Position numbers and translations under genes: made by a program
The notes under the pieces: model-generated
Databases searched by the model: none
Told to the model about the DNA's origin: nothing
What the model saw: the letters and a program-made list of their open reading frames with translations, nothing else
In this document: one piece after another, positions 1 to 64,000 of the stretch
Layout: each line of letters begins with the position of its first letter
How positions within the stretch are numbered: position 1 is the first letter of the stretch
Assembly (NCBI RefSeq): GCF_013177315.1
Contig: NZ_CP053661.1
Location: 1,178,001 to 1,242,000 of the forward strand
DNA length: 64,000 nt
Direction: 5' to 3'
DNA from: Thermoleptolyngbya sichuanensis A183
Lineage (GTDB): Bacteria > Cyanobacteriota > Cyanobacteriia > Elainellales > Elainellaceae

Positions 1-648
1 TATACGGCAATTTTTGGGACTGCCGCTGTCTTTGCGATCGCCTACCTTGTCGAGAAGGGCAAAGGACTCAGGGGCCTGCGCCTGGTTAACTATTTCCTGG
101 CGACGATTCCCCTGGCGCTGCCCGGATTGGTGCTGGGGTTGGCCTACGTGTTTTTCTTCAACAATCCCACCTGGAATATTGGCGGGCTGGCAATCAGAAA
201 CCCGCTGAACTGGCTCTACGGCACGATGGCAATTCTGGTGTTGTGCAATGTGATCCACTTTTTCACCGTTTGCTTTCTAACGGCCACCACTGCCCTGAAG
301 CAAATTGATCCAGAGTTTGAATCGGTGTCTGCGTCTATGCGGGTGCCATTTTACAAAACCTTTTGGCGCGTCACGCTGCCGCTCTGCGTTCCAGCCATTT
401 TAGACATCGGCATTTACTTTTTTGTAAATGCGATGGTGACGATTTCTGCCATCGTTTTTCTCTATCCGCCCACGTTGCCGCTGGCGGCCGTGGCCATTGT
501 CAACATGGATGATGCTGGAGACATTGCACCCGCTGCGGCCATGTCTACCCTCATCGTGGCCACCAGTATCGGCGTGCGCCTGCTGTACTGGTTTTTGACA
601 CGCGGCCTGCAAACCCGAACCCAGGCCTGGCGATCGCAGGCAAGATAA
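1..648 (+). CDS. ABC transporter inner-membrane permease (C-terminal part)
   Basis: The reading frame is open from the first base, so the gene starts upstream of the window; 215 residues are visible. The segment is hydrophobic with several membrane spans and carries the cytoplasmic EAA loop of binding-protein-dependent permeases at visible residues about 106-132 ([11 protein letters not shown]...TLPL), which docks the ATPase. The general look is that of iron(III)- or phosphonate-type permeases of the Fbp/Phn class, but the substrate cannot be told from this fragment. The stop codon lies inside the first unit of a 15-bp tandem repeat that follows. The rest of the transporter must be upstream. 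Confidence 0.8.
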
Positions 649-729
649 CTCCAGGCAAGATAACTCCAGGCAAGATGACTCCAGGCAAGATGACTCCAGG
701 CAAGATAACCCCAGGCAAGGTAACCCCAG
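640..729. repeat. 15-bp tandem repeat, six units
   Basis: Six contiguous units of the form GCAAGATAACTCCAG, with A/G and T/C substitutions in units 3-6. The permease stop codon (646-648) lies in the first unit. It is followed at once by the convergent ChrB-N gene, so the array fills the space between two convergent genes. Confidence 0.9.
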
Positions 730-740
730 GCGAGAGCAGG

Positions 741-1277
741 CTACAAATCTTGAGCCTCGTAAACTTGCTGGCTGAATCGCTGAAAGTCTTCCTCACAGAG
801 CTTTAGCGCCTCCACCGCAGTCGCATATCCAGCCGCATCAAACAAGTCTCGCTCGCGGATCTTTGGCAGCCATGAGCGCAGCTTAATTAGCTCTGTTTCG
901 TTTTCGTCGAGTTCGGCAAAGGTAAGATTCTGCTCTTGCCGCTCGTGCTCTAGCTCTTTGTGAAAGTCCTGACAGCGCCCCAGAAATTCCTCGTACTCGG
1001 CCTCCGCCTGCTGCTGAAATCGCTCAATTAGTCTTGAGTTTTGCTTCTCCTCTTCAATCGTGACGGTCAGCAGATCCGCCTCCCCGCCACCGTCGATAAT
1101 TTCCATCGTCAATGTCTCTAGCTGTAGCTGCAAACTCTGGCGTTGGGGCAGCACGCACACCGATTGCTGGAGATACAATCCCCCCCACCCTTTTAACTTT
1201 CGCCAGACGTAGACCCTCTGCGTGGACGGCTGAGAGGGGACACGGTAGATCAGCAGATTCCAGGACTGACCAGACAT
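741..1277 (-). CDS. ChrB N-terminal-domain protein
   Basis: A 178-residue soluble protein that matches the N-terminal domain of the chromate-resistance protein ChrB: an opening WNLLIYRVPS, then a VYVWRKL...LYLQQSVCVLP block at residues about 20-45, and a long charged helical C-terminal half (residues about 80-165). In ChrB this part precedes a regulatory/catalytic C-terminal domain; here it stands alone. The ATG at 1277 is chosen because the homologous region begins there; the frame stays open further upstream but into the oppositely transcribed MFS gene. It is divergent from the MFS gene, with two palindromic sites between them. A role in metal or oxyanion stress is an inference. Confidence 0.75.
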   Translation of the reverse strand: MSGQSWNLLIYRVPSQPSTQRVYVWRKLKGWGGLYLQQSVCVLPQRQSLQLQLETLTMEIIDGGGEADLLTVTIEEEKQNSRLIERFQQQAEAEYEEFLGRCQDFHKELEHERQEQNLTFAELDENETELIKLRSWLPKIRERDLFDAAGYATAVEALKLCEEDFQRFSQQVYEAQDL

Positions 1278-1286
1278 GGGTTTATT

Positions 1287-1344
1287 GTAACAGGTGTTGC
1301 ATTTATCCTGAAGACGTGTCAAACTCTGATGCAACAAGTGTTGC
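1287..1344. promoter_or_regulatory. Pair of candidate operator palindromes
   Basis: Two matching inverted repeats lie in the intergenic region: GTAACA-gg-TGTTGC at 1287-1300 and GCAACA-ag-TGTTGC at 1331-1344, centres 44 bp apart (about four helical turns). A half-site TGTTGC follows at 1355-1360. The spacing and the position between divergent genes fit a dimeric repressor, but the cognate protein is unknown. Confidence 0.55.
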
Positions 1345-1414
1345 TTAATCTGCTTGTTGCCTGATGATGCCCTAGAAGCAGTTGCCTCCCTGGAAACTCT
1401 TGGAAGAGTGTTTA

Positions 1415-1459
1415 CTACAAATCCTCCTGCTACAAGTCCTCTTGCTACAAATCCTCTGG
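1415..1459. repeat. 15-bp tandem repeat, three units
   Basis: Three units of the form CTACAAATCCTCCTG immediately precede the MFS start codon at 1461, leaving no recognisable Shine-Dalgarno sequence apart from what the repeat itself provides. Confidence 0.85.
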
Positions 1460-1460
1460 C

Positions 1461-2621
1461 ATGAAAAACTCTGCACTTTGGTTCGTAATTTGTTTGGGGG
1501 TAGTGAGTCTGTGCGCGGATGCGACCTACGAAGGGGCACGGAGCATCACGGGCGCGTATCTGGGCAGCCTGGGTGCAAGCGGCGCAGTGGTGGGCTGGGT
1601 GGCGGGGCTGGGCGAACTGATTGGCTACGGGTTTCGGCTGGTCATTGGCTATTTGAGCGATCGCACTCGGCAATATTGGCGCATCACCACGCTGGGCTAC
1701 TGCATCAACACGGCCGTCGTACCGCTGCTGTCGCTGACCACCACCTGGCCCGCCGCCGCCGGATTGATGATCGCCGAACGCACAGGCAAGGCGGTTCGCA
1801 CGCCGCCGCGAGATGTGCTGCTGTCCCACGGCGCGATGCAGATCGGGCGGGGATTTGGCTTTGGGCTGCACGAGGCGATGGATCAAATTGGGGCTGTGGG
1901 CGGGCCGCTGATGGTGGCGGCGATGCTGACTTGGCAGTATGGCTATCGCGGCGGCTTTGCGATTCTGGTGATTCCGGCGGTGCTGGGGCTGCTGGTGCTG
2001 CTGGTGACGCAGCGGATTTATCCGAATCCGAGGGACTTTGAGCCACCGACTCCGGCGGATTTGCACACGGAGGGGCTGCCGCGCCGCTTTTGGATGTATC
2101 TGGGGGCGATCGCCCTTGTCGCGGCGGGCTATGCCGACTTTCCGCTGATTGCCTTCCATCTGCAACGGACGGGTGTGGAATCTACCAGCCAGATTCCGCT
2201 GCTCTATGCGCTGGCGATGGGCGTGGATGCGATCGCCGCGCTGCTGTTTGGGCGCTGGTTTGACCGGGTGGGGCTAGGCAGCCTGATGCTGGCGATCGCC
2301 CTGTCGCTGCTGTTCGCGCCGCTGGTCTTTTTGGGCAGCTTCCAGACGGCAATCTGGGGGATGGTGCTGTGGGGTATTGGCATGGGCGCACAGGAATCCA
2401 TCATGAAGGCAGCGGTTGCGGGCATCGTCCCACCCCAGCGACGCGGCTCGGCCTTCGGCATTTTCAACACGGGCTATGGGCTGGCGTGGTTTGCGGGCAG
2501 CGCCCTGATGGGTACGCTCTACGATTTTTCGCGGCCCGCCCTGGTGATTTTTTCCGTGCTGATTCAGGCCCTATCGCTGCCTGTTCTGTTCTTGGTTGTC
2601 CGGGGTGCGCGGTCGTCCTGA
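1461..2621 (+). CDS. MFS transporter
   Basis: A 386-residue protein with about 12 hydrophobic segments, the usual size for the major facilitator superfamily. A motif-A-like cytoplasmic loop (GYLSDRTRQYWR) occurs around residues 62-73 between TM2 and TM3, followed by a basic ERTGKAVRTPPRD loop at about 105-117. The two-fold repeat continues with a second loop (FGRWFDRVG) near residue 262. The substrate is unknown. It is divergent from the ChrB-N gene and may share its regulation through the palindromes between them; an efflux function in metal or oxyanion tolerance would fit but is not shown by the sequence. Confidence 0.85.
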   Translation: MKNSALWFVICLGVVSLCADATYEGARSITGAYLGSLGASGAVVGWVAGLGELIGYGFRLVIGYLSDRTRQYWRITTLGYCINTAVVPLLSLTTTWPAAAGLMIAERTGKAVRTPPRDVLLSHGAMQIGRGFGFGLHEAMDQIGAVGGPLMVAAMLTWQYGYRGGFAILVIPAVLGLLVLLVTQRIYPNPRDFEPPTPADLHTEGLPRRFWMYLGAIALVAAGYADFPLIAFHLQRTGVESTSQIPLLYALAMGVDAIAALLFGRWFDRVGLGSLMLAIALSLLFAPLVFLGSFQTAIWGMVLWGIGMGAQESIMKAAVAGIVPPQRRGSAFGIFNTGYGLAWFAGSALMGTLYDFSRPALVIFSVLIQALSLPVLFLVVRGARSS

Positions 2622-2640
2622 CTTCCGCCAATGCATTCTT

Positions 2641-4782
2641 TCACACGCCAGCCCCCACCCTGTCGTCCACAGGTTCCACACTGCCAGCCGCCGCCTGCAC
2701 CCGCTGCGCCTGAATTGCGGTGATGGCGACGGTGTTGACAATATCGGGCACAGTGCAGCCCCGGCTGAGGTCGTTGACGGGTTTTCGCAAACCCTGGAGG
2801 ACGGGACCGATGGCGACGGCGTTGGCAGAGCGCTGCACGGCCTTGTACGTATTGTTGCCCGTGTTCAGGTCAGGAAAGATAAATACCGTTGCGTGGCCTG
2901 CGACCTTGCTATCGGGCAGCTTGGTTTTGGCGACGCTGGCATCCACCGCTGCGTCATATTGAATCGGCCCTTCAATTTGCAAGTCGGGGCGCTGGCTCTG
3001 GGCAATGCGGACGGCTTCGCGCACCTTGTCCACATCTTCGCCCTTGCCCGAATCGCCTGTGGAGTAAGATAGCATCGCCACCAGCGGCTCGATGCCAAAC
3101 AAGGCAGCGGTTTCCGCCGAGCTAATGGCAATGTCGGCCAACTGCTGTGGGTTGGGGTTGGGGTTCACGGCGCAGTCGCCATAGACCAGTACCCGGTCTT
3201 CCAGACACATGAGAAAGACGCTGGAGACGATGGAGCAACCGGGCTGCGTGCGGATAAACTCCAGCGCGGGACGGATCGTGTGGGCGGTGGTGTGCAGCGC
3301 CCCCGACACCATGCCGTCCGCCAGTCCCTTGTAGACCATCATCGTGCCAAAGTAGCTAACATCGCGCATCAGGTCGTGGGCAAATTCCAGCGTGATCCCC
3401 TTGTGCTTCCGCAGGGCGTAGTAGGTCTGGGCAAAGTCTTCCTGCCAGTCGGATTCTAGCGGGTCGATCAGCGTTGCGTCGTCGAGATGGAGTCCGAGGG
3501 CGGCGATCGCCTCCTGAATCTGTCCCCGGTTGCCCAGCAGCGTCACGTCTACCACATTGCGTTGCAGCAAGATTTCGCTGGCCCGCAGGATGCGCTCGTC
3601 CGCTCCCTCCGGCAGCACAATCCGCTGGCGCATCGTCTTGGCCTGCTGGATCAGTTCATATTCAAACATCAGCGGGGTCATGCGCGTCGAGCGGGCCACC
3701 TCAATGCGGGCTTCCAGCTTGGACAAATCTACCGACGATTCAAACAGCCCTAGGGCGGCAGCGATTTTGCGCTCGTTGAATGGGCTAAGCTGGGCACGAA
3801 CTTGGCTGGTGCGGGTGGCCGTTTCGTAGGTATCGGTGGCGACGGCGAAGATGGGCAGGGGCGATCGCCGAAAACCGTCCAGCAGTGCCCGCACCGACGG
3901 AGCTAGCTCCAGCCCGCCCGTCAGCGCGATGCCCGAAATTTTGGGATAGTTTTCGGCAAACATGGTCGTCAGGCAGCCCAGCACGATATCCGCGCGATCG
4001 CCCGGCGCAATCACCAGCGCCCCTTCCTGCACGTGGGTCAAGAAATTGGGCAACTGCATCGCCGCTACCTTGTAGCCCAGCACGTCGCGGTTAAGCTGGC
4101 TTTCGTCGCCCATCACGAGTTCTCCACCTAGGGTATGCATCACCTCGGCCACCGTGGGTTTGGTAATGCGCGGCTCCTCCGGCAGCAGGAACACAGGGTC
4201 GTCGGTTTGCCATGTAGCCTGGAGGCGATCGCCCAGTTCCTCGCGCATCTCTGGCGCAATCCGGTTGATGAACGTAGCGGCGATCGCACAGCCATAGTTC
4301 AAAAACGCCTCCCGCTCTGTCCGCACTGCGCTGATCAGTTCCTCTAGCGTTTTGCCCTCGCCGCTCGATACTAGGGCGATCGGTGCCGCCAGCAAGTTTG
4401 CCACCTGCGCGTCAAAATCATCCACAAAGGCAGAGCCGATTTCCGTCGCGTCCACGCCTTCGCACACGACAAAATCGCACTGCGCCTCCAGCGTTTTGTA
4501 AGCCTCCACCACCCGTTTCAGCAGGGTGTCCGTTTGGCCAGTGGCTAATAGCGCCTGCGCTTCCTCATGGGTGAGGGCATATTGCAGGTTGTAGGGCGCG
4601 GCAATGGCGTAGCGGCTCCGCACTAGGTCAATATCGTTGTCCGGCGTGTCGCCCGCGTGGATCACCGGACGAAAGAAGCCCAGCCGCCCCACCCGTTTCG
4701 ACAGCAGTTCCATCAGCCCTAGCAGCACCAGCGACTTGCCGTTGCCCGGTTCGATTGCGGCAATGTAGAGATTTTTAAGCAT
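2641..4782 (-). CDS. pta: Phosphate acetyltransferase
   Basis: Interconverts acetyl-CoA and acetyl phosphate in the Pta-AckA acetate pathway. With the ATG at 4782 the protein has 713 residues, close to the long enterobacterial-type Pta. It has an N-terminal P-loop-like region (EPGNGKS at 11-17, the BioD/DRTGG-type domain) and a C-terminal catalytic PTA domain starting at about residue 385 (RIVLPEGADERIL), with GDCAVNPNP and STGDSGKG motifs. An upstream in-frame start at 4839 would add 19 residues that are not expected in the family. No ackA gene is adjacent. It converges on the MFS gene with 19 bp between the stop codons. Confidence 0.95.
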   Translation of the reverse strand: MLKNLYIAAIEPGNGKSLVLLGLMELLSKRVGRLGFFRPVIHAGDTPDNDIDLVRSRYAIAAPYNLQYALTHEEAQALLATGQTDTLLKRVVEAYKTLEAQCDFVVCEGVDATEIGSAFVDDFDAQVANLLAAPIALVSSGEGKTLEELISAVRTEREAFLNYGCAIAATFINRIAPEMREELGDRLQATWQTDDPVFLLPEEPRITKPTVAEVMHTLGGELVMGDESQLNRDVLGYKVAAMQLPNFLTHVQEGALVIAPGDRADIVLGCLTTMFAENYPKISGIALTGGLELAPSVRALLDGFRRSPLPIFAVATDTYETATRTSQVRAQLSPFNERKIAAALGLFESSVDLSKLEARIEVARSTRMTPLMFEYELIQQAKTMRQRIVLPEGADERILRASEILLQRNVVDVTLLGNRGQIQEAIAALGLHLDDATLIDPLESDWQEDFAQTYYALRKHKGITLEFAHDLMRDVSYFGTMMVYKGLADGMVSGALHTTAHTIRPALEFIRTQPGCSIVSSVFLMCLEDRVLVYGDCAVNPNPNPQQLADIAISSAETAALFGIEPLVAMLSYSTGDSGKGEDVDKVREAVRIAQSQRPDLQIEGPIQYDAAVDASVAKTKLPDSKVAGHATVFIFPDLNTGNNTYKAVQRSANAVAIGPVLQGLRKPVNDLSRGCTVPDIVNTVAITAIQAQRVQAAAGSVEPVDDRVGAGV

Positions 4783-5133
4783 AAGATTTTGATCGGGGGC
4801 AGATTTTGAGCGGGGGGCGATCGCCAGAAGACATGACATCAGCGCTAGCCAAATAGAACACTGTTAATTTTGGATTTTAGATTTTGGATTTTGATTTTGG
4901 ATTTTAGATTCTAGAGTGGCGATTTTGGGTTGCCAAGCCAGCGCTGCTGAAAGATCTCCGGCGGGCTTGTAGGAGTCTCTTGTAGGAGCCTATTGATGGG
5001 GAATCGATACCAAAGCCAATACCCAATGCGATTGCTCCACATTCTACGCAGGCGCTTCCAGAAGATTTGGTAATCCTGGACACGGCGCACGACGCACTCG
5101 GATTGTCTCGATCAGGAATGTCAGGAATTCTCA
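4783..5133. other. Non-coding gap with A/T-rich short repeats
   Basis: No convincing gene. At 4866-4915 there are imperfect repeats of GGATTTTAGATTTT. Words of the same kind, on the opposite strand, recur near 9700, 17650 and 47640, and look like dispersed simple repeats of cyanobacterial intergenic DNA. The divergent promoters of pta and the reductase gene must lie here. Confidence 0.6.
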
Positions 5134-5709
5134 ATGAAAACGCAGTATTACACCGCAACCAGCCTGGATGGCTACATCGCCGACGCAAACAATTCTTTGG
5201 AGTGGCTGTTTCAGTTTGGCGACCCAGAAGACGGCAGCTATCCCAGCTTTATTCAAGAAGTGGGGGCGATCGCTATGGGTTCTACCACCTACGAGTGGAT
5301 TCTTAACCACGACAGCCCCGACAATCCCAACGCAAACCCGGCGCAGCCCGCCTGGAGCTACACGCAACCCGCCTGGGTATTTACCACGCGCACGCTGCCC
5401 GCGATTCCAGGCGCGGATATTCGCTTTGTGAAAGGCGACGTGCGCCCGGTGTATGAGGAAATGCGGGCGATCGCCCAAGACAAAAACATCTGGGTAGTGG
5501 GCGGCGGCGACCTGGCAGGGCAGTTTTATGACCACGGGCTATTGGATGAAATTATCGTGACCATTGCCTCGGTAACGCTGGGCAGCGGTGCGCCCCTGCT
5601 GCCACGCCAAATTACCACACCGCCACTCAAGCTGGTGTCTGCAACGACCTATGGCACGGCCTTTGTCGAACTGCGCTATACGGTGCAGCGAAGCGCCGAT
5701 GAGGTCTAG
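5134..5709 (+). CDS. Dihydrofolate reductase / RibD C-terminal-family protein
   Basis: A 191-residue protein of the RibD_C/DHFR-like reductase family. It opens with a TATSLDGYIAD strand-loop typical of the NAD(P)H-binding fold, has MGSTTYEW at about 47-54, and carries the family signature VVGGGDLAGQFYDHGLLDEI at about 112-131. Members that stand alone, without the RibD deaminase domain, are of uncertain substrate; a riboflavin role cannot be assumed. It is monocistronic as far as can be seen. Confidence 0.85.
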   Translation: MKTQYYTATSLDGYIADANNSLEWLFQFGDPEDGSYPSFIQEVGAIAMGSTTYEWILNHDSPDNPNANPAQPAWSYTQPAWVFTTRTLPAIPGADIRFVKGDVRPVYEEMRAIAQDKNIWVVGGGDLAGQFYDHGLLDEIIVTIASVTLGSGAPLLPRQITTPPLKLVSATTYGTAFVELRYTVQRSADEV

Positions 5710-6063
5710 TAGCTCCCAACAGAGGGAAAACAAGAGTCCTGACCGCCTTCTCCTCCGGGAAAAGAGTTGGGGATGTAGTCTGCTTATCGCAGGGTGAGCA
5801 ATATCTGCGTTCAGCAACGCCCCTGTTGGAATTAATTGGAAGTAATTGGAATTGATTCGGAATTGATGCGTAAAGTTGCCTGAATGGCCTGATAAGTGCA
5901 TAACCGCTGAAGAGTGGCGCTGGTCAGGTCATCCCAGACTGGAGATTTATCCAATCAAAGTATTCGGTTTTTTGGGGATACGGTTTATCGATCAGCGCTG
6001 GCTTCTCGGTTTCCGTGATTTTCTCAATTTCACCAGTTCTTTTGATTTTTGAGGTAATTTCCT
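5710..6063. other. Non-coding gap
   Basis: No convincing gene. Short direct repeats of the word GGAATTGAT / GGAAGTAATT occur near 5828-5865. The region upstream of 6064 is A/T-rich and ends in a GAGG stretch just before the ATG, which can serve as the ribosome binding site of the secreted protein. Confidence 0.5.
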
Positions 6064-6483
6064 ATGAAGTACATTATGGCCTTTGCTCTTGGTGCTATGA
6101 GCGTTTTGGGGTTCGCTACGGCTGCCTCTGCTGAAACCTTTACGGTTGAATGCACCTCTACTAGCCAACTCTGTGACCGCACGGCAACGCTGAACTTTAT
6201 CTCGGATGGGCCAGGGACAGAGTATGCCGTTACGCTCAAGGCTCCGTCAACCCACTGTTCAGCCGTGAGATACCTGGTGTACTCCAATGATGGTCAGCGC
6301 CGCTTATTGGGTCGCACTACTTTCTTGAATGCAGGGGAATCAGATTATGTTTTCTTAGGCAACAACTATGCCCGTGGTTCCCAGAGTGTGCTGATTGGGG
6401 CGGAAGGCTGGATTGGAAACTGCAATACTGGCCGTCTACATTCCTGGGGAGTCGATGCCAACGCATACCCCGTACCGCGTTAA
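6064..6483 (+). CDS. Small secreted protein of unknown function
   Basis: A 139-residue protein with a clear signal peptide (hydrophobic residues 4-18, AXA cleavage motif at about 21-23, before ETFTVEC). The mature part holds four cysteines, at about 30, 37, 65 and 119, so two disulfides are possible. It is predicted to be all-beta, with a YLVYSNDGQRRLLGR strand pair. I do not recognise the family. It is followed by a HEAT-repeat gene and another orphan gene in the same direction. Confidence 0.75.
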   Translation: MKYIMAFALGAMSVLGFATAASAETFTVECTSTSQLCDRTATLNFISDGPGTEYAVTLKAPSTHCSAVRYLVYSNDGQRRLLGRTTFLNAGESDYVFLGNNYARGSQSVLIGAEGWIGNCNTGRLHSWGVDANAYPVPR

Positions 6484-6554
6484 AAAAAAATCGCGCGATT
6501 CAGGTATGACTGATGGGGAAGCTGAGAGAGTAAGACGCAACACATGGGCAGTCT

Positions 6555-7265
6555 ATGAATCTTGCATCCATCAAACAACAATTTCCAGAGTCAGCCAGCA
6601 ACATCGAAGCTCTTGAAACCTTGGGGCTTGCGACTCGCCAGCCTGGTTGGATCAACACCCTCGACCTAGACAAGGCAATGACCGCTTGTTGGCTACTTGG
6701 CAAGATAGGAGATGATCAAGATGCAGATGCGATCGCCGATGTGTTAGCGGGTCAACGCAGTGAATTATGGGTGCAGGCAGCGGCATCCCTGAGTTCAATC
6801 ATGACTCAGAGGCACTTAGGGCCCCTGCTCTCGATTCTTGAAACGAGTTTTGATCCGGCACAGCGAGAAAGTGTTGTGTATGCTCTCTCTTTCCAATCAG
6901 ACAGCAAGATTACCCCACAAGTGATTCGGGTATTGACTGACGTTGCAACTCATCGGGGTGAGGCTCCTTCTGTTCGAGCGCAAGCCCTAGAAGGACTGGG
7001 AAATCAACTTTCCCAGGAGTTACTAACTCTACATCAGGAGTTACTAACTCTGTATCAGGAAGCAGTGAACGCAATATTGACCGCACTTGATGACTCGGAA
7101 GCTGTTATTAGGTTTTGGGCCTGCTTTGCTGCGGGCTGTCTCAAAAGCAAGGAAGCATTGTCAAAGCTCCAATTCTTAGCTCAGAACGACAAGACCTTTG
7201 TGGACGGGTGGTGGACTGTGAGTCAGGAAGCTGAGGATGCCATTGCTTTAATCAATCGAGATTAA
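6555..7265 (+). CDS. HEAT-repeat protein
   Basis: A 236-residue helical protein built of HEAT-like repeats (for example AMTACWLLGKIGDDQDADAIADVL near residue 41 and VRAQALEGLGNQL near 141). Such repeats bind proteins or act as phycobilin-lyase-type scaffolds in cyanobacteria, but no lyase motif was recognised. The internal duplication QELLTLHQELLTLYQE near residue 154 is matched by a DNA duplication of AGGAGTTACTAACTCT. The last codons and stop lie inside a 14-bp tandem repeat. Confidence 0.75.
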   Translation: MNLASIKQQFPESASNIEALETLGLATRQPGWINTLDLDKAMTACWLLGKIGDDQDADAIADVLAGQRSELWVQAAASLSSIMTQRHLGPLLSILETSFDPAQRESVVYALSFQSDSKITPQVIRVLTDVATHRGEAPSVRAQALEGLGNQLSQELLTLHQELLTLYQEAVNAILTALDDSEAVIRFWACFAAGCLKSKEALSKLQFLAQNDKTFVDGWWTVSQEAEDAIALINRD

Positions 7266-7290
7266 TCAATCGAGATTAATCAATCGCGGT
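7249..7290. repeat. 14-bp tandem repeat, three units
   Basis: Three units of TAATCAATCGAGAT, the last diverged. The HEAT-protein stop codon (7263-7265) is the first triplet of unit two, so loss or gain of a unit would still end the protein at the same residue. Confidence 0.85.
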
Positions 7291-7383
7291 TCATCAATGG
7301 GAAACCTCCTCTGCGTTAACCAAGCCAATTGCTCACTATCTGCTTACTATCTGCTCACATCTACTCACTATCTAATAACTTTC

Positions 7384-7443
7384 GTACTCATGCGTACTCA
7401 TGCGTACTTATGTGTACTTATGTGTACTTATGCGTACTCATGT
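7384..7443. repeat. 10-bp tandem repeat, six units
   Basis: Six contiguous units of GTACTCATGC with C/T changes (GTACTTATGT in the middle). They are preceded by irregular ACTATCTGCT repeats at about 7335-7375. No open frame across them has a supported start. Confidence 0.85.
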
Positions 7444-7499
7444 TGTACCCATGAGCCGCCCCACGTTACTCAACTTTTATGGACATATGGAGGACAAGT

Positions 7500-7871
7500 A
7501 TGATCGCCAAGTTTACGACCGATGAAGCCTATTACGCCAGTTTTCCCAGTCCAGCAGAGCAGCTTACGATTGAATGGGACACCGAAACAGGGAAGCCCAT
7601 CCGCCTAGAATGGGTGCATGGTTCCGCAGTTTGGTTCCTCCACCCCAAAACGCCTGGCAGCATTACAAGGGAAATGCCAGACTTCAACTACTATGACGTT
7701 AACCTGCGGATGACTACGGCTGGCTACGAAGAAACCGCATACGGACTCAAGGGAAAACTCACGGTGGACGCGCACCGTCCTTCAGGGGCCACATTCGCTG
7801 CTATCTATGAAGGCACTGGCACGGCTTGGTTTGTGGCTGATGGTACGTTGACCCACATGGGCGCTTCCTGA
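7500..7871 (+). CDS. Hypothetical protein
   Basis: A 123-residue acidic protein without signal peptide or membrane segment. The ATG at 7500 is chosen because a GGAGG ribosome binding site lies at 7489-7493; an in-frame ATG at 7479 lacks one. The body is rich in aromatic residues (WVHGSAVWFLHP, FNYYDVN) and predicted to be mainly beta. I recognise no family. It is followed by a repetitive spacer with copies of a CAGGCTATGCCGCGACTGAA word. Confidence 0.6.
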   Translation: MIAKFTTDEAYYASFPSPAEQLTIEWDTETGKPIRLEWVHGSAVWFLHPKTPGSITREMPDFNYYDVNLRMTTAGYEETAYGLKGKLTVDAHRPSGATFAAIYEGTGTAWFVADGTLTHMGAS

Positions 7872-7894
7872 CTCATTGGAAATCTGTTCAGCAA

Positions 7895-8020
7895 CGCCGT
7901 TGGGTCTGTTCATCAGGCTATGCCGCGACTGAAGGCTATAACGCCGTTGAGTCTGTTCATCTGTGACATCAGGCTATGCCGCGACTGAAGGCTATGCTGC
8001 GACTGAGGGCTATGCCGCTG
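7895..8020. repeat. Imperfect repeats of about 17-60 bp
   Basis: The word GGCTATGCCGCGACTGAA recurs at about 7915-7935 and 7971-8012 in several diverged forms, and a longer AACGCCGTTGRGTCTGTTCATC unit occurs twice. The array runs up to, and partly over, the 3' end of the nuclease-ParA gene. Confidence 0.7.
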
Positions 8021-9452
8021 TTTCGACCTTTTGCAAGAGTTCTTGGGCCAGCGACTCAAAGGACGCAAGCGCATTCTCGGCAGCGGTGCGGTCTTGGGCG
8101 GTGAGTCCGTCCAGAGAGTCCACCGCAAACAGCGGGCAGCCCTCGCTCTGAGACTTGGACACGATATTGAGGCGGGGCACCCAGGTTGCTTCTGAAAACA
8201 GTTGCACCTGATTGCCCCCAGGCAGTTTATTCAGCCGTCCGTATAGCTCTTCGACCATCGATAAGTTAAAGGCCCGCGAGGCGCGATCGTGCATACTGAC
8301 TGCAATGCCCACGATGGGCAGCGGCGTTTCGCGAAACTGCCCGACTTCTTCGATTTGCCCCAGCACAAATTCCAGCGCTCGGATGGGATAGGGCGAAAGC
8401 TGAGTCGGCACTAGCACGCCCCCAGAGGCCATCAGGGAAATGCGGTTCACCTTGCCAAAGGAGGGCGGTGGGTCAATCAACACAAAGTCATAATCCTGGC
8501 TTTTGAGCTTTTTGGACAAAATGCGATCGCTGTCCACAATCTGAATCAACTGATTCTCCATATTGCTGAGGCGGATATGGGAAGGCACGACATCTAAAAC
8601 TACGTTGCCCCAGCGCTTTTTCACAATCACATCGTCCAGCATCAGTCGGGGTTCGGTGAGCAAATGGGTAATGTCTTTTCGTCCGACTTTTTCCACATCT
8701 TCTAGCGGGTCGATTCCCAGGCCCGTGGTCAGATTTGCCTGTGCGTCGATGTCGATCAGCAGCACCCGCTTGCCCAGTTGCGCTAGGGCCGCAGCCAGGT
8801 TAATGGTCAGGGTGGTTTTGCCAACGCCGCCTTTGTTGTTGAAAACGGTGATGATCATAGCGTTTCGGGGTGGAGTGTGGGGGGACAAATCGGGCTGTAT
8901 GGGCAGCACCGAGAGGACGTGGGAGTCTTGCGACAGTTGGGCGATCGCCCGCACAAGCTGTTCGTGAATTTTGCGGTGGCTGCTGCCAAAGGCCGCCATG
9001 ACGCGATCGCAGTTTCGCTTCCACAGCAGCGACCCTAACACCCGATAGCTTTGATAGAGGTAGTCGCGGCTATAGGTCCAGAGCGAGTGAACCGCCTCGC
9101 CATCGTTGTAGAGCAGGCGAAACTGCTTGCCGTTGGTCAACAGTCCCAAAATGCTGCCCGAAGCGAGCAGATAATCCCGTAGTTGCCAGCTATTGTGGGC
9201 GATCGCCTGCTTGGGCGACTTCGCTTCGATAATCAGGTAGTGGCAATGGGGGGCAGATTGCTGCGCCCTGAGTAAAAAATCAACCCGCTTTTTGCCGAAT
9301 GGAACCTGCTGAAGAATATCCTGCGGCCGGTAGCCCAGCAGTTCTAGCATGGGCAGAATGACTTGGGTTTCCAGCGCTTTTTCAGAATTGCAGCCATCTA
9401 CCCGATCGAGCAAGGCACACCAGCGCTGATGAAACTCGTCTGAAACTGCCAT
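8010..9452 (-). CDS. HsdR-N-type nuclease domain fused to ParA-family ATPase
   Basis: A 480-residue two-domain protein with the ATG at 9452 (an in-frame ATG at 9515 would add 21 residues). Residues about 1-150 resemble the N-terminal PD-(D/E)XK domain of type I restriction R subunits: KKRVDFLLRA supplies the aspartate and LIIEAKSPK the E-x-K. Residues about 198-480 are a ParA/MinD ATPase with the deviant Walker A KGGVGKTT, switch DIDAQANLT and Walker B DFVLIDPPPS. No ParB partner, hsdM or hsdS lies nearby. A chromosome or plasmid partitioning role cannot be assumed; the fused DNA-processing domain suggests another job. It is monocistronic. Confidence 0.85.
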   Translation of the reverse strand: MAVSDEFHQRWCALLDRVDGCNSEKALETQVILPMLELLGYRPQDILQQVPFGKKRVDFLLRAQQSAPHCHYLIIEAKSPKQAIAHNSWQLRDYLLASGSILGLLTNGKQFRLLYNDGEAVHSLWTYSRDYLYQSYRVLGSLLWKRNCDRVMAAFGSSHRKIHEQLVRAIAQLSQDSHVLSVLPIQPDLSPHTPPRNAMIITVFNNKGGVGKTTLTINLAAALAQLGKRVLLIDIDAQANLTTGLGIDPLEDVEKVGRKDITHLLTEPRLMLDDVIVKKRWGNVVLDVVPSHIRLSNMENQLIQIVDSDRILSKKLKSQDYDFVLIDPPPSFGKVNRISLMASGGVLVPTQLSPYPIRALEFVLGQIEEVGQFRETPLPIVGIAVSMHDRASRAFNLSMVEELYGRLNKLPGGNQVQLFSEATWVPRLNIVSKSQSEGCPLFAVDSLDGLTAQDRTAAENALASFESLAQELLQKVETAA

Positions 9453-9623
9453 AGGGAATTTCCATCCAAGCCAAGCCATGAGCGTTGCGATCCAGACTAT
9501 CTTGGCATGGGGCATCCTGCCTGATCCACAAAAAAATCCAGAAATTTGACTGAAACAAAGCTAAAAGAAAGCTGTCATCAATTTTGCCGAGTCACATTGC
9601 CCAATTCTTCTGAGTGGCGCTAA

Positions 9624-9692
9624 TTGAGTGGCGCTAGTGAAGTTGCTGGAAGATTGAGTGGCGCTAATGAAGTTGCTGGAAGATTGAGTGGC
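9624..9692. repeat. 30-bp tandem repeat
   Basis: Two full units at 9624-9653 and 9654-9683, starting TTGAGTGGCGCTARTGAAG, and the start of a third. It lies in the spacer between the nuclease-ParA gene and the amidase gene. It is followed by simple repeats of AAATCCAAAATCGCAA. Confidence 0.85.
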
Positions 9693-9767
9693 GCTTGACT
9701 GGCAATCTAAAATCGCAAATCCAAAATCGCAAGTCCGAAATCGAGAACTAATCGAGAATCAATCTGG

Positions 9768-11609
9768 TTATTCGCGGGTGGTCTGCCGCAGCCATGCTTC
9801 GATGCCGTCGGCCAGGGCATCGGCCAGGCGCTCCTGCTCCTGCGGATCGACGATCCACTCGAATTCAAAGGGATTGATCATAAAGCCCAGTTCCAGCAGG
9901 ACGGACGGGGCAACGGCGGGGCGCGTCAGGGCGAGGTTATTCCAAAAGACCCCGTAGGAAGGGCGATCGCGCGTTTCCACCAGATAATCATGCAGAAATT
10001 CCGCCAGGTCTTGCGCCTGGTTTTGATACCAGAACGTGCCAATGCCTGCGGTGTTGATCGCGTCGCCATCGTCGGGCAGCGCATTGTAATGAATGCTGAG
10101 GGCGAGGTGTGGCTCCTGTTCCACGATCATGGCGGCGCGTTCGTTGGGGCCGAGGTCGATGTCTTCGGTGCGGCTCATGATCACCGTTGCGCCCCTCGCT
10201 TGCAGGCGATCGCGCAGCAGTTTGGACACAATCAGCGCCACGTCTTTTTCGGGATAGCCCGTGGGGCCGCGAGCGCCGAGGTCATCCGGGCCGCCGTGGC
10301 CGGGGTCGAGAAAAATCCGCAGTCCCGTCAGCGGTTGCCGCCGCGATGACGACAGCACAGGCGGGTTTCGCAGCGACAGCACCAGGCTAGTACCCTCGTA
10401 GCGCAGCTTGTAGCCCCACTGGTGGCGCGAGTTGAGCAGCACGGTGTATTGCACCTGGGTCGGCGAAATTTGCTGCCAGTCGAAGCGCTGGATCAGGCGA
10501 TCGCGCGGCACGAAGATTGTGTCGGTTTGGGCGATGGTGTGGTGCAGGGTGAGGGCAATCGTGCGATCGCCCTGATGCAGCGACACGGGCACAGGTGCTT
10601 GCAGCGGAAACACGATTTCCATCCATTCCCCAGCCGATCGAGAGCGAACGCCACGAATCAGCGTTTGGGGTGGCGCGGCATTGGGCACGGGCTGGGTTTC
10701 CGACTCGCGAATCCACGCGCCATAGCCCAGCCGCAGCCAGCCGCCCTCGCGCCCCGTCACCATATCTCGCGTGCCCTGGGGCAGGGGGGTGAGGCGGGAA
10801 TAGTCGGTGCTAGGGCCGGTGCGGGCGGTTCCCGATGCAGCGACCACCTGCACCACAGGCGGGTTTAGCAGCGGCAACAGCGACACGCTGCCGGGAGCGG
10901 TCTGGCGCAGGGTTTCGCCGCGAAGCTGGAGTTGATAGTCTGGCTGACCCAGCGCGACGGTCTGTGCCGGGTTCGGCAGCACGGCCCCGGTGGAAATTGC
11001 GTTGCCGTAGGTGAGGATCGGCTGGCTCAGCGGCAAGCAGCCCTGGTAGCGCTGGGCAGCCTCCATCACAGCGGGCTGGTTCAAGTCTGTCAGCACGGCA
11101 GAGTTGGGCGGCAAATCCACGGCGCTGGGCTGGGGCGCGAGGGGAATGGTCTGCCCCGCAAGGCTGACAGAAACGGTGGCATTGGGCGGGGCGATCGCCC
11201 CAAAGCAGACGGTCTCTCCTGGTCGCCGCGCCACGTCCACCCCTGGCCACAGCGATCCCTCTGCAAAACTAGCGCCCACCGGAGCCGCTGCCCCCGCCGC
11301 CACGCGCACCACGCGAATCACCACCGCCTCCGAACCGCGCCGCAGTGTGAAGACGTTTTCGCCCAGTTCTAACGGAAAACTGGGGGCAAAGTGGCCGGCT
11401 GGACTGCGCTCAATGGGCTGCCCGTTGACCGTCACCTCGCCGCCGGGAGCTGCCGTGCCAATCAGGAAAATGCGGCTGGCGGTGGTTTCGTGGCCGTCGT
11501 CGGGATAGACCACGCCCAGGGGCTGCTCGGCACGGGCGATCGCCGCCATGCCCACTATGCCCACCGTGCCCACTAGCGACAGCCCCAGCCCGTGTTTGAT
11601 CCAGTTCAT
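9768..11609 (-). CDS. N-acetylmuramoyl-L-alanine amidase with SH3 domain
   Basis: Periplasmic peptidoglycan amidase of 613 residues that cleaves the bond between N-acetylmuramic acid and L-alanine of the stem peptide. It has a signal peptide at 1-27 (cleavage after AIARA), beta-rich regions, a bacterial SH3-like segment at about 252-302, and an Amidase_3 zinc domain at about 425-605. The zinc and catalytic residues are all visible: H438 (DPGHGG), E454 (EKDV), H507 (SIHYNA) and E573 (LELGF). It lies downstream of the AMIN-domain gene in the same direction, with a 164-bp spacer. In filamentous cyanobacteria such AmiC-type enzymes act at septa; that role here is inferred. Confidence 0.92.
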   Translation of the reverse strand: MNWIKHGLGLSLVGTVGIVGMAAIARAEQPLGVVYPDDGHETTASRIFLIGTAAPGGEVTVNGQPIERSPAGHFAPSFPLELGENVFTLRRGSEAVVIRVVRVAAGAAAPVGASFAEGSLWPGVDVARRPGETVCFGAIAPPNATVSVSLAGQTIPLAPQPSAVDLPPNSAVLTDLNQPAVMEAAQRYQGCLPLSQPILTYGNAISTGAVLPNPAQTVALGQPDYQLQLRGETLRQTAPGSVSLLPLLNPPVVQVVAASGTARTGPSTDYSRLTPLPQGTRDMVTGREGGWLRLGYGAWIRESETQPVPNAAPPQTLIRGVRSRSAGEWMEIVFPLQAPVPVSLHQGDRTIALTLHHTIAQTDTIFVPRDRLIQRFDWQQISPTQVQYTVLLNSRHQWGYKLRYEGTSLVLSLRNPPVLSSSRRQPLTGLRIFLDPGHGGPDDLGARGPTGYPEKDVALIVSKLLRDRLQARGATVIMSRTEDIDLGPNERAAMIVEQEPHLALSIHYNALPDDGDAINTAGIGTFWYQNQAQDLAEFLHDYLVETRDRPSYGVFWNNLALTRPAVAPSVLLELGFMINPFEFEWIVDPQEQERLADALADGIEAWLRQTTRE

Positions 11610-11627
11610 AATCTACCCAGGTTCAAT

Positions 11628-11679
11628 CTTTGCAATCCAGCTTTGCGATCCAGCTTTGCAACCCAGCTTTGCAATCCAG
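11628..11679. repeat. 13-bp tandem repeat, four units
   Basis: Four units of CTTTGCAATCCAG (with G and C variants) just upstream of the amidase start, in the spacer between it and the AMIN gene. If the two genes are cotranscribed, this array is in the message. Confidence 0.9.
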
Positions 11680-11773
11680 GCTCAATCTGCATCGGGCGGC
11701 GCTGCGGCAGCGGGCGATCGCCCCCAAAATGGCTGGATTGCTTTTACTTCTGCTTTCACGCCTACTTTCACGC

Positions 11774-13681
11774 CTAAAAGAAGCCGCGTGGCACATCCTG
11801 CGTTAGACGGACTTCGATAATCTGGTTCGGCAGGATCGTCGCAGGCTGGGGGGCAGTGATAAAGGTCGTCGCTGCTCCAGCCCCCGCTCCCAGGGCCAGC
11901 CCCACCAGCCCGATGCCGCCCGTCAGCAGGCCCAGCAGCAGCGCCCCGCCTGCACCAATGGCGGAATTCCGCAGTATGTCGTCTTCAGAGACGCGGCGAT
12001 CGCCCGATAGCCGATCCGATCGCGCTTCGATTCGCTGATTGCGTCCACCCACGCTCACTGCCTGGGCCACAAAGCGGCTGCCCTCGCGATTCGTCTCGAA
12101 CCGTCCCAAAAGCTGGCTGCCTGCCGGAAACACCACGCGCCCGCTGTAGTCGCGCACGGGTTCTGTCAACACAAGAACTTCTTGCCAAGGGCGATCGCCA
12201 CTCAGCGTCAGCGGTACACGACCGGGATACCGCGCAATCATCGACGTGCCCGATGGCAGCAGCACGTTTGGGTTGAGCGGTGTCGCGGCGACCGATGCAG
12301 CAGGCAGGCGACTGGCGCTCGACGGGCGACTCGAACCGCCTTCATTCACCACACCCGGCGCAGGTTGCAGCACGGGAAGCGATGGACTGGGCGAGGCAGG
12401 CGCACGATTCACCTCAATCGGAACAATGGGTTCGGGTGTAGACGCAACTGGCGCAGGCGCAATCGGCGGCAGCGGATCGGGCAAAATTGGAGCCGCCGCA
12501 GGAGCCGCGCTGGGAACTGCATTGGGAACTGCACTGGGAACTGCACTGGGAACTGCCGCAGGAGCCGCAGGAGCCGCATCCAGGGGCGGAATCGTCACCG
12601 TGACCGGCCGCCCGTCTGGCGCGGAGGGCGGCAAGGTTGCGGGAATCTGCCATGCGCCAGAAGCACTGCTGCTAGGCGGCGTGGGAATCGAAACCGCGCT
12701 GGGCGCAGTCGCCCCTGGTGGCGTGGTTTGCAGGGTCGCTGGCATGGTTTGCAGCGCCGCAGCGGCTGAACTGGCGGGTGGTGCTGTCGCTGCGGCTGCG
12801 GGCGGAATCTCAACGGGCACAGGTGGGGCGCTTGGCAACAGCGTTTCAACTGGCAGCTCGTTGCGACGAATTCGCACGGTGGTATTGCTGCCCGATAGCT
12901 CAGGCGGAATCGGAGAGGACTGGGACGGCGTTGTGGCAATGACAGGCGGCGGCGCGGGCTGGGGAACGGCTGATGCAGGCGGGAAAGCTTGCGGCTGGGA
13001 GACTGGCGGCTGGGAAACTGGCGGCTGAATTGGTTCAGACGGAGCCGCTGGCTGGGGCACGACTGGCGAAACTGGGGGCGCAGCGGAAAGCCCAAACGGT
13101 TCCGCAGGCGGGATAGACGGCGCAACGGGCTGAGTTGCGGTGGTCGTCGCCCCCACCAGCACCGGACGCAGCACCCAGCGGATCTGTCCGCTGGACGCAG
13201 GGCCCACCTGCTGAAGTTGCACCTGCTCTGGCGCAAGGGTGGCATCGGGCGACAGTTCCATCACAATTCGCGTTAGCCCTGGCTGAAACTGGCTCACGCG
13301 CACCTGCCGCACTGCGCCGCCATAGACCTGCCCGGCCGGTACTGCACCCACATCGGTATTGGGCAGATCCATGACAATTCGCGTCGGCTGCGCCAGCAAA
13401 AACGTGCGTGGCGTAACGCCTGCGGGCACCGTGACTTCTAGCTGCGTGCTGGCGGGGTCAAACTGCCACTGGGTTAGGGTAGAAGCCTGGACGGGTGCGG
13501 CGGTGGTGGTAGAAACAAGGGTGGCGATCGCCCCCAGGCTAATCATGGTAGGGTTCGCCGCCATCGCCGCCAGTCCTAAACTTGCCCCCCATCGCCGCAG
13601 TCGAGTGCTGCTCAACCGTTCATTCAGACTTTGGTTCCGCCTTCCGTTCCGCTTGCCATTCCGCCGTGTTGCCTGTTGCAT
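11774..13681 (-). CDS. AMIN-domain protein with VirB10/TrbI-like C-terminus
   Basis: A 635-residue envelope protein. A basic N-terminus precedes one hydrophobic segment (about 30-65). An AMIN domain (peptidoglycan-associated localisation module) lies at about 70-165 with paired QPTRIVMDLPN and QPGLTRIVMELSP strands. A 300-residue Pro/Ala-rich linker follows, and the C-terminal 160 residues (VVFPAGSQLLGRFE..., then a Gly/Leu-rich segment ALLLGLLTGGIGL and IIEVRLTQDV) resemble the periplasmic domain of VirB10/TrbI secretion proteins. The C-terminal resemblance is from memory of the family pattern and needs a profile search. The gene is directly upstream of the amidase. Confidence 0.75.
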   Translation of the reverse strand: MQQATRRNGKRNGRRNQSLNERLSSTRLRRWGASLGLAAMAANPTMISLGAIATLVSTTTAAPVQASTLTQWQFDPASTQLEVTVPAGVTPRTFLLAQPTRIVMDLPNTDVGAVPAGQVYGGAVRQVRVSQFQPGLTRIVMELSPDATLAPEQVQLQQVGPASSGQIRWVLRPVLVGATTTATQPVAPSIPPAEPFGLSAAPPVSPVVPQPAAPSEPIQPPVSQPPVSQPQAFPPASAVPQPAPPPVIATTPSQSSPIPPELSGSNTTVRIRRNELPVETLLPSAPPVPVEIPPAAAATAPPASSAAAALQTMPATLQTTPPGATAPSAVSIPTPPSSSASGAWQIPATLPPSAPDGRPVTVTIPPLDAAPAAPAAVPSAVPSAVPNAVPSAAPAAAPILPDPLPPIAPAPVASTPEPIVPIEVNRAPASPSPSLPVLQPAPGVVNEGGSSRPSSASRLPAASVAATPLNPNVLLPSGTSMIARYPGRVPLTLSGDRPWQEVLVLTEPVRDYSGRVVFPAGSQLLGRFETNREGSRFVAQAVSVGGRNQRIEARSDRLSGDRRVSEDDILRNSAIGAGGALLLGLLTGGIGLVGLALGAGAGAATTFITAPQPATILPNQIIEVRLTQDVPRGFF

Positions 13682-13895
13682 AATCCTAAAACCTGACTGG
13701 CCTAACCCGCCGCGCAGCCCAAAGCATAACCCGACTTCCCTGAAACAGACCCAAACGCTGCGTGTAGCGGCTTACGAAGATTTTAACCGCTTGGTCTGGT
13801 GTCAAGTCTAATGAACCTGCGCCAATTTCTCAACTTTTTTTCGGTTGCGCCTCGATAGAGATGATTTTGGAGGAGAATGCCCCGCTTCGTGCAAC

Positions 13896-13934
13896 TTTTA
13901 TAGACGACATAGTTTTATAGACGACATAGTTTTA
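13896..13934. repeat. 17-bp tandem repeat interrupted by an IS
   Basis: Units TTTTATAGACGACATAG at 13896-13912 and 13913-13929, then the first five bases of a third unit. The IS5-family element begins at 13935; the remainder TAGACGACATAG resumes beyond it at 14858. The element therefore sits within the third unit. Confidence 0.9.
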
Positions 13935-14855
13935 GAGCTGATTTATAAAGTAGCTAAGCTGCCAAGCGCTTGAGCATCAATTGAATCATGGCACCGTAGA
14001 TCATGGCTTCACTCATTTCGCAATACAATTCGTAGTCTTTGCTCAAGCGTCGATAGCGATTCAACCAGCCAAAAGTTCGCTCCACAATCCAGCGCTTAGG
14101 CAGAATTTCAAACGACTTGGAGGTTCGTTTGATGACTTCTACGCGGACAGGTTCCCCACAGACCTGTTGGACTGCATGGGCAAACTTCTTGCTGCTATAC
14201 CCCTGGTCTACCCACACCACCTCAAGCCGGGAGAGTTTATCGCTGGCTTCATCGAGCGTGACCACGGCTCCAAGCCGTTCTGAGGCATTCGCTTCGGTGA
14301 CTAATACCCCAATTAAAAGCCCTTGGGAGTCTACAACGAGGTGGCGCTTACGCCCCTTAACCTTTTTGCCACCGTCGAAACCGTAGATGCTCCCCTTTTT
14401 TCGGTGGTCTTGACCGATTGGGAATCAGCAATTGCCACACTGGAGTCTATGGTTCTGCCCATTTTCTGCCGCAGGTCTGCTCGGCGTTGGTCGTGCATCT
14501 GCTGCCAAATCCCCTTGCGATGCCATTTGCAAAAGTAGAAGTACACCGTTGTATACGGGGGAAGGTCATGCGGTAGCATTTCCCACTGGCATCCAGTACG
14601 CTGCACGTAGAAGATTGCGTTGAGGATTTCTCGAAAGTCCACTTCACGGGGACGACCAAAGCCTTTACCGGCAGGTATCAGCGGTTGCAAAACGCTCCAT
14701 TCTGCATCACTCATATCACTGGGATAGGCTTTGCGCTTGGGATTGGCGATTTCCGGTAGGCGACTCATAGGCGGGCTTCAGAAGCATCTCTTTCAGACTA
14801 AAGTTCACCCTCAGGTTCGCCTGCCTCTATTTAGATTTTCTTTATAAATTAGCTC
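13935..14855 (-). mobile_element. IS5-family (IS427-group-like) insertion sequence, 921 bp
   Basis: The ends form an imperfect inverted repeat: GAGCTGATTTATAAAG at 13935-13950 against GAGCTAATTTATAAAG read inward from 14855, 15 of 16 identical. The element is flanked by a 3-bp target duplication TTA (13932-13934 and 14856-14858), as known for the IS427 group. It carries one transposase in two frames and appears complete. Confidence 0.88.
13954..14768 (-). CDS. IS5-family DDE transposase in two overlapping frames
   Basis: The first frame (14768 to 14331) supplies the N-terminal DUF4096-like domain (SDAEWSVLQPLIP) and the first catalytic Asp (AIADSQSVKTTEK). The second frame is open from the T6 run at 14396-14401 to the stop at 13954 and continues with IYGFDGGKKVKGRKRHLVVD, the second Asp (VWVDQGY) and the Glu (WIVERTFGWLNRYRR). 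Joining them needs a -1 shift on the A6G4 run of the coding strand. Programmed frameshifting is known in this IS group; the slip site here is an A-run but not a perfect X-XXY-YYZ heptamer. The product would be about 271 residues with an intact DDE triad. Confidence 0.82.
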
Positions 14856-14884
14856 TTATAGACGACATAGACATAGACGACTTA

Positions 14885-15048
14885 GAGGGTGTTTGAAAAG
14901 GTATCGCCTGTAATGTTAAGCACTCAGAGATCCCCCCTCGCCCCCCTTAACAAAGGGGGGAAACCGCCTTAAAGTCCCCCTTTTTAAGGGGGATTTAGGG
15001 GGATCTTGCACGCTTTGCTACAAACAGTAGGACTTTTCAAACATCCTC
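14885..15048. mobile_element. MITE, 164 bp
   Basis: Non-coding element with terminal inverted repeats GAGGGTGTTTGAAAAG (14885-14900) and its partner ending CTTTTCAAACATCCTC (15033-15048), flanked by TTA on both sides (14882-14884 and 15049-15051). The interior contains C-rich and G-rich palindromic blocks (CCCCCCTTAACAAAGGGGGG and CCCCCTTTTTAAGGGGG). The same TTA duplication as the neighbouring IS and ends beginning GAG suggest mobilisation by an IS5-like transposase. Confidence 0.82.
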
Positions 15049-15286
15049 TTAGAAAAGCCCAAGTTCAGGGTGCATCCCACTTTTGTAACCTCTACCCTAA
15101 ATTCCTTTCCTAAAGCAGGAAAGGGACTTCCAATCTGGCTCCCTTTCTCCCGCTCTGGGAGAAGGGGCTGGGGGATGAGGGCAAACTCGCATAGGATGCG
15201 CCCCAAGTTTAGGAAACCAGACAAATCGCATTTCACCCGATCGCCCGTGGCAGCAAGCCCCGATCGCCTAGTAAGATGGTTCAGAA
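15049..15286. other. Spacer with a generic cyanobacterial repeat
   Basis: No gene. At 15095-15185 are paired palindromes CCTTTCCTAAAGCAGGAAAGG and CTCCCGCTCTGGGAGAAGG, followed by GGCTGGGGGATGAGGG. This pattern is common as a dispersed repeat in cyanobacterial intergenic DNA. The znuC promoter lies beyond it. Confidence 0.5.
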
Positions 15287-15301
15287 TGATAACCATTCTC
15301 A
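15287..15301. promoter_or_regulatory. Zur-box candidate
   Basis: TGATAACCATTCTCA matches the cyanobacterial Zur consensus TGATAATNATTATCA at all but two of the 14 defined positions. It lies 69 bp upstream of the znuC start and would repress the uptake genes when zinc is sufficient. Fur-type sites are related in sequence, but the identity of the genes favours Zur. Confidence 0.7.
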
Positions 15302-15369
15302 AATCGGCTTCGCCCCAGATCCATTGGGCAAAACCGAGATGAAATCAGCGCTCCATCAGGAGGTGTCTT

Positions 15370-16134
15370 TTGCAAGAGGTTGTGTTGGCCGTGGAGCGGC
15401 TAACGGTGTATCGAGAATCCTATGCGGCGGTGCAGGAGGTGTCCTTTGTGCTGGAGGCGGGCACCGACACGGCGATCGTCGGCCCAAACGGTGCAGGCAA
15501 AAGCACGCTGGTTCAGGCGATTTTGGGGATTTTGCCGCGTCAGGCTGGGCATGTGCAGTGTTTGGGGCATCCGCTCAGCCCGTTGGGCAAGTTGCCCATG
15601 AGTGTGCGGCGGCAAATTGCCTACCTGCCGCAAAATCTGCTGTTTGACCGCCGCATTCCAATGACCGTGAGCGAATTGGTGGGGTTGGGCTGGGACGCGC
15701 TGGGTATGCAGTGGCCGTGGGCAGGTGGGGGCGATCGCCATCGGACCGTGCTGGATGCGCTGGAGCGAGTCGGCGCAAGCCACCTGCGCCATCAGCCCAT
15801 CAGCGGACTCTCCGATGGCGAAACCAAGCGGGTGCTGCTGGCCTATTGTCTGGTGCGTCCCCGGCGGCTGCTGATCCTCGATGAGGCTCCGGCGGGGCTA
15901 GACGTACGCGGCGAGTCAGAGTTCTATCGCCTGCTCAACCAGCTCAAACAAGAGCAGGGCTGGGCGATTTTGCAAATTTCTCACGATTTGGAAATGGTGC
16001 GCCGACACTGCGATCGCGTGCTTTGCCTGAACCGCCGTCTGCTGTGTCAGGGCGTTCCCGAAGTCGCCCTGGCTCCCGAAAACCTGGCCGCTGCCTACGG
16101 CTCAGAATTCGTGCAGTATCGACACATACACTAG
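15370..16134 (+). CDS. znuC: Zinc/manganese ABC transporter ATPase
   Basis: A 254-residue ATPase of the ABC-3 metal uptake class. Walker A is GPNGAGKST at about 38-46, Q-loop YLPQN near 85, signature ISGLSDGETKR (a variant of LSGGQ) near 150, Walker B LLILDEAPAGLD near 170, and the switch His ISHD near 203. The start is taken as TTG at 15370 because an AGGAGGTG ribosome binding site ends about seven bases upstream. It is followed 30 bp later by the permease gene. The solute-binding protein ZnuA is not in the window. Zinc is preferred over manganese because of the Zur box. Confidence 0.85.
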   Translation: MQEVVLAVERLTVYRESYAAVQEVSFVLEAGTDTAIVGPNGAGKSTLVQAILGILPRQAGHVQCLGHPLSPLGKLPMSVRRQIAYLPQNLLFDRRIPMTVSELVGLGWDALGMQWPWAGGGDRHRTVLDALERVGASHLRHQPISGLSDGETKRVLLAYCLVRPRRLLILDEAPAGLDVRGESEFYRLLNQLKQEQGWAILQISHDLEMVRRHCDRVLCLNRRLLCQGVPEVALAPENLAAAYGSEFVQYRHIH

Positions 16135-16164
16135 CATCACCCATTGATCTCACCCATTAACCCT

Positions 16165-17010
16165 ATGTCTTTGCAAGCCGATTTAACTCGCGTGATTGAG
16201 CTATTTCAGTTCCCCTTTATGCAACGGGCGCTGATGGGCGGTGTGCTGACGGGGCTGATGGGCGGCCTGTTGGGCAGCTTTACGATCCTGAGACAGCTTT
16301 CGTTCTTTAGCGATGCCCTGGGCCATTCCACCCTGCTGGGCATTAGCCTGGGCGTGCTAATGGGTGTTAGCCCGTCGATTGTGTTGCTGCCGTCAGCAGT
16401 TTTGTTTGCACTGGGCGTGAATTACTTGCTGCAACGCACTCGCCTGTGGACAGACGCGCTGCTGAACATAATCTATTCTTCATCGCTGGCGATCGCCGTT
16501 ATTATCCTCAGTTTTGTGGATTCCTACAAAGGCGGTCTTAACAATCTCCTATTTGGGGACATTTTGGCTATTCAGTATTCTGATTTGTGGACGAGCGGCA
16601 TTCTGCTTTGCGTCTGTGTTCTATTCGTCAGCCTGTCGCTGCGGACACAAATGCTGATGACGCTGAATGAATCGCTGGCGATCGCCCGTGGGGTATCTGT
16701 TGAGTTTCACCGCACGGCATTTATTGTGCTGCTATCGCTCGTTGTCGGGGTGTCGATCAAGGCGATTGGGGCGCTGTTGGTGAGCGCGTTTGTGGTGATT
16801 CCTGCCTGCGCGTCGCGACTGCTGAGCTGCACCTTTGCTCAGTATGTGCTGCTGTCGGCCGCTCTGGGAGCCGTCAGCGCCCTGGTAGGCATTGGGCTAT
16901 CGGCCTGGTTTAACCTGCCGTCTGGGCCTAGCATCGTTGTGACGCAGTTGGTAATCTTTTTGGGGGCGATCGCCTTCTCCCAACTTCAACCCACGTCCGC
17001 CCGCACCTGA
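16165..17010 (+). CDS. znuB: Zinc/manganese ABC transporter permease
   Basis: A 281-residue polytopic membrane protein of the ABC-3 family, with about eight hydrophobic segments. It opens MSLQADLTRVIELFQFPFMQRA, truncated here for length, and the following GGVLTGLMGGLLGSF, ARGVSVEF and SIKAIGALLVSAFVVIPA segments are family hallmarks. The ATG at 16165 is preferred over an in-frame TTG at 16144. It pairs with ZnuC in the inner membrane to pass the metal into the cytoplasm. Confidence 0.88.
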   Translation: MSLQADLTRVIELFQFPFMQRALMGGVLTGLMGGLLGSFTILRQLSFFSDALGHSTLLGISLGVLMGVSPSIVLLPSAVLFALGVNYLLQRTRLWTDALLNIIYSSSLAIAVIILSFVDSYKGGLNNLLFGDILAIQYSDLWTSGILLCVCVLFVSLSLRTQMLMTLNESLAIARGVSVEFHRTAFIVLLSLVVGVSIKAIGALLVSAFVVIPACASRLLSCTFAQYVLLSAALGAVSALVGIGLSAWFNLPSGPSIVVTQLVIFLGAIAFSQLQPTSART

Positions 17011-17079
17011 CCAGCCCCTTGCTGAGCCAAGTCTTTGACCCGCCGATGGTTCAATCTACTCGATACACTCGATACGTTT

Positions 17080-17169
17080 AGGACTTACGCAGTTGGACAA
17101 CTTCTCGCGGGCGCAGCCCGCGAGAAGTTGTCTAAAATCCAGAGAACTTACCGCAAGTACGTAAGTCCT
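17080..17169 (-). repeat. Hairpin repeat family, copy 1
   Basis: A 90-bp palindromic element with outer ends AGGACTTACG / CGTAAGTCCT and an inner stem GACAACTTCTCGCGGG paired with CCCGCGAGAAGTTGTC around a CGCAG loop. It is in reverse orientation relative to copies at 24173 and 48578, yet its loop reads the same way on the + strand. Confidence 0.88.
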
Positions 17170-17183
17170 GACGTTATTCATCG

Positions 17184-17546
17184 TTACTCGAAAAAAGAAG
17201 CCCTATAGGAGACGCGACCCTCTCGATCAATTGAGATATATCGCCGCTTTTGAAGCTCATAGACAATGAGTTCCTTATCTACCTCGGAGATGCCCCCCTG
17301 GAACTGAAACATCGCCCCAATCGAGTTCAGTAACGTAGTCTTTTTGGTCGGCTTGGACTTGAGTAGCCGTTCCGCAACGTACTGGATTGTCTCTGGGTCG
17401 TGGGCCCGGGATTCTTTTTGATCGGGATGTGCTTCTTCCTCTTCTTTGCGAGCTAGCTGAATGAGATGCTGAGCCAGCCGAAACTTTTCCCGATACGTCA
17501 GTTCCTCACAAATATCCAGTATTTCGTTGTAGGCTTCGCTGTTCAT
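17184..17546 (-). CDS. Hypothetical protein
   Basis: A 120-residue charged helical protein with the ATG at 17546; a GTG at 17567 would add seven residues. The N-terminal part reads YNEILDICEELTYREKFRLAQ, shortened here, and resembles small helical regulators of toxin-antitoxin type in cyanobacteria, but no family is certain. The C-terminal 40 residues (VDKELIVYELQKRRYISID) look like a small winged-helix. No obvious toxin partner is adjacent. Confidence 0.55.
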   Translation of the reverse strand: MNSEAYNEILDICEELTYREKFRLAQHLIQLARKEEEEAHPDQKESRAHDPETIQYVAERLLKSKPTKKTTLLNSIGAMFQFQGGISEVDKELIVYELQKRRYISIDREGRVSYRASFFE

Positions 17547-17808
17547 CTCAGGCTTTGTCCGTCTCACTCTTTATTCAGTGCATTTGTGTGTCGAATATCC
17601 ATTCTCCCTGGTGGCGCTACGAGTGCAACGGGTGTCAGCCCCGCAGACGCTTGACTGGCAATCCAAAATTGCAAATCGAAAATCGAGAATCGATAAACGC
17701 CAAAGGCAGAAGGTAGTCTACCATGCGGCCAGAAAGCAGCTAGAAAGCGGCAGCAAGTACCGCTTTCTAAAGATACGTCAGATACGTTAAAAATACGCTG
17801 GTTTCGCC

Positions 17809-19008
17809 TTAGCGGAGGGCGCTGCTGCTCTTCCCAGCAGGTTGCAGCTCTGCTGTGCGTACCGACAGCGTGCGGGTCAGGTCGCCACGCTTCACGGTAA
17901 TCTGGAGCGGCTTGCCCAGTTCACTGTTTTCCACAAGGGTTTGCAATTGGTCGGCACGGGTAATGGCTTGCCCATTGACCTGCGTAATCACGTCGCCGCG
18001 ACGGATGCCGCCCTTGGCAGCGGGGGAATCGGGCACAATCCCCATCACCAGCGCCCCGTTCACCTCTGGCAAAATCAGGGTCGCGTTGGGGTCTTCGTTG
18101 TTGTCTCGCGCCTGTTCTGGAGTCAGCGTGGCAATTTGCACGCCCAGGTAAGGGTGCTGCACAGACTCGCCGCGAGCCAGTCGAGTGGAAATGTCCTTGG
18201 CTTTGTTGATCGGGATCGCAAAGCCGATGCCCATTGCATTGGCGCGGATGGCGGTGTTGATGCCGATCACTTCGCCCTTCTCGTTGAGCAGGGGACCGCC
18301 AGAGTTGCCGGGGTTAATCGCGGCATCGGTTTGAATAAAGTCCAGGCGCTTGTCGGGAATGCCTACGTCAGCACTAGAGCGGTTGAGCGTGCTGACGATG
18401 CCCAAGGTGACGGTGTTATCCAGCCCCAAGGGATTGCCAACGGCGATCGCCCAGTCTCCCACCTGCACCGCGTCCGAGTCGCCCAGCGTTGCCACCGGAA
18501 GGCGATCGCTCGTGTTGATCTTCACCACTGCTAGGTCGGTCACTTCGTCTACGCCGCGCACCTCGCCATCAAACTGGCGGCCGTCCTTCAGGCGCACCGT
18601 CACCCGGTCGGCATCGTCCACCACATGGGCATTGGTCAAGATCGTGCCATCGGCGCTGATGATAAATCCCGACCCCTGTCCCCGCAGTCGCTCCTCATAG
18701 CGACCGCCAGGGGGAATCATGCCATCGCCAAAAAACTGGCGGAAAAAGGGATCGTTGAACACTGGGTCTAGGTTTCGAGAAACCGTGCGCTCCGTGTCAA
18801 TCCGCACGACTGCCGGCCCGACCCGGTTCACCGCTGCTGCGACAAAGCTGCTCCCGCGCGCTGCCCCCACGGGCACATCAGCCGACGCGGCCGGAGTGGT
18901 CAGCGGATTTAGCAACAGCAGCCCACACAAAAACACCATCATCAGCCGCGCCACAATCCGACGCAGCGCTTGTAACTTCAGCCCATTCATGAACCTGTCC
19001 CGTTGCAT
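17809..19008 (-). CDS. hhoA: HtrA/Deg-type serine protease
   Basis: Envelope protease-chaperone of 399 residues. A membrane or signal segment is at about 20-43. The trypsin-like domain has a complete triad: H128 (TNAHVV), D158 (TDLAVVK) and S236 (GNSGGP). A PDZ domain at about 285-385 ([26 protein letters not shown]) is followed by a short tail. Cyanobacteria carry several paralogues (HtrA, HhoA, HhoB); a single PDZ domain is shared by all, so the symbol is the best guess. The gene is monocistronic. Confidence 0.88.
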
Positions 19009-19274
19009 GGCAATTTCTCGTCTCGCGCAATAACTCTGAGCGTGCCGGAACGCACTTGATGCAGACAGCGCTCCATCACATCCATCCCATATCTTAGCGA
19101 TCGCCCTTCGCCAGCGACAGTCCAGCGGCGGTACGGTTTTCAGGACTGGGCTAAGATGAAGGCAGTTCGGGTAGCCGATGGGCTGCCCCTATCACCTGCT
19201 CTGTGGCACTGATTATCAGTAATTGTCAGTAATTGTCATAGCACCGTCCGTTTTGTACCTTTCTTGCCCCTATC

Positions 19275-19646
19275 ATGACCGCCCCCAAGCTTTCGCAAAA
19301 CAGCCCTGAGCATTCCCACCCGCAGTCTGATGCCGCACACCTGCATACCGACCCCGCCACGCCCGATCGCGCCCACATCCACAGCGAGGAATCGCTCCGG
19401 CAAATCCTTAATCGGCTGTCTCGGATCGAGGGTCATATTCGTGGCATCAAGCTGATGGTGCAAGAAAGCCGCCCTTGTCCTGATGTGCTGGTGCAAATTG
19501 CTGCTGTGCGGGGAGCGCTGGATCGCGTGGCGCGGGTCATCCTAGACCAACACCTGACTGAATGCGTCGGACGCGCTGCCCAGGATGGCAACATCGAGCA
19601 AGAATTGGAAGCCCTGAAAGCCGCGCTGGATCGGTTTTTGCCGTAG
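19275..19646 (+). CDS. inrS: Nickel-sensing repressor of the CsoR/RcnR family, InrS-like
   Basis: A 123-residue all-helical DNA-binding protein. The metal ligands of Synechocystis InrS (H21, C53, H78, C82) are matched with identical spacing by H36, C68 (RPCPDVLVQ), H93 and C97 (DQHLTEC). The N-terminus is extended by a His-rich tail (HSHPQSDAAHLHTD...HIH), plausibly an additional metal-binding arm. InrS represses a nickel exporter gene; none is adjacent here. In the 260-bp upstream region the word CAGTAATTGT is repeated at about 19219-19238, and GGGTAGCC-gat-GGGCTGCCC could form a stem. Confidence 0.85.
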   Translation: MTAPKLSQNSPEHSHPQSDAAHLHTDPATPDRAHIHSEESLRQILNRLSRIEGHIRGIKLMVQESRPCPDVLVQIAAVRGALDRVARVILDQHLTECVGRAAQDGNIEQELEALKAALDRFLP

Positions 19647-19654
19647 ATCTGGCT

Positions 19655-19735
19655 CTGGTAATTGTTCTGGGTTCTGGTCTGGGTTCTGGTGTGGGTTTTG
19701 GTGACTGTTCCGGTGACTGTTCTGGTGACTGTCTT
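19655..19735. repeat. Degenerate 12-bp tandem repeats
   Basis: Imperfect repeats of GGTTCTGGTCTG and GTTCTGGTGACT run from the inrS stop codon to the muramidase stop codon, between two convergent genes. Confidence 0.75.
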
Positions 19736-20438
19736 AGTTTCCGGCGATCGCCAGTTCCTCTCTCAGCATCTCTTCGTAGATATAGGGCAGCGAGGCGCTC
19801 ATGGAATTGGTTTCGATGCCGTAGCCTAGACTGGTCCAAGTGGGGGAAAGGATATACAGCACCTCCTCAATTGCCCCATCGCGCAGCAGTTGGGCCAGGT
19901 CTACGCCCCAGGCCTGGGGGTCGCTGAGCCAGGCATAGACCACGGCATCCTGATATTCTGGCTCAAAGCTGTAGCTGCGCCAGCGCCACAGGCCAGACGG
20001 GTTGGGGTGATAGGTCTGGGCCTGCTCTAGCCAGGTGGAGGTGATGAACTGGTAGCGGCCCGCAGCCGTGGTGCAATCGCCCAGATTGGGCCCCGCGACG
20101 ATGGGAACGCAGCGGTCGGGATGCTGGGAAAAATCCTCGAAGCGATCGCCCCCATAAATTAGCGAATAGGGCCGCGGATCGTTGGACTCGCTGGCAGAAA
20201 TCGTCCGCATTAGCGCTCGAATATAGGGATCGCCACCCTTCATCCGCAGGGGAATCGGCGTGACGCTGCCGACGGGTTCTCCACTCCGCGGCAGAGACCC
20301 GTCCCAGCCCATCACTTTTTCCACGACAGGCAGCGCCATCAGCGCCAGCGCCCCCATCAGCAAAATGCGGGTCACGGCGCTGCGCTTGGACGGCAGCGGC
20401 TTGGGGGATGAGGTTTGAGAAGGAGGAATCAGAGTCAC
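19734..20438 (-). CDS. Muramidase/lysozyme of GH104 type
   Basis: A 234-residue protein with a single N-terminal membrane anchor or signal (about 25-40). The body matches phage-lambda-R-type lytic enzymes: ISASESND with the putative catalytic Glu near residue 84, YSLIYGGDRF, and CTTAAGRYQFITSTW near 122-136. Such enzymes cleave the glycan strand of peptidoglycan. Standing alone with a membrane segment and no phage genes around it, this is more likely a host enzyme or a domesticated one. Confidence 0.8.
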   Translation of the reverse strand: MTLIPPSQTSSPKPLPSKRSAVTRILLMGALALMALPVVEKVMGWDGSLPRSGEPVGSVTPIPLRMKGGDPYIRALMRTISASESNDPRPYSLIYGGDRFEDFSQHPDRCVPIVAGPNLGDCTTAAGRYQFITSTWLEQAQTYHPNPSGLWRWRSYSFEPEYQDAVVYAWLSDPQAWGVDLAQLLRDGAIEEVLYILSPTWTSLGYGIETNSMSASLPYIYEEMLREELAIAGN

Positions 20439-20462
20439 AAGTTGGCAAGAAGGTTCAGCATT

Positions 20463-20512
20463 GTGGAGTACCCAGTGGAGTAACCCAGTGGAGTACCCAG
20501 TGAATGACCCAG
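20463..20512. repeat. 12-13-bp tandem repeat, four units
   Basis: Units GTGGAGTACCCA, GTGGAGTAACCCA, GTGGAGTACCCA and GTGAATGACCCA. They lie upstream of the muramidase gene, just past the SDR gene's stop. Confidence 0.85.
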
Positions 20513-20519
20513 CCTGGAT

Positions 20520-21179
20520 TTAGGCGATCGCCCCAAACAGGTCACCATAGGAACGGGCGGGGGCATCGGGACGGGCCACCACTTCCACAATCTTATTGCG
20601 GGCCTCCGGTAAGGTTAGCGCTTCTACGCAGACTTCCGCCACCTTTTTGCGGGGAATGCGCCCGTCAAACAGCGTATCTGCGCCCTGCATTACTACTGCA
20701 TCAGGCAGGTCGTCTTCTAGCAGCCCGCCGGGCCGCACGATCGTATAGATCAAACCGCTCTGCTGAAGGTATTCCTCCGCCTGCTTCTTCCAAACCAGGA
20801 TCAGCCAGAACAGGTTAAGCGGATGAAATAGCTTGGACACGCAGAGCGACGACACCAGAACAACGTGCTGAATGCCCTGCGTCTTGCAGGCATCCACCAG
20901 ATTCTTTGTGCCTTCCAGGTCTGTTTTGTAAGGGCCCGTTGGGTCGAAGCTGGGGGCGGCTCCGGTGGCGCAAAGCACGACGGTACAATCGGCGATCGCC
21001 GCTTTTAGGCTTTCCGGTTGCAGCACATCGCCCACCACCAACTCGGCAGCCGGAGGCAACACCTCGCGCCCCCGCTCCAAATTTCGCACCACCGCCCGCA
21101 CGGGAATCTCTCGCCGCACCAGTTCTTCCACAATGCGCCGCCCCGTGCGCCCTGTTGCGCCTACCACACAAGCCTTCAT
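20520..21179 (-). CDS. NAD(P)-binding SDR-type protein
   Basis: A 219-residue Rossmann-fold protein of the atypical SDR group (Ycf39/Tic62-like). The nucleotide-binding GATGRTGRRI is at residues 8-17, VVGDVLQPESLKAAI follows at about 48, and VLVSSLCVSK near 106 is at the usual Ser position, but no Tyr-x3-Lys catalytic pair is evident. Such proteins in cyanobacteria act as assembly factors or NADPH sensors; the specific role is not known. Confidence 0.8.
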   Translation of the reverse strand: MKACVVGATGRTGRRIVEELVRREIPVRAVVRNLERGREVLPPAAELVVGDVLQPESLKAAIADCTVVLCATGAAPSFDPTGPYKTDLEGTKNLVDACKTQGIQHVVLVSSLCVSKLFHPLNLFWLILVWKKQAEEYLQQSGLIYTIVRPGGLLEDDLPDAVVMQGADTLFDGRIPRKKVAEVCVEALTLPEARNKIVEVVARPDAPARSYGDLFGAIA

Positions 21180-21318
21180 CGCGATTTCTCCTGAATTTCA
21201 AGCCCTGAATTTCAAGCTTGTTCTGCCCGTTCTCGTTGCAGAACCTCCCAAATCCTACCCCAGCCCGCCCGCATTCCAGGTCGGGAAATCTCGCTCGGAA
21301 CTGTGTAGCTACCCGATG

Positions 21319-22062
21319 TTAAATAAAAACCAGGGGTTTGTCTTTGAGCGGGGCAAAGGCATCGGCATCGAAACGGTAGAGGCTGGCGGGTCGGCCCGCG
21401 CCCCGCGACACCTTGATTCCTGTATCAGCCAAAAATCCCAGCTTCAGCAGGCGCGATCGAAAGTTGGAATAGTCTGAAAAATTTTCGCCCAGCACGGTGG
21501 TATATAGCTGGTACAGATCGCCGAGGGTAAACAGTTCGGGCAGCACCTCAAAGGCGATGGGGCTATATTCCAGCTTGTTTCGCAGGCGGCGATAGCCATA
21601 TTGCAAAATTTCCTGATGGTCAAACGCCAGGTCGGGCAACTGGTTCATGGGATACCAGGCGATGCCGCTGACCCCATCGGCAATCAGTTCTGCATCTGCC
21701 AGCCGCACCAGCGCAAAGTAGCTCACCGACAGATAGCGCACGCCGTAGCGGTTTGGCGCTTCTCGCGGATCGCGCTGGGGCCCGCCAAAGGTATATAGCT
21801 GTTCCAGGTACAGGTTATTGACCCGAATCTTTTCAGACAGCACGCGATAGGCCGCGTCCTCCAGCGATTCGCCCTGGCGCACCAGCGTCCCCGGCAGCGA
21901 CCAATAGCCCAGGTAGGGGTCGTTGTCGCGCATGACCAGCAGCACCAGCAGCCGATTCTGTTCCGTATCGACAGAAAAAATGACGTTATCCACGCCCACT
22001 TTGAAGTCTGCTAGCTGGTGTGGAGTGGAGTCACTAGGCTTGCGGGAGTGTCGTCCTGGCAT
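21319..22062 (-). CDS. nrtR: NrtR-like Nudix-related transcriptional regulator
   Basis: A 247-residue protein with an N-terminal Nudix fold (about 15-150) and a C-terminal winged helix (about 165-235: LPELFTLGDLYQLYTTVLGE, FRSRLLKLGF). In the NrtR family the Nudix domain senses ADP-ribose and no longer hydrolyses; here the Nudix box is degenerate (PGTLVRQGE...YRVLSEK lacks the second Gly, the REU Glu and the final Glu). The ATG at 22062 overlaps the 3' end of nadD by 52 bp. Being last in a pncB-nadD cluster fits control of NAD salvage. Confidence 0.82.
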   Translation of the reverse strand: MPGRHSRKPSDSTPHQLADFKVGVDNVIFSVDTEQNRLLVLLVMRDNDPYLGYWSLPGTLVRQGESLEDAAYRVLSEKIRVNNLYLEQLYTFGGPQRDPREAPNRYGVRYLSVSYFALVRLADAELIADGVSGIAWYPMNQLPDLAFDHQEILQYGYRRLRNKLEYSPIAFEVLPELFTLGDLYQLYTTVLGENFSDYSNFRSRLLKLGFLADTGIKVSRGAGRPASLYRFDADAFAPLKDKPLVFI

Positions 22063-22622
22063 GAGGTGTAGAGGCGCTGTTGGTGAATATATGCCTCGAT
22101 GGGAGGAATGAGCAGGTGTGGGTCTTTGTCGGTGCGGTAGGCGGTGGAAGAGGCGGGAATGCCTTCGTGGGGGGCGATCGCCACCGTTGCGCCCAGTTTC
22201 CGCAGCGGCTCCAGATCCGCCTCTTGCAGGGGATAGCCCGGCCGGGGCACCACCAGCAGCCGCACTGCCTGCAACAGCGCCTCCACCCGATACCACTTGG
22301 GCAACTGCGCCACCAAGTCAGACCCTACCACCAGCGTAAACGTCGCCCGCTGCCATCGCCTCCGTGCCCGGTTCACCGTCACCAGCGCTCGCGGATGGCT
22401 GAGGTCGGGATAGACGTGCAAATTCCGGCGAGGGGGGTGAATTGCCGCCACCATGAGCCGCAGCATGGCCGTGCGATGTTCCAGTGGCGTTTGGTGCAGC
22501 TTGAACGGGTTGTCCGAAGCCCACACTGCCACCTCATCAAACTGATCCGCCAGCCATACCAGAATATCCTGGTGGGCGCGGGTTGGTGGGTCGGCGCTGG
22601 TTCCAAAAAGGGCGATGTGCAT
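22011..22622 (-). CDS. nadD: Nicotinate-nucleotide adenylyltransferase
   Basis: A 203-residue nucleotidyltransferase that adenylylates nicotinate mononucleotide to deamido-NAD. The T/HxGH-type motif is present as FGTSADPPTRAHQ at residues 5-17, WASDNPFK follows near 34, and the ISSTxxR motif as PASSTAYR near 157. It lies between pncB and the Nudix regulator on the same strand, 96 bp after pncB, and overlaps the regulator gene, so translational coupling is likely. Confidence 0.9.
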   Translation of the reverse strand: MHIALFGTSADPPTRAHQDILVWLADQFDEVAVWASDNPFKLHQTPLEHRTAMLRLMVAAIHPPRRNLHVYPDLSHPRALVTVNRARRRWQRATFTLVVGSDLVAQLPKWYRVEALLQAVRLLVVPRPGYPLQEADLEPLRKLGATVAIAPHEGIPASSTAYRTDKDPHLLIPPIEAYIHQQRLYTSCQDDTPASLVTPLHTS

Positions 22623-22718
22623 ATCAGGGGCAAGGGGCTATGGGTTAGGAGTAGGGGATTGATTTGAGCGTTGTCTTTTCTGCATGACCCGGCCTAAGCA
22701 TCAGCGATTAATCGGCGG

Positions 22719-24071
22719 TTATCCCCGCAGCCGCGCCTGCGTCTCTTCGGTCAGGCTGTGTAGTGCGGGCGTGATTTCTGGCGTGTAGGGGTCGATGCAG
22801 ATGACCTGACGGAGGGTGGAGGGGAGGGCGGCAACGTTGGCGCGGGTTCGCTGGGCGATCGCCTCTAGCGGTTCGGAGTGAGCAAGGCGCTGGCCCTGCT
22901 TCATCACCTGTTGCAGCAGCGGTTGGGCGCTGGGGTGAGATTCGGTGCAAAGACCGAGGCGATCGCCCCCAAAGCGTCCATCCTGCACCAAGCGAAACAC
23001 CTGCTTGCGACCGGGGTAGGTGGCTTTGCCGCTAGAGCCTTTCAGGGTCGGGATGTTGTCGATTTCGACGAGCTTATACACGCCGTTGACCGGAGAACCC
23101 GTGACCAGTTTCGTACCAAAGCCATAGCCGTCGATGGACGCTCCCGCCCGTTGCAGCCGCTCGACTTCGTACTCATCTAGGTCGCCGCTGGCAAAGATGG
23201 GAACACCGGGAAGGAGCGATCGCACGGATTTCGACAGTTCCACCAGATCACCAGAATCCAGCCGCACGCCGCCCAACTCCAGCCCTTCCAGTTTCATCCG
23301 CTCGGCTAGCCGGGCCGCCGCCGCCTCAGAATCGTAGGTATCGATCAGCAGCGGCGCTTTGGGAAAATAGCGATGAAATGCGGTGAACGCATCCTGCTCG
23401 CTGCCTTCCAGCGCTTCCAGCGCCATCACCAGCGCATGAGCCATTGTGCCGCTGGGCTTGCGTCCCAGTTGCAGCGCCGCCAGCACGTTTGAGGTCGCGT
23501 CTAACCCCGCCGCCAGAGCCGCCCGCGCCGCCCAAATCGAAGCCTGGGGACTAAAGGCCCGCCGCGTGCCAAATTCCAGCAGCGTCGCTTCGGGGCCTGC
23601 CAAATCTCGCAGCCGCGCCGCCCGCGTCGCGATCAGGGTTTGATAGTTCAGCGTGTTCAGCAGGTAGGTTTCCACCAGTTGTGCCTGCCAGAGGGGTGCT
23701 TCGATCCGCAGCATTGGTTCATGGGCAAACACGACCGTCCCCTCCGGCAAGGCCCACACGTCGCCGCCAAAGCGCCCGGTTTCCAAAATGTCCCAAAACG
23801 CAGCAGGTGCATGGTCAAACAGTCCGGTAGCCCTCAGTGCGTCAAGCTGGGACGTGCTAAATTTCAACTGTTGCAGGTAATCCAGGGCTTGTTCCAGCCC
23901 CATTGCCACCAGATAGCCAAAGCTCTGGGGCAGCCGCCGCACAAATAGCTCGAAGCTGGCGGGTCGCAGTGCTAGGTCTTCGCCGACGTAGCAAGCCGCC
24001 ATTGTGAGCTGGTAGAGATCGGTCAGTAATCCGTAGTCTGCGGGCGTAATGTTCAGCGCAGAGGCAGCCAT
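22719..24071 (-). CDS. pncB: Nicotinate phosphoribosyltransferase
   Basis: A 450-residue enzyme that makes nicotinate mononucleotide from nicotinate and PRPP, the entry step of Preiss-Handler NAD salvage. Family marks are LLTDLYQLTMAACY at 15-28, FEFGTRRAFSP-like LLEFGTRRAFSPQ near 165, the catalytic-loop region GTMAHALVMA near 207 (containing the conserved His), and VRLDSGDL near 268. It is the first gene of the pncB-nadD-nrtR cluster. Confidence 0.93.
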   Translation of the reverse strand: MAASALNITPADYGLLTDLYQLTMAACYVGEDLALRPASFELFVRRLPQSFGYLVAMGLEQALDYLQQLKFSTSQLDALRATGLFDHAPAAFWDILETGRFGGDVWALPEGTVVFAHEPMLRIEAPLWQAQLVETYLLNTLNYQTLIATRAARLRDLAGPEATLLEFGTRRAFSPQASIWAARAALAAGLDATSNVLAALQLGRKPSGTMAHALVMALEALEGSEQDAFTAFHRYFPKAPLLIDTYDSEAAAARLAERMKLEGLELGGVRLDSGDLVELSKSVRSLLPGVPIFASGDLDEYEVERLQRAGASIDGYGFGTKLVTGSPVNGVYKLVEIDNIPTLKGSSGKATYPGRKQVFRLVQDGRFGGDRLGLCTESHPSAQPLLQQVMKQGQRLAHSEPLEAIAQRTRANVAALPSTLRQVICIDPYTPEITPALHSLTEETQARLRG

Positions 24072-24172
24072 AAGCCAGGTTGGCGAGTGAAAGAGGAGGA
24101 AGCTTCAGCCATCATTAGCCACCATCAGCCACCATCAGCCGTCATTGATGATTAAAGATGATTGAAGATGAC

Positions 24173-24274
24173 AGGACTTACGCACTTGTAATAGGTTTTC
24201 TAATAGGTTTTCTGGGTTTTGGACGACTTCTCGCGGGCGCAGCCCGCGAGAAGTCGTCCAACTGCGTAAGGACT
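24173..24274 (+). repeat. Hairpin repeat family, copy 2
   Basis: Element of about 102 bp starting AGGACTTACGCAC and ending CAACTGCGTAAGGACT, with a perfect 16-bp stem GACGACTTCTCGCGGG / CCCGCGAGAAGTCGTC and loop CGCAG. A 12-bp AATAGGTTTTCT unit is duplicated on its left side, which copies 1 and 3 lack. Confidence 0.88.
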
Positions 24275-24611
24275 GGATGATTGAAATTATAGTAACTTCA
24301 ACCATAAATGTCTATGGCTAACTCAGGTTGTCTTGGAAGAAATGCTCAGCAGAGCGATTAATAGACGGTCAGGTTGTGCCCAGTTTTACTAAAAAAAACC
24401 AAAACTGCGGACAGAACTTTCATGAAGATTGCGTTGAAACGCTTCTTAGAAATCTTAAGCATTTTCGCCTGGACTGGTCTTCTCACCTGCGGCTAGTGTT
24501 GAAACCAAGCCCCGCTGTTTGGTGAGCGTCTGCTCCAAGTCTGGGGGGACTCTCTGGGGCGATCGCCCTTACCTGCCTGCCTCCTGGGATTTACAACGCC
24601 GCACCTGCCCT
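24275..24611. other. Non-coding gap
   Basis: No supported gene. The stretch at 24330-24450 is A-rich on the + strand. A 65-codon open frame here has no ribosome binding site and no recognisable features. The marC-family promoter presumably lies in the last 100 bases. Confidence 0.5.
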
Positions 24612-25205
24612 ATGGACATTTCCGTTCTCACGCAAACATTTCTGGCAATCTTTGTGCTAGCCGATCCGCTGGGCAATGCGCCGATCGTCGTGCTGCTTAC
24701 CAAGGGCATGGATCTCGACCAAAAAAACCGCGTGGTCGATCGCGCCACGCTGGTTGCCACCCTGATTTTGCTGGGTTTTGCCTTTGTCGGTCAGCCGATT
24801 CTCACCTATTTGCACATCAGCACGGCCTCGCTGAAGGTGGCGGGCGGGCTATTGCTGCTGCTCGTGGCGCTGGATATGTTGCAGGGAGAAATTAACACTT
24901 ATGAGGCGGAGCAAGAGCGCGACGTGGCGATTACGCCGCTGGCACTGCCGCTGCTGGCAGGCCCTGGTGCGCTCACCACCGTCACGCTGCTTATGGCCGA
25001 TCGCCCTACGGCTCGCCTGAGCGTGGTGCTGGGGATCGTCTTATCAATGTTCGTGACCTGGATCATTGTGCGCCAGTCTACCCGCATTGAAAAATGGCTG
25101 GGCGAAACCGGAACCACCATCGCCGCAAAGCTTCTGGGCTTTATCCTGGCAGCGCTGGCAGTAGAAATTGGCAGCGCGGGAATTCGAGAACTATTTTTGT
25201 CCTGA
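24612..25205 (+). CDS. MarC-family integral membrane protein
   Basis: A 197-residue protein with six predicted membrane segments. MarC/UPF0056 hallmarks are FVLADPLGNAPIVVLL at about 15-30, VAGGLLLLLVALDML near 75-90, and LPLLAGPGALTTV near 112-125 (the conserved P-x-x-x-G-P). The ATG at 24612 fits the N-terminus of the family. The function of the family is unsettled; the link to multiple antibiotic resistance was not upheld for E. coli MarC. Confidence 0.88.
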   Translation: MDISVLTQTFLAIFVLADPLGNAPIVVLLTKGMDLDQKNRVVDRATLVATLILLGFAFVGQPILTYLHISTASLKVAGGLLLLLVALDMLQGEINTYEAEQERDVAITPLALPLLAGPGALTTVTLLMADRPTARLSVVLGIVLSMFVTWIIVRQSTRIEKWLGETGTTIAAKLLGFILAALAVEIGSAGIRELFLS

Positions 25206-25404
25206 AGTCTTGTCCTGAAGGTTGTCCAGCAGGTTTGGGGTGGGCGTGATGGCGTTTTGATGCGTTGGGGAGAGTTGATGGTGGGATGATGAGATCAAGA
25301 GAGTGTTGAAGGATTGGAATGAGACAACCTTGGGCTGTATTTAAGCTCATTCCTCATTCCTCATCCCCAGACCTCACATCTGTTCCCCTGCCAGATTTCC
25401 AGCC

Positions 25405-26157
25405 ATGCGCCGCCTCCTACCGCTGCTCCTCCTCTGCCTCTGTCTGACGGGCTGCATTCAATACGACGTGGGCATTACCTACGACAGCCAGATCCACGGA
25501 GAACTGGTGCAGCGGATTCGGCTGGATGGGCAGATTCCGGCGGCGCGGCAATCGACGGCGCGGGCATGGCTGGATGGCCTGGAGCAACAGGCGCGGAAAC
25601 TGGGTGGCAAGGTGCGCCACCCGTCGAAGCAGGAGTCGCTAATTACCATTCCGTTTAATAATGGCAAAGACTTGGCCGCGAAGTTCAACCGCTTTTTTAA
25701 CCCGTCTGCGGAGGAGCGGCGGCAGCTTTGGGGGCCAGATCTGGCGGAACTACCTGCGATCGCCGCTCAGATGAGTGTCCGTGAAACGAACCTGCTGCTG
25801 GTGCAGCGCAATCGGCTAAGTTTAGATTTGGACTTGCGATCGCTCGCCGTTCGGGGAGCGGATGGCCGCCTGCTGGTGTCGCCCGGTGGTCTGCTGGATG
25901 TCGATTTCAGGCTCAACACGCCTTGGGGGGTGCGGCGCGTGGACAGCACCCCAGCAGCGGAGGTGGGCGATCGCGGAGCGTTTCCGAAGGAAAATCGCCA
26001 GCTTGCCTGGAGGCTGGAACCCGGCGAGCTGAATCATTTGGAGGCGGTGTTTTGGGTTCCCAGTCCTCTGGGTTTAGGAACCGTGGCGATCGCCCTCATC
26101 GTCGGCATCGGTATGCTGATTAAAGCGTTGCTGGAGGGGGACGGGGGAGTGGAGTGA
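25405..26157 (+). CDS. DUF3153 lipoprotein
   Basis: A 250-residue cyanobacterial lipoprotein. The lipobox LTGC ends at Cys17 after a Leu-rich signal. The soluble part starts IQYDVGITYDSQIHGELVQ, shortened here, and contains long amphipathic strands; a C-terminal membrane segment (VAIALIVGIGMLIKALL) is at about 226-242. The function is unknown. The protein is anchored at both ends, which suggests a periplasmic loop held to the membrane. Confidence 0.82.
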   Translation: MRRLLPLLLLCLCLTGCIQYDVGITYDSQIHGELVQRIRLDGQIPAARQSTARAWLDGLEQQARKLGGKVRHPSKQESLITIPFNNGKDLAAKFNRFFNPSAEERRQLWGPDLAELPAIAAQMSVRETNLLLVQRNRLSLDLDLRSLAVRGADGRLLVSPGGLLDVDFRLNTPWGVRRVDSTPAAEVGDRGAFPKENRQLAWRLEPGELNHLEAVFWVPSPLGLGTVAIALIVGIGMLIKALLEGDGGVE

Positions 26158-26291
26158 TGGGGCGAGAAAAAAACGAAAAACGAAGAGCGAAAAACGAAAA
26201 CTGGAATCCCTTCGCTCTTCTCTCTTCGTTCTTCGTTCTTCGTTCTTCCCTCTCCGTTCTTCTCTCTTCTCTCTTTCCCCCTCCACCCCTC
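26158..26291. repeat. Purine/pyrimidine-skewed simple repeats
   Basis: GAAAAACGAAGAGCGAAAAACGAAAA on the left and repeats of TTCTTCGTTCTTCG and CTCTTCTCTC on the right. The two halves are partly complementary and could form a long imperfect hairpin between the convergent DUF3153 and GT2 genes, possibly a bidirectional terminator. Confidence 0.6.
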
Positions 26292-27488
26292 CTAGCTCCC
26301 AACCTCTGGCTCTCGCTCTGTCCGAATCCACTGGGTTTGACGGTTTGTGAAGAAGCCGAAGTAGCGGGGAATCTTGCGAAGCACGTAGAGCGGAATGCTC
26401 AGCAGCGCATGGGCGGGGATCAGCGCTGTGCCAAAGCGAACCCATGCGCCGGAGAGCGCGCCCAGCAGCAGGCAGCCCTGGGCCAGCAGCAGCGCCGCAG
26501 GCAGGGGAGAGGCACCCAGCGGCAGGGCGATCGCCGCCAGACCCAAAGTCATTGCCCACAGCATCACCAGCAGCGATAGGGGCGGCACGGCCAGATCAAG
26601 GGCGATCGCCAGCAGGTCAATACGCCCTTGCCGCAGCGCTTGCCGCAGCAGTCGGGGAACTTGAGTCATCAGTGTGTGCAGATGGCCATGCTCCCAGCGG
26701 GTGCGCTGCTGGTCGGCGGCGGTTCGGCGGGCGGGCAACAGCCCCATCACGTAGGCGGTGGCGCAAAACAGGGGCGGATGGCCGGCGATCGCCAAGTCCA
26801 GCCCAAGCTGCATATCTTCCACAATATTGCCGCTGGCCAGGGACACCTGCCGAATCACGTCCCAGGGAAAGGCCATGCCCGTGCCCGTCAGCAGCGATGG
26901 TAGCCCCAGGCGGGATAGCCCCAGCAGGCGCACCTGATTTTTTACCAGAAACGCCAGGGAGGACACAGCGCTGGCGGCACTGGGGCGGGGCGGCGTTTCC
27001 ATCAAATAAACTGCCTGCACCGGGCGATGGGTTGCCGCTGATAGGCTGGCGATATCGGACAGTGCGCCAGCGTTCATCCAGCAGTCTGCATCGGCCATTA
27101 CCACCACTTCTGGCGGGTTTTTGGCAAGGTGGCGCAGCCCAAAATCCAGCGCATAGCCCTTGCCACGACGATCGGGATCGCGCCGCTCAATCACCTCAGC
27201 GCCAGCCGCAAAGGCTACAGCGGCGGTATCGTCGGTGCAGTTGTCGGCTACCACCAGCAGGCGATCGCCCGCCTGGAGCTGCGGCAAAATCGTGGCGATC
27301 GCCGCGCCAATGCCCGCCGCTTCGTTGTGAGCAGGCATCAGCACCGTCGTTCGGAGATGCACTCTGCGTCCGCGCATTCTAGGCGCAGGCAGCGGCAGTA
27401 GCGCCATCGCACATTCCACAAACAGTACCAGTACGGGCACCAGCAGCAGCCCCGCAAGACCCAGTAGCAAAAAATTAAGCAACAGCAT
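26292..27488 (-). CDS. Family 2 glycosyltransferase, membrane-bound
   Basis: A 398-residue processive-type GT2. An N-terminal membrane segment is at 1-30. The GT-A domain carries VLMPAHNEAAGI at about 49-60, VVADNCTDDT near 79, the DxD-like DADC near 132, EDMQLG (catalytic Asp) near 226, and the QxxRW-type QQRTRWEHG near 262. Several membrane segments close the protein at about 290-375. It likely transfers sugars to a lipid or polysaccharide at the cytoplasmic face; the product is unknown. Confidence 0.88.
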   Translation of the reverse strand: MLLLNFLLLGLAGLLLVPVLVLFVECAMALLPLPAPRMRGRRVHLRTTVLMPAHNEAAGIGAAIATILPQLQAGDRLLVVADNCTDDTAAVAFAAGAEVIERRDPDRRGKGYALDFGLRHLAKNPPEVVVMADADCWMNAGALSDIASLSAATHRPVQAVYLMETPPRPSAASAVSSLAFLVKNQVRLLGLSRLGLPSLLTGTGMAFPWDVIRQVSLASGNIVEDMQLGLDLAIAGHPPLFCATAYVMGLLPARRTAADQQRTRWEHGHLHTLMTQVPRLLRQALRQGRIDLLAIALDLAVPPLSLLVMLWAMTLGLAAIALPLGASPLPAALLLAQGCLLLGALSGAWVRFGTALIPAHALLSIPLYVLRKIPRYFGFFTNRQTQWIRTEREPEVGS

Positions 27489-27833
27489 ACGGCTTCGCCT
27501 TCAGCAACCAACTTGAGACGCGCAAATCAAGACACATAAACCAGCGCTCTCTTAGTGTGGGTGGAGAAGGGCAGCGGCTAACTCCGAAAACTCACGCAAT
27601 TTGCCAGCCTGCTAGACGTTTATATCGAGATAATCGCCTTTATACGGGTTTATACGGGCTTTGGCGAAACGCTAAAGTCCTGGAAAAAGTTCTAAGTAGG
27701 TAGACTAAATTAAAAATCAGATTCCAAACCCTGCACCGCGCACTGTGCGGGCAGTGCAGGGTTCTTGATGTTATGTTTATTGGTGTCCACTTACTTAAAC
27801 CTGCTTAAAAAGTTAGGAGATAAAGATTTCACG
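27489..27833. other. Non-coding gap with a strong hairpin
   Basis: No gene. A palindrome ACCCTGCAC (27728-27736) pairs with GTGCAGGGT (27754-27762), with a further CGCGCA/TGCGGG pairing inside; it is followed by TTCTTGATGTT rather than a T-run. It may be a terminator or the relic of a structured RNA. The DNA to its right is A/T-rich and leads into the IS4-like element. Confidence 0.5.
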
Positions 27834-29155
27834 CTGGTTGACTGACAAAACTAATCGGCGACACAGCAGTACGTGTGTACTTTGAATTCGATTCGATAGG
27901 TGCGTTGCTCATGCTGTTTGCGAGATGCCATCGCGGGTTCAGGATCGCGGTTATGAGTGAAACAGACATGACGGATGAGTGGCCACCCGTTCTCTAGGGC
28001 GGCTTTCAGCCAATCCCATCCAATGCGGAAGTAGCTATTGCCACGAAACCAATGGGGGTCAACCCATCGCCGTTTGCCTGTTGCGACGACCTCGAGACCT
28101 TGAGCGGTGACGTAGAGCGTCGCGACGGCCAAAAGGAACCAAAGCCGGGATAGGGCGCAGAGGGAGCGAATTTCAGATTTCTGGAGATTCCAGCCGTTGG
28201 ATTGGTCATCGAGAAACGCCTCCTCAATGTCGAAGCGCAAGCCGTATTCCTCGAAGGTGCGCAGGTGGGTGGGTTCATCGCTGACGATGGTCCAAAACTC
28301 GCCGTTGAGGCTGTTATGACCAAAGGCGATATGCACCGGCCCGTACCACTCGCCTTTGTGGAGCTTCACGGTGTGCCAACAGAGAGCCTCCCCGCGCTGA
28401 AGGTGAATGTCCTTCAATTGACACCATCCATGGCCCGCCCGCCAAATCCAAGTATTCCGCTTGATGCGGATGCGGTAGTGCCACCCGAGTTCAGCGGTTA
28501 TGGCGGCTCATGGCCTCGGTGTGAATGAAGCCCCGGTCGGCTAAGACGACCACTTTTACCCCCGCCGGCAAGCGATGGGCGGCTTGGTGGAGCATCTCCC
28601 GGTAGTCACTGAAGGCGACGGACGCACTGCGGTGCTGGAGCACCCGCCAGACCACAGGCAACGCCCGGCCTCGATGCACCACCGCTAGGCGAATCAAGCA
28701 ATACTCATCCCAAAACAGCGAGGTGTCCAAGCTCAGGTACAAACAATCCTCATCCCAATGGGCTAATGCCGCTTGAATCAGGGGCTTGTACAGGCGATGG
28801 ACGTTCAGGCGACTGTTGTGCAGCCAGCGGCTTAGCCGTCGTTGTTTGCTTTGTGCCTGCACCCCTCGACACGGCACATAGGGCAGCCAGCGAGTCAGGT
28901 TGATTTCTCCGCGCTGGAGCAAAGCCACCACCATCCACAGGCAGGTCGTCAGATGGCTACGATGAGCCCAGGGCACCGATTGACCCAGCCAAGCGTTCAA
29001 GGCATTGTAGAGGGGGGAGTTTTTTTCACAGCATCTACGCTTTTGAGTGGTATCTAAGCTTAGAACGCTGGCTCCCCACTTCTTCCTCCAATCCCTGAAA
29101 CTACCGCGCCACAAGCTGTTCAGCAGATCTCAGGTAACTTTTGTCAGTCAACCAG
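27834..29155 (-). mobile_element. IS4-like insertion sequence, 1322 bp
   Basis: The ends are a perfect 17-bp inverted repeat, CTGGTTGACTGACAAAA at 27834-27850 and its complement at 29139-29155. The transposase stop codon begins at the base next to the left repeat. No target duplication is visible (left flank GATTTCACG, right flank GGTTCAATC), so a later deletion or recombination may have removed one flank. The right end interrupts the type IIG methyltransferase gene. Confidence 0.85.
27851..29114 (-). pseudogene. IS4-like transposase with frameshift
   Basis: Two frames: 29114 to 28491 carries the N-terminal half and two catalytic Asp (LSLDTSLF and LADRGF); 28417 to 27851, open back to about 28510, carries the Glu region (FDIEEAFLDDQSNGWNLQKS). 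The break lies at about 28505: removing one C from CGCC would restore AMSRITAELGWHYRIRIKRN across it. A single-base insertion therefore inactivates the gene, unless it is a sequencing error. Confidence 0.8.
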
Positions 29156-29467
29156 GGTTCAATCAGCTCCAGATGGTCAATCGCGATCTTGCGGGCGATC
29201 ATCATGGTGACTCGTGCCAGCTCTATGGCAAATGGGTTGATGTCCATCCCGTAGAATTGGTTTGGCGTTACGAAGCTGATGGAAAGCTGCTTATCGTCAG
29301 CCGTTTGGTAGCGACTGAGCTTGTCCAATAGCCGCAGTTCCACCTTTTTAAGTTCCTGATACGCCACATACAGGAAGTTTCCCGCCCCACAGGCGGCATC
29401 CAGCACTTTGTAATCTCTCAGCTTGCGATGCAGGATGTTTAGCTCTTTTTTGGTGTTGGCTTCAGCA

Positions 29468-30984
29468 CTTTAGTTTGGACTAATGGTGAAGAGGAAGGCA
29501 GTCAATGAGAAGCACCGACTGCCGTAAGGTCAATGAAGTACAACCAACATTGACCCCATGATTTTCAACGAACTTCAGCAATTTCGCCAAACGTTGTATG
29601 CCAGCTTGGGAAACGCCAGAGATGCCCTGTTTGATCTGATGGATGCCGTGTTAGTGAGTGCGTGCATCGTGTCGTTTGTGAGGCTATCGCAGAGTCCTGT
29701 CTTTCGTCGCCAGTGGTCGAGCACCTATGAAGCGTTGCGCGATAGCCGCCTACCCCGATCAAAGGTGCTGAAGCTGTTGGTGCAGCAGATACCGACTCAG
29801 CAGCAACCGTTGTTGGCAGGTGATGCGAGTCGGTGGAACCGTCCTGCTGCCAGGCGTTTGAAAGACCGCACCTTATCAGGCAGAACAGGACATGCCCCGA
29901 TAGCCGGACAAAACTACAGTACCTTAGCCTGGATTGCTGAAGACAGGGGCAGTTGGGCATTACCATTGCGGCATGAGCGCATCACCAGCTTTGAAACACC
30001 CGCCAGTAAAGCGGCATTCCAACTCAAACAAGTGACTCGGCAGTTAGCGGTGCGTCCGTTGGCGATCTACGACCGAGGGTACGGCAATGCCAGTTTTGTC
30101 AACCAAACGGCAGGGATTGAGGCAGACTTGCTGCTGCGGGTTACATCCAATCGATGTGTCTATGGCGCGCCCCCAGCGTATCGAGGGCGAGGCGCACCTG
30201 CCAAGCATGGACATAAGATGAAACTCAATGACCCTGACACTTGGAGTGTCCCGGTCGAAACCGTTGAAGTCGATGATCCCAACTGGGGACGAGTGCGGGT
30301 CAGTCGTTGGAGTGCATACCATTTCCGCAAATCCCCCAAACGGGCAATGGAAGTGTTGCGCGTGGAGGTGCTGGAGACACAGAGCAGCACGCGACGCTTG
30401 GCTCCTTTGTGGTTAGTTTGGCTGGGTGAGCAGATGCCTCCGTTAGAAACCCTGTGGTTGCACTACCTCCGTCGCTTTGCCATTGAACACTGGTATCGCT
30501 TTGCCAAGCAGAGGCTATATTGGACACATCCCCAGTTCAGTTCTGTATCGGCAACCGAACAGTGGAGCAGCCTGATGCCGTTGCTCAGTTGGCAGTTGTG
30601 GTTAGCGCGAAAGGACTGTACTGACCACCCCTTGCCCTGGCAGGCACCGCAAGAAACGTTGACTCCGGGTCGGGTCGCACAAGCGTTTGCAGGCATTTTG
30701 GCAGCGATTGGCACCCCTGCTCCTGCGCCTAAACCTCGTGGTAAATCGCCAGGACGAGGCAAGGGGCACAAGCCAACTCCTCGTCCCTGCTATCCGATGG
30801 TCAAAAAACGAGCCTCGAAACGCAAGACATCCGAACAATCCCTGAACAGTCCGGTTGCAACAGCAGCTTAACTGCGAGCAGGATTGTATCCAATTCCTTA
30901 AGTTCAACTGTTATGAACGGTTGAGCAGATTCTTTATGGCATCCTGTTGAGCATTATTGTGATGCCAGTTAGTCCAAACTAAAG
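29468..30984 (+). mobile_element. IS701/NF041680-like insertion sequence, 1517 bp
   Basis: The terminal inverted repeat CTTTAGTTTGGACTAA occurs at 29468-29483 and, inverted, at 30969-30984. The element is flanked by the 6-bp target duplication TCAGCA (29462-29467 and 30985-30990). It carries a single intact transposase and is inserted in the methyltransferase gene in the opposite orientation. Confidence 0.9.
29558..30871 (+). CDS. Transposase (NF041680 / IS701-like)
   Basis: A 437-residue DDE-type transposase, apparently intact. The opening FNELQQFRQTLYASLGNARDALF, shortened here, is typical of the cyanobacterial family; the first catalytic Asp is probably LLAGDASRW near residue 88, the second IYDRGYGNASF near 170, and the Glu AIEHWYRFAKQR near 308. 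A basic Pro/Lys-rich tail (about 385-425) ends the protein. Confidence 0.85.
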   Translation: MIFNELQQFRQTLYASLGNARDALFDLMDAVLVSACIVSFVRLSQSPVFRRQWSSTYEALRDSRLPRSKVLKLLVQQIPTQQQPLLAGDASRWNRPAARRLKDRTLSGRTGHAPIAGQNYSTLAWIAEDRGSWALPLRHERITSFETPASKAAFQLKQVTRQLAVRPLAIYDRGYGNASFVNQTAGIEADLLLRVTSNRCVYGAPPAYRGRGAPAKHGHKMKLNDPDTWSVPVETVEVDDPNWGRVRVSRWSAYHFRKSPKRAMEVLRVEVLETQSSTRRLAPLWLVWLGEQMPPLETLWLHYLRRFAIEHWYRFAKQRLYWTHPQFSSVSATEQWSSLMPLLSWQLWLARKDCTDHPLPWQAPQETLTPGRVAQAFAGILAAIGTPAPAPKPRGKSPGRGKGHKPTPRPCYPMVKKRASKRKTSEQSLNSPVATAA

Positions 30985-32018
30985 TCAGCAATTAGGTCTT
31001 CCCACGGTTCCGTGATGGTCGGGATGACGATTTGCCGAATGTCAGCTTCGGAGGTGAAATGTACCCCGTGGGCATGGCGTTTTACCGGGTCAATCGCAGA
31101 TTCAAAGATGCTGCCAAAGATGGAAGGACGAACCAGATCCCATCGTTGTTTGGCGCAGTCTTCCAAAAGCTTGAGATCTTCTGGGCTAAGCTCAATCGAG
31201 TGGATTTTGGCGAATAGCCCACCGTTGAAATAGTCAACGCCGCGATAGCGACCCGCCGGAACGATGCCCCGTTGGTTCATCGCGTTGAACAAGCCACCCA
31301 GGATGTCGTAGGAACTGCCTTTGCGCTGAATGCAGTCCTCTAGGCACGAAACAAACATATCGCAAGGCAATAAGCCCCGGTCTTCGGCAAACATCGCCAA
31401 AACGCACTGCAACACAAACCGCTGGGCTGCCTGTTCATCAAAGTCAAGATGGTTTGTCTTTTTGGCTCTGTTGCTCAGGTCTCGATAGAGTTGCCCCATC
31501 AGTTGAGCGTTGCGCTCTGTGATCTCGACCTGATTGTTTTGAAAGACAGGCGGCTTCTCATCTGGATACATGAAGCCAAAGGCACTTGCCCGATTGGGCA
31601 ATTCCTCTAACCTGATGACATCGACTGGCGCATCAACTTGGTTGTTGAAGTCAAAGATCCAGAACTCATCAAAGTTGCTCAGGATTGAGTATTTGGGTTT
31701 TGGCGCAAGCCTCATCCAGTAGCGTTCAAGCTGGTCGTAGTGGTGCTTGAGGTTCGCGCCCCTGGATTTCATCTCGACCAATAGGCGTGGCTTCCACACG
31801 AGATCCGCATAGCCCTTGTGCCCTTTTTCGCCGCCACGATCTACCCGATATTCAAACTCGGCTCCGGCGTGTTTGGCACTTTCGTATCCAAAGGCTCTAA
31901 AGAATTCGTTCAAAAACGATTGGGATTCACTTTTCTCGTCACCCTGAGCAAAGTGTTCTTTGCAGCAGGAAACAAAGGTCGCGAGTCGGGGTTCGTTTGG
32001 CACGGGAATCGCTCTCGT

Positions 32019-33202
32019 GGGGTGCATCCCAGTTATGCAATGAGTAGAAGTGCTTAGTGCAGATTAAGGGCAGACGCCGTAGGCTCAGAGCAGTTGCTCT
32101 AAGGATAGTTGAAGCGATGGATGCCACCAAGGAAGCCCAAATCAAAGCCCATGCACTGGCGTTAGCGGAGTTGCTTTACGACGAGACAGACCCTGAACAA
32201 GTCAAAACATTGGCCGGGATCGAAGTCGCCGTTCGTGACCACCTACTGGAGTATGTGGGGCCTGAGATCGGAAATTTTTTATCTGCACAAGCAGCGGCAC
32301 AAGCTCTGGGCGAAAGCGGCACATCCAGAGTATCGTCGGACGCTTAAGTCTGAGTCAGCGCCAGAGCCAGCGGCTTAAGGTCAAGGCCCGCACCCAGTGG
32401 AGTCCTCAGGTTGAGACGTGCTGCTTGCTGCTGAGTGCCAACGAAGCCTATGCGCGAGCTGCCGACGATATCGCTGTGCTCACCGGGGTGTGCGTGTCAG
32501 GGAGTACCCAGCAACGGCTGGTGCATCGTCAAGACCTAGAGCCACCAGCGGTGGACAGCGGGGTTAAGGAAATGAGCTTAGACGGGGGCAAAGTCCGTCT
32601 GCGGACTCCTCAGGGGCAGCCCTGCCAGTGGCGCGATTACAAGGGGGTAAACCTGCATCAGTGCAGCATTAGCGCCTTCTACAAAGACAACGACAGCTTG
32701 GTCAACTGGCTCAACCAGCAGCCCTTAGCGCATCCCCTCGTTTGTCTTGGGGATGGTCACGACGGCATCTGGAACCTGTTTTCACAGATCGGGCATCGCA
32801 GCGAGCGCCTTGAGATCTTGGACTGGTACCACCTGATGGAGAATTTGGGTAACGTGGGTGGGTCTCAACAGCGTCTTGATGCCGTCGAAGCCTGCTTGTG
32901 GCAAGGGGATGTGGATGGGGCGGTTAGGCTATTCGACGACTGGTCCCATGAGCGGGTAGACCAGTTTATCGGCTATCTGGCTAAGCATCGGCTCCGTATC
33001 GTTAACTACAGCTACTACCAAGCTGAGGGGATTTCAATTGGCTCGGGTGCCGTGGAGTCGACTATCAAGCAAATTGGTAGGCGGGTGAAAATTTCAGGCG
33101 CTCAGTGGAAGGAAGACAACGTTCCACAAGTCCTTCGCCATCGCTGCGCTTATCTCAATGGTCAATTCTCATCCTGAGTCTTGTAAGACTGGGATGCACC
33201 CC
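32019..33202 (+). mobile_element. ISKra4-family insertion sequence, 1184 bp
   Basis: The terminal inverted repeat GGGGTGCATCCCAGT is perfect over 15 bp (32019-32033 and 33188-33202). The 6-bp word TCTCGT flanks it on both sides (32013-32018 and 33203-33208). It sits at the 5' end of the type IIG gene and probably supplied the ATG now seen at 32027 of that frame. Confidence 0.87.
32057..33177 (+). CDS. ISKra4-family transposase with probable programmed -1 frameshift
   Basis: The first frame (32057-32347, 96 codons) is a helical N-terminal part. The second frame is open from before 32281 to 33177 and carries the DDE core: EMSLDGGKVR, GDGHDGIWNL, and IGSGAVEST with LDWYHLMENLG between them. The frames overlap, and at 32275-32281 the first frame contains T TTT TTA, a textbook -1 slippery heptamer in the correct phase. 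The fused product would be about 370 residues with all catalytic residues, so the element may be active. Confidence 0.82.
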
Positions 33203-33672
33203 TCTCGTGAGGTTGAAGGCAATCGCCTGTACTCTGATCAGATCTGCTAAACCTTTGCTGGGCAAGGATTTCGACAGATCTAAAATGAATTTTGAAACAA
33301 AGGCGATCGCTTACTCAAGATTCCCGATTTGTTAAAGTTAAAAACGAAAATGTGCTGTAAATTCATCAAAAGATCAAACAAAAGTAATAGATAGTACACA
33401 GGTTCCATGAATTTAATACACCTGAAAATAGATAAGCTTGGTGCGTCAGGTATATAAATACCTTTGCTTATGGGACGAGTGATGCGCGATCGCCCTCTAA
33501 CTGCTATTCGCATTGAATTGTGTGGCAAGGGACTGAGACTGTCAGGGCGATAAAGTCGTGACTGCAAAATAACGAGGTCGGTATAAGCCGCAAAAAGTCG
33601 TGAAAAGCCGTATAGTTTTGAAAAATCGACTAAACGTACCGAGTCCGGCGATACACTGTGTGGTGTGAACCT
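33203..33672. other. A/T-rich upstream region of the ATPase cassette
   Basis: No full gene. The left 60 bp may be the N-terminal remnant of the type IIG gene. From 33330 to 33480 the DNA is clearly A/T-richer than its surroundings, including a TATATAAATA stretch at about 33450-33460, and is a likely promoter region for the vMAP-AAA gene. The composition change supports acquisition by transfer. Confidence 0.55.
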
Positions 33673-34719
33673 ATGGATCTGGATGAGTTGATCAGGGTTG
33701 CGGATGCTGTTGTTCGGCAAGAACTCAAACGACCGCTAAGCGATTTGGAGCGCTATGTGCTGCAAGAGTCGTTTAAGGGCAAAAGCTACGAGCAAATGAC
33801 AGACGGCTGGGCTTTTAAGACGGTGAAAGATGCAGGTTCGCGGCTGTGGAAATGTTTTTCTCAGGCGCTTGGAGATGGCGTAAAAGTTCAGAAGTCTACG
33901 TTTCAGATGGCGCTAGTGCGCTTGTCAGAGCGGCTGGGGCATCGCCCGCCCGAACCTGCTCAAGCGGCTCTCTCCCCAGACTTATCCCTTCAAAAAAAGT
34001 CAATTAACTTACCTACCAATCCATTTGGCGATCGCGGCTGTATCACCGACCCCTCTCGATTCTTTGACCGATATGAGATTCTCAGGCAGGTCTTTGAAGC
34101 GTTGCATCATGGGGTCAGTGTGTCGCTGGTCGGTGAGTCGCGGATAGGAAAGTCTTCTTTGCTGGCGATGATTTGTGCCAAGGGGCCGGCAAAGCTTCAG
34201 CTACCGCCCACCGCTTTTGTGCAGCTCAATATGCAGTCGATTCGAGATGAAGCTGAATTTTTTGAAGCGCTGTGTCAGGAACTGGGCATCGAGCCGCCCT
34301 GCCGGGGCTATGCGCTGCGTCGCAAGCTGAAAGATACACACCATATCTTGTGTCTGGATGAGGTCGAGCGGATGAGCCATTCCGACGACTTTAGCGGGCG
34401 CGAGCGGACAGAACTGTGGGGGCTGGCAGATGGGGCGATCGCCCCCTTAACACTCGTCACCGCCAGTCGCTTGCCCCTGAGCCAGTTGTTTCCCGACTCA
34501 CCAGAGCAAACCTCCCCACTGGCAGGCATTTGCCAGACTATTCAAGTAGAGCCATTTTCGCCTGCGATCGCCCAATCTTTTATCATGCACCGTTTGCAAA
34601 ATGGCCCAATCCAGTTCACGCCTGCCCAAATCCACCAGCTAATTGCCCAGAGCGGGGGGCATCCTGCGCGTCTACAAGAGAGTGCGTCAGACCTGTACCG
34701 TCAGTTGTTGGAAGCCTGA
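33673..34719 (+). CDS. vMAP-type HTH + AAA ATPase
   Basis: A 348-residue soluble protein. Residues 1-88 match the N-terminal helix-turn-helix domain of vWA-MoxR-associated proteins (DAVVRQELKRPLSDLERYVLQ, shortened; SYEQMTDGWAFKTVKDAGSRLW). Residues about 125-345 are a STAND/AAA-like NTPase with Walker A GESRIGKSS at 154-162 and Walker B HILCLDEVE at 224-232. The usual C-terminal effector (protease, HEAT, WD40) is absent. ATG 33673 is preferred to a GTG five codons earlier. It is followed after 10 bp by the membrane ATPase gene, so the two are almost certainly cotranscribed and may act together. Confidence 0.8.
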   Translation: MDLDELIRVADAVVRQELKRPLSDLERYVLQESFKGKSYEQMTDGWAFKTVKDAGSRLWKCFSQALGDGVKVQKSTFQMALVRLSERLGHRPPEPAQAALSPDLSLQKKSINLPTNPFGDRGCITDPSRFFDRYEILRQVFEALHHGVSVSLVGESRIGKSSLLAMICAKGPAKLQLPPTAFVQLNMQSIRDEAEFFEALCQELGIEPPCRGYALRRKLKDTHHILCLDEVERMSHSDDFSGRERTELWGLADGAIAPLTLVTASRLPLSQLFPDSPEQTSPLAGICQTIQVEPFSPAIAQSFIMHRLQNGPIQFTPAQIHQLIAQSGGHPARLQESASDLYRQLLEA

Positions 34720-34729
34720 ATTGACCACA

Positions 34730-37255
34730 ATGCCACAGTTTTCTGTAGATTCCCAATGCTCCTGGGCTTCGAGGCGGACTCGCTGCCTTAGCCTGTTGCG
34801 AGGGCAACACTATCTCTGGCTACTGTATTGGGTTTATTTTCGCCCAACTCGGTTGAAGGAATATTTCTATCACATTAATCCTGCAATCTATAAGGCTGAA
34901 CCAGGGCTTCAGACCATCTTTCGCACAACTCAGCTTTCGCCGTATCGGAATCTTTACTGCATGATTCCTATCCTGAGTCTATGTTTTGGACTGGGGCTGG
35001 GGCTACCTTTATTGTGGCTCGCGGGCTGGCACTTGCAGCATTCTGTTGGTCTATTTTGGGCCATAGGTGGGGCGATCGCCGGAGCAGCCGTAGGAAGCTT
35101 ATTTTTTATCTTATTTCTAGGCGTGCTTGGAACTGTGGTCAGTATTGCCAGAGGACTGATGGCAAGCACAGTGGTTGGCGTTGCTAGCGGCATTATGAAT
35201 AGTATTTTATTCTGCGTCATCCTTGGCATTTCGCAGAGCTTACCCTGGCTAAATGTAGAAACACAACCTGGGGTTATTGCGTCCTTTGCGTTGTCCTTTG
35301 GGCTGGCTATTGGAATTATGGTCGGTGTGACGATCGGTGGCGTAGCGGGGGGCATTGTGGGGCTGGTGTTAGGAAGCACTGGAAGCCTGATCGTTGGCAT
35401 GGTGTTTAGCGTGCTGATCGTTGCCCTATCGGCAATTGACATTGCCGCTGAGCATACAGGTATCGTATTTGGATTTGTGTTTGGGTTGGTGGCGATCGCG
35501 ACTGGCGGGGCTGCGGTTAGTCTGGTAAAGGGGATTTTTAGCAGCGTTATTATTTCAGCGGCCGTGGGGGTTGCGGTTGGGTTTTCGTCCACTCCGGCTG
35601 TCGGTCTGCTGACGGGGGCGATCGCCATCTCCTGCTCACTACGCTTGCCGTTTTATATTATCGAGTTAGTTTGGGCAGGGTGCTGCCCTCAAAAATGCAA
35701 TCTTGCTGCATGGGATGAGCTGCTAGTTATTTATCTTCCTGGGTCGCGACAGCAACTTTTGCAGCAGATACAGCAAGATTTTGATCATGGTGTGATACAG
35801 CTTTGTTATATAGCCTGCAATCCTTTTCAGCGTTGGGTTGCACAGTCTGCACTAAAACATTATCTTATCCATCACCCTAGCCCACTTCATGAGCTGCATG
35901 GCTTACTGACTCACCCAGCAAGCCATGCATACGTTTTTGCGCCGCTCAGTCATCACGGCTGGCTGCATATTCCAGCAATCAACTATGTTCTTTTAGGGGA
36001 ATTACACGATCGCTGGGTCAACTGCACTACTGATCCCAGCAGCCGCTTGTTTGAGCATCTGATTTATCAGATCAGCCGCTGTTTGCGAAACAATAGCCAG
36101 ACCCCGCTAACCGAATGGGCTAGGATCTTATTCCAGTTGCAGCTTGCAGAAATATCCCAGCAAAAGCTTTCATTGCGGCAGATTGCTGAAATCCAGGCGA
36201 TCGCAGCTCAGCTTGACTCCTATCCCGGCGGTGCAGAAATCTGTCAGATGTTTGATGTTATTCATATTTTTCTCAAGGGCGATCGCCTTGCGCCTCTTGC
36301 AGAGACAGTCTCTCATACAGATCTCCGCTTTCTCCGCAAAAAAGATGCGCTTAATCCACCCGCACTAGAGATTTTGCATCAATTGCAAACGATTGCAATC
36401 GACATCTACACATCTGAGCAAACCAGCCGGGTTAATCAACAGGCGGCCTTGCTGCGAACAACCAACACGCTCAACTTGCTAGAAGAAAAGCTCGACGCAC
36501 ACGTTATTACGCCTGAGCGAATCCTTTTGCGGCAAGTGATTCATCACTGGCAGCATCTTGTTTGCATAGCCAGTGGAGAAATTGGCAATGCCCAGCTTAT
36601 TCAGCCAATCCCTAATCCCTATGTCATCGGCAACCCAGTGACAGGTAGCCTTTTCGTGGGTCGTGAGGACATTATGCGTCGGCTCGAAGAACTCTGGTTG
36701 CCTAGTCAACAGGTGCCGTCTGTGGTGTTGTATGGGCAGCGGCGCATGGGAAAATCGTCAATTTTGCACAACCTTGAAGCTATTTTGGGCGATCGCGCTG
36801 TCATCGTCGACTTCAATTTGCAGGTCATGGGCATCGTCAATAATACTCACGAATTGCTCTATGCGCTTGCCATAGAAATGTACGATAGGCTGCCTCCACC
36901 CTTAACTGTTACATTCCAGGAACCCCAGCTTTCTCAGTTCATGCAGAATAATCCTTATCAATCTTTTCTACGGTTTCTTAAGCATCTTGATTCTGTTCGA
37001 GCTGGCAGGCGATTTATTATCACGGTTGATGAGTTTGAGTTGTTAGAACAGCTTATTGAAGCCAATGTGGTAGAACAACGATTAATCACCTTTTGGCGAG
37101 GGCTAATTCAAACCTATCCGTGGTTTATTATGGCCTTTGCTGGACTGCATACCCTTGATGAAATGCGGCAAGACTACTGGTGTCCGCTTTTTAGTAGTGT
37201 AACTGCTATTCCAGTAGGGCCTCTCTCGTTTTCAGCAGTGCAGCAATTAATATAA
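34730..37255 (+). CDS. Polytopic membrane AAA ATPase, truncated by frameshift
   Basis: An 841-residue protein. A short N-terminal region with LLYWVYFRPTRLKEY is followed by about eight or nine Gly-rich membrane segments (residues about 78-318, with VGVTIGGVAGGIVGLVLG-like stretches), a soluble helical region (about 330-640), and an AAA ATPase with VGREDIM, Walker A GQRRMGKSS at about 668-676 and Walker B IITVDEFE near 763. The frame ends at TAA in an AATATAATAAT stretch; the natural C-terminus continues in another frame at 37258. It resembles STAND-type signalling ATPases but with an unusual channel-like membrane part. Confidence 0.75.
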   Translation: MPQFSVDSQCSWASRRTRCLSLLRGQHYLWLLYWVYFRPTRLKEYFYHINPAIYKAEPGLQTIFRTTQLSPYRNLYCMIPILSLCFGLGLGLPLLWLAGWHLQHSVGLFWAIGGAIAGAAVGSLFFILFLGVLGTVVSIARGLMASTVVGVASGIMNSILFCVILGISQSLPWLNVETQPGVIASFALSFGLAIGIMVGVTIGGVAGGIVGLVLGSTGSLIVGMVFSVLIVALSAIDIAAEHTGIVFGFVFGLVAIATGGAAVSLVKGIFSSVIISAAVGVAVGFSSTPAVGLLTGAIAISCSLRLPFYIIELVWAGCCPQKCNLAAWDELLVIYLPGSRQQLLQQIQQDFDHGVIQLCYIACNPFQRWVAQSALKHYLIHHPSPLHELHGLLTHPASHAYVFAPLSHHGWLHIPAINYVLLGELHDRWVNCTTDPSSRLFEHLIYQISRCLRNNSQTPLTEWARILFQLQLAEISQQKLSLRQIAEIQAIAAQLDSYPGGAEICQMFDVIHIFLKGDRLAPLAETVSHTDLRFLRKKDALNPPALEILHQLQTIAIDIYTSEQTSRVNQQAALLRTTNTLNLLEEKLDAHVITPERILLRQVIHHWQHLVCIASGEIGNAQLIQPIPNPYVIGNPVTGSLFVGREDIMRRLEELWLPSQQVPSVVLYGQRRMGKSSILHNLEAILGDRAVIVDFNLQVMGIVNNTHELLYALAIEMYDRLPPPLTVTFQEPQLSQFMQNNPYQSFLRFLKHLDSVRAGRRFIITVDEFELLEQLIEANVVEQRLITFWRGLIQTYPWFIMAFAGLHTLDEMRQDYWCPLFSSVTAIPVGPLSFSAVQQLI

Positions 37256-37257
37256 TA

Positions 37258-37767
37258 ATGCAACCCTCTCCTGATTTCGAATTGGAATATGAACTAGCAG
37301 TTATTCAGAAAATTTTTACCCTTACGAATGGACAGCCTTACCTTGTGCAACTTCTAGGACATACGTTAGTTACTTGCTTCAATCGGGTGGTATTTGAGCA
37401 AGGTGCTATACGAAATAAAAAAATAACACTTCAGGATCTAGAAATGGTGATCAATTCCTCAAGTTTCTATCGAGATGGAGATGCTTATTTTATGGGAATT
37501 TGGCGACAGGTAGGAAGTAGCCAGCCTGATCATCAATCTAAAGTACTGCTTTGCTTGTGCGATCGCCCACTCTCTATCTCAGAGATTTCAGACAAAACCG
37601 GGCTGAGTGTTTCGAGCCTCCAGCCGATTCTTTCAGCATTACAAAAATGTGGCATCATTACAGATACGGATGGGTATTATACCTATGCTGTTGAGCTGAT
37701 GCGTGGCTGGCTAAAGCGCCTATATCCACAGCTATTGACTTCTGGACACCGAGAAAGCGACTGGTAG
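37258..37767 (+). pseudogene. C-terminal remainder of the membrane AAA ATPase, out of frame
   Basis: A 169-residue frame that starts two bases off the previous one. Its opening (PSPDFELEYELAVIQKIF, LTNGQPYLVQLLGHTLV) is what normally follows the AAA core in this family as the helical lid, and its end (CLCDRPLSISEISDKTGLS, shortened) is a winged helix. Either the gene is broken, or translation shifts frame in the TA-rich stretch at 37247-37260, or the sequence has an indel error. Confidence 0.75.
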
Positions 37768-38057
37768 TGCCTGGTTGGCAATCAGTAACGCTCACTCAGC
37801 CCTATGCAGCAAAGTAAGTTGCACAAAAGCGCAAGTTCTAAATCCTAAAAATGCAGATTCAAAGACCAGTTTTACCTCTTGAGTCGGCGTAAAAGCGTAG
37901 TGACTTTTCGGTTCCATCTCGGTAGGCTAGTAAGCATCGAAGCAAGGTCGCAACACGAGCCACAAAATAAAGCGTCATGGCGATCGCGCTTAATTGCTAA
38001 ATCTGTTCCGGTCTGATTGTGCGCCCCCCTGATCAATCCAGAAGAGGACATTCACCC
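37768..38057. other. Spacer after the ATPase cassette
   Basis: No gene recognised. It marks the right border of the accessory island; the HIP1-type GCGATCGC words resume from here at normal density. Confidence 0.4.
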
Positions 38058-38522
38058 ATGACTGCCATACTCGCCCTCACATCTGTTCCTAAATCGGTTC
38101 AGAATGCTATTCGTAATGTCGCCTTTCCGCTGTCCCCGGTTCCCGAATTTGAGCGTTCCGTGTTTGATTGGACCGTCATCACGTTGACAGTCGGTACGAT
38201 GATCTTTGGAATCTTTGGCGTGTTGGGCGGGTCGTTTGCCCAGCGGGCCAGCGCCGCAGAAGTTCCCCCCACCACCGAAACCCAGGTGCAGCCGAACCCT
38301 GGCAGCGCGGCGGATTTGGGCGGTGTGGTGGTGCCGTTCTGCTACTTTCCTGAAGACCCGACGATCTGCTTTACCAGCGTGGGATACGGGGGCGACGAAC
38401 CCGTGCAGCCGGGCCCTGCTGTGCGGCTGATCAAGCCGCCGCTGATTCATGTCCGCCCCACGCTTTCGCCAATGGAGCCGGAGCCGCCCGTTTTGCCGAT
38501 TGTGATTGCGCCGCTCTCTTGA
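38058..38522 (+). CDS. Hypothetical single-pass membrane protein
   Basis: A 154-residue protein with the ATG at 38058. One membrane segment (about 38-58, TVITLTVGTMIFGIFGVLGG) is followed by AQRASAAE, so it could also be a long signal sequence. The outer part is Pro-rich with two cysteines (PFCYFPEDPTICFTS) and ends in Pro-rich PPLIHVRP/PEPPVLPIV. No family recognised. It converges on the large exoprotein gene, 20 bp apart. Confidence 0.65.
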   Translation: MTAILALTSVPKSVQNAIRNVAFPLSPVPEFERSVFDWTVITLTVGTMIFGIFGVLGGSFAQRASAAEVPPTTETQVQPNPGSAADLGGVVVPFCYFPEDPTICFTSVGYGGDEPVQPGPAVRLIKPPLIHVRPTLSPMEPEPPVLPIVIAPLS

Positions 38523-38542
38523 GACGGGGTCTGCGGCTCACG

Positions 38543-41500
38543 TTAGAGGGTTGTCTCAGAGTCACATTCTCGGCTCAGCACCAGCCGCCCGTCGGTTAAT
38601 TCATACACGCCCTGCGGTTCGATAGTGGGGTCGCCGGGCTGCCAGGAACGGCTCTGGGGCAATGGCTCTGGGGTCGTTTCGGGTAGCGGCTGCACGTCTC
38701 CGGTTGGGAAGGGCGACAGCGACGCATCCCCCGGTGCGTAGGGCAAGCCGCCAGACCCCGTAATGACGAAGCGACCCGATTGGCGATCGCGCACCACGCA
38801 GCTACTGGCCAGCAGTCGCCCCTCGTCTATCGAGGCATCTGCTAGCGGCGTGAGGCTATTTTGGACGCTGCTGGTATCGGGAGTGATGATTTGCCCGGGG
38901 GCGGTTTGTCCTGAGGCGTTTAGGTCTACCTGGTCGTTGCCGTCAAAGTCATCTGCGCTACCGGGGGGATTCGTCTCGCTGAAAAAGGGCGGGAGCGTGA
39001 TGTTGCCGCCACGCCCCTCGGCTGCTCGACTAATAATGTCGCTGTCGTCGAAGGCGACCACGCCCGCGCCGCCGATGGTGATGTTGCCGCCGTCGCCCCG
39101 GCTATTGGTGGTAATGTCGCTGTCGCCCTCCAGCACCATGAGGCTGCGGGTTGACCGACTGCCTGTGTTGATTTCGATATTGCCGCCGGAGGAGCGGGGG
39201 GCGCGGGTGGTGATGTCGCCGTCGGACATTTCCAGGCGATCGCCCGTGTTGATGCGAATGTTGCCTGCTGTGCCGCGCCCGCTGCTGGCGGCAGTGATGG
39301 TGGCGCGTTCGTTGAGGAACAGGCTGCCCGTGTTCAGCGTGATGTTCCCGCCTGCGTCTCGGCGGCTGGCGGCGGTGATGTTGCTGTTGGTCAGAAAGGT
39401 GCGATCGCCCACGGTCAGCGTGATGTTCCCCGCCGTGCGCCCTCCCGTATTTTCTGCGGTAATGGCGGCGTTGTCGGTTAGGTTCAGGCTGCTAGTACTC
39501 AGCGTGATGCTGCCGCCTGCGGCAAACCGTCCTGCGGCAGTGATATTGCCATTGTTCAACCGCGTGCCGCCGCGAATTGCGATGTTGATATCGCCTGCAT
39601 CTCCCTGCCCTGCGGTTTGGGCAGAAATGGTGGCGCTGTCCAACACCTGCAAGCTGTTGCCGCGCAGGGTGATGTTGCCGCCGCGTCCTCTGGAGTTGAG
39701 CCGGGTGTCGGCAAATAGCCCGCTCTGCCCATCGGCTACGTTGGCGACCGCAGTGCCAAATTTTTCGCGGCGATCGCCCACCGTTGAATCGCTGCCCGAA
39801 AACAGAATGTCGCCGCCCTCCAGGGTAACGCTGCCCGCCTGCCCTCGCCGCAACGCGCTGGCAATCACCTGGCCGCCGCCCGTCGCCTCAAACTCGTTGA
39901 CCGATAGGCGAATGCTGCCACCGCGACGGTTGTTTTCGCTGAGCGCATAGATCACGGCCCCATTTAGAATTCGCAGACGGTTAGCTCGAATGAAAATTTC
40001 GCCGCCGCGCCCCTGTGCGCCCTGCTGAGCATTTGTGAACAATCCGCTGGAGCGACCCGTTTGGTTGGTCAATCCTGCCAGCCGGACATTGCCTGTTGCG
40101 ATCACCCGAATGTCGCCTGCATTGCCCCCTCCGCGGGTATTGGCCACCAGTTGGGCCCCACGGGTGATGGCCAGCGATCCGGTTCTGATGTTGACCCTGC
40201 CGCCTTGCCCGATTCCACCAGTTTCTACATTGCTGAAGATACCTGTGCCTGTGCCTGAGAGAAAGATGCGATCGCCCACTCGAAGAATCACAGCTCCCGC
40301 ATTGCCCCGTGCGCGAGTGCTGGCGACGAATTGCGCCCCATCAGCCAGTTCCAACCGATTGGCGGTAATGCTGATGTCGCCGCCGTTTCCGACTGCATTC
40401 CCTTCAACGTTGCTAAAGGCAACGCTGACCTGTCCATTGGGGCCGGTTCCAGCAAAGCGCACCTGACCCGTAGCGTTGATCGTGATGTCTCCGGAGTTGC
40501 CCTTGCCCAGCGTGCCCGAAAATAGCCGTGCCCCGTCCAGCACAAACAGGTTGCGGGCTTGAATGTAAATGCTGCCACCATTTCCGGTCGCACCGTTGTC
40601 AACGCGGCTAAAGATGGCGCTGGTCAACTGCTGGTCTGCGCTGAGTCCCTGAAACAGCACATCCCCACTTGCGCGAATCAAAACATCTCCCGCATCGCCC
40701 TGACCGTTGGTATTGGACAAAAGCTGTGCGCCGTTTAGCACCGACAGTGACCCTGTTTCAATGTCAATGGTGCCGCCGCGAAGCTGGATGCGGTCGTCTA
40801 GCGCCAGGGTTTCTGCATTGATACGGGTGAAAATGGACGTGTCCTTACCATCGAGTAAGATGCGATCGCCCACTCGAATCACCACGTCTCCCGCATTTCC
40901 TTCAGCGCTCGTGCTGGCGACCAGTTGCGCCCCATCAGCCATCTCTAGCACGTTGGCGGTCAGGCTGATGTTGCCTCCATCGCCTACTGCGTTTCCCTCT
41001 GTATTGGCGAATACTACGCTGGTTTGTCCAGTGGGACTGGTTCCGGCAAATCGCACTCGCCCGGTGGCATTGATGATGATATCGCCCGAATTGCCCTGGC
41101 CTAACGTACCCGAAAACAGCCGCGCTCCGTCCAGCACGAATAAGTTACGGCTGCGGATATCGATATTGCCGCCCTGACCCCTGCCGCCTGCGCCGATTCG
41201 GCTAAAGATCGCGCTGTGGAATTGGTTGTTGGCGCTACGCCCTCGAAAGGTGACATCGCCCGCCGCCCGAATCGTAACGCTGCCTGCGTCGCCCTGCCCT
41301 TCTGTACTGGCGACGAGTTGCGCGCCATCTAGGAATTCTACTGCTTCAGCCGTAATGCTAATATTGCCGCCCCGCCCAAAGCTGTCAGTTTCAACATTGG
41401 TAAAGGCAACGCTGTTTTGTCCGTTGGCGCTATTTCCGGCAAATCGCACTCGCCCGGTGGCATTGATGATAATGTCGCCCGAATCGCCCCTTCCGAGCGT

Positions 41501-43480
41501 GCCTGCAAACAGCCGCGCCCCGTCCAGCACAAACAGGTTGCGGGCTTGGATGTCGATATTGCCGCCATTACCCTGTCCATCTTCTCCCACGCGGCTAGAG
41601 GCGGCGGTTGGCAATACACCATTTGGGCTACGTCCGCGAAAGGTGACATCGCCCGCCGCCCGAATCGTGATGCTGCCTGCATCGCCCTGCCCATCTGTGC
41701 TGGCGATCAGTTGCGCTCCATCGGCGAGGTTCACGGTTTCGGCGGTAATGCTGATGTTGCCGCCCCGGCCGATGCCGCCCTCTTCAACATTGGTAAACGC
41801 CACGGTGGTCTGTCCGCCAGCCCCAGTTCCAGCGAAGCGCACCTGATTTGTGGCGTTGATCAGGATATTGCCCGAATCGCCCGTCCCCAGTGTGCCCGCA
41901 AAAAGCCGCGCCCCGTCCAGCACAAACAGGTTGCGGGCTTGGATGTCGATATTGCCGCCGCGTCCTCTGGCTCCTTCATCAACGCGCACAAAGGCGGCGG
42001 ATGGCAGCGAGGTATCAGTAGGGCTGCGGCCTTGAAACGTCACGTCTTCGCGGGCGCGGATCAGAATGCTGCCTGCGCTGCCCTGCCCTTCGGTGTTGGC
42101 GAGCAGTTGCGCTCCGTTGATCAGCACCAAAGACCCCGTGGTGATTTGAATATTGCCGCCCTGAAGCTGAATGCTGTCGTCTAGGGCTAGGGTTTCTTCT
42201 CCCACGCGGCTAAAGATATCGCCGCCATCGAGTAAGATGCGATCGCCCACCGTCAGAATCACGCTCCCCGCATTGCCCTGCCCCAGGGTACTGGTGCTGA
42301 TCTGGGCCGTGTCTAGCAGTTCCAGTTGATTGGCCACAATTTCCACATTGCCCGCGTTGCCAATCGCGTTTTCATTCACGCGGTTTCTCACAAGGCTGTC
42401 TTCTGCGATTCGCACTGTGCCCGTTGCATTCAGCCGGAGGTCGCCCGCTTGGCTGCCCTCTGCGCCGAAGGTAGATGCGATGCCCGCCTGCAACTCGCTA
42501 TCGCCCAGCAGCGAGATGTTTCGGGCGGTGACGTTGATATCGCCCTTGTCCCCCAGCAGCACGTCCACAATTGCGCCGTTAGTAAAGGTCACGTCACCCC
42601 GCGCCAGCCCGTCGGGAATCACCAGGCTCCCGTTAGGGTTTAGTTGCGCCGTGCCGCCCGCCGCCACTGCGCCAATGTCGATGCGGCCGCCAAAGGCGCT
42701 CAACCGTCCCCCTTCGACCTGCACGTCGCCCCCCAGCAGCGTCAGGCTTTGCCCATTGGGAACCCGCAGCCCCACCAAAAACGGGTTGCCTGGAGCAACA
42801 GGCGTGACGGAGCGGTTGACGATAGTTCCTGCGGCCACCTGATTGAAAAATAGCGCCGAAGGATCGATGGTCAGCAACGCCGACGGAACTTCGGGGGCAG
42901 TGGCGCTGAAGCGTCCCAAATTGCCAAACTGGAAGCCACTGGCGGTGGTGGCCAGGAAAGACCCCTGGAGGTCGAGGCTGGCGGCGGGGCCAAACAGGAT
43001 GCCGTTGGGATTGAGGAAATACAGGTCGGCGCTGCCCAACACGCCCAGCCGTCCCAAAATGTTGGAGGGGTTGCCCCCGGTGACGCGGCTAAAGATGGCT
43101 TCCACCCCGGCGGGATTGGCGAAATACGCGCCGCGCCCCGCGTCGATGTTGAACTGTTCAAAGCTGTGAAACAGGTTTGCGCCGCGCCGGGCCCCGCCAT
43201 CGATGCGATCGCTCAAAATGCCCTGAATCAGCACGTCCCGCGTCACTACGGAGCTTTCTGCCCCCAGCGTGCCATCTTCAAGAATTGCCTGCGCTTGGGC
43301 AGCAGACGGCATGGTCAGCAGGCCCAGGGCCGCCGCGAGGGCAAAGGCTGTGACAGTTCCCTGGGGTGGACTAGACCAAGTAGGGCGTTGGGACTGGGGG
43401 CGGGATGGGGGACGCATAGACGCTTTTCGGAGAGCAAAAGTTGCCTGTAGTCTACCATCCTGCTTTTGGGTGAAACGCAT
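38543..43480 (-). CDS. Two-partner-secretion exoprotein (filamentous haemagglutinin-like)
   Basis: A 1645-residue secreted beta-helix protein. The signal region includes the hydrophobic VTAFALAAALGLLTMPSAAQA, shortened, at about 43-63. The TPS domain follows (about 64-260) with FHSFEQFNI, GGNPSNILGRL and FLNPNGILFGP, the usual haemagg_act marks. The rest is repeats; a module with RNLFVLDGARLFxGTLG occurs four times between about 510 and 990. A C-terminal region with CVVRDRQSGRF ends the protein. The start could also be at 43417. No TpsB transporter is in the window. Confidence 0.88.
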   Translation of the reverse strand: MRFTQKQDGRLQATFALRKASMRPPSRPQSQRPTWSSPPQGTVTAFALAAALGLLTMPSAAQAQAILEDGTLGAESSVVTRDVLIQGILSDRIDGGARRGANLFHSFEQFNIDAGRGAYFANPAGVEAIFSRVTGGNPSNILGRLGVLGSADLYFLNPNGILFGPAASLDLQGSFLATTASGFQFGNLGRFSATAPEVPSALLTIDPSALFFNQVAAGTIVNRSVTPVAPGNPFLVGLRVPNGQSLTLLGGDVQVEGGRLSAFGGRIDIGAVAAGGTAQLNPNGSLVIPDGLARGDVTFTNGAIVDVLLGDKGDINVTARNISLLGDSELQAGIASTFGAEGSQAGDLRLNATGTVRIAEDSLVRNRVNENAIGNAGNVEIVANQLELLDTAQISTSTLGQGNAGSVILTVGDRILLDGGDIFSRVGEETLALDDSIQLQGGNIQITTGSLVLINGAQLLANTEGQGSAGSILIRAREDVTFQGRSPTDTSLPSAAFVRVDEGARGRGGNIDIQARNLFVLDGARLFAGTLGTGDSGNILINATNQVRFAGTGAGGQTTVAFTNVEEGGIGRGGNISITAETVNLADGAQLIASTDGQGDAGSITIRAAGDVTFRGRSPNGVLPTAASSRVGEDGQGNGGNIDIQARNLFVLDGARLFAGTLGRGDSGDIIINATGRVRFAGNSANGQNSVAFTNVETDSFGRGGNISITAEAVEFLDGAQLVASTEGQGDAGSVTIRAAGDVTFRGRSANNQFHSAIFSRIGAGGRGQGGNIDIRSRNLFVLDGARLFSGTLGQGNSGDIIINATGRVRFAGTSPTGQTSVVFANTEGNAVGDGGNISLTANVLEMADGAQLVASTSAEGNAGDVVIRVGDRILLDGKDTSIFTRINAETLALDDRIQLRGGTIDIETGSLSVLNGAQLLSNTNGQGDAGDVLIRASGDVLFQGLSADQQLTSAIFSRVDNGATGNGGSIYIQARNLFVLDGARLFSGTLGKGNSGDITINATGQVRFAGTGPNGQVSVAFSNVEGNAVGNGGDISITANRLELADGAQFVASTRARGNAGAVILRVGDRIFLSGTGTGIFSNVETGGIGQGGRVNIRTGSLAITRGAQLVANTRGGGNAGDIRVIATGNVRLAGLTNQTGRSSGLFTNAQQGAQGRGGEIFIRANRLRILNGAVIYALSENNRRGGSIRLSVNEFEATGGGQVIASALRRGQAGSVTLEGGDILFSGSDSTVGDRREKFGTAVANVADGQSGLFADTRLNSRGRGGNITLRGNSLQVLDSATISAQTAGQGDAGDINIAIRGGTRLNNGNITAAGRFAAGGSITLSTSSLNLTDNAAITAENTGGRTAGNITLTVGDRTFLTNSNITAASRRDAGGNITLNTGSLFLNERATITAASSGRGTAGNIRINTGDRLEMSDGDITTRAPRSSGGNIEINTGSRSTRSLMVLEGDSDITTNSRGDGGNITIGGAGVVAFDDSDIISRAAEGRGGNITLPPFFSETNPPGSADDFDGNDQVDLNASGQTAPGQIITPDTSSVQNSLTPLADASIDEGRLLASSCVVRDRQSGRFVITGSGGLPYAPGDASLSPFPTGDVQPLPETTPEPLPQSRSWQPGDPTIEPQGVYELTDGRLVLSRECDSETTL

Positions 43481-43722
43481 CTAAAAAGTTCATTAAATTC
43501 AGCAGTTTTAGCGGTTCTCCCCTGGGGCCATTGCAGAAAAGTGCAAGCAAGTTTTCAGGTTTCAGCAAATCCTTTGAGCAAAAACTTCAGCCCTAGGGCT
43601 GGGTCGCTCCGATATAGTTCGGGTGTGATGCAGTTCCAGTTTGGGAAGTGTCCCACCCCAGCCCAACTTGAGCGGTTCAGTTCTTAAGCCACTATTTCGC
43701 GTTTGCGATTCCGGGTTCCTTT

Positions 43723-44526
43723 GTGATTTCTGTGCTGTTGATCGGTTTCCTGGTTTGGCTGGCAGTGTTTCATTGGCAAACGCAGCGAGCCTTGCGGTGG
43801 TGGTTTGAGCAGCAGCACCACTGGCTTTGTCGCGAGGCGGAGCAGGTTCGCAACGGCCCTTTGCAGAATACCTTCGTTATGCGGCGACAGTTGGAAATGA
43901 ACTTGGAAATGAACTCGGAAAGGAACTCGGAGGCTCTGAGCAACCCCCTGACCGAGCAGCCCGCCTGGATGGCCCAAGTGACGCAGTTAAATGGGCAATT
44001 GGTAGGGCAACTGGTGCGGTTGAGCGATGAACTCTCGCCGCCGTATCTGGAAACCAGCCTGCCGCTGGCGCTTCAGGCGTGGGCGCAGGAGGAGGGGCTG
44101 TCGGGGCTGCTGCTGTGTTTACCGTCGAGGTGGCCAGTGGAGCCGACGCTGCGGGTGTCGCTGCTGCTGTCGATGTTGACGCATCTGCTGCGGGGAGCGA
44201 TGTCTGGGAGAGACGGGCCAGCGGCGATCGCCCTAGAACTGGTGGAGCGATCGCCCCTCGGCATCGGTCACATTGGCGTACTGACCATTCGGCTGGAGTA
44301 TCCGGCGGTGGCGGCGGCAAGGGCAGCCGGGCGATCGCCCCAGTGGGCGCTGCTCAGTCGTGCCTTTGCGGTGCTGGCTCCAGGCCGCTGCACCCGACGG
44401 CGACAGGCGCAGTGCATAGTTTGGCAGTTTCGCTGGCGGCTCTCGCCAGACCTATCGCCCTCCGATGTTGAACCCAGGTTGAACTCAGATCGAACCCAGA
44501 TTGAACCCAGATTGAACCCAGATTGA
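43723..44526 (+). CDS. Histidine-kinase-like protein lacking the phospho-His
   Basis: A 267-residue protein with GTG start. An N-terminal membrane segment (1-17) is followed by a helical dimerisation-like region in which EQVRNGPLQNTFV (about 40-52) aligns with NAIHSGPLQTLSR of the CHASE2 kinase two genes on; the His is replaced by Arg. The rest looks like a degenerate HATPase fold (LSDELSPPYLETSLPLALQ) without clear N or G boxes. It lies just upstream of the response regulator gene in the same direction. The last 15 residues are encoded by a 12-bp repeat array. Confidence 0.65.
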   Translation: MISVLLIGFLVWLAVFHWQTQRALRWWFEQQHHWLCREAEQVRNGPLQNTFVMRRQLEMNLEMNSERNSEALSNPLTEQPAWMAQVTQLNGQLVGQLVRLSDELSPPYLETSLPLALQAWAQEEGLSGLLLCLPSRWPVEPTLRVSLLLSMLTHLLRGAMSGRDGPAAIALELVERSPLGIGHIGVLTIRLEYPAVAAARAAGRSPQWALLSRAFAVLAPGRCTRRRQAQCIVWQFRWRLSPDLSPSDVEPRLNSDRTQIEPRLNPD

Positions 44527-44612
44527 ACCCAGATTGAACCCAGATTGAACCCAGATTGAACCCAGATTGATTCACGATTGAACTCAGATTAAACCCAGGT
44601 TGATTCACGATT
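44470..44612. repeat. 12-bp tandem repeat array
   Basis: About 8 near-perfect units of AACCCAGATTGA with diverged flanking units. It contains the 3' end and stop codon (44524-44526) of the kinase-like gene and extends into the spacer before the response regulator. Confidence 0.9.
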
Positions 44613-44700
44613 GGATCGATTGTCTCATCCCTGCGGATCGCGCAATGCTGTCTTGGATCAGCCCCCATCCACGTTATGACAAGAGTAAGGACGGCGCATT

Positions 44701-45486
44701 ATGATGACCAGAGCACTCGCCTTTAACCCAGCGATCGCAGCGGGCAAGCCCCAAAAGCGGCGATCGCAAATGACCACAGCGCTGGCGCTTAAGCTAGAGA
44801 GGGAGAAACGACGGGAGGCGCACATGGCGGGATCTTCTACCCTGAAGAAAATTGTGGTGGTGGACGACCATGAACTCGTGCTGAACAGCACCGTAGAAGC
44901 CCTCCGGCAGCAGTATGTCGATGCCCAAATCACCACGGCCCAAACCGCAGCCAGCGCCCTCGCCCAGATTGCCCAAACCCAGCCCGATCTGGCTGTGGTC
45001 GATCTGGCGCTGCCCGAACAGCCGGGCCAACCTTCGCGCCCAGAAGTGGGGCTGCAACTGCTGCGGACGCTGATGCAGCAATATCCCAGCCTCAACATTG
45101 TGGTGCAAAGTGCCAATGCCAAGTCGCTGGTGCGGCTGAAGCCTGCGATCAATGCCCACGAGGGCGGTTTCATTATTGCTGACAAGAGCCTGTCGCTAAG
45201 GGAAATGCTGACCAAGGTGGAGTGGGCGATGCAGGGGCTGGTGTTTACGCCGAAGGAAATGCGAACTGGGCTGGAAATCAAACCAGAGTGGCTGGAGGTG
45301 CTGCGGCTGGCGTTTCATGAAGGCTTGCAGGATAAGGCGATCGCCGAACGGATGAGCGTTGCTGAGCGCACCGTCCGCCACTATTGGACGCAGGTGCAAG
45401 ATGCGCTGGGCGTGTATCCCGACAGCGGCAAAAACCAGCGCATCCAGACCGAAATCCGCGCCCGCGAAGAAGGGCTGATTGACTAG
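44701..45486 (+). CDS. NarL/FixJ-type response regulator
   Basis: A 261-residue regulator; an alternative ATG at 44824 would give the usual length of about 220. The receiver domain has the acidic pair VVVDDHE and the phospho-acceptor Asp in AVVDLALPE. A LuxR-type HTH follows (LRLAFHEGLQDKAIAERMSV, ERTVRHYWTQVQDALGVY). The stop codon is only 2 bp from the CHASE2 kinase start, so the pair is cotranscribed and probably cognate. Confidence 0.88.
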   Translation: MMTRALAFNPAIAAGKPQKRRSQMTTALALKLEREKRREAHMAGSSTLKKIVVVDDHELVLNSTVEALRQQYVDAQITTAQTAASALAQIAQTQPDLAVVDLALPEQPGQPSRPEVGLQLLRTLMQQYPSLNIVVQSANAKSLVRLKPAINAHEGGFIIADKSLSLREMLTKVEWAMQGLVFTPKEMRTGLEIKPEWLEVLRLAFHEGLQDKAIAERMSVAERTVRHYWTQVQDALGVYPDSGKNQRIQTEIRAREEGLID

Positions 45487-45488
45487 CT

Positions 45489-47408
45489 ATGAACAAGCGG
45501 CAAACGCCCTGGGCGGCGCTGCGGCGCGAGTGGCGCATCTGGAAAGCGGGGGCGCTGCCGGGGCTGGCGGTGATTGGGCTGGTGGCGCTGCTGCGGCTGA
45601 CGGGCAGCCTGCAAGTGCTGGAACTTCTGACGTTGGATCTGCTGCTGCTGCTGCGGCCGGCCGAACCCACCGACCCGCATCTCCTGATCGTCGGCATTGA
45701 TGAAGACGACATCGAGGCGGTTGGGCAATACCCCATTCCCGATGGGCAACTGGCGGCGCTGATCCAGACCTTGCAACAATCGCGGCCGACGGCGATCGCC
45801 CTTGACCTGTACCGCGATCTGCCCCAAGAGCCGGGCAGCGCCGACCTGCAAGCGCTGTTTCGTAGCCAGACCAACCTATACGGCATAGAAAAAGTGATCG
45901 GACGGGCGATCGCCCCGCCCCCCGACCTGCCCGATGAGCGAGTCGGCTTCGCAGACCTGCCCACCGACCTAGACGGCAAACTGCGCCGCAGCGCCCTCGG
46001 TAGCTACAACGCGGAAAAGACCGAGTTTCGCTTCTCTCTGGCGCAGCGTCTGGCCGAACGCTTTCTGTCGGAACGCGGTATATCGCTTGCAGGCGGCATT
46101 CGCGATCCCTACGCCATGCGATTTGGCCCGGCGGAACTGCCCCGCACCCAGCCCAACACAGGCAGCTATCACCAGATACCGCTCATGGAAGTGGAAACGC
46201 TGCTGTTTTTCCGCAGCGGTTCTCGACCGTTTGACTTGGTAACCCTGCGCGAGGTGTTGGCGGGGCAGGTGTCGGCAGACAAAGTGCGCGATCGCATCAT
46301 CCTCATCGGTGTCGTTGCGCCCAGCGTCAAAGATACCTTTAACGCTATGGCCGCCGTCACGGGTGTTCCAGAAATCCCGGCGGGCACCATCGCCGGAGTT
46401 GAAGCCCACGCCCACGCCACCAGCCAGATCATTCAGGCCGCGCTCTACGGGCGGCCGCTGCTGCGCGATTGGGCAGACCCCTGGGAATATGGCTGGCTGA
46501 TTCTTTGGGGCATTTTGGGTATCGGGCTGGGGCGGTTTCTGGTCAGTCCCCTGCGGATTCTGGCGGGGCTGGGGCTGGGGCTAATCATTCTGCTGGGGCT
46601 GTGCTTTGCGCTGCTGCTGGCGGGCTGGTGGGTGCCGCTGGTGCCTGCGCTGCTGGCGTTTTTCCTGAATGGGGTAGGGCTGACGGCGGCGCTGTTCTAT
46701 CGCCACCAGCAGGATTTGAAGCTGCAATTGCGCGATCGCCAATATGTCATCGACCACACCTTCAACGCCATTCACAGCGGCCCGCTGCAAACCCTGTCGC
46801 GCCTGCTCAGCAAAACGCGGTCTGGCCACTTGCCCGAACGCCAGTGGGAAACAGAGCTAGAGCATCTCAACCGGGAACTGCGCGTCGTCTACGATTCGGT
46901 TCGTAAAGAAATCCTGACGGAAGACGGCAGCCTCTACCTGTCCGAAGACCAGGCTCTTGATCTCAACGGCCCCTTTGAAGAAGCGCTGTACGAGGTCTAT
47001 GACCACACGCTGCGGCGAGATTTTGACTGCTTTAAGACGCTGAAATTGCGCCTGACCACATTTGATCCGCTGGAAACTGCTGGGCTGACGCTAGAACACA
47101 AGCGAGAACTCTGTCGGTTTCTGGAAGAGACGCTTTGCAACGTGGGGAAATACGCCGTTGGAGTCACCCAGTTGAACGTCGTGTGCAAGCAGGAAAATGG
47201 TCAGAATCTCATCCGCGTGATTGATAACGGCAAAGGAATAGACCCCGAACAATCCATCAAGCCGCCTGCGCTGGGAGGACGCGGCACACAGATCGCGGAA
47301 AGCATCGCGAATCAGCTTGGCGGCAAATTTCGACGAGAGCCGATCACGCCCCACGGAACGCTGTGTGAATTGATGTGGAACCCTAGCAAGATTCGATTTT
47401 GGACGTGA
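45489..47408 (+). CDS. CHASE2-domain sensor histidine kinase
   Basis: A 639-residue membrane kinase. One N-terminal membrane segment (about 22-40), an extracytoplasmic CHASE2 domain (about 45-330, with LIVGIDEDDIEAVGQYP and PTAIALDLYRD), then three membrane segments (about 335-410). The DHp helix has AIHSGPLQTL with the phospho-acceptor His near 428, and the ATPase domain shows the N-box EETLCNVGKYA and G1 box VIDNGKGID. It signals to the response regulator immediately upstream; the stimulus is unknown. Confidence 0.9.
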   Translation: MNKRQTPWAALRREWRIWKAGALPGLAVIGLVALLRLTGSLQVLELLTLDLLLLLRPAEPTDPHLLIVGIDEDDIEAVGQYPIPDGQLAALIQTLQQSRPTAIALDLYRDLPQEPGSADLQALFRSQTNLYGIEKVIGRAIAPPPDLPDERVGFADLPTDLDGKLRRSALGSYNAEKTEFRFSLAQRLAERFLSERGISLAGGIRDPYAMRFGPAELPRTQPNTGSYHQIPLMEVETLLFFRSGSRPFDLVTLREVLAGQVSADKVRDRIILIGVVAPSVKDTFNAMAAVTGVPEIPAGTIAGVEAHAHATSQIIQAALYGRPLLRDWADPWEYGWLILWGILGIGLGRFLVSPLRILAGLGLGLIILLGLCFALLLAGWWVPLVPALLAFFLNGVGLTAALFYRHQQDLKLQLRDRQYVIDHTFNAIHSGPLQTLSRLLSKTRSGHLPERQWETELEHLNRELRVVYDSVRKEILTEDGSLYLSEDQALDLNGPFEEALYEVYDHTLRRDFDCFKTLKLRLTTFDPLETAGLTLEHKRELCRFLEETLCNVGKYAVGVTQLNVVCKQENGQNLIRVIDNGKGIDPEQSIKPPALGGRGTQIAESIANQLGGKFRREPITPHGTLCELMWNPSKIRFWT

Positions 47409-47753
47409 GGTTGAACTTTGGACGTGAGGTTGAACGGAATTCTGCTGCCCTGCTGTTTTCTGCAAGGGGGATGACGGTTTTGGGCGATCGCCCCCTCCCA
47501 AACTCGCCAGCGATCTTTCCGAACTCTTCATAGGCAAAAGGAATTTTCTCCGATAGCCTAATGCATAGGTGAATTAGCTCGTTGATATAGAGTCTTATCG
47601 AAGGGACAAGGCGAAGGAACAGGGATTAGGGCAGACACCAAAATCCAAAACCCAAAATCCAAAACTCAAAATCCAAAATCCAAAACCCAAATCCCTTCCT
47701 CCCCTTCCACCGCATTGACCTTGAACCTAGCCCTGAACGAGGAGGTTTGCCCC
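47409..47753. other. Non-coding gap with CCAAAATCC simple repeats
   Basis: At 47637-47693 the word AAATCCAAAACCC/AAAATCCAAAACTC repeats about seven times; it is the complement of the repeat at 4866-4915. A GAGGAGG ribosome binding site (47739-47745) serves the DUF928 gene. Confidence 0.6.
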
Positions 47754-48545
47754 ATGACCCGGCGTTCGCGTTTCCATCGACTATCCAGGCGGCGGGTTCT
47801 GCCCCCGGCGATCGCCACTGGATGCGTGCTGGGGCTTGCTCTGCTGGGTGTCGTCATAGCCCCGGCAACCGTCGGGCAGGCAAAACCCTCGCAGCCGCCC
47901 GCCGCGCTCAAGTCCTACAAGCCGCCGCCACCAAATTCGGACTATCAAGCACCCGCCCCCGGTGGCGGAATACGAACCTCCGATTGCAGCAATATGCCGC
48001 TGTTGGCCCTTGCGCCCCAGCTTCACCAGGGGCAGACCAGTACCCGCCGTCCCACTCTCGCCTGGTACGTCCCCGGAGACGTGGCGGGGATGCTGGTTAT
48101 TCAGGTGTTTCGGGGGACCCTGCGCGATCTGGAGCGGGAAACTGAGCTGCCGCTGCTAGACGAAACGCTGACCAGCCGCGCTGGCATCATGACCTGGACG
48201 GTGCCGCAGGATCTCACGGTGGGTGAAACCTATGCGTGGCGCGTGGTGCTAATGTGCGACAGCAATCGCCCATCGCTGAACCTGCGCGATGTGGCGGAGT
48301 TTGTGGTGGTTGCGCCGACTGGGGCGCGTTCGGCAGACCCAGTGCGCGATGCCCAGCAGATGGCTGAGGACGGTATCTGGTACGATGCCCTGGCGCTGAC
48401 CCTCAGTTCGCCCGCGTCGCCACAGATGCGATCGCTCCGCATCGATATGCTGGAAACCCTGGCAGATCTGGAATCCCGCAGTGATAGTCTGCAAGCTGCC
48501 ACCCGCGTCCAGGCGTTGCGCCGGATTGTGGAGGTGGAGCGATAG
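47754..48545 (+). CDS. DUF928 protein
   Basis: A 263-residue secreted or membrane-anchored protein. The ATG at 47754 has a GAGGAGG site eight bases upstream. A signal segment (about 17-40) precedes a Pro-rich stretch and the DUF928 core: PLLALAPQ, TSTRRPTLAWYVP, LPLLDETLTSRAGIMTWTVP and TYAWRVVLMCD. DUF928 is common in cyanobacteria, often near CHASE2 sensor genes; here it follows the kinase gene by 345 bp in the same direction, but function is not known. Confidence 0.82.
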   Translation: MTRRSRFHRLSRRRVLPPAIATGCVLGLALLGVVIAPATVGQAKPSQPPAALKSYKPPPPNSDYQAPAPGGGIRTSDCSNMPLLALAPQLHQGQTSTRRPTLAWYVPGDVAGMLVIQVFRGTLRDLERETELPLLDETLTSRAGIMTWTVPQDLTVGETYAWRVVLMCDSNRPSLNLRDVAEFVVVAPTGARSADPVRDAQQMAEDGIWYDALALTLSSPASPQMRSLRIDMLETLADLESRSDSLQAATRVQALRRIVEVER

Positions 48546-48577
48546 AGCAGGCTGGGAGTTGGGGTTTGGGTTTTAGT

Positions 48578-48668
48578 AGGACTGACGCACTTGCGATTAA
48601 ATTTCCTGGGTTTTGGACGATTTCTTGCAGGCACAGTCCGTGAGAAATCGTCCAACTGCGTAAGTCCT
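48578..48668 (+). repeat. Hairpin repeat family, copy 3
   Basis: A 91-bp element starting AGGACTGACGCAC and ending CAACTGCGTAAGTCCT. The stem GACGATTTCTTGCAGG / TCCGTGAGAAATCGTC keeps pairing through compensating changes and G-T pairs; the loop is CACAG. Same orientation as copy 2. Confidence 0.85.
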
Positions 48669-48750
48669 ATTTAGGATTTTGGGGTTTGGATTTTAGGGCT
48701 GGAGTTGAGGGGTGGGCGATCGCCCCTGTTCCTTGGCCTTGGCAAAAGCG

Positions 48751-50100
48751 CTAGTACACCATCGGGCGGGTGGGGTCGCTGGCGAAGGCAATCCACAGCG
48801 GGAATTGCAGCAGCGACAGGTTCACCACATCTTCCGACTCGTCCATGATGATCAGCGGTAGCTGCTTTTGCTTGAGCAGGCGATCGGCCCGCTGGGCCAG
48901 AGGTTCCGGCGCTTCAAACAGCACCACCCCCTGATCTGCCCCAAAATCGGTGCGGGAAATGCCGAGGCAGTCTTGCAGGCCGCGCCGCCACTCGCCCAGG
49001 CGTTCTGGTGTGTCTGCCAGAATCAGCGTCCGCACTTTGGGGCCATAGAGCTTCCGCAGGATAGAGATAATCGCCGAAGCCACCAGAATGTTTTGCAGGC
49101 GCGACCCCATCGTTCGGGTTGCGCCGCGGCCGCCCTGAGTAAAGAACCAGTTGGCAACGCGCTCGGCGTGGACTGGCTCGAAGGTGCGGCGCAGTTGCCA
49201 GGCGGGGCCATAATAGTCGGGCGAGGTGCGATACTGCTCCAGCAGCTTGCGGATCTGCCGGGTTTCTTCCTGAAACGCGGGTTCGCCGAATTTAGGCTTG
49301 GGGGCGGGTTCTTCGCGCTCTTTTTCCCGCTCTCGATCGCGCTCCCGTTCTCGCGGCGGCGGTGCAGACAGCTTCAGGTCATCTGCCAGCGTGACCAGAT
49401 CTTGCAGGCTGCCCACCAGGTAATCCTTGAAGCCCTGGATGCGGATGGCGATGTCTTGCGAACTGCCCGCAAAGGTACTCCGCATTTCGGTGCGAATGCG
49501 CTCTTGGCGACGCTCCAACTGTTCCACAGAAACTTGCAGCGCCTGTTTTCGCTGTTCCAACTCGCCCAGACTTTCGCGGGCCAGGCGACCCAACATTCGC
49601 TCGGTGGCAGCAAAATCGGCCTGGAGTTGGGCGATCGCCCGCTTCAGGTCTTGCTCCTGCGCTTTGAGGTCGGCAACCCGTGCGGCGATCGCCGCTGGAG
49701 AGTCGTCGTCGGCATCCTTCGCCCAATCGGCGGAGAACTCGGCGGGTGCAGTCGAGCGTGGGGCCGCCAGAGGCGCGACGGATTCTGCCATCGGTTCCGC
49801 ACCGGAGGGCAAATCATCGGCCCAGTTGCTCGACCCGTTCTCATCCGCTGCTGGCAGGGTCGATTCAGCCCCAGGTTCCGAGGAGAAATCCGAATTAGCC
49901 GCCGCATCCAAACTGGCGATCGCCCCGACGCTGTTCTCGTCAGCCCTGGGTGGCGGGGTCGCTGGCGACGAGAGGCTGAGCGGCGCAACGGCCCCGTCTG
50001 GCATTTCGCTGGCGGGTGTCGTGAAATTCACTCCGGGGGACTGAGAAGACTTCTCCTCGTCCGAGTCAAAAAAATCTGCGTTGGATTCGTCTGGATTCAT
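48751..50100 (-). CDS. DUF3086 protein
   Basis: A 449-residue cyanobacterial protein. An acidic low-complexity N-terminal region (about 1-135) is followed by a coiled coil (about 136-215: ADLKAQEQDLKRAIAQLQAD, shortened), a charged RERERDREREKER linker near 255, and a conserved C-terminal domain (about 275-449, with TSPDYYGPAWQLRRTFEP and TLILADTPERLGEWRRGLQD). No membrane segment. The function is unknown. It is followed upstream by DUF3119 and MlaE genes on the same strand, a common cyanobacterial neighbourhood. Confidence 0.82.
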   Translation of the reverse strand: MNPDESNADFFDSDEEKSSQSPGVNFTTPASEMPDGAVAPLSLSSPATPPPRADENSVGAIASLDAAANSDFSSEPGAESTLPAADENGSSNWADDLPSGAEPMAESVAPLAAPRSTAPAEFSADWAKDADDDSPAAIAARVADLKAQEQDLKRAIAQLQADFAATERMLGRLARESLGELEQRKQALQVSVEQLERRQERIRTEMRSTFAGSSQDIAIRIQGFKDYLVGSLQDLVTLADDLKLSAPPPRERERDREREKEREEPAPKPKFGEPAFQEETRQIRKLLEQYRTSPDYYGPAWQLRRTFEPVHAERVANWFFTQGGRGATRTMGSRLQNILVASAIISILRKLYGPKVRTLILADTPERLGEWRRGLQDCLGISRTDFGADQGVVLFEAPEPLAQRADRLLKQKQLPLIIMDESEDVVNLSLLQFPLWIAFASDPTRPMVY

Positions 50101-50108
50101 GAGGCAAA

Positions 50109-50501
50109 TTACTCGGAAACGGTCGGACAACGCTGCTCCAGGCAGGCTTGTAGCGCTTTGGGGTCAAACAGGATTGGCAAAAAGTGGATGCTGTTCACCT
50201 CTTTGAAATAGAAGAGAATGGGCACGGGTGGCCAGAAAATCGCCCAGTTTTGCCAGTCCTGATAGGGAAAACGGCGGATGCGCGTTTCGCCGTGAAAAAT
50301 GTCGAGGGCCGTGTCAGTGAAGTGGAGCCGCAGTGTTGCGGTTTGCACCAGCAGGAACACGCCAAACAGCCCAACCGCCGCACCAACCCAGACCTGGAGC
50401 CACACCAGCGGCAGCGCCAGCAGCAACAGTCCGATGGGCAATCGATAGCTGGGTGCAAGCTGCACGGGATCAGTAGGGGCGATCGCAGAGGGTGAGTTCA
50501 C
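50109..50501 (-). CDS. DUF3119 membrane protein
   Basis: A 130-residue protein with two adjacent membrane segments (about 20-58) and a PH-like beta domain (LRLHFTDTALDIFHGETRIR, FPYQDWQNWAIFWPPVPILF shortened). The family is found in cyanobacteria and plastids. Its stop is 8 bp from the DUF3086 start, so the two are one transcription unit. Confidence 0.85.
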   Translation of the reverse strand: MNSPSAIAPTDPVQLAPSYRLPIGLLLLALPLVWLQVWVGAAVGLFGVFLLVQTATLRLHFTDTALDIFHGETRIRRFPYQDWQNWAIFWPPVPILFYFKEVNSIHFLPILFDPKALQACLEQRCPTVSE

Positions 50502-50693
50502 GTTGATTCTTGCAGTTGATTTTTGAGTGGATGTTTGGGTTGCTTTTTGAAATTTGAAAGCAGCGTTACAAGATTCCTCTCTATTCCTCTATTCTAAGTC
50601 GTGTTGCTGACGACCCTTTCAGAATGCGGTTTGAAGAACACCCGGATCGAGCGCCCATTACCGCAGCCAGGAGACCCCGTTCGCCCGCCAGCC

Positions 50694-51485
50694 TCAAAAC
50701 GAAGCGCCAGTGTCAATGCCTCGGAACATGAGCCAGGACATGAAGAAGTTGCTGACAAAGATCGCCAGCAGCGCCGTTACCACAGCGGCGGTGGTCGATT
50801 GGCCGACCCCTTTTGCGCCGCCTGTGGTGGTGAGGCCCCAACTACAGCCGATGATGGCAATGAGCGCCCCAAACACCACCGACTTGATTAAAGCGCTGAT
50901 CAAATCCCACTCTTGCATAAGATTTTGGGCAGAGTCGAGAAAAACCTGTGTCGAGATATTGTAAAGCGACTCCGCCAGAATTGCCCCGCCTGCCATTCCG
51001 GTGACAAAGGACAACACCGTTAGCAGCGGCAGCATGAGGCAGCAGGAGATGACGCGGGGGATCACCAGATAGTCGATGGGGTCGGTTTTCAGCATGTAGA
51101 GCGCGTCGATTTGCTCCGTCACCTGCATGGTGCCAATTTCGGCCGCAAAGGCAGACCCGATGCGCCCTGTGACCACGATCGCCGTGACCAGAGGGGCCAG
51201 TTCTCGCGAGAGGGCGATCGCCAAAACGCCCCCCACCGCCGTTCCTGCCCCAAAGGCGATGAATTCTCGCGCCACGCCGATGGTAAACACCATCCCTACG
51301 GTCAGCGCGGTCAGCAGGTTGATGGGCAGCGACTCTGGCCCAACGACGGCCATTTGCTCCGACGTATTGCGGACGTGGATCTTGCCTGTCAGCAGGTGAA
51401 CCAGCACCTGCCCGCCCAGAAACACTGCCGCCACGAGCCGTCGCCACCAGCGCCCCAAACTCGAATTTCCCAACTCCGTACTCAA
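50694..51485 (-). CDS. mlaE: MlaE-family lipid ABC transporter permease
   Basis: A 263-residue integral membrane protein of the MlaE/Ycf63 family, the permease of MCE-type phospholipid transport between membranes. Marks are VFTIGVAREFIAFGAG, the REL-x-P block LSRELAPLVTAIVVTGRIGSA (cut here), EIGTMQVTEQIDAL and the C-terminal GGAKGVGQSTTAAVV. The ATPase and MCE protein are not in the window. In cyanobacteria and chloroplasts the counterpart is TGD1. Confidence 0.92.
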   Translation of the reverse strand: MSTELGNSSLGRWWRRLVAAVFLGGQVLVHLLTGKIHVRNTSEQMAVVGPESLPINLLTALTVGMVFTIGVAREFIAFGAGTAVGGVLAIALSRELAPLVTAIVVTGRIGSAFAAEIGTMQVTEQIDALYMLKTDPIDYLVIPRVISCCLMLPLLTVLSFVTGMAGGAILAESLYNISTQVFLDSAQNLMQEWDLISALIKSVVFGALIAIIGCSWGLTTTGGAKGVGQSTTAAVVTALLAIFVSNFFMSWLMFRGIDTGASF

Positions 51486-52043
51486 GGATGTTTCCGCCGA
51501 CTCTCTAGGGTGTGCAATAGATTGATACTATGCGAATACTATGCGAACTTCACTCCTCTGACATGACTCGATCGCGCTAGAAACTGGATCGCGTCGCTCT
51601 AGAAAACAGGGGCTTGATTCCGGGTGTCTTTCTTAACTCGGCGTTACAGAATTCAGAAAGGGCAGGACGGGCGATCGCCCCAACTCCGGTTTCTCGGCCG
51701 CGCTTTGGGGTTGGAGTGTGTTAGAAGCCGCGAATACTCATCGGTTTCAGGTTGTCTCAGTGATTTCTCTAGGGCGATCGCTCGCAGATTGCGTTTTCTG
51801 AGAGCGATTTAAGATTTCTGTCATATTCTGCGGGTCGCCCCAGATTCCGCCTATCTTGGATGCAACAGGCTGACTGGGGCGATCGCCAAAACGGGGTCGA
51901 GCTTGCGCTGGTTCAGTCTGCATCGTGAGCGATTGCACCGAATATGGGGCACATTGATTGCACCTGTATTCTGCTGCACTTGCCTATCGCACTTTGCGTC
52001 CTAAACTCTGCCACCGTTCGTTTCCCTGGTTTTGTCACACGTT
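51486..52043. other. 558-bp gap without a recognised gene
   Basis: No open frame with a supported start or known family. Several GCGATCGC words occur (51672, 51773 and 51890 area). A short direct repeat TGCGAATACTATGCGAA is at about 51528-51548 and CTCGATCGCGCTAGAAA/GATCGCGTCGCTCTAGAAA at about 51567-51604. A small RNA cannot be excluded. Confidence 0.45.
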
Positions 52044-52331
52044 ATGCGTATGTTTCCTAACCTGATGCGATCGCTCCTGATTACAGCCATTTTCAGCTTT
52101 TTGCTGCCTGTGGTGCTGGTGGGCTGCTTGCTGGTGCCGCTGCGGGTGCTGCAAGAAATTCCCAGCCTGGAAGTCATGAGTCAGGCCGGCATTGCTCCGG
52201 TGGTCGAGTTTTTGCGAGTCTTTGGCAGCGGCAATCCCCTCCACGGGCTGCTGGTGATTGCGTCTGTGTCTAGCCTGGTGGGTATTTTGTTCGATTCCTA
52301 CACGCTCTATCGGCACGAAAAGATCGGCTAG
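52044..52331 (+). CDS. Small membrane protein, conserved hypothetical
   Basis: A 95-residue protein with two membrane segments (about 7-30 and 66-85) and a short basic tail (YRHEKIG). The ATG at 52044 is preferred to an upstream TTG. I recall similar small proteins in cyanobacteria but no function. Confidence 0.65.
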   Translation: MRMFPNLMRSLLITAIFSFLLPVVLVGCLLVPLRVLQEIPSLEVMSQAGIAPVVEFLRVFGSGNPLHGLLVIASVSSLVGILFDSYTLYRHEKIG

Positions 52332-52386
52332 GCCGAGCTTCAAATCTTGGATTGGGGGCTGCAATTATCGCTTATTCGCCTTCAAA

Positions 52387-53283
52387 TTATTCGCCTTCAA
52401 AGCTGAGGATGCCGCGATCGCCATCCAGCCAGACGGGTACACCTACCGGCAGCGCTGCATTGCTGCCGTCGTGGCCAAAGGGCAGATCAGACACGACCGG
52501 AATGCCCAAATCACTGAGGCGATCGCTCAACACGCCCTCCACCGAAAAGCTGGGAATGTGCTGCGGTGCGTCGCACTGGCTAAAGCGACCCAACGCAATG
52601 CCGCGTACCTGCGACAGCAAACCGCTCATGCGCCACTGGGTCAGCATTCGGTCGATGCGGTAGGGGGCTTCCATCACGTCTTCCAGCGCCAGGATTACGC
52701 CATTCAGGTCGGGTTGGAGCGGCGTATGCAGCAAATGCGTCGCCACTGTCAGGTTTGCAGGCAGCAGCAGCCCCTTGGCCGTGCCGCCGCCCCAGCCGTC
52801 GCCCTTCAGGGGAGATAGCGGCTTGCCCTCGACGCAATGGATTAGCCGCTCCACCGACCAGTCTGGCTCTACGCACAGCGTCGTTAGCACGGGGCCATGC
52901 ACGCCGGAGATGCCCTGCTGCGCCAGCCCCCACAGCAGGCTGGTAATGTCTGAAAAGCCAATCAGCCACTTGGGTTCCGCTGTGCCCCAGTCCCATTCCT
53001 CCAGCAGGCGACTGCCGCCATAGCCGCCCCGCGCACAGAGAATCCCGCGACAGGTCGGATCGTTCCAGGCTTCGGCAAACTGCGATCGCCGCTCCAAATC
53101 CGTGCCTGCCAGATAGCCCCAGCGCTTGTCGATGTGGGGGGGGACTTCGACCCGATAGCCGTGCGATCGCCAAATTTCCACGCCCAGATGAAAAGCCTCC
53201 ATCTCTCGCAGGGCCCCACTGGGAGTAATCACACGCAGCAAATCGCCAGGTTTGAGCGGAGCAGGAGGGAGGCAGGGACGCAT
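52387..53283 (-). CDS. ldcA: LD-carboxypeptidase (peptidase family S66)
   Basis: A 298-residue serine peptidase that removes the terminal D-Ala from murein tetrapeptides in peptidoglycan recycling. The nucleophile Ser is in WLIGFSDITSLL (about 102-113), the Glu in ILALEDVMEAPYR (about 198-210), and the His in LPFGHDGSNAALP (about 268-280). The N-terminal substrate-binding loop shows GDLLRVITPSGAL and CARGGYGGSR. ATG 53283 gives the family N-terminus; a longer frame reaches into the amidase gene. It is just downstream of the SLH-amidase gene. Confidence 0.9.
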   Translation of the reverse strand: MRPCLPPAPLKPGDLLRVITPSGALREMEAFHLGVEIWRSHGYRVEVPPHIDKRWGYLAGTDLERRSQFAEAWNDPTCRGILCARGGYGGSRLLEEWDWGTAEPKWLIGFSDITSLLWGLAQQGISGVHGPVLTTLCVEPDWSVERLIHCVEGKPLSPLKGDGWGGGTAKGLLLPANLTVATHLLHTPLQPDLNGVILALEDVMEAPYRIDRMLTQWRMSGLLSQVRGIALGRFSQCDAPQHIPSFSVEGVLSDRLSDLGIPVVSDLPFGHDGSNAALPVGVPVWLDGDRGILSFEGE

Positions 53284-53359
53284 TGGGTTGGCAGGGAGGG
53301 ATCTCGAATCAGTTTTCCCTCCCATCATCGCATCATCTTTTGCGCTTCTGCCTCCCCCC

Positions 53360-56197
53360 TTATCCCACGGTTTGCCTGACAAACTGCACGACTGCCAAGG
53401 CGATCGCCTTTCCAAGCCGCTGGCGATAGTCGGGGCTGGTCAGATTGGCAACGTCTGTTTCGCCAGTTAAATAGCCCAACTCCAGATGCACGGCGGGAAT
53501 GGGTGGCCTCAGGAGGGCAAAGGAGGCGGTGCGAATGCCGCGATCGCCCATTTCCAGGGTTTGCACGATATTGGTGTGAATGCTCTGGGCCAGGCGGCGG
53601 CTCTCGGCTGCGTTGGGCAGGTGATAGGTTTCCAGCCCGTTGATGGTGGGGCGCGGCGGGCGGGTGGCATTGAGGTGCAGGCTGATCAGGGCGCTGGGTG
53701 CAGGTTGGGTTTGTTGCAGAATCGCAAGGCGATCGCCCAGCGACACCGTGCGGTCGTCCGTGCGGGTGAGGCGGGTCTGTACGCCATAGTCTTGGAGCAG
53801 TTTGGCTATGTCCAGGGCGATGGCCAGCGTCAGGTCTTTTTCCTGCGCTTCACCCGCGACCACGCCCGGATCAGCGCCGCCATGCCCCGGATCGAGGATC
53901 ACCATTGGCAGATCCTCCGGTCGGCCGGCGGGATAGCTACCCGGCGGAGACGATTGCCCCACCGACGGGGCCGCTGGAGCCATTGCAGACTGAGCCGCCA
54001 CCTGTGGCTCGACGATGTAGGGAGAGAAAATCGCGGGCGATCGCCCAGCCTGCACCAGCGCCTGGTAGACCATCGCGGTCACTTCGGCGCGGGTGGCTTC
54101 GCGCACAGGTTCTAGGCGATTGAGGTCGGGATAGTTGACCACGAGGCGCTGGCCCGTGGCGCTGGCGACGGCAGGCTGGGCAAAGGTAGGCAGCGTGTCG
54201 CGGTCAGCATAGCGGTTCAGCAGCAGCGGATTTCCAGGCGGCAGTCCCAGCCCGTTCACCAGCGACAGCAGCACCTCGATGCGCCGCACGTTTTGGTCGG
54301 GGCGGAACTGGTTTTCGCCCACGCCCGATAGCAACTTGCCGCGATAGGCCTGCTGAATGGCGCGATAGGCCCAGTGCGTCGTGGGCACATCGGTAAACTC
54401 CAGCGCGGGCCGCCGGGGCAGCGGATTGAAGGTATTGACCAAAAGCGCAGCATACTGGGCGCGGCTCATGCCGACCTCTGGCCGAAACGTGCCGTCGGAA
54501 AACCCGCTGACTGCGCCCTGGCTGACCAGGCCCTGAATAAAGTCTGCTGCCCAGTGGCGGGTGGTGTCTGAAAAGGCGACAGCGACCGTATCGGGAACCA
54601 CGATGTAGGGCGAGGGAATGGCGCGAGCCTGGGCGGTAATCACGAGTGCCTGGTACAGAATGGCCGACACCTCGGCGCGGGTGATGTCGCTCATGGGGCG
54701 CAGCAGCTCCACCTGGGGATGGTTCACAATCAGGCGCTTTTGGGTGGCGGTGGCGATGGGGATGGTGGCGTAGGTGGGAATTTGGGCGCGATCGCGGTAT
54801 ACGCCCAGATGCCCCGGATGTCCGCCCGTCAGCCCCAGCCCGTTGACCAGGGCCAAAATCGCCTGCACCCGCGTCAGGTTGACATTGGGGCGAAACGTAC
54901 CGTCGGGAAAGCCCGCCAAAAAGCCCATTTCTACAGCACGGGCGATCGCCGCTGTGGCCCAAAAGTCTGGCGCAACATCGACAAAACTGGAGGGCGAGCG
55001 CACGGCGGGCAGGTCAAAGGTGCGCGTCAAAATCGTGGCAAATTGCGCCCGTGTCAGCGGCAAATCGGGCTTGAAGGTGCGATCGGGAAAGCCGCCAATA
55101 ATGCTGCGTTCTACCAGCGCCGCGATGAAGGCCTCTGCCCAATGACCCGATATATCGGTCAGTCCGGTTTCGGGAATCGGGACGGGGGGCAATGGCGGAG
55201 TCGGCACGGGCCGCGGCTGCGGCGGCGGCGAGATGGGTCGAATCTGCTCTGCTACGGTGCTGGCAATGAACTCCAAGCCTTTGGCCGACGGCAATGCGCC
55301 CAGGTTGACGCGGGTTGGATTAATCTGGTTGCCCACGGAGGCCAGAACGGCGCTGGTGCTGTTTCGCACGTCGGCTGCGCCGTTGTTTTGAAACACATTG
55401 CCGCCGGGGTCCTGGGGCTTGCCAAGGTCGGGCGCAGCGTTGCCCACGGTCACTAGGCCGTCTTCGCCGTTGCGCTCCACCACGTTATTCCGCAGCACCG
55501 GACGAGCATTGCCCGAAATCACGATGCCCACGCGGTTTTGCACCAGCCGATTGCCCACCAGCAGAGGGGCGGTGTTGTCGCTGAGGGTGATGCCCGTCGC
55601 GGTTTGCTGACAGAGGTTTCGCAGCAGTTCGCCCTTGGCGTTGCGGCTGAGGGAAATGCCGCTGACGGTGTTTTGCTGAAACATGCAGTCGGCAATTTCA
55701 GGCAGGGCGCTGCCCGTGGCCACAATGCCCTGCCCGCAGCGGGTGAAGGTGCATTGCGCTACGCGGGCCGCTGGGTTGGCCCCGGTTGCCCCTTCCAGCC
55801 AAACGCCTGTGCCCTGGGGCTGGGGATTGATTACCGTCACGCCGCGCAGTTCGGCCTTGTCCTCCAGCCGCAGCGTCACGCTCTGTCGGGCAAAGGTGGG
55901 GCTGAGGTAGTCGCCGCCGCCTTCGATGATCAGGCGATCGCCCTTCGAGACCGGATCACCCACCACGGTAATCCCCGCACCAACCACCAGCGGAAAGGTT
56001 TCGCCCGTCTTGGTGCTGTAGGTTCCTGCCGCAAGCTGGATCACTGTGCCTGCCGTTGCCCGCCGCAGCGCCCGCGTGATGGTGCGATAAGGAGCGGACT
56101 GGCTGCCGCTAGCGTCATCGCGACCCGTGGCAGGGTTGACGTAGAGCGCTTGAGAGAGCGTCTGAGAGAGCGGTTGAAAGGGAGAAGAGGATGCCAT
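53360..56197 (-). CDS. Beta-helix / SLH / N-acetylmuramoyl-L-alanine amidase fusion
   Basis: A 945-residue multidomain envelope protein. Residues about 20-310 are a DUF1565/right-handed beta-helix (LYVNPATGRDDASGSQSAPYR, shortened). A Pro-rich linker follows (about 325-345), then three SLH-type regions (about 350-700: DISGHWAEAFI, FPDGTFRPNVNLTR, DVPTTHWAYRAI), which bind secondary cell-wall polymers, and a C-terminal Amidase_3 (about 760-940) with zinc ligands in DPGHGG, EKDL, SLHLNA and LELGYL. No signal peptide is evident at the only supported start. The LD-carboxypeptidase gene follows after 76 bp. Confidence 0.9.
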   Translation of the reverse strand: MASSSPFQPLSQTLSQALYVNPATGRDDASGSQSAPYRTITRALRRATAGTVIQLAAGTYSTKTGETFPLVVGAGITVVGDPVSKGDRLIIEGGGDYLSPTFARQSVTLRLEDKAELRGVTVINPQPQGTGVWLEGATGANPAARVAQCTFTRCGQGIVATGSALPEIADCMFQQNTVSGISLSRNAKGELLRNLCQQTATGITLSDNTAPLLVGNRLVQNRVGIVISGNARPVLRNNVVERNGEDGLVTVGNAAPDLGKPQDPGGNVFQNNGAADVRNSTSAVLASVGNQINPTRVNLGALPSAKGLEFIASTVAEQIRPISPPPQPRPVPTPPLPPVPIPETGLTDISGHWAEAFIAALVERSIIGGFPDRTFKPDLPLTRAQFATILTRTFDLPAVRSPSSFVDVAPDFWATAAIARAVEMGFLAGFPDGTFRPNVNLTRVQAILALVNGLGLTGGHPGHLGVYRDRAQIPTYATIPIATATQKRLIVNHPQVELLRPMSDITRAEVSAILYQALVITAQARAIPSPYIVVPDTVAVAFSDTTRHWAADFIQGLVSQGAVSGFSDGTFRPEVGMSRAQYAALLVNTFNPLPRRPALEFTDVPTTHWAYRAIQQAYRGKLLSGVGENQFRPDQNVRRIEVLLSLVNGLGLPPGNPLLLNRYADRDTLPTFAQPAVASATGQRLVVNYPDLNRLEPVREATRAEVTAMVYQALVQAGRSPAIFSPYIVEPQVAAQSAMAPAAPSVGQSSPPGSYPAGRPEDLPMVILDPGHGGADPGVVAGEAQEKDLTLAIALDIAKLLQDYGVQTRLTRTDDRTVSLGDRLAILQQTQPAPSALISLHLNATRPPRPTINGLETYHLPNAAESRRLAQSIHTNIVQTLEMGDRGIRTASFALLRPPIPAVHLELGYLTGETDVANLTSPDYRQRLGKAIALAVVQFVRQTVG

Positions 56198-56493
56198 GTT
56201 CAAAAATCCCCCTTTGTGCGGGGGCCATGATGCCAGAGTGGAGTCGAAGGAACGGTCGGGTTTGGGCCTGATTTCAGCCTAAATCAGGCCAGTTGTGATT
56301 AGAATTTAGGGGTCGGGTGCGTCGGAGGGGGCTTGATGGGAGGTCTGAATCCAGCAAGCGTCTAGCGATTAACGGGCAGTAAACTGGCAATAGGCTGTCG
56401 TATAGGCTGGCGATTTGTTGACGATTTATTCAGTTTATTCAAGCTATTCAAGACAAGAGTGGACGCGGATTTGAGTGAGGGAAGCCCAAAACC

Positions 56494-56880
56494 ATGCTGA
56501 TGGCGGTGGTGGTGCTTAATTTTAGCCTGGCCCTGTTTGGGTTGTATGCGGCCGGGTGGGTGTGGCGACTGGGGCGGGGGCTGCGACAGGTGGCTGATAC
56601 GCTGACTCGTGCCGAGCGCCAGACCTATCGGACGTTGCAGGGCGCACCCGTAGCGATCGCCCAGGGACAGACCCACATTGAACAACTGCGGCAGCAACTT
56701 CAGCAGGTTGGCCCCCAGGTGCAGCGGCTGCGACAGGCGATCGCCCTGGTCAGCTTAGCGCAATCCCGCTGGTTTGGCGGCTGGGGGTTTGGGACCCGGA
56801 GACGCGCGAAAGCAAAGGCAGCGCCTAAACAGGCGCGACAATCCCAGTCCTATCGGGGACGCGGCAAATCCAGGGATTGA
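56494..56880 (+). CDS. Hypothetical membrane-anchored coiled-coil protein
   Basis: A 128-residue protein: one N-terminal membrane segment (about 2-24), a Gln-rich coiled coil (about 55-88, THIEQLRQQLQQVGPQVQRL), and a strongly basic C-terminal tail. Similar small proteins occur upstream of YtxH-type genes in cyanobacteria; function unknown. The following two genes share its direction and general plan. Confidence 0.65.
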   Translation: MLMAVVVLNFSLALFGLYAAGWVWRLGRGLRQVADTLTRAERQTYRTLQGAPVAIAQGQTHIEQLRQQLQQVGPQVQRLRQAIALVSLAQSRWFGGWGFGTRRRAKAKAAPKQARQSQSYRGRGKSRD

Positions 56881-57057
56881 ATGGGCGTTGCCCGTTGTGC
56901 GGTTGGGTCAGATGTCATTCTGGATTGAGCGGTCAGACTTGGAGTAGAGTAGCGAACTGAACCGCTCAACAGGGCGACGGCAAGGCTTTGGTACAGCAGA
57001 GCTTCAGCGCAGGGCTTGAGCTAGGTTTTCTAGGAGAACAGGCAGGAGTAAAGAGAC

Positions 57058-57423
57058 ATGGCAGACAATCGGTCGGGTTCGGCAGGAACCTTCTTGGCAG
57101 GGGCGATCGTGGGTGTGGCAATCGGCGCGGTGACGGGGCTGCTGCTGGCTCCGCGCACTGGACGTGAGACGCGCCGCCTACTGAAAAAATCCGCCGATGC
57201 GCTGCCCGAAATTGCCGAAGACATTTCCAGCAGTGTGCAAATTCAGGCCGATCGCCTGTCGGGGTCGGCGCTGAAAAATTGGGACGGTACGCTGTCTCGA
57301 CTGAAGGAGGCGATCGCCGTCGGCATCGAGGCCAGCCAGCGCGATCGTCAGGCTACGGCTCAAAAAGACCCGCGTCCCGCCCCCGACCCGCGCCCCCCGG
57401 CCCGCGATTCTAGCTTGACGTGA
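57058..57423 (+). CDS. YtxH-domain protein
   Basis: A 121-residue protein. The N-terminal GTFLAGAIVGVAIGAVTGLLLAP membrane segment (cut here) with the following PRTGRETRRLL is the YtxH/gas-vesicle-like signature. A helical middle and Pro-rich tail follow. Such proteins are linked to general stress in other bacteria. It is spaced 23 bp from the next gene, so cotranscription is likely. Confidence 0.8.
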   Translation: MADNRSGSAGTFLAGAIVGVAIGAVTGLLLAPRTGRETRRLLKKSADALPEIAEDISSSVQIQADRLSGSALKNWDGTLSRLKEAIAVGIEASQRDRQATAQKDPRPAPDPRPPARDSSLT

Positions 57424-57446
57424 GCAGAGGTTAGTACAAATCTGCC

Positions 57447-58259
57447 GTGTCTGATCCCCTGTTTTGGCTGGCATTGTCCCTGCTGCTGGTGGCCGTCTCG
57501 CTGACGGCTGTGCTGGTGGCGCTGCTGCCTGCGGTTCGAGAACTGTCGCGGGCCGCCCGCAGTGCTGAGAAGCTGTTCGACACGCTGAACCGAGATTTAC
57601 CGCCTACGCTGGACGCGATTCGCCGGACGGGGCTGGAGCTAACTGATCTGACCGATGACGTGAGCGAAGGCCTGCAGAGTGCGGGTCGCATGGTCAAGCA
57701 GGTCGATCAGAGCCTTTTGGGGGTGCAGCAGCAGGCAAAAAAAGCCCAGCGCGTGACGCGCAGCCTAGCCGTGGGGTTTCGTGCGGCCTGGCAAACCCTG
57801 TTGAAGCCTGCGCCACCGCCTGCTAGACACACCCGCCGCGCCGTGCCGCCGGACTGGGAGGGCGATCGCCCCGATCGATACCCCGACGCATTGCCGAAGC
57901 GGTACGATGCCCAAGACGATTGGGAGGATTCGGGCGGCCCGCCTCGCGCCTATGGGGCTGAGAAGTATACCGAGGAGTATGCTGCCCACAGCCCAGAGAC
58001 CCACAACCCAGAGACCGACTTTGACAGCGCCCGCGATCCCGATAGCTATTTGCCCAGGGTCTATAGCTCGGAGCAGTATGACGAGCCGAACTGTTGGGAG
58101 GATGCCCCTGCGTCTGAGCCTGCTAGACCCGATGCAGCAGCGCCATTGCTGAGTCGGCGATCGCCCACGTCCACTCGACCTCTGGAAGGCGAAGCCCGCG
58201 ACGGTTTTGAACAGGATCTTTGGGAAGAAGACCTCCCACCGCTGGAAAATCGACCCTAA
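57447..58259 (+). CDS. DUF948-like membrane protein
   Basis: A 270-residue protein with GTG start. A membrane segment (about 5-30) and a DUF948-type helical region (about 35-115: LSRAARSAEKLFDTLN, LTDDVSEGLQSAGRM) precede a long acidic, Pro/Tyr-rich disordered tail. The pairing with a YtxH gene is a known arrangement for DUF948 proteins. Confidence 0.7.
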   Translation: MSDPLFWLALSLLLVAVSLTAVLVALLPAVRELSRAARSAEKLFDTLNRDLPPTLDAIRRTGLELTDLTDDVSEGLQSAGRMVKQVDQSLLGVQQQAKKAQRVTRSLAVGFRAAWQTLLKPAPPPARHTRRAVPPDWEGDRPDRYPDALPKRYDAQDDWEDSGGPPRAYGAEKYTEEYAAHSPETHNPETDFDSARDPDSYLPRVYSSEQYDEPNCWEDAPASEPARPDAAAPLLSRRSPTSTRPLEGEARDGFEQDLWEEDLPPLENRP

Positions 58260-58280
58260 AGCCCCCCTCTCATCCCTCTC

Positions 58281-58316
58281 AGTAAACGCCACAGCGCTCG
58301 TTGACAGGCGTTTACT
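58281..58316. terminator. Possible terminator hairpin
   Basis: A perfect 10-bp inverted repeat AGTAAACGCC / GGCGTTTACT with a 16-base loop lies 21 bp after the DUF948-like stop codon. There is no T-run after it, so an intrinsic terminator is not certain. Confidence 0.4.
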
Positions 58317-58606
58317 CCCTGCCTCGTGCTTGCTCGCGATCCCCGCAATCGTCCGCGCCACTTCTCGACCGTCGGCGCGGACGTTTCCGTGTCTACACTT
58401 GTTTACACCTGCGGAATGCAGCGCTTCACGAAAAGCTGACGACCATCAGGAAGCCTATTGGTGGGGTTGAGCGAACGTTCAGTCCTTATCCCTGCTATAT
58501 TAGACTAAGGTAAAGAATCGTAAACAATTGCGGCTATCGCTTAAGCTTTGCCACAAGTTGGGATTCTAGTCATCTCTACACGCTGATAAAGCTGATAAGT
58601 TTGCCC
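58317..58606. other. Upstream region of the TPM gene
   Basis: No gene recognised. The stretch CTATATTAGACTAAGG at about 58495-58510 could contain a -10 element, but no matching -35 hexamer is convincing. Confidence 0.35.
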
Positions 58607-59410
58607 ATGCTGCGGTCATTGTTTTCTCGGTTGAGTCTTGGTTTGTGGGTCACGCTGCTGATGCTTTCGACTTGGGCGATCGCCCCGACCGCCTATGCCT
58701 ACGACAACCCAGACCTGCTGCCCGATCGGCCGACCAACATCATCGATCTGGCAAACGCCCTCACCGACACCCAGCAAGACCAGCTGGATCAGCATTTGCA
58801 AGATTTTGAAGCCGAAACGGGCTGGAAACTGCGCGTCCTCACCCAGTTCGACCGCACCCCCGGTCGCGCCGTCAAAGACTTCTGGGGACTCGACGACAAG
58901 AGCGTTATGCTCGTCGCTGATCCACGCGGTGGCAATCTGCTCAACTTCAGCGTCGGCGACGCGCTATACGATCTTCTCCCCCGCACCTTCTGGATCGAGC
59001 TACAGACCCGCTATGGAAACCAGTTCTTCGTCCGCGACAACGGTGAGGATAGCTCGATCATCCAGGCGCTCCAGTCGATTGAAACCTGCCTGCGCCAGGG
59101 TGGCTGTAACGTTGTGCCTGGTCTGCCCCGAGAACAGTGGATTTTGACGTTAATTACCTCGGTGCTGGGGGGCATCATTTGCGGTTTTGCGGCTCATCCG
59201 CGCAAGCCCGGTCAGGTGATTGCATGGCAGTGGGCGCTCATCTTCTCGCCGCTCTGGGGCATTTTGTTCATTGCGTTTGGCATTGCCCCAGTGATTACCC
59301 GCACCGCCGACTGGCTGCCCCTGCTGCGGAACGTGGCGGGCTTTGCAATGGGCGCTTTGGTGGCGTTCTTGTCGCCCATGTTCAATGGCTCCACGCCGTC
59401 TGAAACTTGA
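58607..59410 (+). CDS. TPM-domain protein (Psb32/TLP18.3-like)
   Basis: A 267-residue protein. The signal peptide (about 1-31) ends in TAYAY. A TPM domain follows (about 38-165: IIDLANALTDTQQDQLDQHL, WKLRVLTQFDRTPG), as in Psb32 and the plastid TLP18.3, which assist photosystem II repair. Two to three C-terminal membrane segments (about 180-260) anchor it. The ATG at 58607 is preferred to TTG 58601. A role in PSII is an inference from family. Confidence 0.82.
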   Translation: MLRSLFSRLSLGLWVTLLMLSTWAIAPTAYAYDNPDLLPDRPTNIIDLANALTDTQQDQLDQHLQDFEAETGWKLRVLTQFDRTPGRAVKDFWGLDDKSVMLVADPRGGNLLNFSVGDALYDLLPRTFWIELQTRYGNQFFVRDNGEDSSIIQALQSIETCLRQGGCNVVPGLPREQWILTLITSVLGGIICGFAAHPRKPGQVIAWQWALIFSPLWGILFIAFGIAPVITRTADWLPLLRNVAGFAMGALVAFLSPMFNGSTPSET

Positions 59411-59636
59411 GGTTCGGTCGGCTGGGGGCACTTCTGCGGGCGGCGGAATGAGCCTTCCCGACGCTAACCGAATCTGGTCAGAACCTTCCCTCTTTGAACT
59501 CTGCAAATCTCCCTGAAATGGCGAGGTGGCTTCGTGAAGGCGGCTTTTTCCCACAAGTTCTGCGAAGTGCAGGGCAATGGCGGGATGGAAATGTGCCACT
59601 ATTGAATGTCAGTTAGCACCCTGAGGAACTGGGCGC

Positions 59637-60257
59637 ATGGAGTGGCATATTACCGATGCTCAAAGCCTGAGAATCATCGATCGGGAAATAGGCAATCACG
59701 CCTTTTCGCCTGCGGAATATGAAATTGTGCGGCGAGTTATTTACGCAACGGCCGACTTTGAGTATCGGGATCTGATTCGCTTTTCGGAGCAGGCGTTGCA
59801 AGCGGGAGCCGCAGCCCTCGCAGCCCGCAGCACGATTATTGTAGATGTGCCAATGGTGCAGGTCGGCATTGTGCCGATTATTCAGGCGACATTTGCCAAT
59901 CCGGTCTATTGCAGCATGGACGCTCTGACTCGCCCGCAGCGCGAGAAAACCCGCGTGTCCTGGGGTATCGAAACGCTGGCTCGTCGCTATCCAGAGGGCA
60001 TTTTTGTCGTTGGGCAGGCCCAAACCGCCCTCTCTGGATTAGTCGATCTGATTGAAAAAGAAGAAATTAAGCCTGCGCTGGTGATTGGCACGCCAGCCGG
60101 ATTCATTGGCATGGGGTCGGCGGTGGAGCGGCTGAAAGATTCTCTAGTCCCCCATATCCGTATTGAAGGGCGCAAGGGCAATGCGGTGGTTGCAGCGGCA
60201 ATTGTCAGCGGGCTGGTGGATCTGTCGTGGCAGGCCTACGGAAAGGAAAACGAGTGA
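59637..60257 (+). CDS. cobH: Precorrin-8X methylmutase
   Basis: A 206-residue enzyme of the corrin pathway that moves a methyl group from C-11 to C-12, giving hydrogenobyrinate (or the cobalt form, CbiC). Marks are SLRIIDREIG, FSPAEYEIVRRVIYATADFEY (shortened), VDVPMVQVGIVP and VIGTPAGFIGM. The position usually given by a catalytic His (VIHxTADF) reads Tyr in VIYATADF. No other cobalamin gene or riboswitch is adjacent. Confidence 0.9.
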   Translation: MEWHITDAQSLRIIDREIGNHAFSPAEYEIVRRVIYATADFEYRDLIRFSEQALQAGAAALAARSTIIVDVPMVQVGIVPIIQATFANPVYCSMDALTRPQREKTRVSWGIETLARRYPEGIFVVGQAQTALSGLVDLIEKEEIKPALVIGTPAGFIGMGSAVERLKDSLVPHIRIEGRKGNAVVAAAIVSGLVDLSWQAYGKENE

Positions 60258-60453
60258 AGCTAGAGAGCCATAGAGCCACGAGATAGGCGGCAGGGAACTT
60301 GGGGCAAACCGTGAGAGACTGGTTTACTTGGGCTGACCAGCTTTGGGATGGTTCCAACCCATGCTTCTCTGACTGGATCGAGTGCCCGATCGGTTACTAT
60401 CGGGGTTGCAAGGTTTCGGATTTTGCACGGTTTCTCAATCTCTTCTAAGGCCT

Positions 60454-61710
60454 ATGCTACAAAAGTCCTTCATCAGCCGTCTCCGCTGGAAGTCGCTGAT
60501 TTATCCCTGGCAGGATGTGGATTGGACGCTGCTGCTGCTAACGGTGGCGCTGACTTTGTTGGGGGGGCTGGCGATTCGGAGTGCAGAGCTAACGCTGCAA
60601 CTGACGGATTGGATTCAGCATTGGATTACAGGCGGGGTGGGGCTGGTGCTGGCGCTGGCGATCGCCCGCTGGCGCTACGACAACCTGGTGAACTGGCACT
60701 GGCTGATTTATGCCATTACCAACGTATCGCTGATCATTGTGATTCTGATTGGCACAACGGCAAACGGGGCCCAGAGCTGGGTGACGATTGGCAACTTCAA
60801 CGTGCAGCCGTCAGAGTTTGCCAAGGTCGGCGTGATTATCTCCCTGGCGGCGATTTTGCACGAGCGGACGGCTTCGACGATTCCAGCCATGCTCCAGGCG
60901 ATCGCCATTACAGGGCTACCCTGGCTGCTCATCATGCTGCAACCCGACTTGGGCACGGGTCTGGTGTTTGGCGCAATTACCCTAGGGATGCTGTACTGGG
61001 CGAACGCCAACCCCGGCTGGCTGCTGCTGCTGCTGTCGCCGCTGGTGTCGGCTATTTTGTTTAGCGTCTATTTGCCGGCCTGGTTGGCCTGGACGGCGCT
61101 GATGATTTTTTTGGGATGGCGCACCCTGCCTTGGCCGCTGCCGGGGGCAATTGGCGCAGCAACCATCAACCTGGTGGCCGGCGGCATGGGCAAAATTCTC
61201 TGGGGAATGCTGAAGCAATATCAGCGCGATCGCCTGACGCTGTTCCTCGATCCTGATAAAGACCCCCTCAACGGCGGCTATCACCTGATTCAGTCGCGCA
61301 TTGCCATCGGCGCTGGGGGGCTGTTTGGTCGGGGGCTGAATCAGGGCACTCAGACGCAGCTGAACTTCATTCCTGAGCAGCACACCGATTTTATTTTTTC
61401 TGCGATTGGTGAAGAGTTGGGTTTTGTCGGCTGTGTGGCAGTGCTGATTTGCTTTTGGCTGGTTTGCTTCCGGCTAGTCATCATCGCGCAAAACGCCAAA
61501 GACAACTTTGGTTCGCTGCTGGCGATTGGCGTGCTGGCGATGATTGTGTTTCAGGTATTGGTCAACATCGGCATGACAATCGGCCTGGCACCGATTACTG
61601 GCATTCCGCTGCCTTGGCTGAGTTATGGACGATCGGCTCTGCTCACCAATTTCGTCGCGATTGGGCTGGTGGAGTCAGTCCACAATTTCCGGCAGCGATT
61701 GCGCTTTTAG
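60454..61710 (+). CDS. rodA: Rod shape-determining glycosyltransferase RodA
   Basis: A 418-residue SEDS-family peptidoglycan polymerase with about ten membrane segments. Hallmarks are NVQPSEFAKVG near 125, LQPDLGTGLVFGA near 165, and FIFSAIGEELGFVG near 315, followed by GIPLPWLSYGRSAL near 390. ATG 60454 gives the family N-terminus. It works with a class B PBP, not in this window, in lateral wall synthesis. Confidence 0.95.
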   Translation: MLQKSFISRLRWKSLIYPWQDVDWTLLLLTVALTLLGGLAIRSAELTLQLTDWIQHWITGGVGLVLALAIARWRYDNLVNWHWLIYAITNVSLIIVILIGTTANGAQSWVTIGNFNVQPSEFAKVGVIISLAAILHERTASTIPAMLQAIAITGLPWLLIMLQPDLGTGLVFGAITLGMLYWANANPGWLLLLLSPLVSAILFSVYLPAWLAWTALMIFLGWRTLPWPLPGAIGAATINLVAGGMGKILWGMLKQYQRDRLTLFLDPDKDPLNGGYHLIQSRIAIGAGGLFGRGLNQGTQTQLNFIPEQHTDFIFSAIGEELGFVGCVAVLICFWLVCFRLVIIAQNAKDNFGSLLAIGVLAMIVFQVLVNIGMTIGLAPITGIPLPWLSYGRSALLTNFVAIGLVESVHNFRQRLRF

Positions 61711-61786
61711 CCTGGGTAGACCGAGCCTTTTGTCAGGCTTCGAGGGCAGGCACTTCGAGGGCAGGCATAAGATTAAGCGGGCTGGA

Positions 61787-62170
61787 TTAAGCGGGTTGAT
61801 GGCAAACCGCCTCGATGCGATACCCATCGGGGTCTAGCACGAAGGCGGCGTAGTAGTTGGGGTGATAGTGGGGACGGAGTCCGGGTGGGCCGTCGTCGGT
61901 GGCTCCGTGGGCGATCGCCGCTTTGTAGAATTCATCTACGGCCTGACGGCTTTCGGCTTGGAAGGCAAGATGGAAGCCAATGGCGGGCTGGGGCGGGGTT
62001 GAGAATTCTGCTTTGTGCGCGATCCAAAACATTGGGCGCTGGCCCGGGCCGTAGGCAGCCATGTGCGGCAGGGCAAAGCATCGAGTAAAGCTCAGCGGCG
62101 CGAGGATGGCATCGTAGAAGGCAAGGCTGCGCGACAGGTCAGCAACACCCAGCGAAAGATGGTCGAACAT
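61787..62170 (-). CDS. VOC-family (glyoxalase-like) protein
   Basis: A 127-residue protein of the vicinal oxygen chelate fold. It opens MFDHLSLGVADLSRSLAFYD with the first metal-ligand His, has GFHLAFQAESRQAVDEFY in the middle, and ends FVLDPDGYRIEAVCH with the C-terminal Glu. The substrate is unknown; fosfomycin resistance or glyoxalase activity should not be assumed. Confidence 0.85.
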   Translation of the reverse strand: MFDHLSLGVADLSRSLAFYDAILAPLSFTRCFALPHMAAYGPGQRPMFWIAHKAEFSTPPQPAIGFHLAFQAESRQAVDEFYKAAIAHGATDDGPPGLRPHYHPNYYAAFVLDPDGYRIEAVCHQPA

Positions 62171-62197
62171 GGTTGGGGCAGGTGCAAGTATCCAGCC

Positions 62198-62404
62198 CTA
62201 ACGTACCACAGACAACTCATCGACAACGTGGACATGGCCGCGGCACACCGCACGGAGAACCCGGTTGATGGCGTAGCGTTCCTCTTCGCTCAATGAATCT
62301 TCTAGGATTGCGGCGAGAAGACCGTAGCGATCTGCCAGCGTCAGCACGCCCGTTACACTGGCTTGGGCAAAGAGTTCAGCGATCGCACCGGGAAGTAGGC
62401 TCAT
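62198..62404 (-). CDS. Small conserved cyanobacterial protein
   Basis: A 68-residue helical protein (PGAIAELFAQASVTGVLTLA, DRYGLLAAILEDSLSEEERY). I recall similar 60-70-residue proteins in many cyanobacteria, without a known function. The ATG at 62404 is preferred to one four codons upstream (62416). Confidence 0.7.
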   Translation of the reverse strand: MSLLPGAIAELFAQASVTGVLTLADRYGLLAAILEDSLSEEERYAINRVLRAVCRGHVHVVDELSVVR

Positions 62405-62627
62405 AGACGGAAGCATGGTTAGTGAGAGTCTCTAAGGAAAAGTGACGTTTTCAGGAACGTAAAGCGATTCAGGATGTCTTAAATATCGGGGATTTCTCGG
62501 ATTTGGGAAGTGATAGAGCGGGGGGCGATCGCGTGATTCTACCCGTAAGATGAAGTGACCCATCCGGTCGCCAAACGTGACCAAACTGGGGCGATCGCGT
62601 GATGGAGATCACAGGAGGAACGGCGAA

Positions 62628-62705
62628 ATGGCGCGCACCCTTGTCCAAAAACTCGGCATCAAACCCAGCACTCGCTTTCGCCCCATAGAAGAGGTGGGGA
62701 CGTGA
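62628..62705 (+). pseudogene. DUF3052-like N-terminal remnant
   Basis: ATG at 62628 with an AGGAGG site at 62613-62618, encoding only 25 residues (MARTLVQKLGIKPSTRF...EEVGT) before TGA. The opening matches the start of DUF3052 proteins (LxQKLGIKPGxR). It may be the stub of a decayed gene or a genuine micro-protein. Confidence 0.45.
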
Positions 62706-62738
62706 GGGAGGCAGGCTGACTTGCGGCGGGAGTAGAGG

Positions 62739-63008
62739 TTACGAAACGTCCCCATTCCCCCGATCCGTCGCCTGCCTAAATCGAATTGGCCCCCTAGCGG
62801 TCTGTGGGTCAACGGGGATGCCCTTCTGAGTGACGACAATCGCCCCAGATTTCGCCAAGTCTGCTCCGACCTCGCGCACCAGCGGCATCAGCGATCGCCA
62901 GGTTTCGCCACCGAGCGATCGCGCCACTTCCGACGGGCAAATGCTCTTGTCGAGCCCGCGCTGTTGTACTTGTTTCAGGATGCACTCGCGAATCATGTCA
63001 GAATTCAT
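62739..63008 (-). CDS. DUF3253 protein
   Basis: An 89-residue winged-helix-like protein with the family marks KSICPSEVARSLGGETWRSL and GIPVDPQTARGPIRFR. Function unknown, possibly DNA-binding. Divergent from the flavin reductase gene with 32 bp between starts. Confidence 0.82.
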   Translation of the reverse strand: MNSDMIRECILKQVQQRGLDKSICPSEVARSLGGETWRSLMPLVREVGADLAKSGAIVVTQKGIPVDPQTARGPIRFRQATDRGNGDVS

Positions 63009-63040
63009 GCCATCCCTCGTAATTACTAAACTAACCCTCT

Positions 63041-63670
63041 ATGGAAATTGACCCTGAGCTGCTGGAACCGTCGCTGCGCTATAAGCTGCTAATCGGCAGC
63101 GTCGTGCCCCGTCCGATCGCCTTTGTTTCCAGCCTATCGCCCCAGGGCGTGGCCAATCTTGCGCCGTTTTCCTATTTCAACGCGGTGGGACACATTCCCC
63201 TGGCGCTGATGTTTAGCGTTAGCCTGAAGCCCGACGGCAGCGAGAAGGATACCCTGCGGAACGTGCGCCCGCCCAGCGAAGGCGGCACCGGAGAATACGT
63301 CATCAACTTGGCGATCGAATCCTACGCGCATCAGGTGGCGGAATGCGCCGAGCCGCTGCCCTATGGCGAGTCGGAGTTTGACTATGTGAATCTGTCGCCT
63401 GCACCCAGCAAAGTGGTGAAGCCGCCCCGCGTGGCGGAGTCGCCCGTGGCGTTTGAATGCCGCACGCTGCAAATCGTTCCGGTGGGCCAGTTTCATGTGG
63501 TGATCGGGCAGGTGGTGCATCTGTTTGTGCGAGACGACGTGCTGGGGGATCGCAACCGGATTGACTCCGATAAGCTGGGCGCGATCGGGCGGATGGCGGG
63601 CTACGAGTATTGCCGTACGGGCGATCGCTTCGAGATTCCCAACGGCTTTCCCAAACCAGCCGAAAGCTAG
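63041..63670 (+). CDS. Flavin reductase-like FMN-binding protein
   Basis: A 209-residue protein of the split-barrel flavin reductase family (flavoredoxin type). Marks are IGSVVPRPIAFVSSLSPQGV near 19-38 and NLAPFSYFNAVG near 41-52, which bind FMN. The physiological acceptor is unknown. Confidence 0.88.
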   Translation: MEIDPELLEPSLRYKLLIGSVVPRPIAFVSSLSPQGVANLAPFSYFNAVGHIPLALMFSVSLKPDGSEKDTLRNVRPPSEGGTGEYVINLAIESYAHQVAECAEPLPYGESEFDYVNLSPAPSKVVKPPRVAESPVAFECRTLQIVPVGQFHVVIGQVVHLFVRDDVLGDRNRIDSDKLGAIGRMAGYEYCRTGDRFEIPNGFPKPAES

Positions 63671-63726
63671 CAAAAGGGTGGGATGATGGGGGACGTATCG
63701 ATTCGGTGTGATCAGGAGTGACCGAA

Positions 63727-64000
63727 ATGAGTGCTGTCAGTGAGCAGGATTTGGTGCTATTGCGGCGGGCGATCGCCCTGTCCCATAGCGCCCGCGAGCA
63801 TGGCAACCGTCCCTTTGGCGCAGTGCTGGCGGATGCGTCGGGTCACATCCTGGCGGAGGGCGAAAACACCCAGGTCACCGACCAAGACTGCACCGGGCAC
63901 GCTGAAACCAACCTGCTGCGGCAAATGGACAAAAGCCTCAGCCTAGACATGCTGGCACAATGCACCCTCTATGCCAGCACCGAACCCTGCCCGATGTGCG
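63727..64000 (+). CDS. Nucleoside/cytidine-type deaminase (N-terminal part)
   Basis: The first 91 residues of a zinc deaminase are visible; the gene runs off the window. The zinc His and proton-shuttle Glu are in TGHAETNLL, and the PCxxC motif is just reached as EPCPMC at the end. NRPFGAVLAD is typical of guanine deaminase or related nucleoside deaminases. TadA-type tRNA specificity is less likely from the visible part. Confidence 0.85.
   Translation, partial: MSAVSEQDLVLLRRAIALSHSAREHGNRPFGAVLADASGHILAEGENTQVTDQDCTGHAETNLLRQMDKSLSLDMLAQCTLYASTEPCPMC

Follow-up and report, generated by a model that had tools for sequence, protein, structure and literature searches.

A conserved cyanobacterial pseudo-histidine kinase beside a CHASE2 kinase and its regulator, with a proposed role in switching the regulator off

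What could a histidine-kinase-like protein without its phospho-accepting His do beside a sensor kinase and a response regulator that appear fully equipped? The question is raised by a stretch of the Thermoleptolyngbya sichuanensis A183 genome, 64,000 nucleotides long (the window), in which three genes, here called A, B and C, follow one another on the forward strand. The parts that matter are, in window coordinates:

43723..44526, + strand: gene A, GTG start, 267 aa; predicted pseudo-histidine kinase
43723..43776, + strand: predicted N-terminal transmembrane helix of A, residues 1-18; Kyte-Doolittle maximum 2.4
43849..43866, + strand: degenerate H box of A, R43-N44-G45-P46-L47-Q48, placed by alignments
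43882..43887, + strand: R54-R55 of A (H+11 and H+12); R54 in 97/97 and R55 in 90/97 family members
44194..44196, + strand: codon of G158 of A, in the place of the N-box Asn N551 of C
44299..44301, + strand: codon of Y193 of A, in the place of the G1 Asp D579 of C
44468..44603, + strand: 11-bp tandem repeat, 12.4 copies, lying across the 3' end of A and the spacer before B
44701..45486, + strand: gene B, 261 aa; response regulator with a receiver and a LuxR-type HTH
45489..47408, + strand: gene C, 639 aa; CHASE2 sensor histidine kinase
46773..46775, + strand: codon of the phospho-acceptor His429 of gene C; His in 61/61 C proteins
47715..48545, + strand: gene for a DUF928 protein (Pfam PF06051, 3.4e-21), 3' of C

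The original prediction had described the neighbours of A as a CHASE2 kinase-regulator pair, and their catalytic residues bear this out. Gene C matches CHASE2 (PF05226, 6.1e-55), with HATPase_c below threshold, and its H429, N551 and D579 are present in all 61 C proteins compared. Gene B matches Response_reg (1.1e-11), with GerE below threshold, and the receiver residues D55 and D56 (the Asp pair), D101 (the phospho-Asp) and K162 are kept in 61 of 61 B proteins.

Gene A is, on its predicted fold, a histidine-kinase derivative that is kinase-dead. The AlphaFold model of the window protein (pLDDT 80.1) comprises an N-terminal membrane helix (pLDDT about 97), a DHp-like helix pair and a GHKL/CA-like domain, and for this model and that of a Nostocales family member the structural matches are histidine kinases and their relatives. 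The best match of the window model is 5epv_D (Z 15.1, rmsd 2.9 over 155); the Nostocales model matches 3zxo_A in the CA domain only (Z 14.6, rmsd 2.5 over 119) and DesKC, 3ehf_D, over 175 residues (Z 13.0, rmsd 3.6). Residues 26..219 of the Nostocales model lie on 178..365 of 3ehf_D, which if ungapped puts Arg36 on His188, although the helix-1 register against DesK varies: four alignment rows fit Arg on His188, others are shifted by 1 to 7, and the first aligned residues of the window model are 6-8 off. Prediction thus gives A the histidine-kinase fold, a DHp helix pair followed by a GHKL-type alpha/beta domain.

Taken alone, the sequence match between A and C is weak. Two profile comparisons recover the alignment quoted in the original prediction, VRNGPLQ on IHSGPLQ; the first gave E 0.0044 for one comparison with an HHsuite probability of 7.9%, and the second a score of 23.0, where 30 column-shuffled controls reached no more than 19.6, with a probability of 2.9%. 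With HHsuite probabilities this low, we rejected sequence as sole proof of kinship. In the second run the alignment takes in the N and G1 boxes colinearly (H429 on R43, N551 on G158, D579 on Y193) at 17% identity, so that the C-type kinases of the same loci resemble A in having the H, N and G1 regions in the same order but differ in being intact and, in most loci, in carrying CHASE2. It is the predicted fold, the family-wide conservation and the gene order that make the match more than chance, and the proposed kinship rests on fold, colinear motifs and locus. Other searches returned little: window A has no Pfam or NCBIfam match, and neither a PAS nor any other sensor or added domain was found by Pfam in window A or 50 members scanned. 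HisKA_3 (PF07730) matches neither window A nor gene C, the 24 families found across those 50 members do not include it, and its three places in the genome of the window all lie outside the window. Searched against PDB sequences, the A profile had no match at E up to 10, and the kinase part of C yielded only two chance-like rows.

Conservation was assessed on 97 distinct A proteins, that is, 107 stretches less identical ones, with partial sequences and close relatives included. We dropped one candidate that the profile search did not confirm (G270, E 5e-4, residues 194-255) and two (L002, L030) in which the 11-bp repeat matched itself. At the phospho-His position, where the window copy has Arg43, these proteins carry R in 82, H in 6, Q in 6 and K in 3; the predicted loss of the His, named beforehand as the test of the idea, therefore extends to 91 of 97 homologues, as a rule with six exceptions. 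Degradation of the ATPase motifs, also foreseen, is thoroughgoing. The N-box place holds Ile in 70/97 and Asn in none, the G1 place Tyr in 89/97 and Asp in three, and DxGxG and GxG[ILT] occur in 0/97 A proteins versus 55/60 and 59/60 C proteins, respectively; by sequence, A has lost its N, G1 and G2 boxes. What is kept lies on helix 1: Gln at H+5 (Gln48 in the window) in 97/97, Phe at H+8 in 93/97 and, at H+11 and H+12, the Arg pair listed above. An acid stands at H+1 in 75/97 and is absent from 22/97, among them the window copy with Asn44. Most loci encode an A of about 213-270 aa that has one predicted membrane helix or none, with the helix present in 32 of 64 copies. Across 215 pairs the median dN/dS is 0.200 for A, 0.198 for C and 0.126 for B, and A is thus under purifying selection, with a dN/dS equal to that of C.

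A stands beside a working kinase and regulator in many filamentous cyanobacteria. The order A-B-C, and with it the expected linkage to the pair in other genomes, recurs in 60 of 64 named cyanobacterial loci, which came from a genome scan with patterns built on a Nostocales alignment and are therefore biased toward Nostocales; loci from the order survey (1.5 kb each side) count toward the 97 proteins and were left out of this gene-order figure. In a sample of 291 genomes, A occurs only where B does, and B also occurs without A. A or a remnant of it is present in 25 of the sampled genomes; 24 of these have a full B, and the other has a partial B at a contig end. Conversely, 13 of the 37 genomes with B have no A, a count made with a B cut-off (E up to 1e-45) that admits more distant relatives and with profile searches that scored at most 10 candidates per genome, so that distant copies could be missed; for only four of the 13 (G027, G058, G116, G127) does the B score exceed 340 bits. 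In three congeneric genomes (G101, G151, G243) all that is left of A is a 3' remnant situated upstream of B and the kinase, both intact; these remnants were left out of the 97.

We tentatively propose, as a good possibility, that A is a partner of B which, itself kinase-dead, docks on the regulator, most likely dephosphorylates it and probably switches it off. This reading of A draws on the predicted fold, the loss of catalytic residues, conservation, linkage, co-occurrence with B in the sample and purifying selection. A would be a small, often membrane-anchored pseudo-histidine kinase whose catalytic domain has kept its fold and lost its ATP site, and whose DHp domain has lost the phospho-His and kept the face for docking on a receiver. 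Kinase C would phosphorylate B; A would bind B~P through DHp helix 1; the invariant Gln at H+5, usually with an acid at H+1, would most likely position the water molecule for hydrolytic removal of the phosphoryl group; and A would set the amount of C signal needed to turn B on.

The comparison behind this proposal is with DesK and NarX, HisKA_3 kinases in which the H-[D/N]-x-x-x-Q box is placed as in A and whose DHp-CA fold is the one predicted for A (PMC5231405, PMC3510030). DesK contacts its regulator DesR through Gln193 (H+5), Ser196 (H+8) and Leu200 (H+12), Gln193 positions water for dephosphorylation and Asp189 (H+1) pairs with an Arg of DesR (PMC5231405); the phosphatase activity of NarX requires DxxxQ, as told in PMC3510030. 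In A, H+5, H+8 and H+12 are among the helix-1 positions of lowest entropy, with the probable core positions H+4 and H+14 close behind. Because these contact offsets are kept and the Gln is the phosphatase residue of DesK, action on B, probably dephosphorylation, is favoured over sequestration. DesK and NarX differ in being active kinases, whereas A is without the His, the N, G1 and G2 boxes and a HisKA_3 match; since neither A nor C matches HisKA_3, the offsets are carried over by analogy. The window copy, with N-xxx-Q, also departs from a strict DxxxQ. The Gln of A could serve docking or packing instead, and the invariant Arg at H+11 does not figure among the DesK contacts named above. Because H+8 and H+11 are not the same in A and C, binding of B by both is putative. 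Gln at H+5 is invariant in the live kinase C too (61/61), so C may dephosphorylate B itself. The idea that C lost the acidic H+1 only where A is present was rejected: the 16 kinases listed from loci with no A or an A remnant have H-N in 15 cases and H-S in one (L201), and, with the same box there, we see no sign that C surrenders phosphatase activity beside A.

A phosphatase-only sensor has a precedent in BumS of Campylobacter jejuni, which, like A, lacks residues usually needed for autophosphorylation and whose sole action, dephosphorylation of its regulator, is what we propose for A (PMC11796366). BumS, likened here by description, differs in having a PAS sensor and a regulator phosphorylated by a non-cognate donor, whereas A has no recognised sensor domain and adjoins an intact kinase. 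CdgK-CdgS of Anabaena is a different system, in which CdgS is described with a GGDEF domain. More speculatively still, cyanobacteria may have split a bifunctional sensor kinase, placing conserved stand-alone, kinase-dead phosphatases beside a live kinase and regulator. If so, switching on and switching off would fall to separate proteins able to take separate signals, and the A family would be a natural counterpart of the His-less DesK mutant.

Somewhat unlikely, but deserving serious weight, is the alternative that A reads the state of B, binding B~P without dephosphorylating it, and either alters C or another kinase in feedback or shields B~P. Its model is DivL of Caulobacter, a pseudokinase that has been studied in depth, whose make-up of a kinase fold with the phospho-His replaced (by Tyr) and poor ATP binding is also that of A as predicted, with its degraded ATP site, and which likewise works beside an active kinase and regulator (PMC4211667, PMC5361649). 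DivL binds DivK~P and lengthens its lifetime but does not dephosphorylate it (PMC4211667). The conserved docking side of A and the neighbouring kinase C, a natural target, would suit such a reader. DivL, however, has PAS sensors and was tested as a non-phosphatase, whereas A has no recognised sensor domain or other addition by Pfam and an invariant phosphatase-type Gln, needless for a pure reader.

That A works instead on C, shifting its kinase/phosphatase balance through a mixed DHp-helix dimer or a membrane contact, we consider unlikely. C is a membrane protein, half of the A copies have a predicted membrane helix, the H-box register is common to A and C, and, with kinship ignored, helix-bearing A goes with a long C in 27 loci and a short C in 4, against 13 and 16 for helix-less A. 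The same figures hold a difficulty, however, in that A is helix-less yet C full length in 13 of 60 loci, and the low entropy at the docking offsets (H+5, H+8, H+12; H+4 and H+14 close) speaks for contact with a receiver.

The original prediction had left the choice between tuning the CHASE2 kinase and sequestering the regulator; its pseudokinase and its linkage stand, and plain sequestration is less favoured than action on B. Either option may hold, yet neither takes account of the conserved helix 1 with its invariant Gln, the most telling feature of A. That A merely soaks up B stoichiometrically at the membrane would agree with a conserved docking side and with half of the copies having a membrane helix, but it leaves unexplained both the invariant Gln near the former His and the frequent H+1 acid (75/97), and we rate it improbable. 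Still less probable is a decaying, functionless kinase duplicate, which the 3' remnants in one genus would suggest and which the equal dN/dS of A and C, 12 invariant columns in an alignment of 26 A sequences and the 60 of 64 loci with A beside B-C oppose. It is hardly credible that the six His-bearing forms are histidine phosphotransferases still active in phosphotransfer in their lineages, for although they keep the rest of the motif, four of the six are nested in an Arg clade of a quick tree with at least five R/H/Q/K changes, no ATPase box is recovered in them and 91 of 97 members have no His at all.

The A family is new, unnamed and conserved; among the matches listed in the open-licence literature, judged by titles and abstract openings, we found no paper on it. 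Substitution of the phospho-His affects about 1% of sequenced histidine kinases, few of which have been studied (PMC5361649). The partners of the A family are nearly always the same and, being intact, provide internal controls, and one residue, Gln48, can tell a phosphatase from a reader. If A proves to be a phosphatase, one two-component system would here have its kinase and phosphatase functions split naturally between two proteins.

Two further neighbours were considered as core members and rejected. The DUF928 gene is present in 20 of 64 A loci and also adjoins several B-C pairs without A, and so tracks the B-C pair rather than A. Queried with its N- or C-terminal part, a divergent two-partner-secretion gene had no match in the 64 named A loci and, in a further 46 loci that were searched, two: L054, where A is present, and L206, where it is absent. 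In the window itself, the 11-bp repeat, which had no match in the loci of the nearest relatives (L155, L156), lengthens the tail of A past the family's C-terminal Trp238, and the doubled 11-bp unit has eight matches in the genome, all inside this repeat.

Gene A, encoding a putative pseudo-histidine kinase, lies directly before the genes for a response regulator (B) and a CHASE2 sensor histidine kinase (C) in a 5.5-Mb, single-contig genome. The original prediction read A as a kinase-like protein without its His beside a CHASE2 kinase–regulator pair.

43723–44526, same direction as B and C: A, an ORF
44701–45486, same direction as A and C: B, a regulator with a receiver and a LuxR-type HTH (Pfam)
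45489–47408, same direction as A and B: C, a CHASE2 sensor kinase (Pfam)

B and C are separated by 2 bases, and A and B by 174 bases that contain slightly more than half of a tandem repeat with an 11-bp unit (TTGAACCCAGA; 12.4 copies, 44468–44603), which also encodes A's final residues and stop. All matches to its doubled unit in this genome are confined to that interval, and the repeat is absent from the A loci of the two nearest relatives.

Because A matches nothing in Pfam or NCBIfam and we found no paper on its family among the literature matches listed, we call it a new family; sequence libraries including the PDB gave it no name, and pseudo-histidine kinases as such are already known. 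Its predicted fold identifies it as a histidine-kinase derivative. An AlphaFold model of the window's A, built with 50 family members (mean pLDDT 80.1, pTM 0.58), has a membrane helix continuing into a long helix 1, then helix 2 and a GHKL-type alpha/beta domain, with most of the helix pair at pLDDT 57–71. Foldseek returned 88 PDB matches at E ≤0.001, and the 50 listed are all histidine kinases or relatives (for instance phytochromes, the hybrid regulator LvrB and phosphotransferases). In VIA-align, 5epv_D came first (Z 15.1, rmsd 2.9, 155 residues), and the DesK kinase part DesKC-H188V (3ehh_A; Z 12.3, rmsd 7.3, 186 residues) and the DesK–DesR phosphatase complex (7ssj_C; Z 11.3, rmsd 8.1, 207 residues) also aligned. 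A second model, of A from Trichormus sp. M33_DOE_039 (L087; pLDDT 83.5, pTM 0.75), gave agreeing matches; here DesKC 3ehf_D covers both the helix pair and the ATPase (CA) domain (Z 13.0, rmsd 3.6, 175 residues), aligning residues 26–219 with DesKC 178–365, so that Arg36 falls on His188 if the alignment is ungapped. Three further DesK rows start in this register and others are off by 1 to 7; for the window's A the first aligned residues lie 6–8 away from it, and many rows for A cover the CA domain alone.

A profile alignment of A with C, of low probability, is colinear and pairs H429 with R43, N551 with G158 and D579 with Y193; its score of 23.0 exceeds that of each of 30 column shuffles, the best of which reached 19.6. 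Across 97 distinct A proteins, the phospho-His position holds Arg in 82, His in 6, Gln in 6 and Lys in 3. The N-box Asn and the DxGxG motif occur in none, and the G1 Asp persists in 3, with Tyr there in 89. At the same loci, the checked catalytic residues are intact in 61/61 B and 61/61 C proteins.

A has kept several positions of helix 1. Counting from the phospho-His place (H429 in C, R43 in the window's A, H188 in DesK), Gln at H+5 and Arg at H+11 are invariant (97/97 each) and are the sole zero-entropy sites among well-filled helix 1 positions, followed by H+8 (0.31; Phe in 93/97), H+4 (0.45), H+12 (0.46; Arg in 90/97) and H+14 (0.52). The nearest relatives retain RNGPLQE and RNGLLQE. In the available text of PMC5231405, DesK Gln193 (H+5), Ser196 (H+8) and Leu200 (H+12) touch the regulator, Gln193 is located so as to position the hydrolytic water, and, when the complex is in its phosphatase state, Asp189 (H+1) is paired with an Arg of the regulator; NarX, as told in the accessible part of PMC3510030, requires both D and Q.

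By analogy with these systems, we tentatively propose that C would phosphorylate B and that kinase-dead A would dock on the B receiver and, most likely, dephosphorylate it, thereby setting a threshold. The predicted fold, the lost residues, the conservation and the linkage are what the analysis shows, and the docking and its chemistry are inferred from them. BumS, as described in part of PMC11796366, is a precedent for a phosphatase-only sensor with the activity proposed for A. However, the DesK and NarX offsets are carried over by analogy, since the Pfam HisKA_3 model matched neither A nor C (window proteins, 50 A family members and an own-genome search). H+1 in A is Asp in 63, Asn in 21, Glu in 12 and Gly in 1, and the window's A has Asn. 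C keeps the same H+5 Gln; its H+1 is Asn in 60 of 61 live kinases and Ser in the window's C, whereas HisKA_3 kinases, DesK for one, carry an acidic residue there. A further difficulty is DivL, which has a similar loss and, in the portion of PMC4211667 available, is no phosphatase but prolongs the lifetime of DivK~P; a DivL-like reader role for A is conceivable on this likeness, if rather unlikely. That A instead serves as a partner of C strikes us as improbable, and docking on B with phosphatase activity is the reading we favour, at slightly less than even odds.

The association of A with B and C extends well beyond this genome. Using patterns drawn from a Nostocales alignment, we scanned one genome per species and obtained 64 A loci, every one with a cyanobacterial title. 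At 60, B lies downstream on the same strand with a C-type kinase next (inverted in two); this arrangement fails for both copies in Richelia sinica FACHB-800, for a Dolichospermum planctonicum locus and for L129 (same contig as L018), on a 3.3-kb contig ending inside a partial B. In a phylum sample, 25 of 291 genomes carry A (22 intact, 3 remnants), 24 with a full B and one (G153) with a partial B. B or a close relative occurs in 37 genomes, 13 of them without A; there a kinase adjoins B in 12, and B exceeds 340 bits in only 4. Thus A accompanies the pair, but the pair can do without A. Five genomes hold two A copies: in G022, G039, G169 and G189 each has its own B and, except for one copy (L048), its own kinase, and in G076 neither has its own B or kinase, with a B elsewhere in the genome. 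In the order to which the window belongs, A was matched in 16 of 36 genomes.

A is under selection, with a median dN/dS of 0.200, compared with 0.198 for C and 0.126 for B (215 locus pairs with dS 0.05–1 in all three genes). It has also been lost: in three genomes of one genus (L214, L215, L216), a 3′ remnant stands upstream of an intact B and kinase. On a quick tree, the R/H/Q/K state changed at least five times, and four His-bearing A proteins are nested within an Arg clade, so their His looks like a swap rather than a leftover kinase. At three of these four (L013 = L041, L107 and L120, not L105), the kinase gene points the opposite way to A and B.

As for signal input, 20 of the 60 C proteins fall below 550 aa. 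The 14 of 250–340 aa that were inspected at the N-terminus (L111, L114, L124, L126 and L130 among the short forms) lack the CHASE2 sensor or have a reduced one and, by eye, hydrophobic stretches remain upstream of the kinase core; some may be broken frames. Since A and B persist beside such proteins, some lineages can dispense with the CHASE2 signal. A membrane helix is predicted in 32 of 64 A copies.

Other features flank the locus:

29558–30871: DDE_5 transposase-like ORF, near the next
30969–32027, minus strand: 352-aa ORF with MmeI N-terminal and spacer domains only, possibly a fragment of an MmeI-like enzyme
33658–37255: two overlapping ORFs, of 353 aa and 870 aa, whose weak matches to STAND/AAA NTPases (AAA_22, nSTAND1, AAA_16) stay under Pfam cut-offs
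38543–43480, minus strand: two-partner-secretion exoprotein of 1645 aa (Pfam TPS, 6.8e-46), divergent from A
47715–48545: DUF928 protein, downstream of C

Among the other loci searched, the exoprotein gene was matched solely at L054 and L206. Of the 64 A loci, 20 have the DUF928 gene, which also lies near several B–C pairs that have no A; its product may be a target or partner of the B–C pair.
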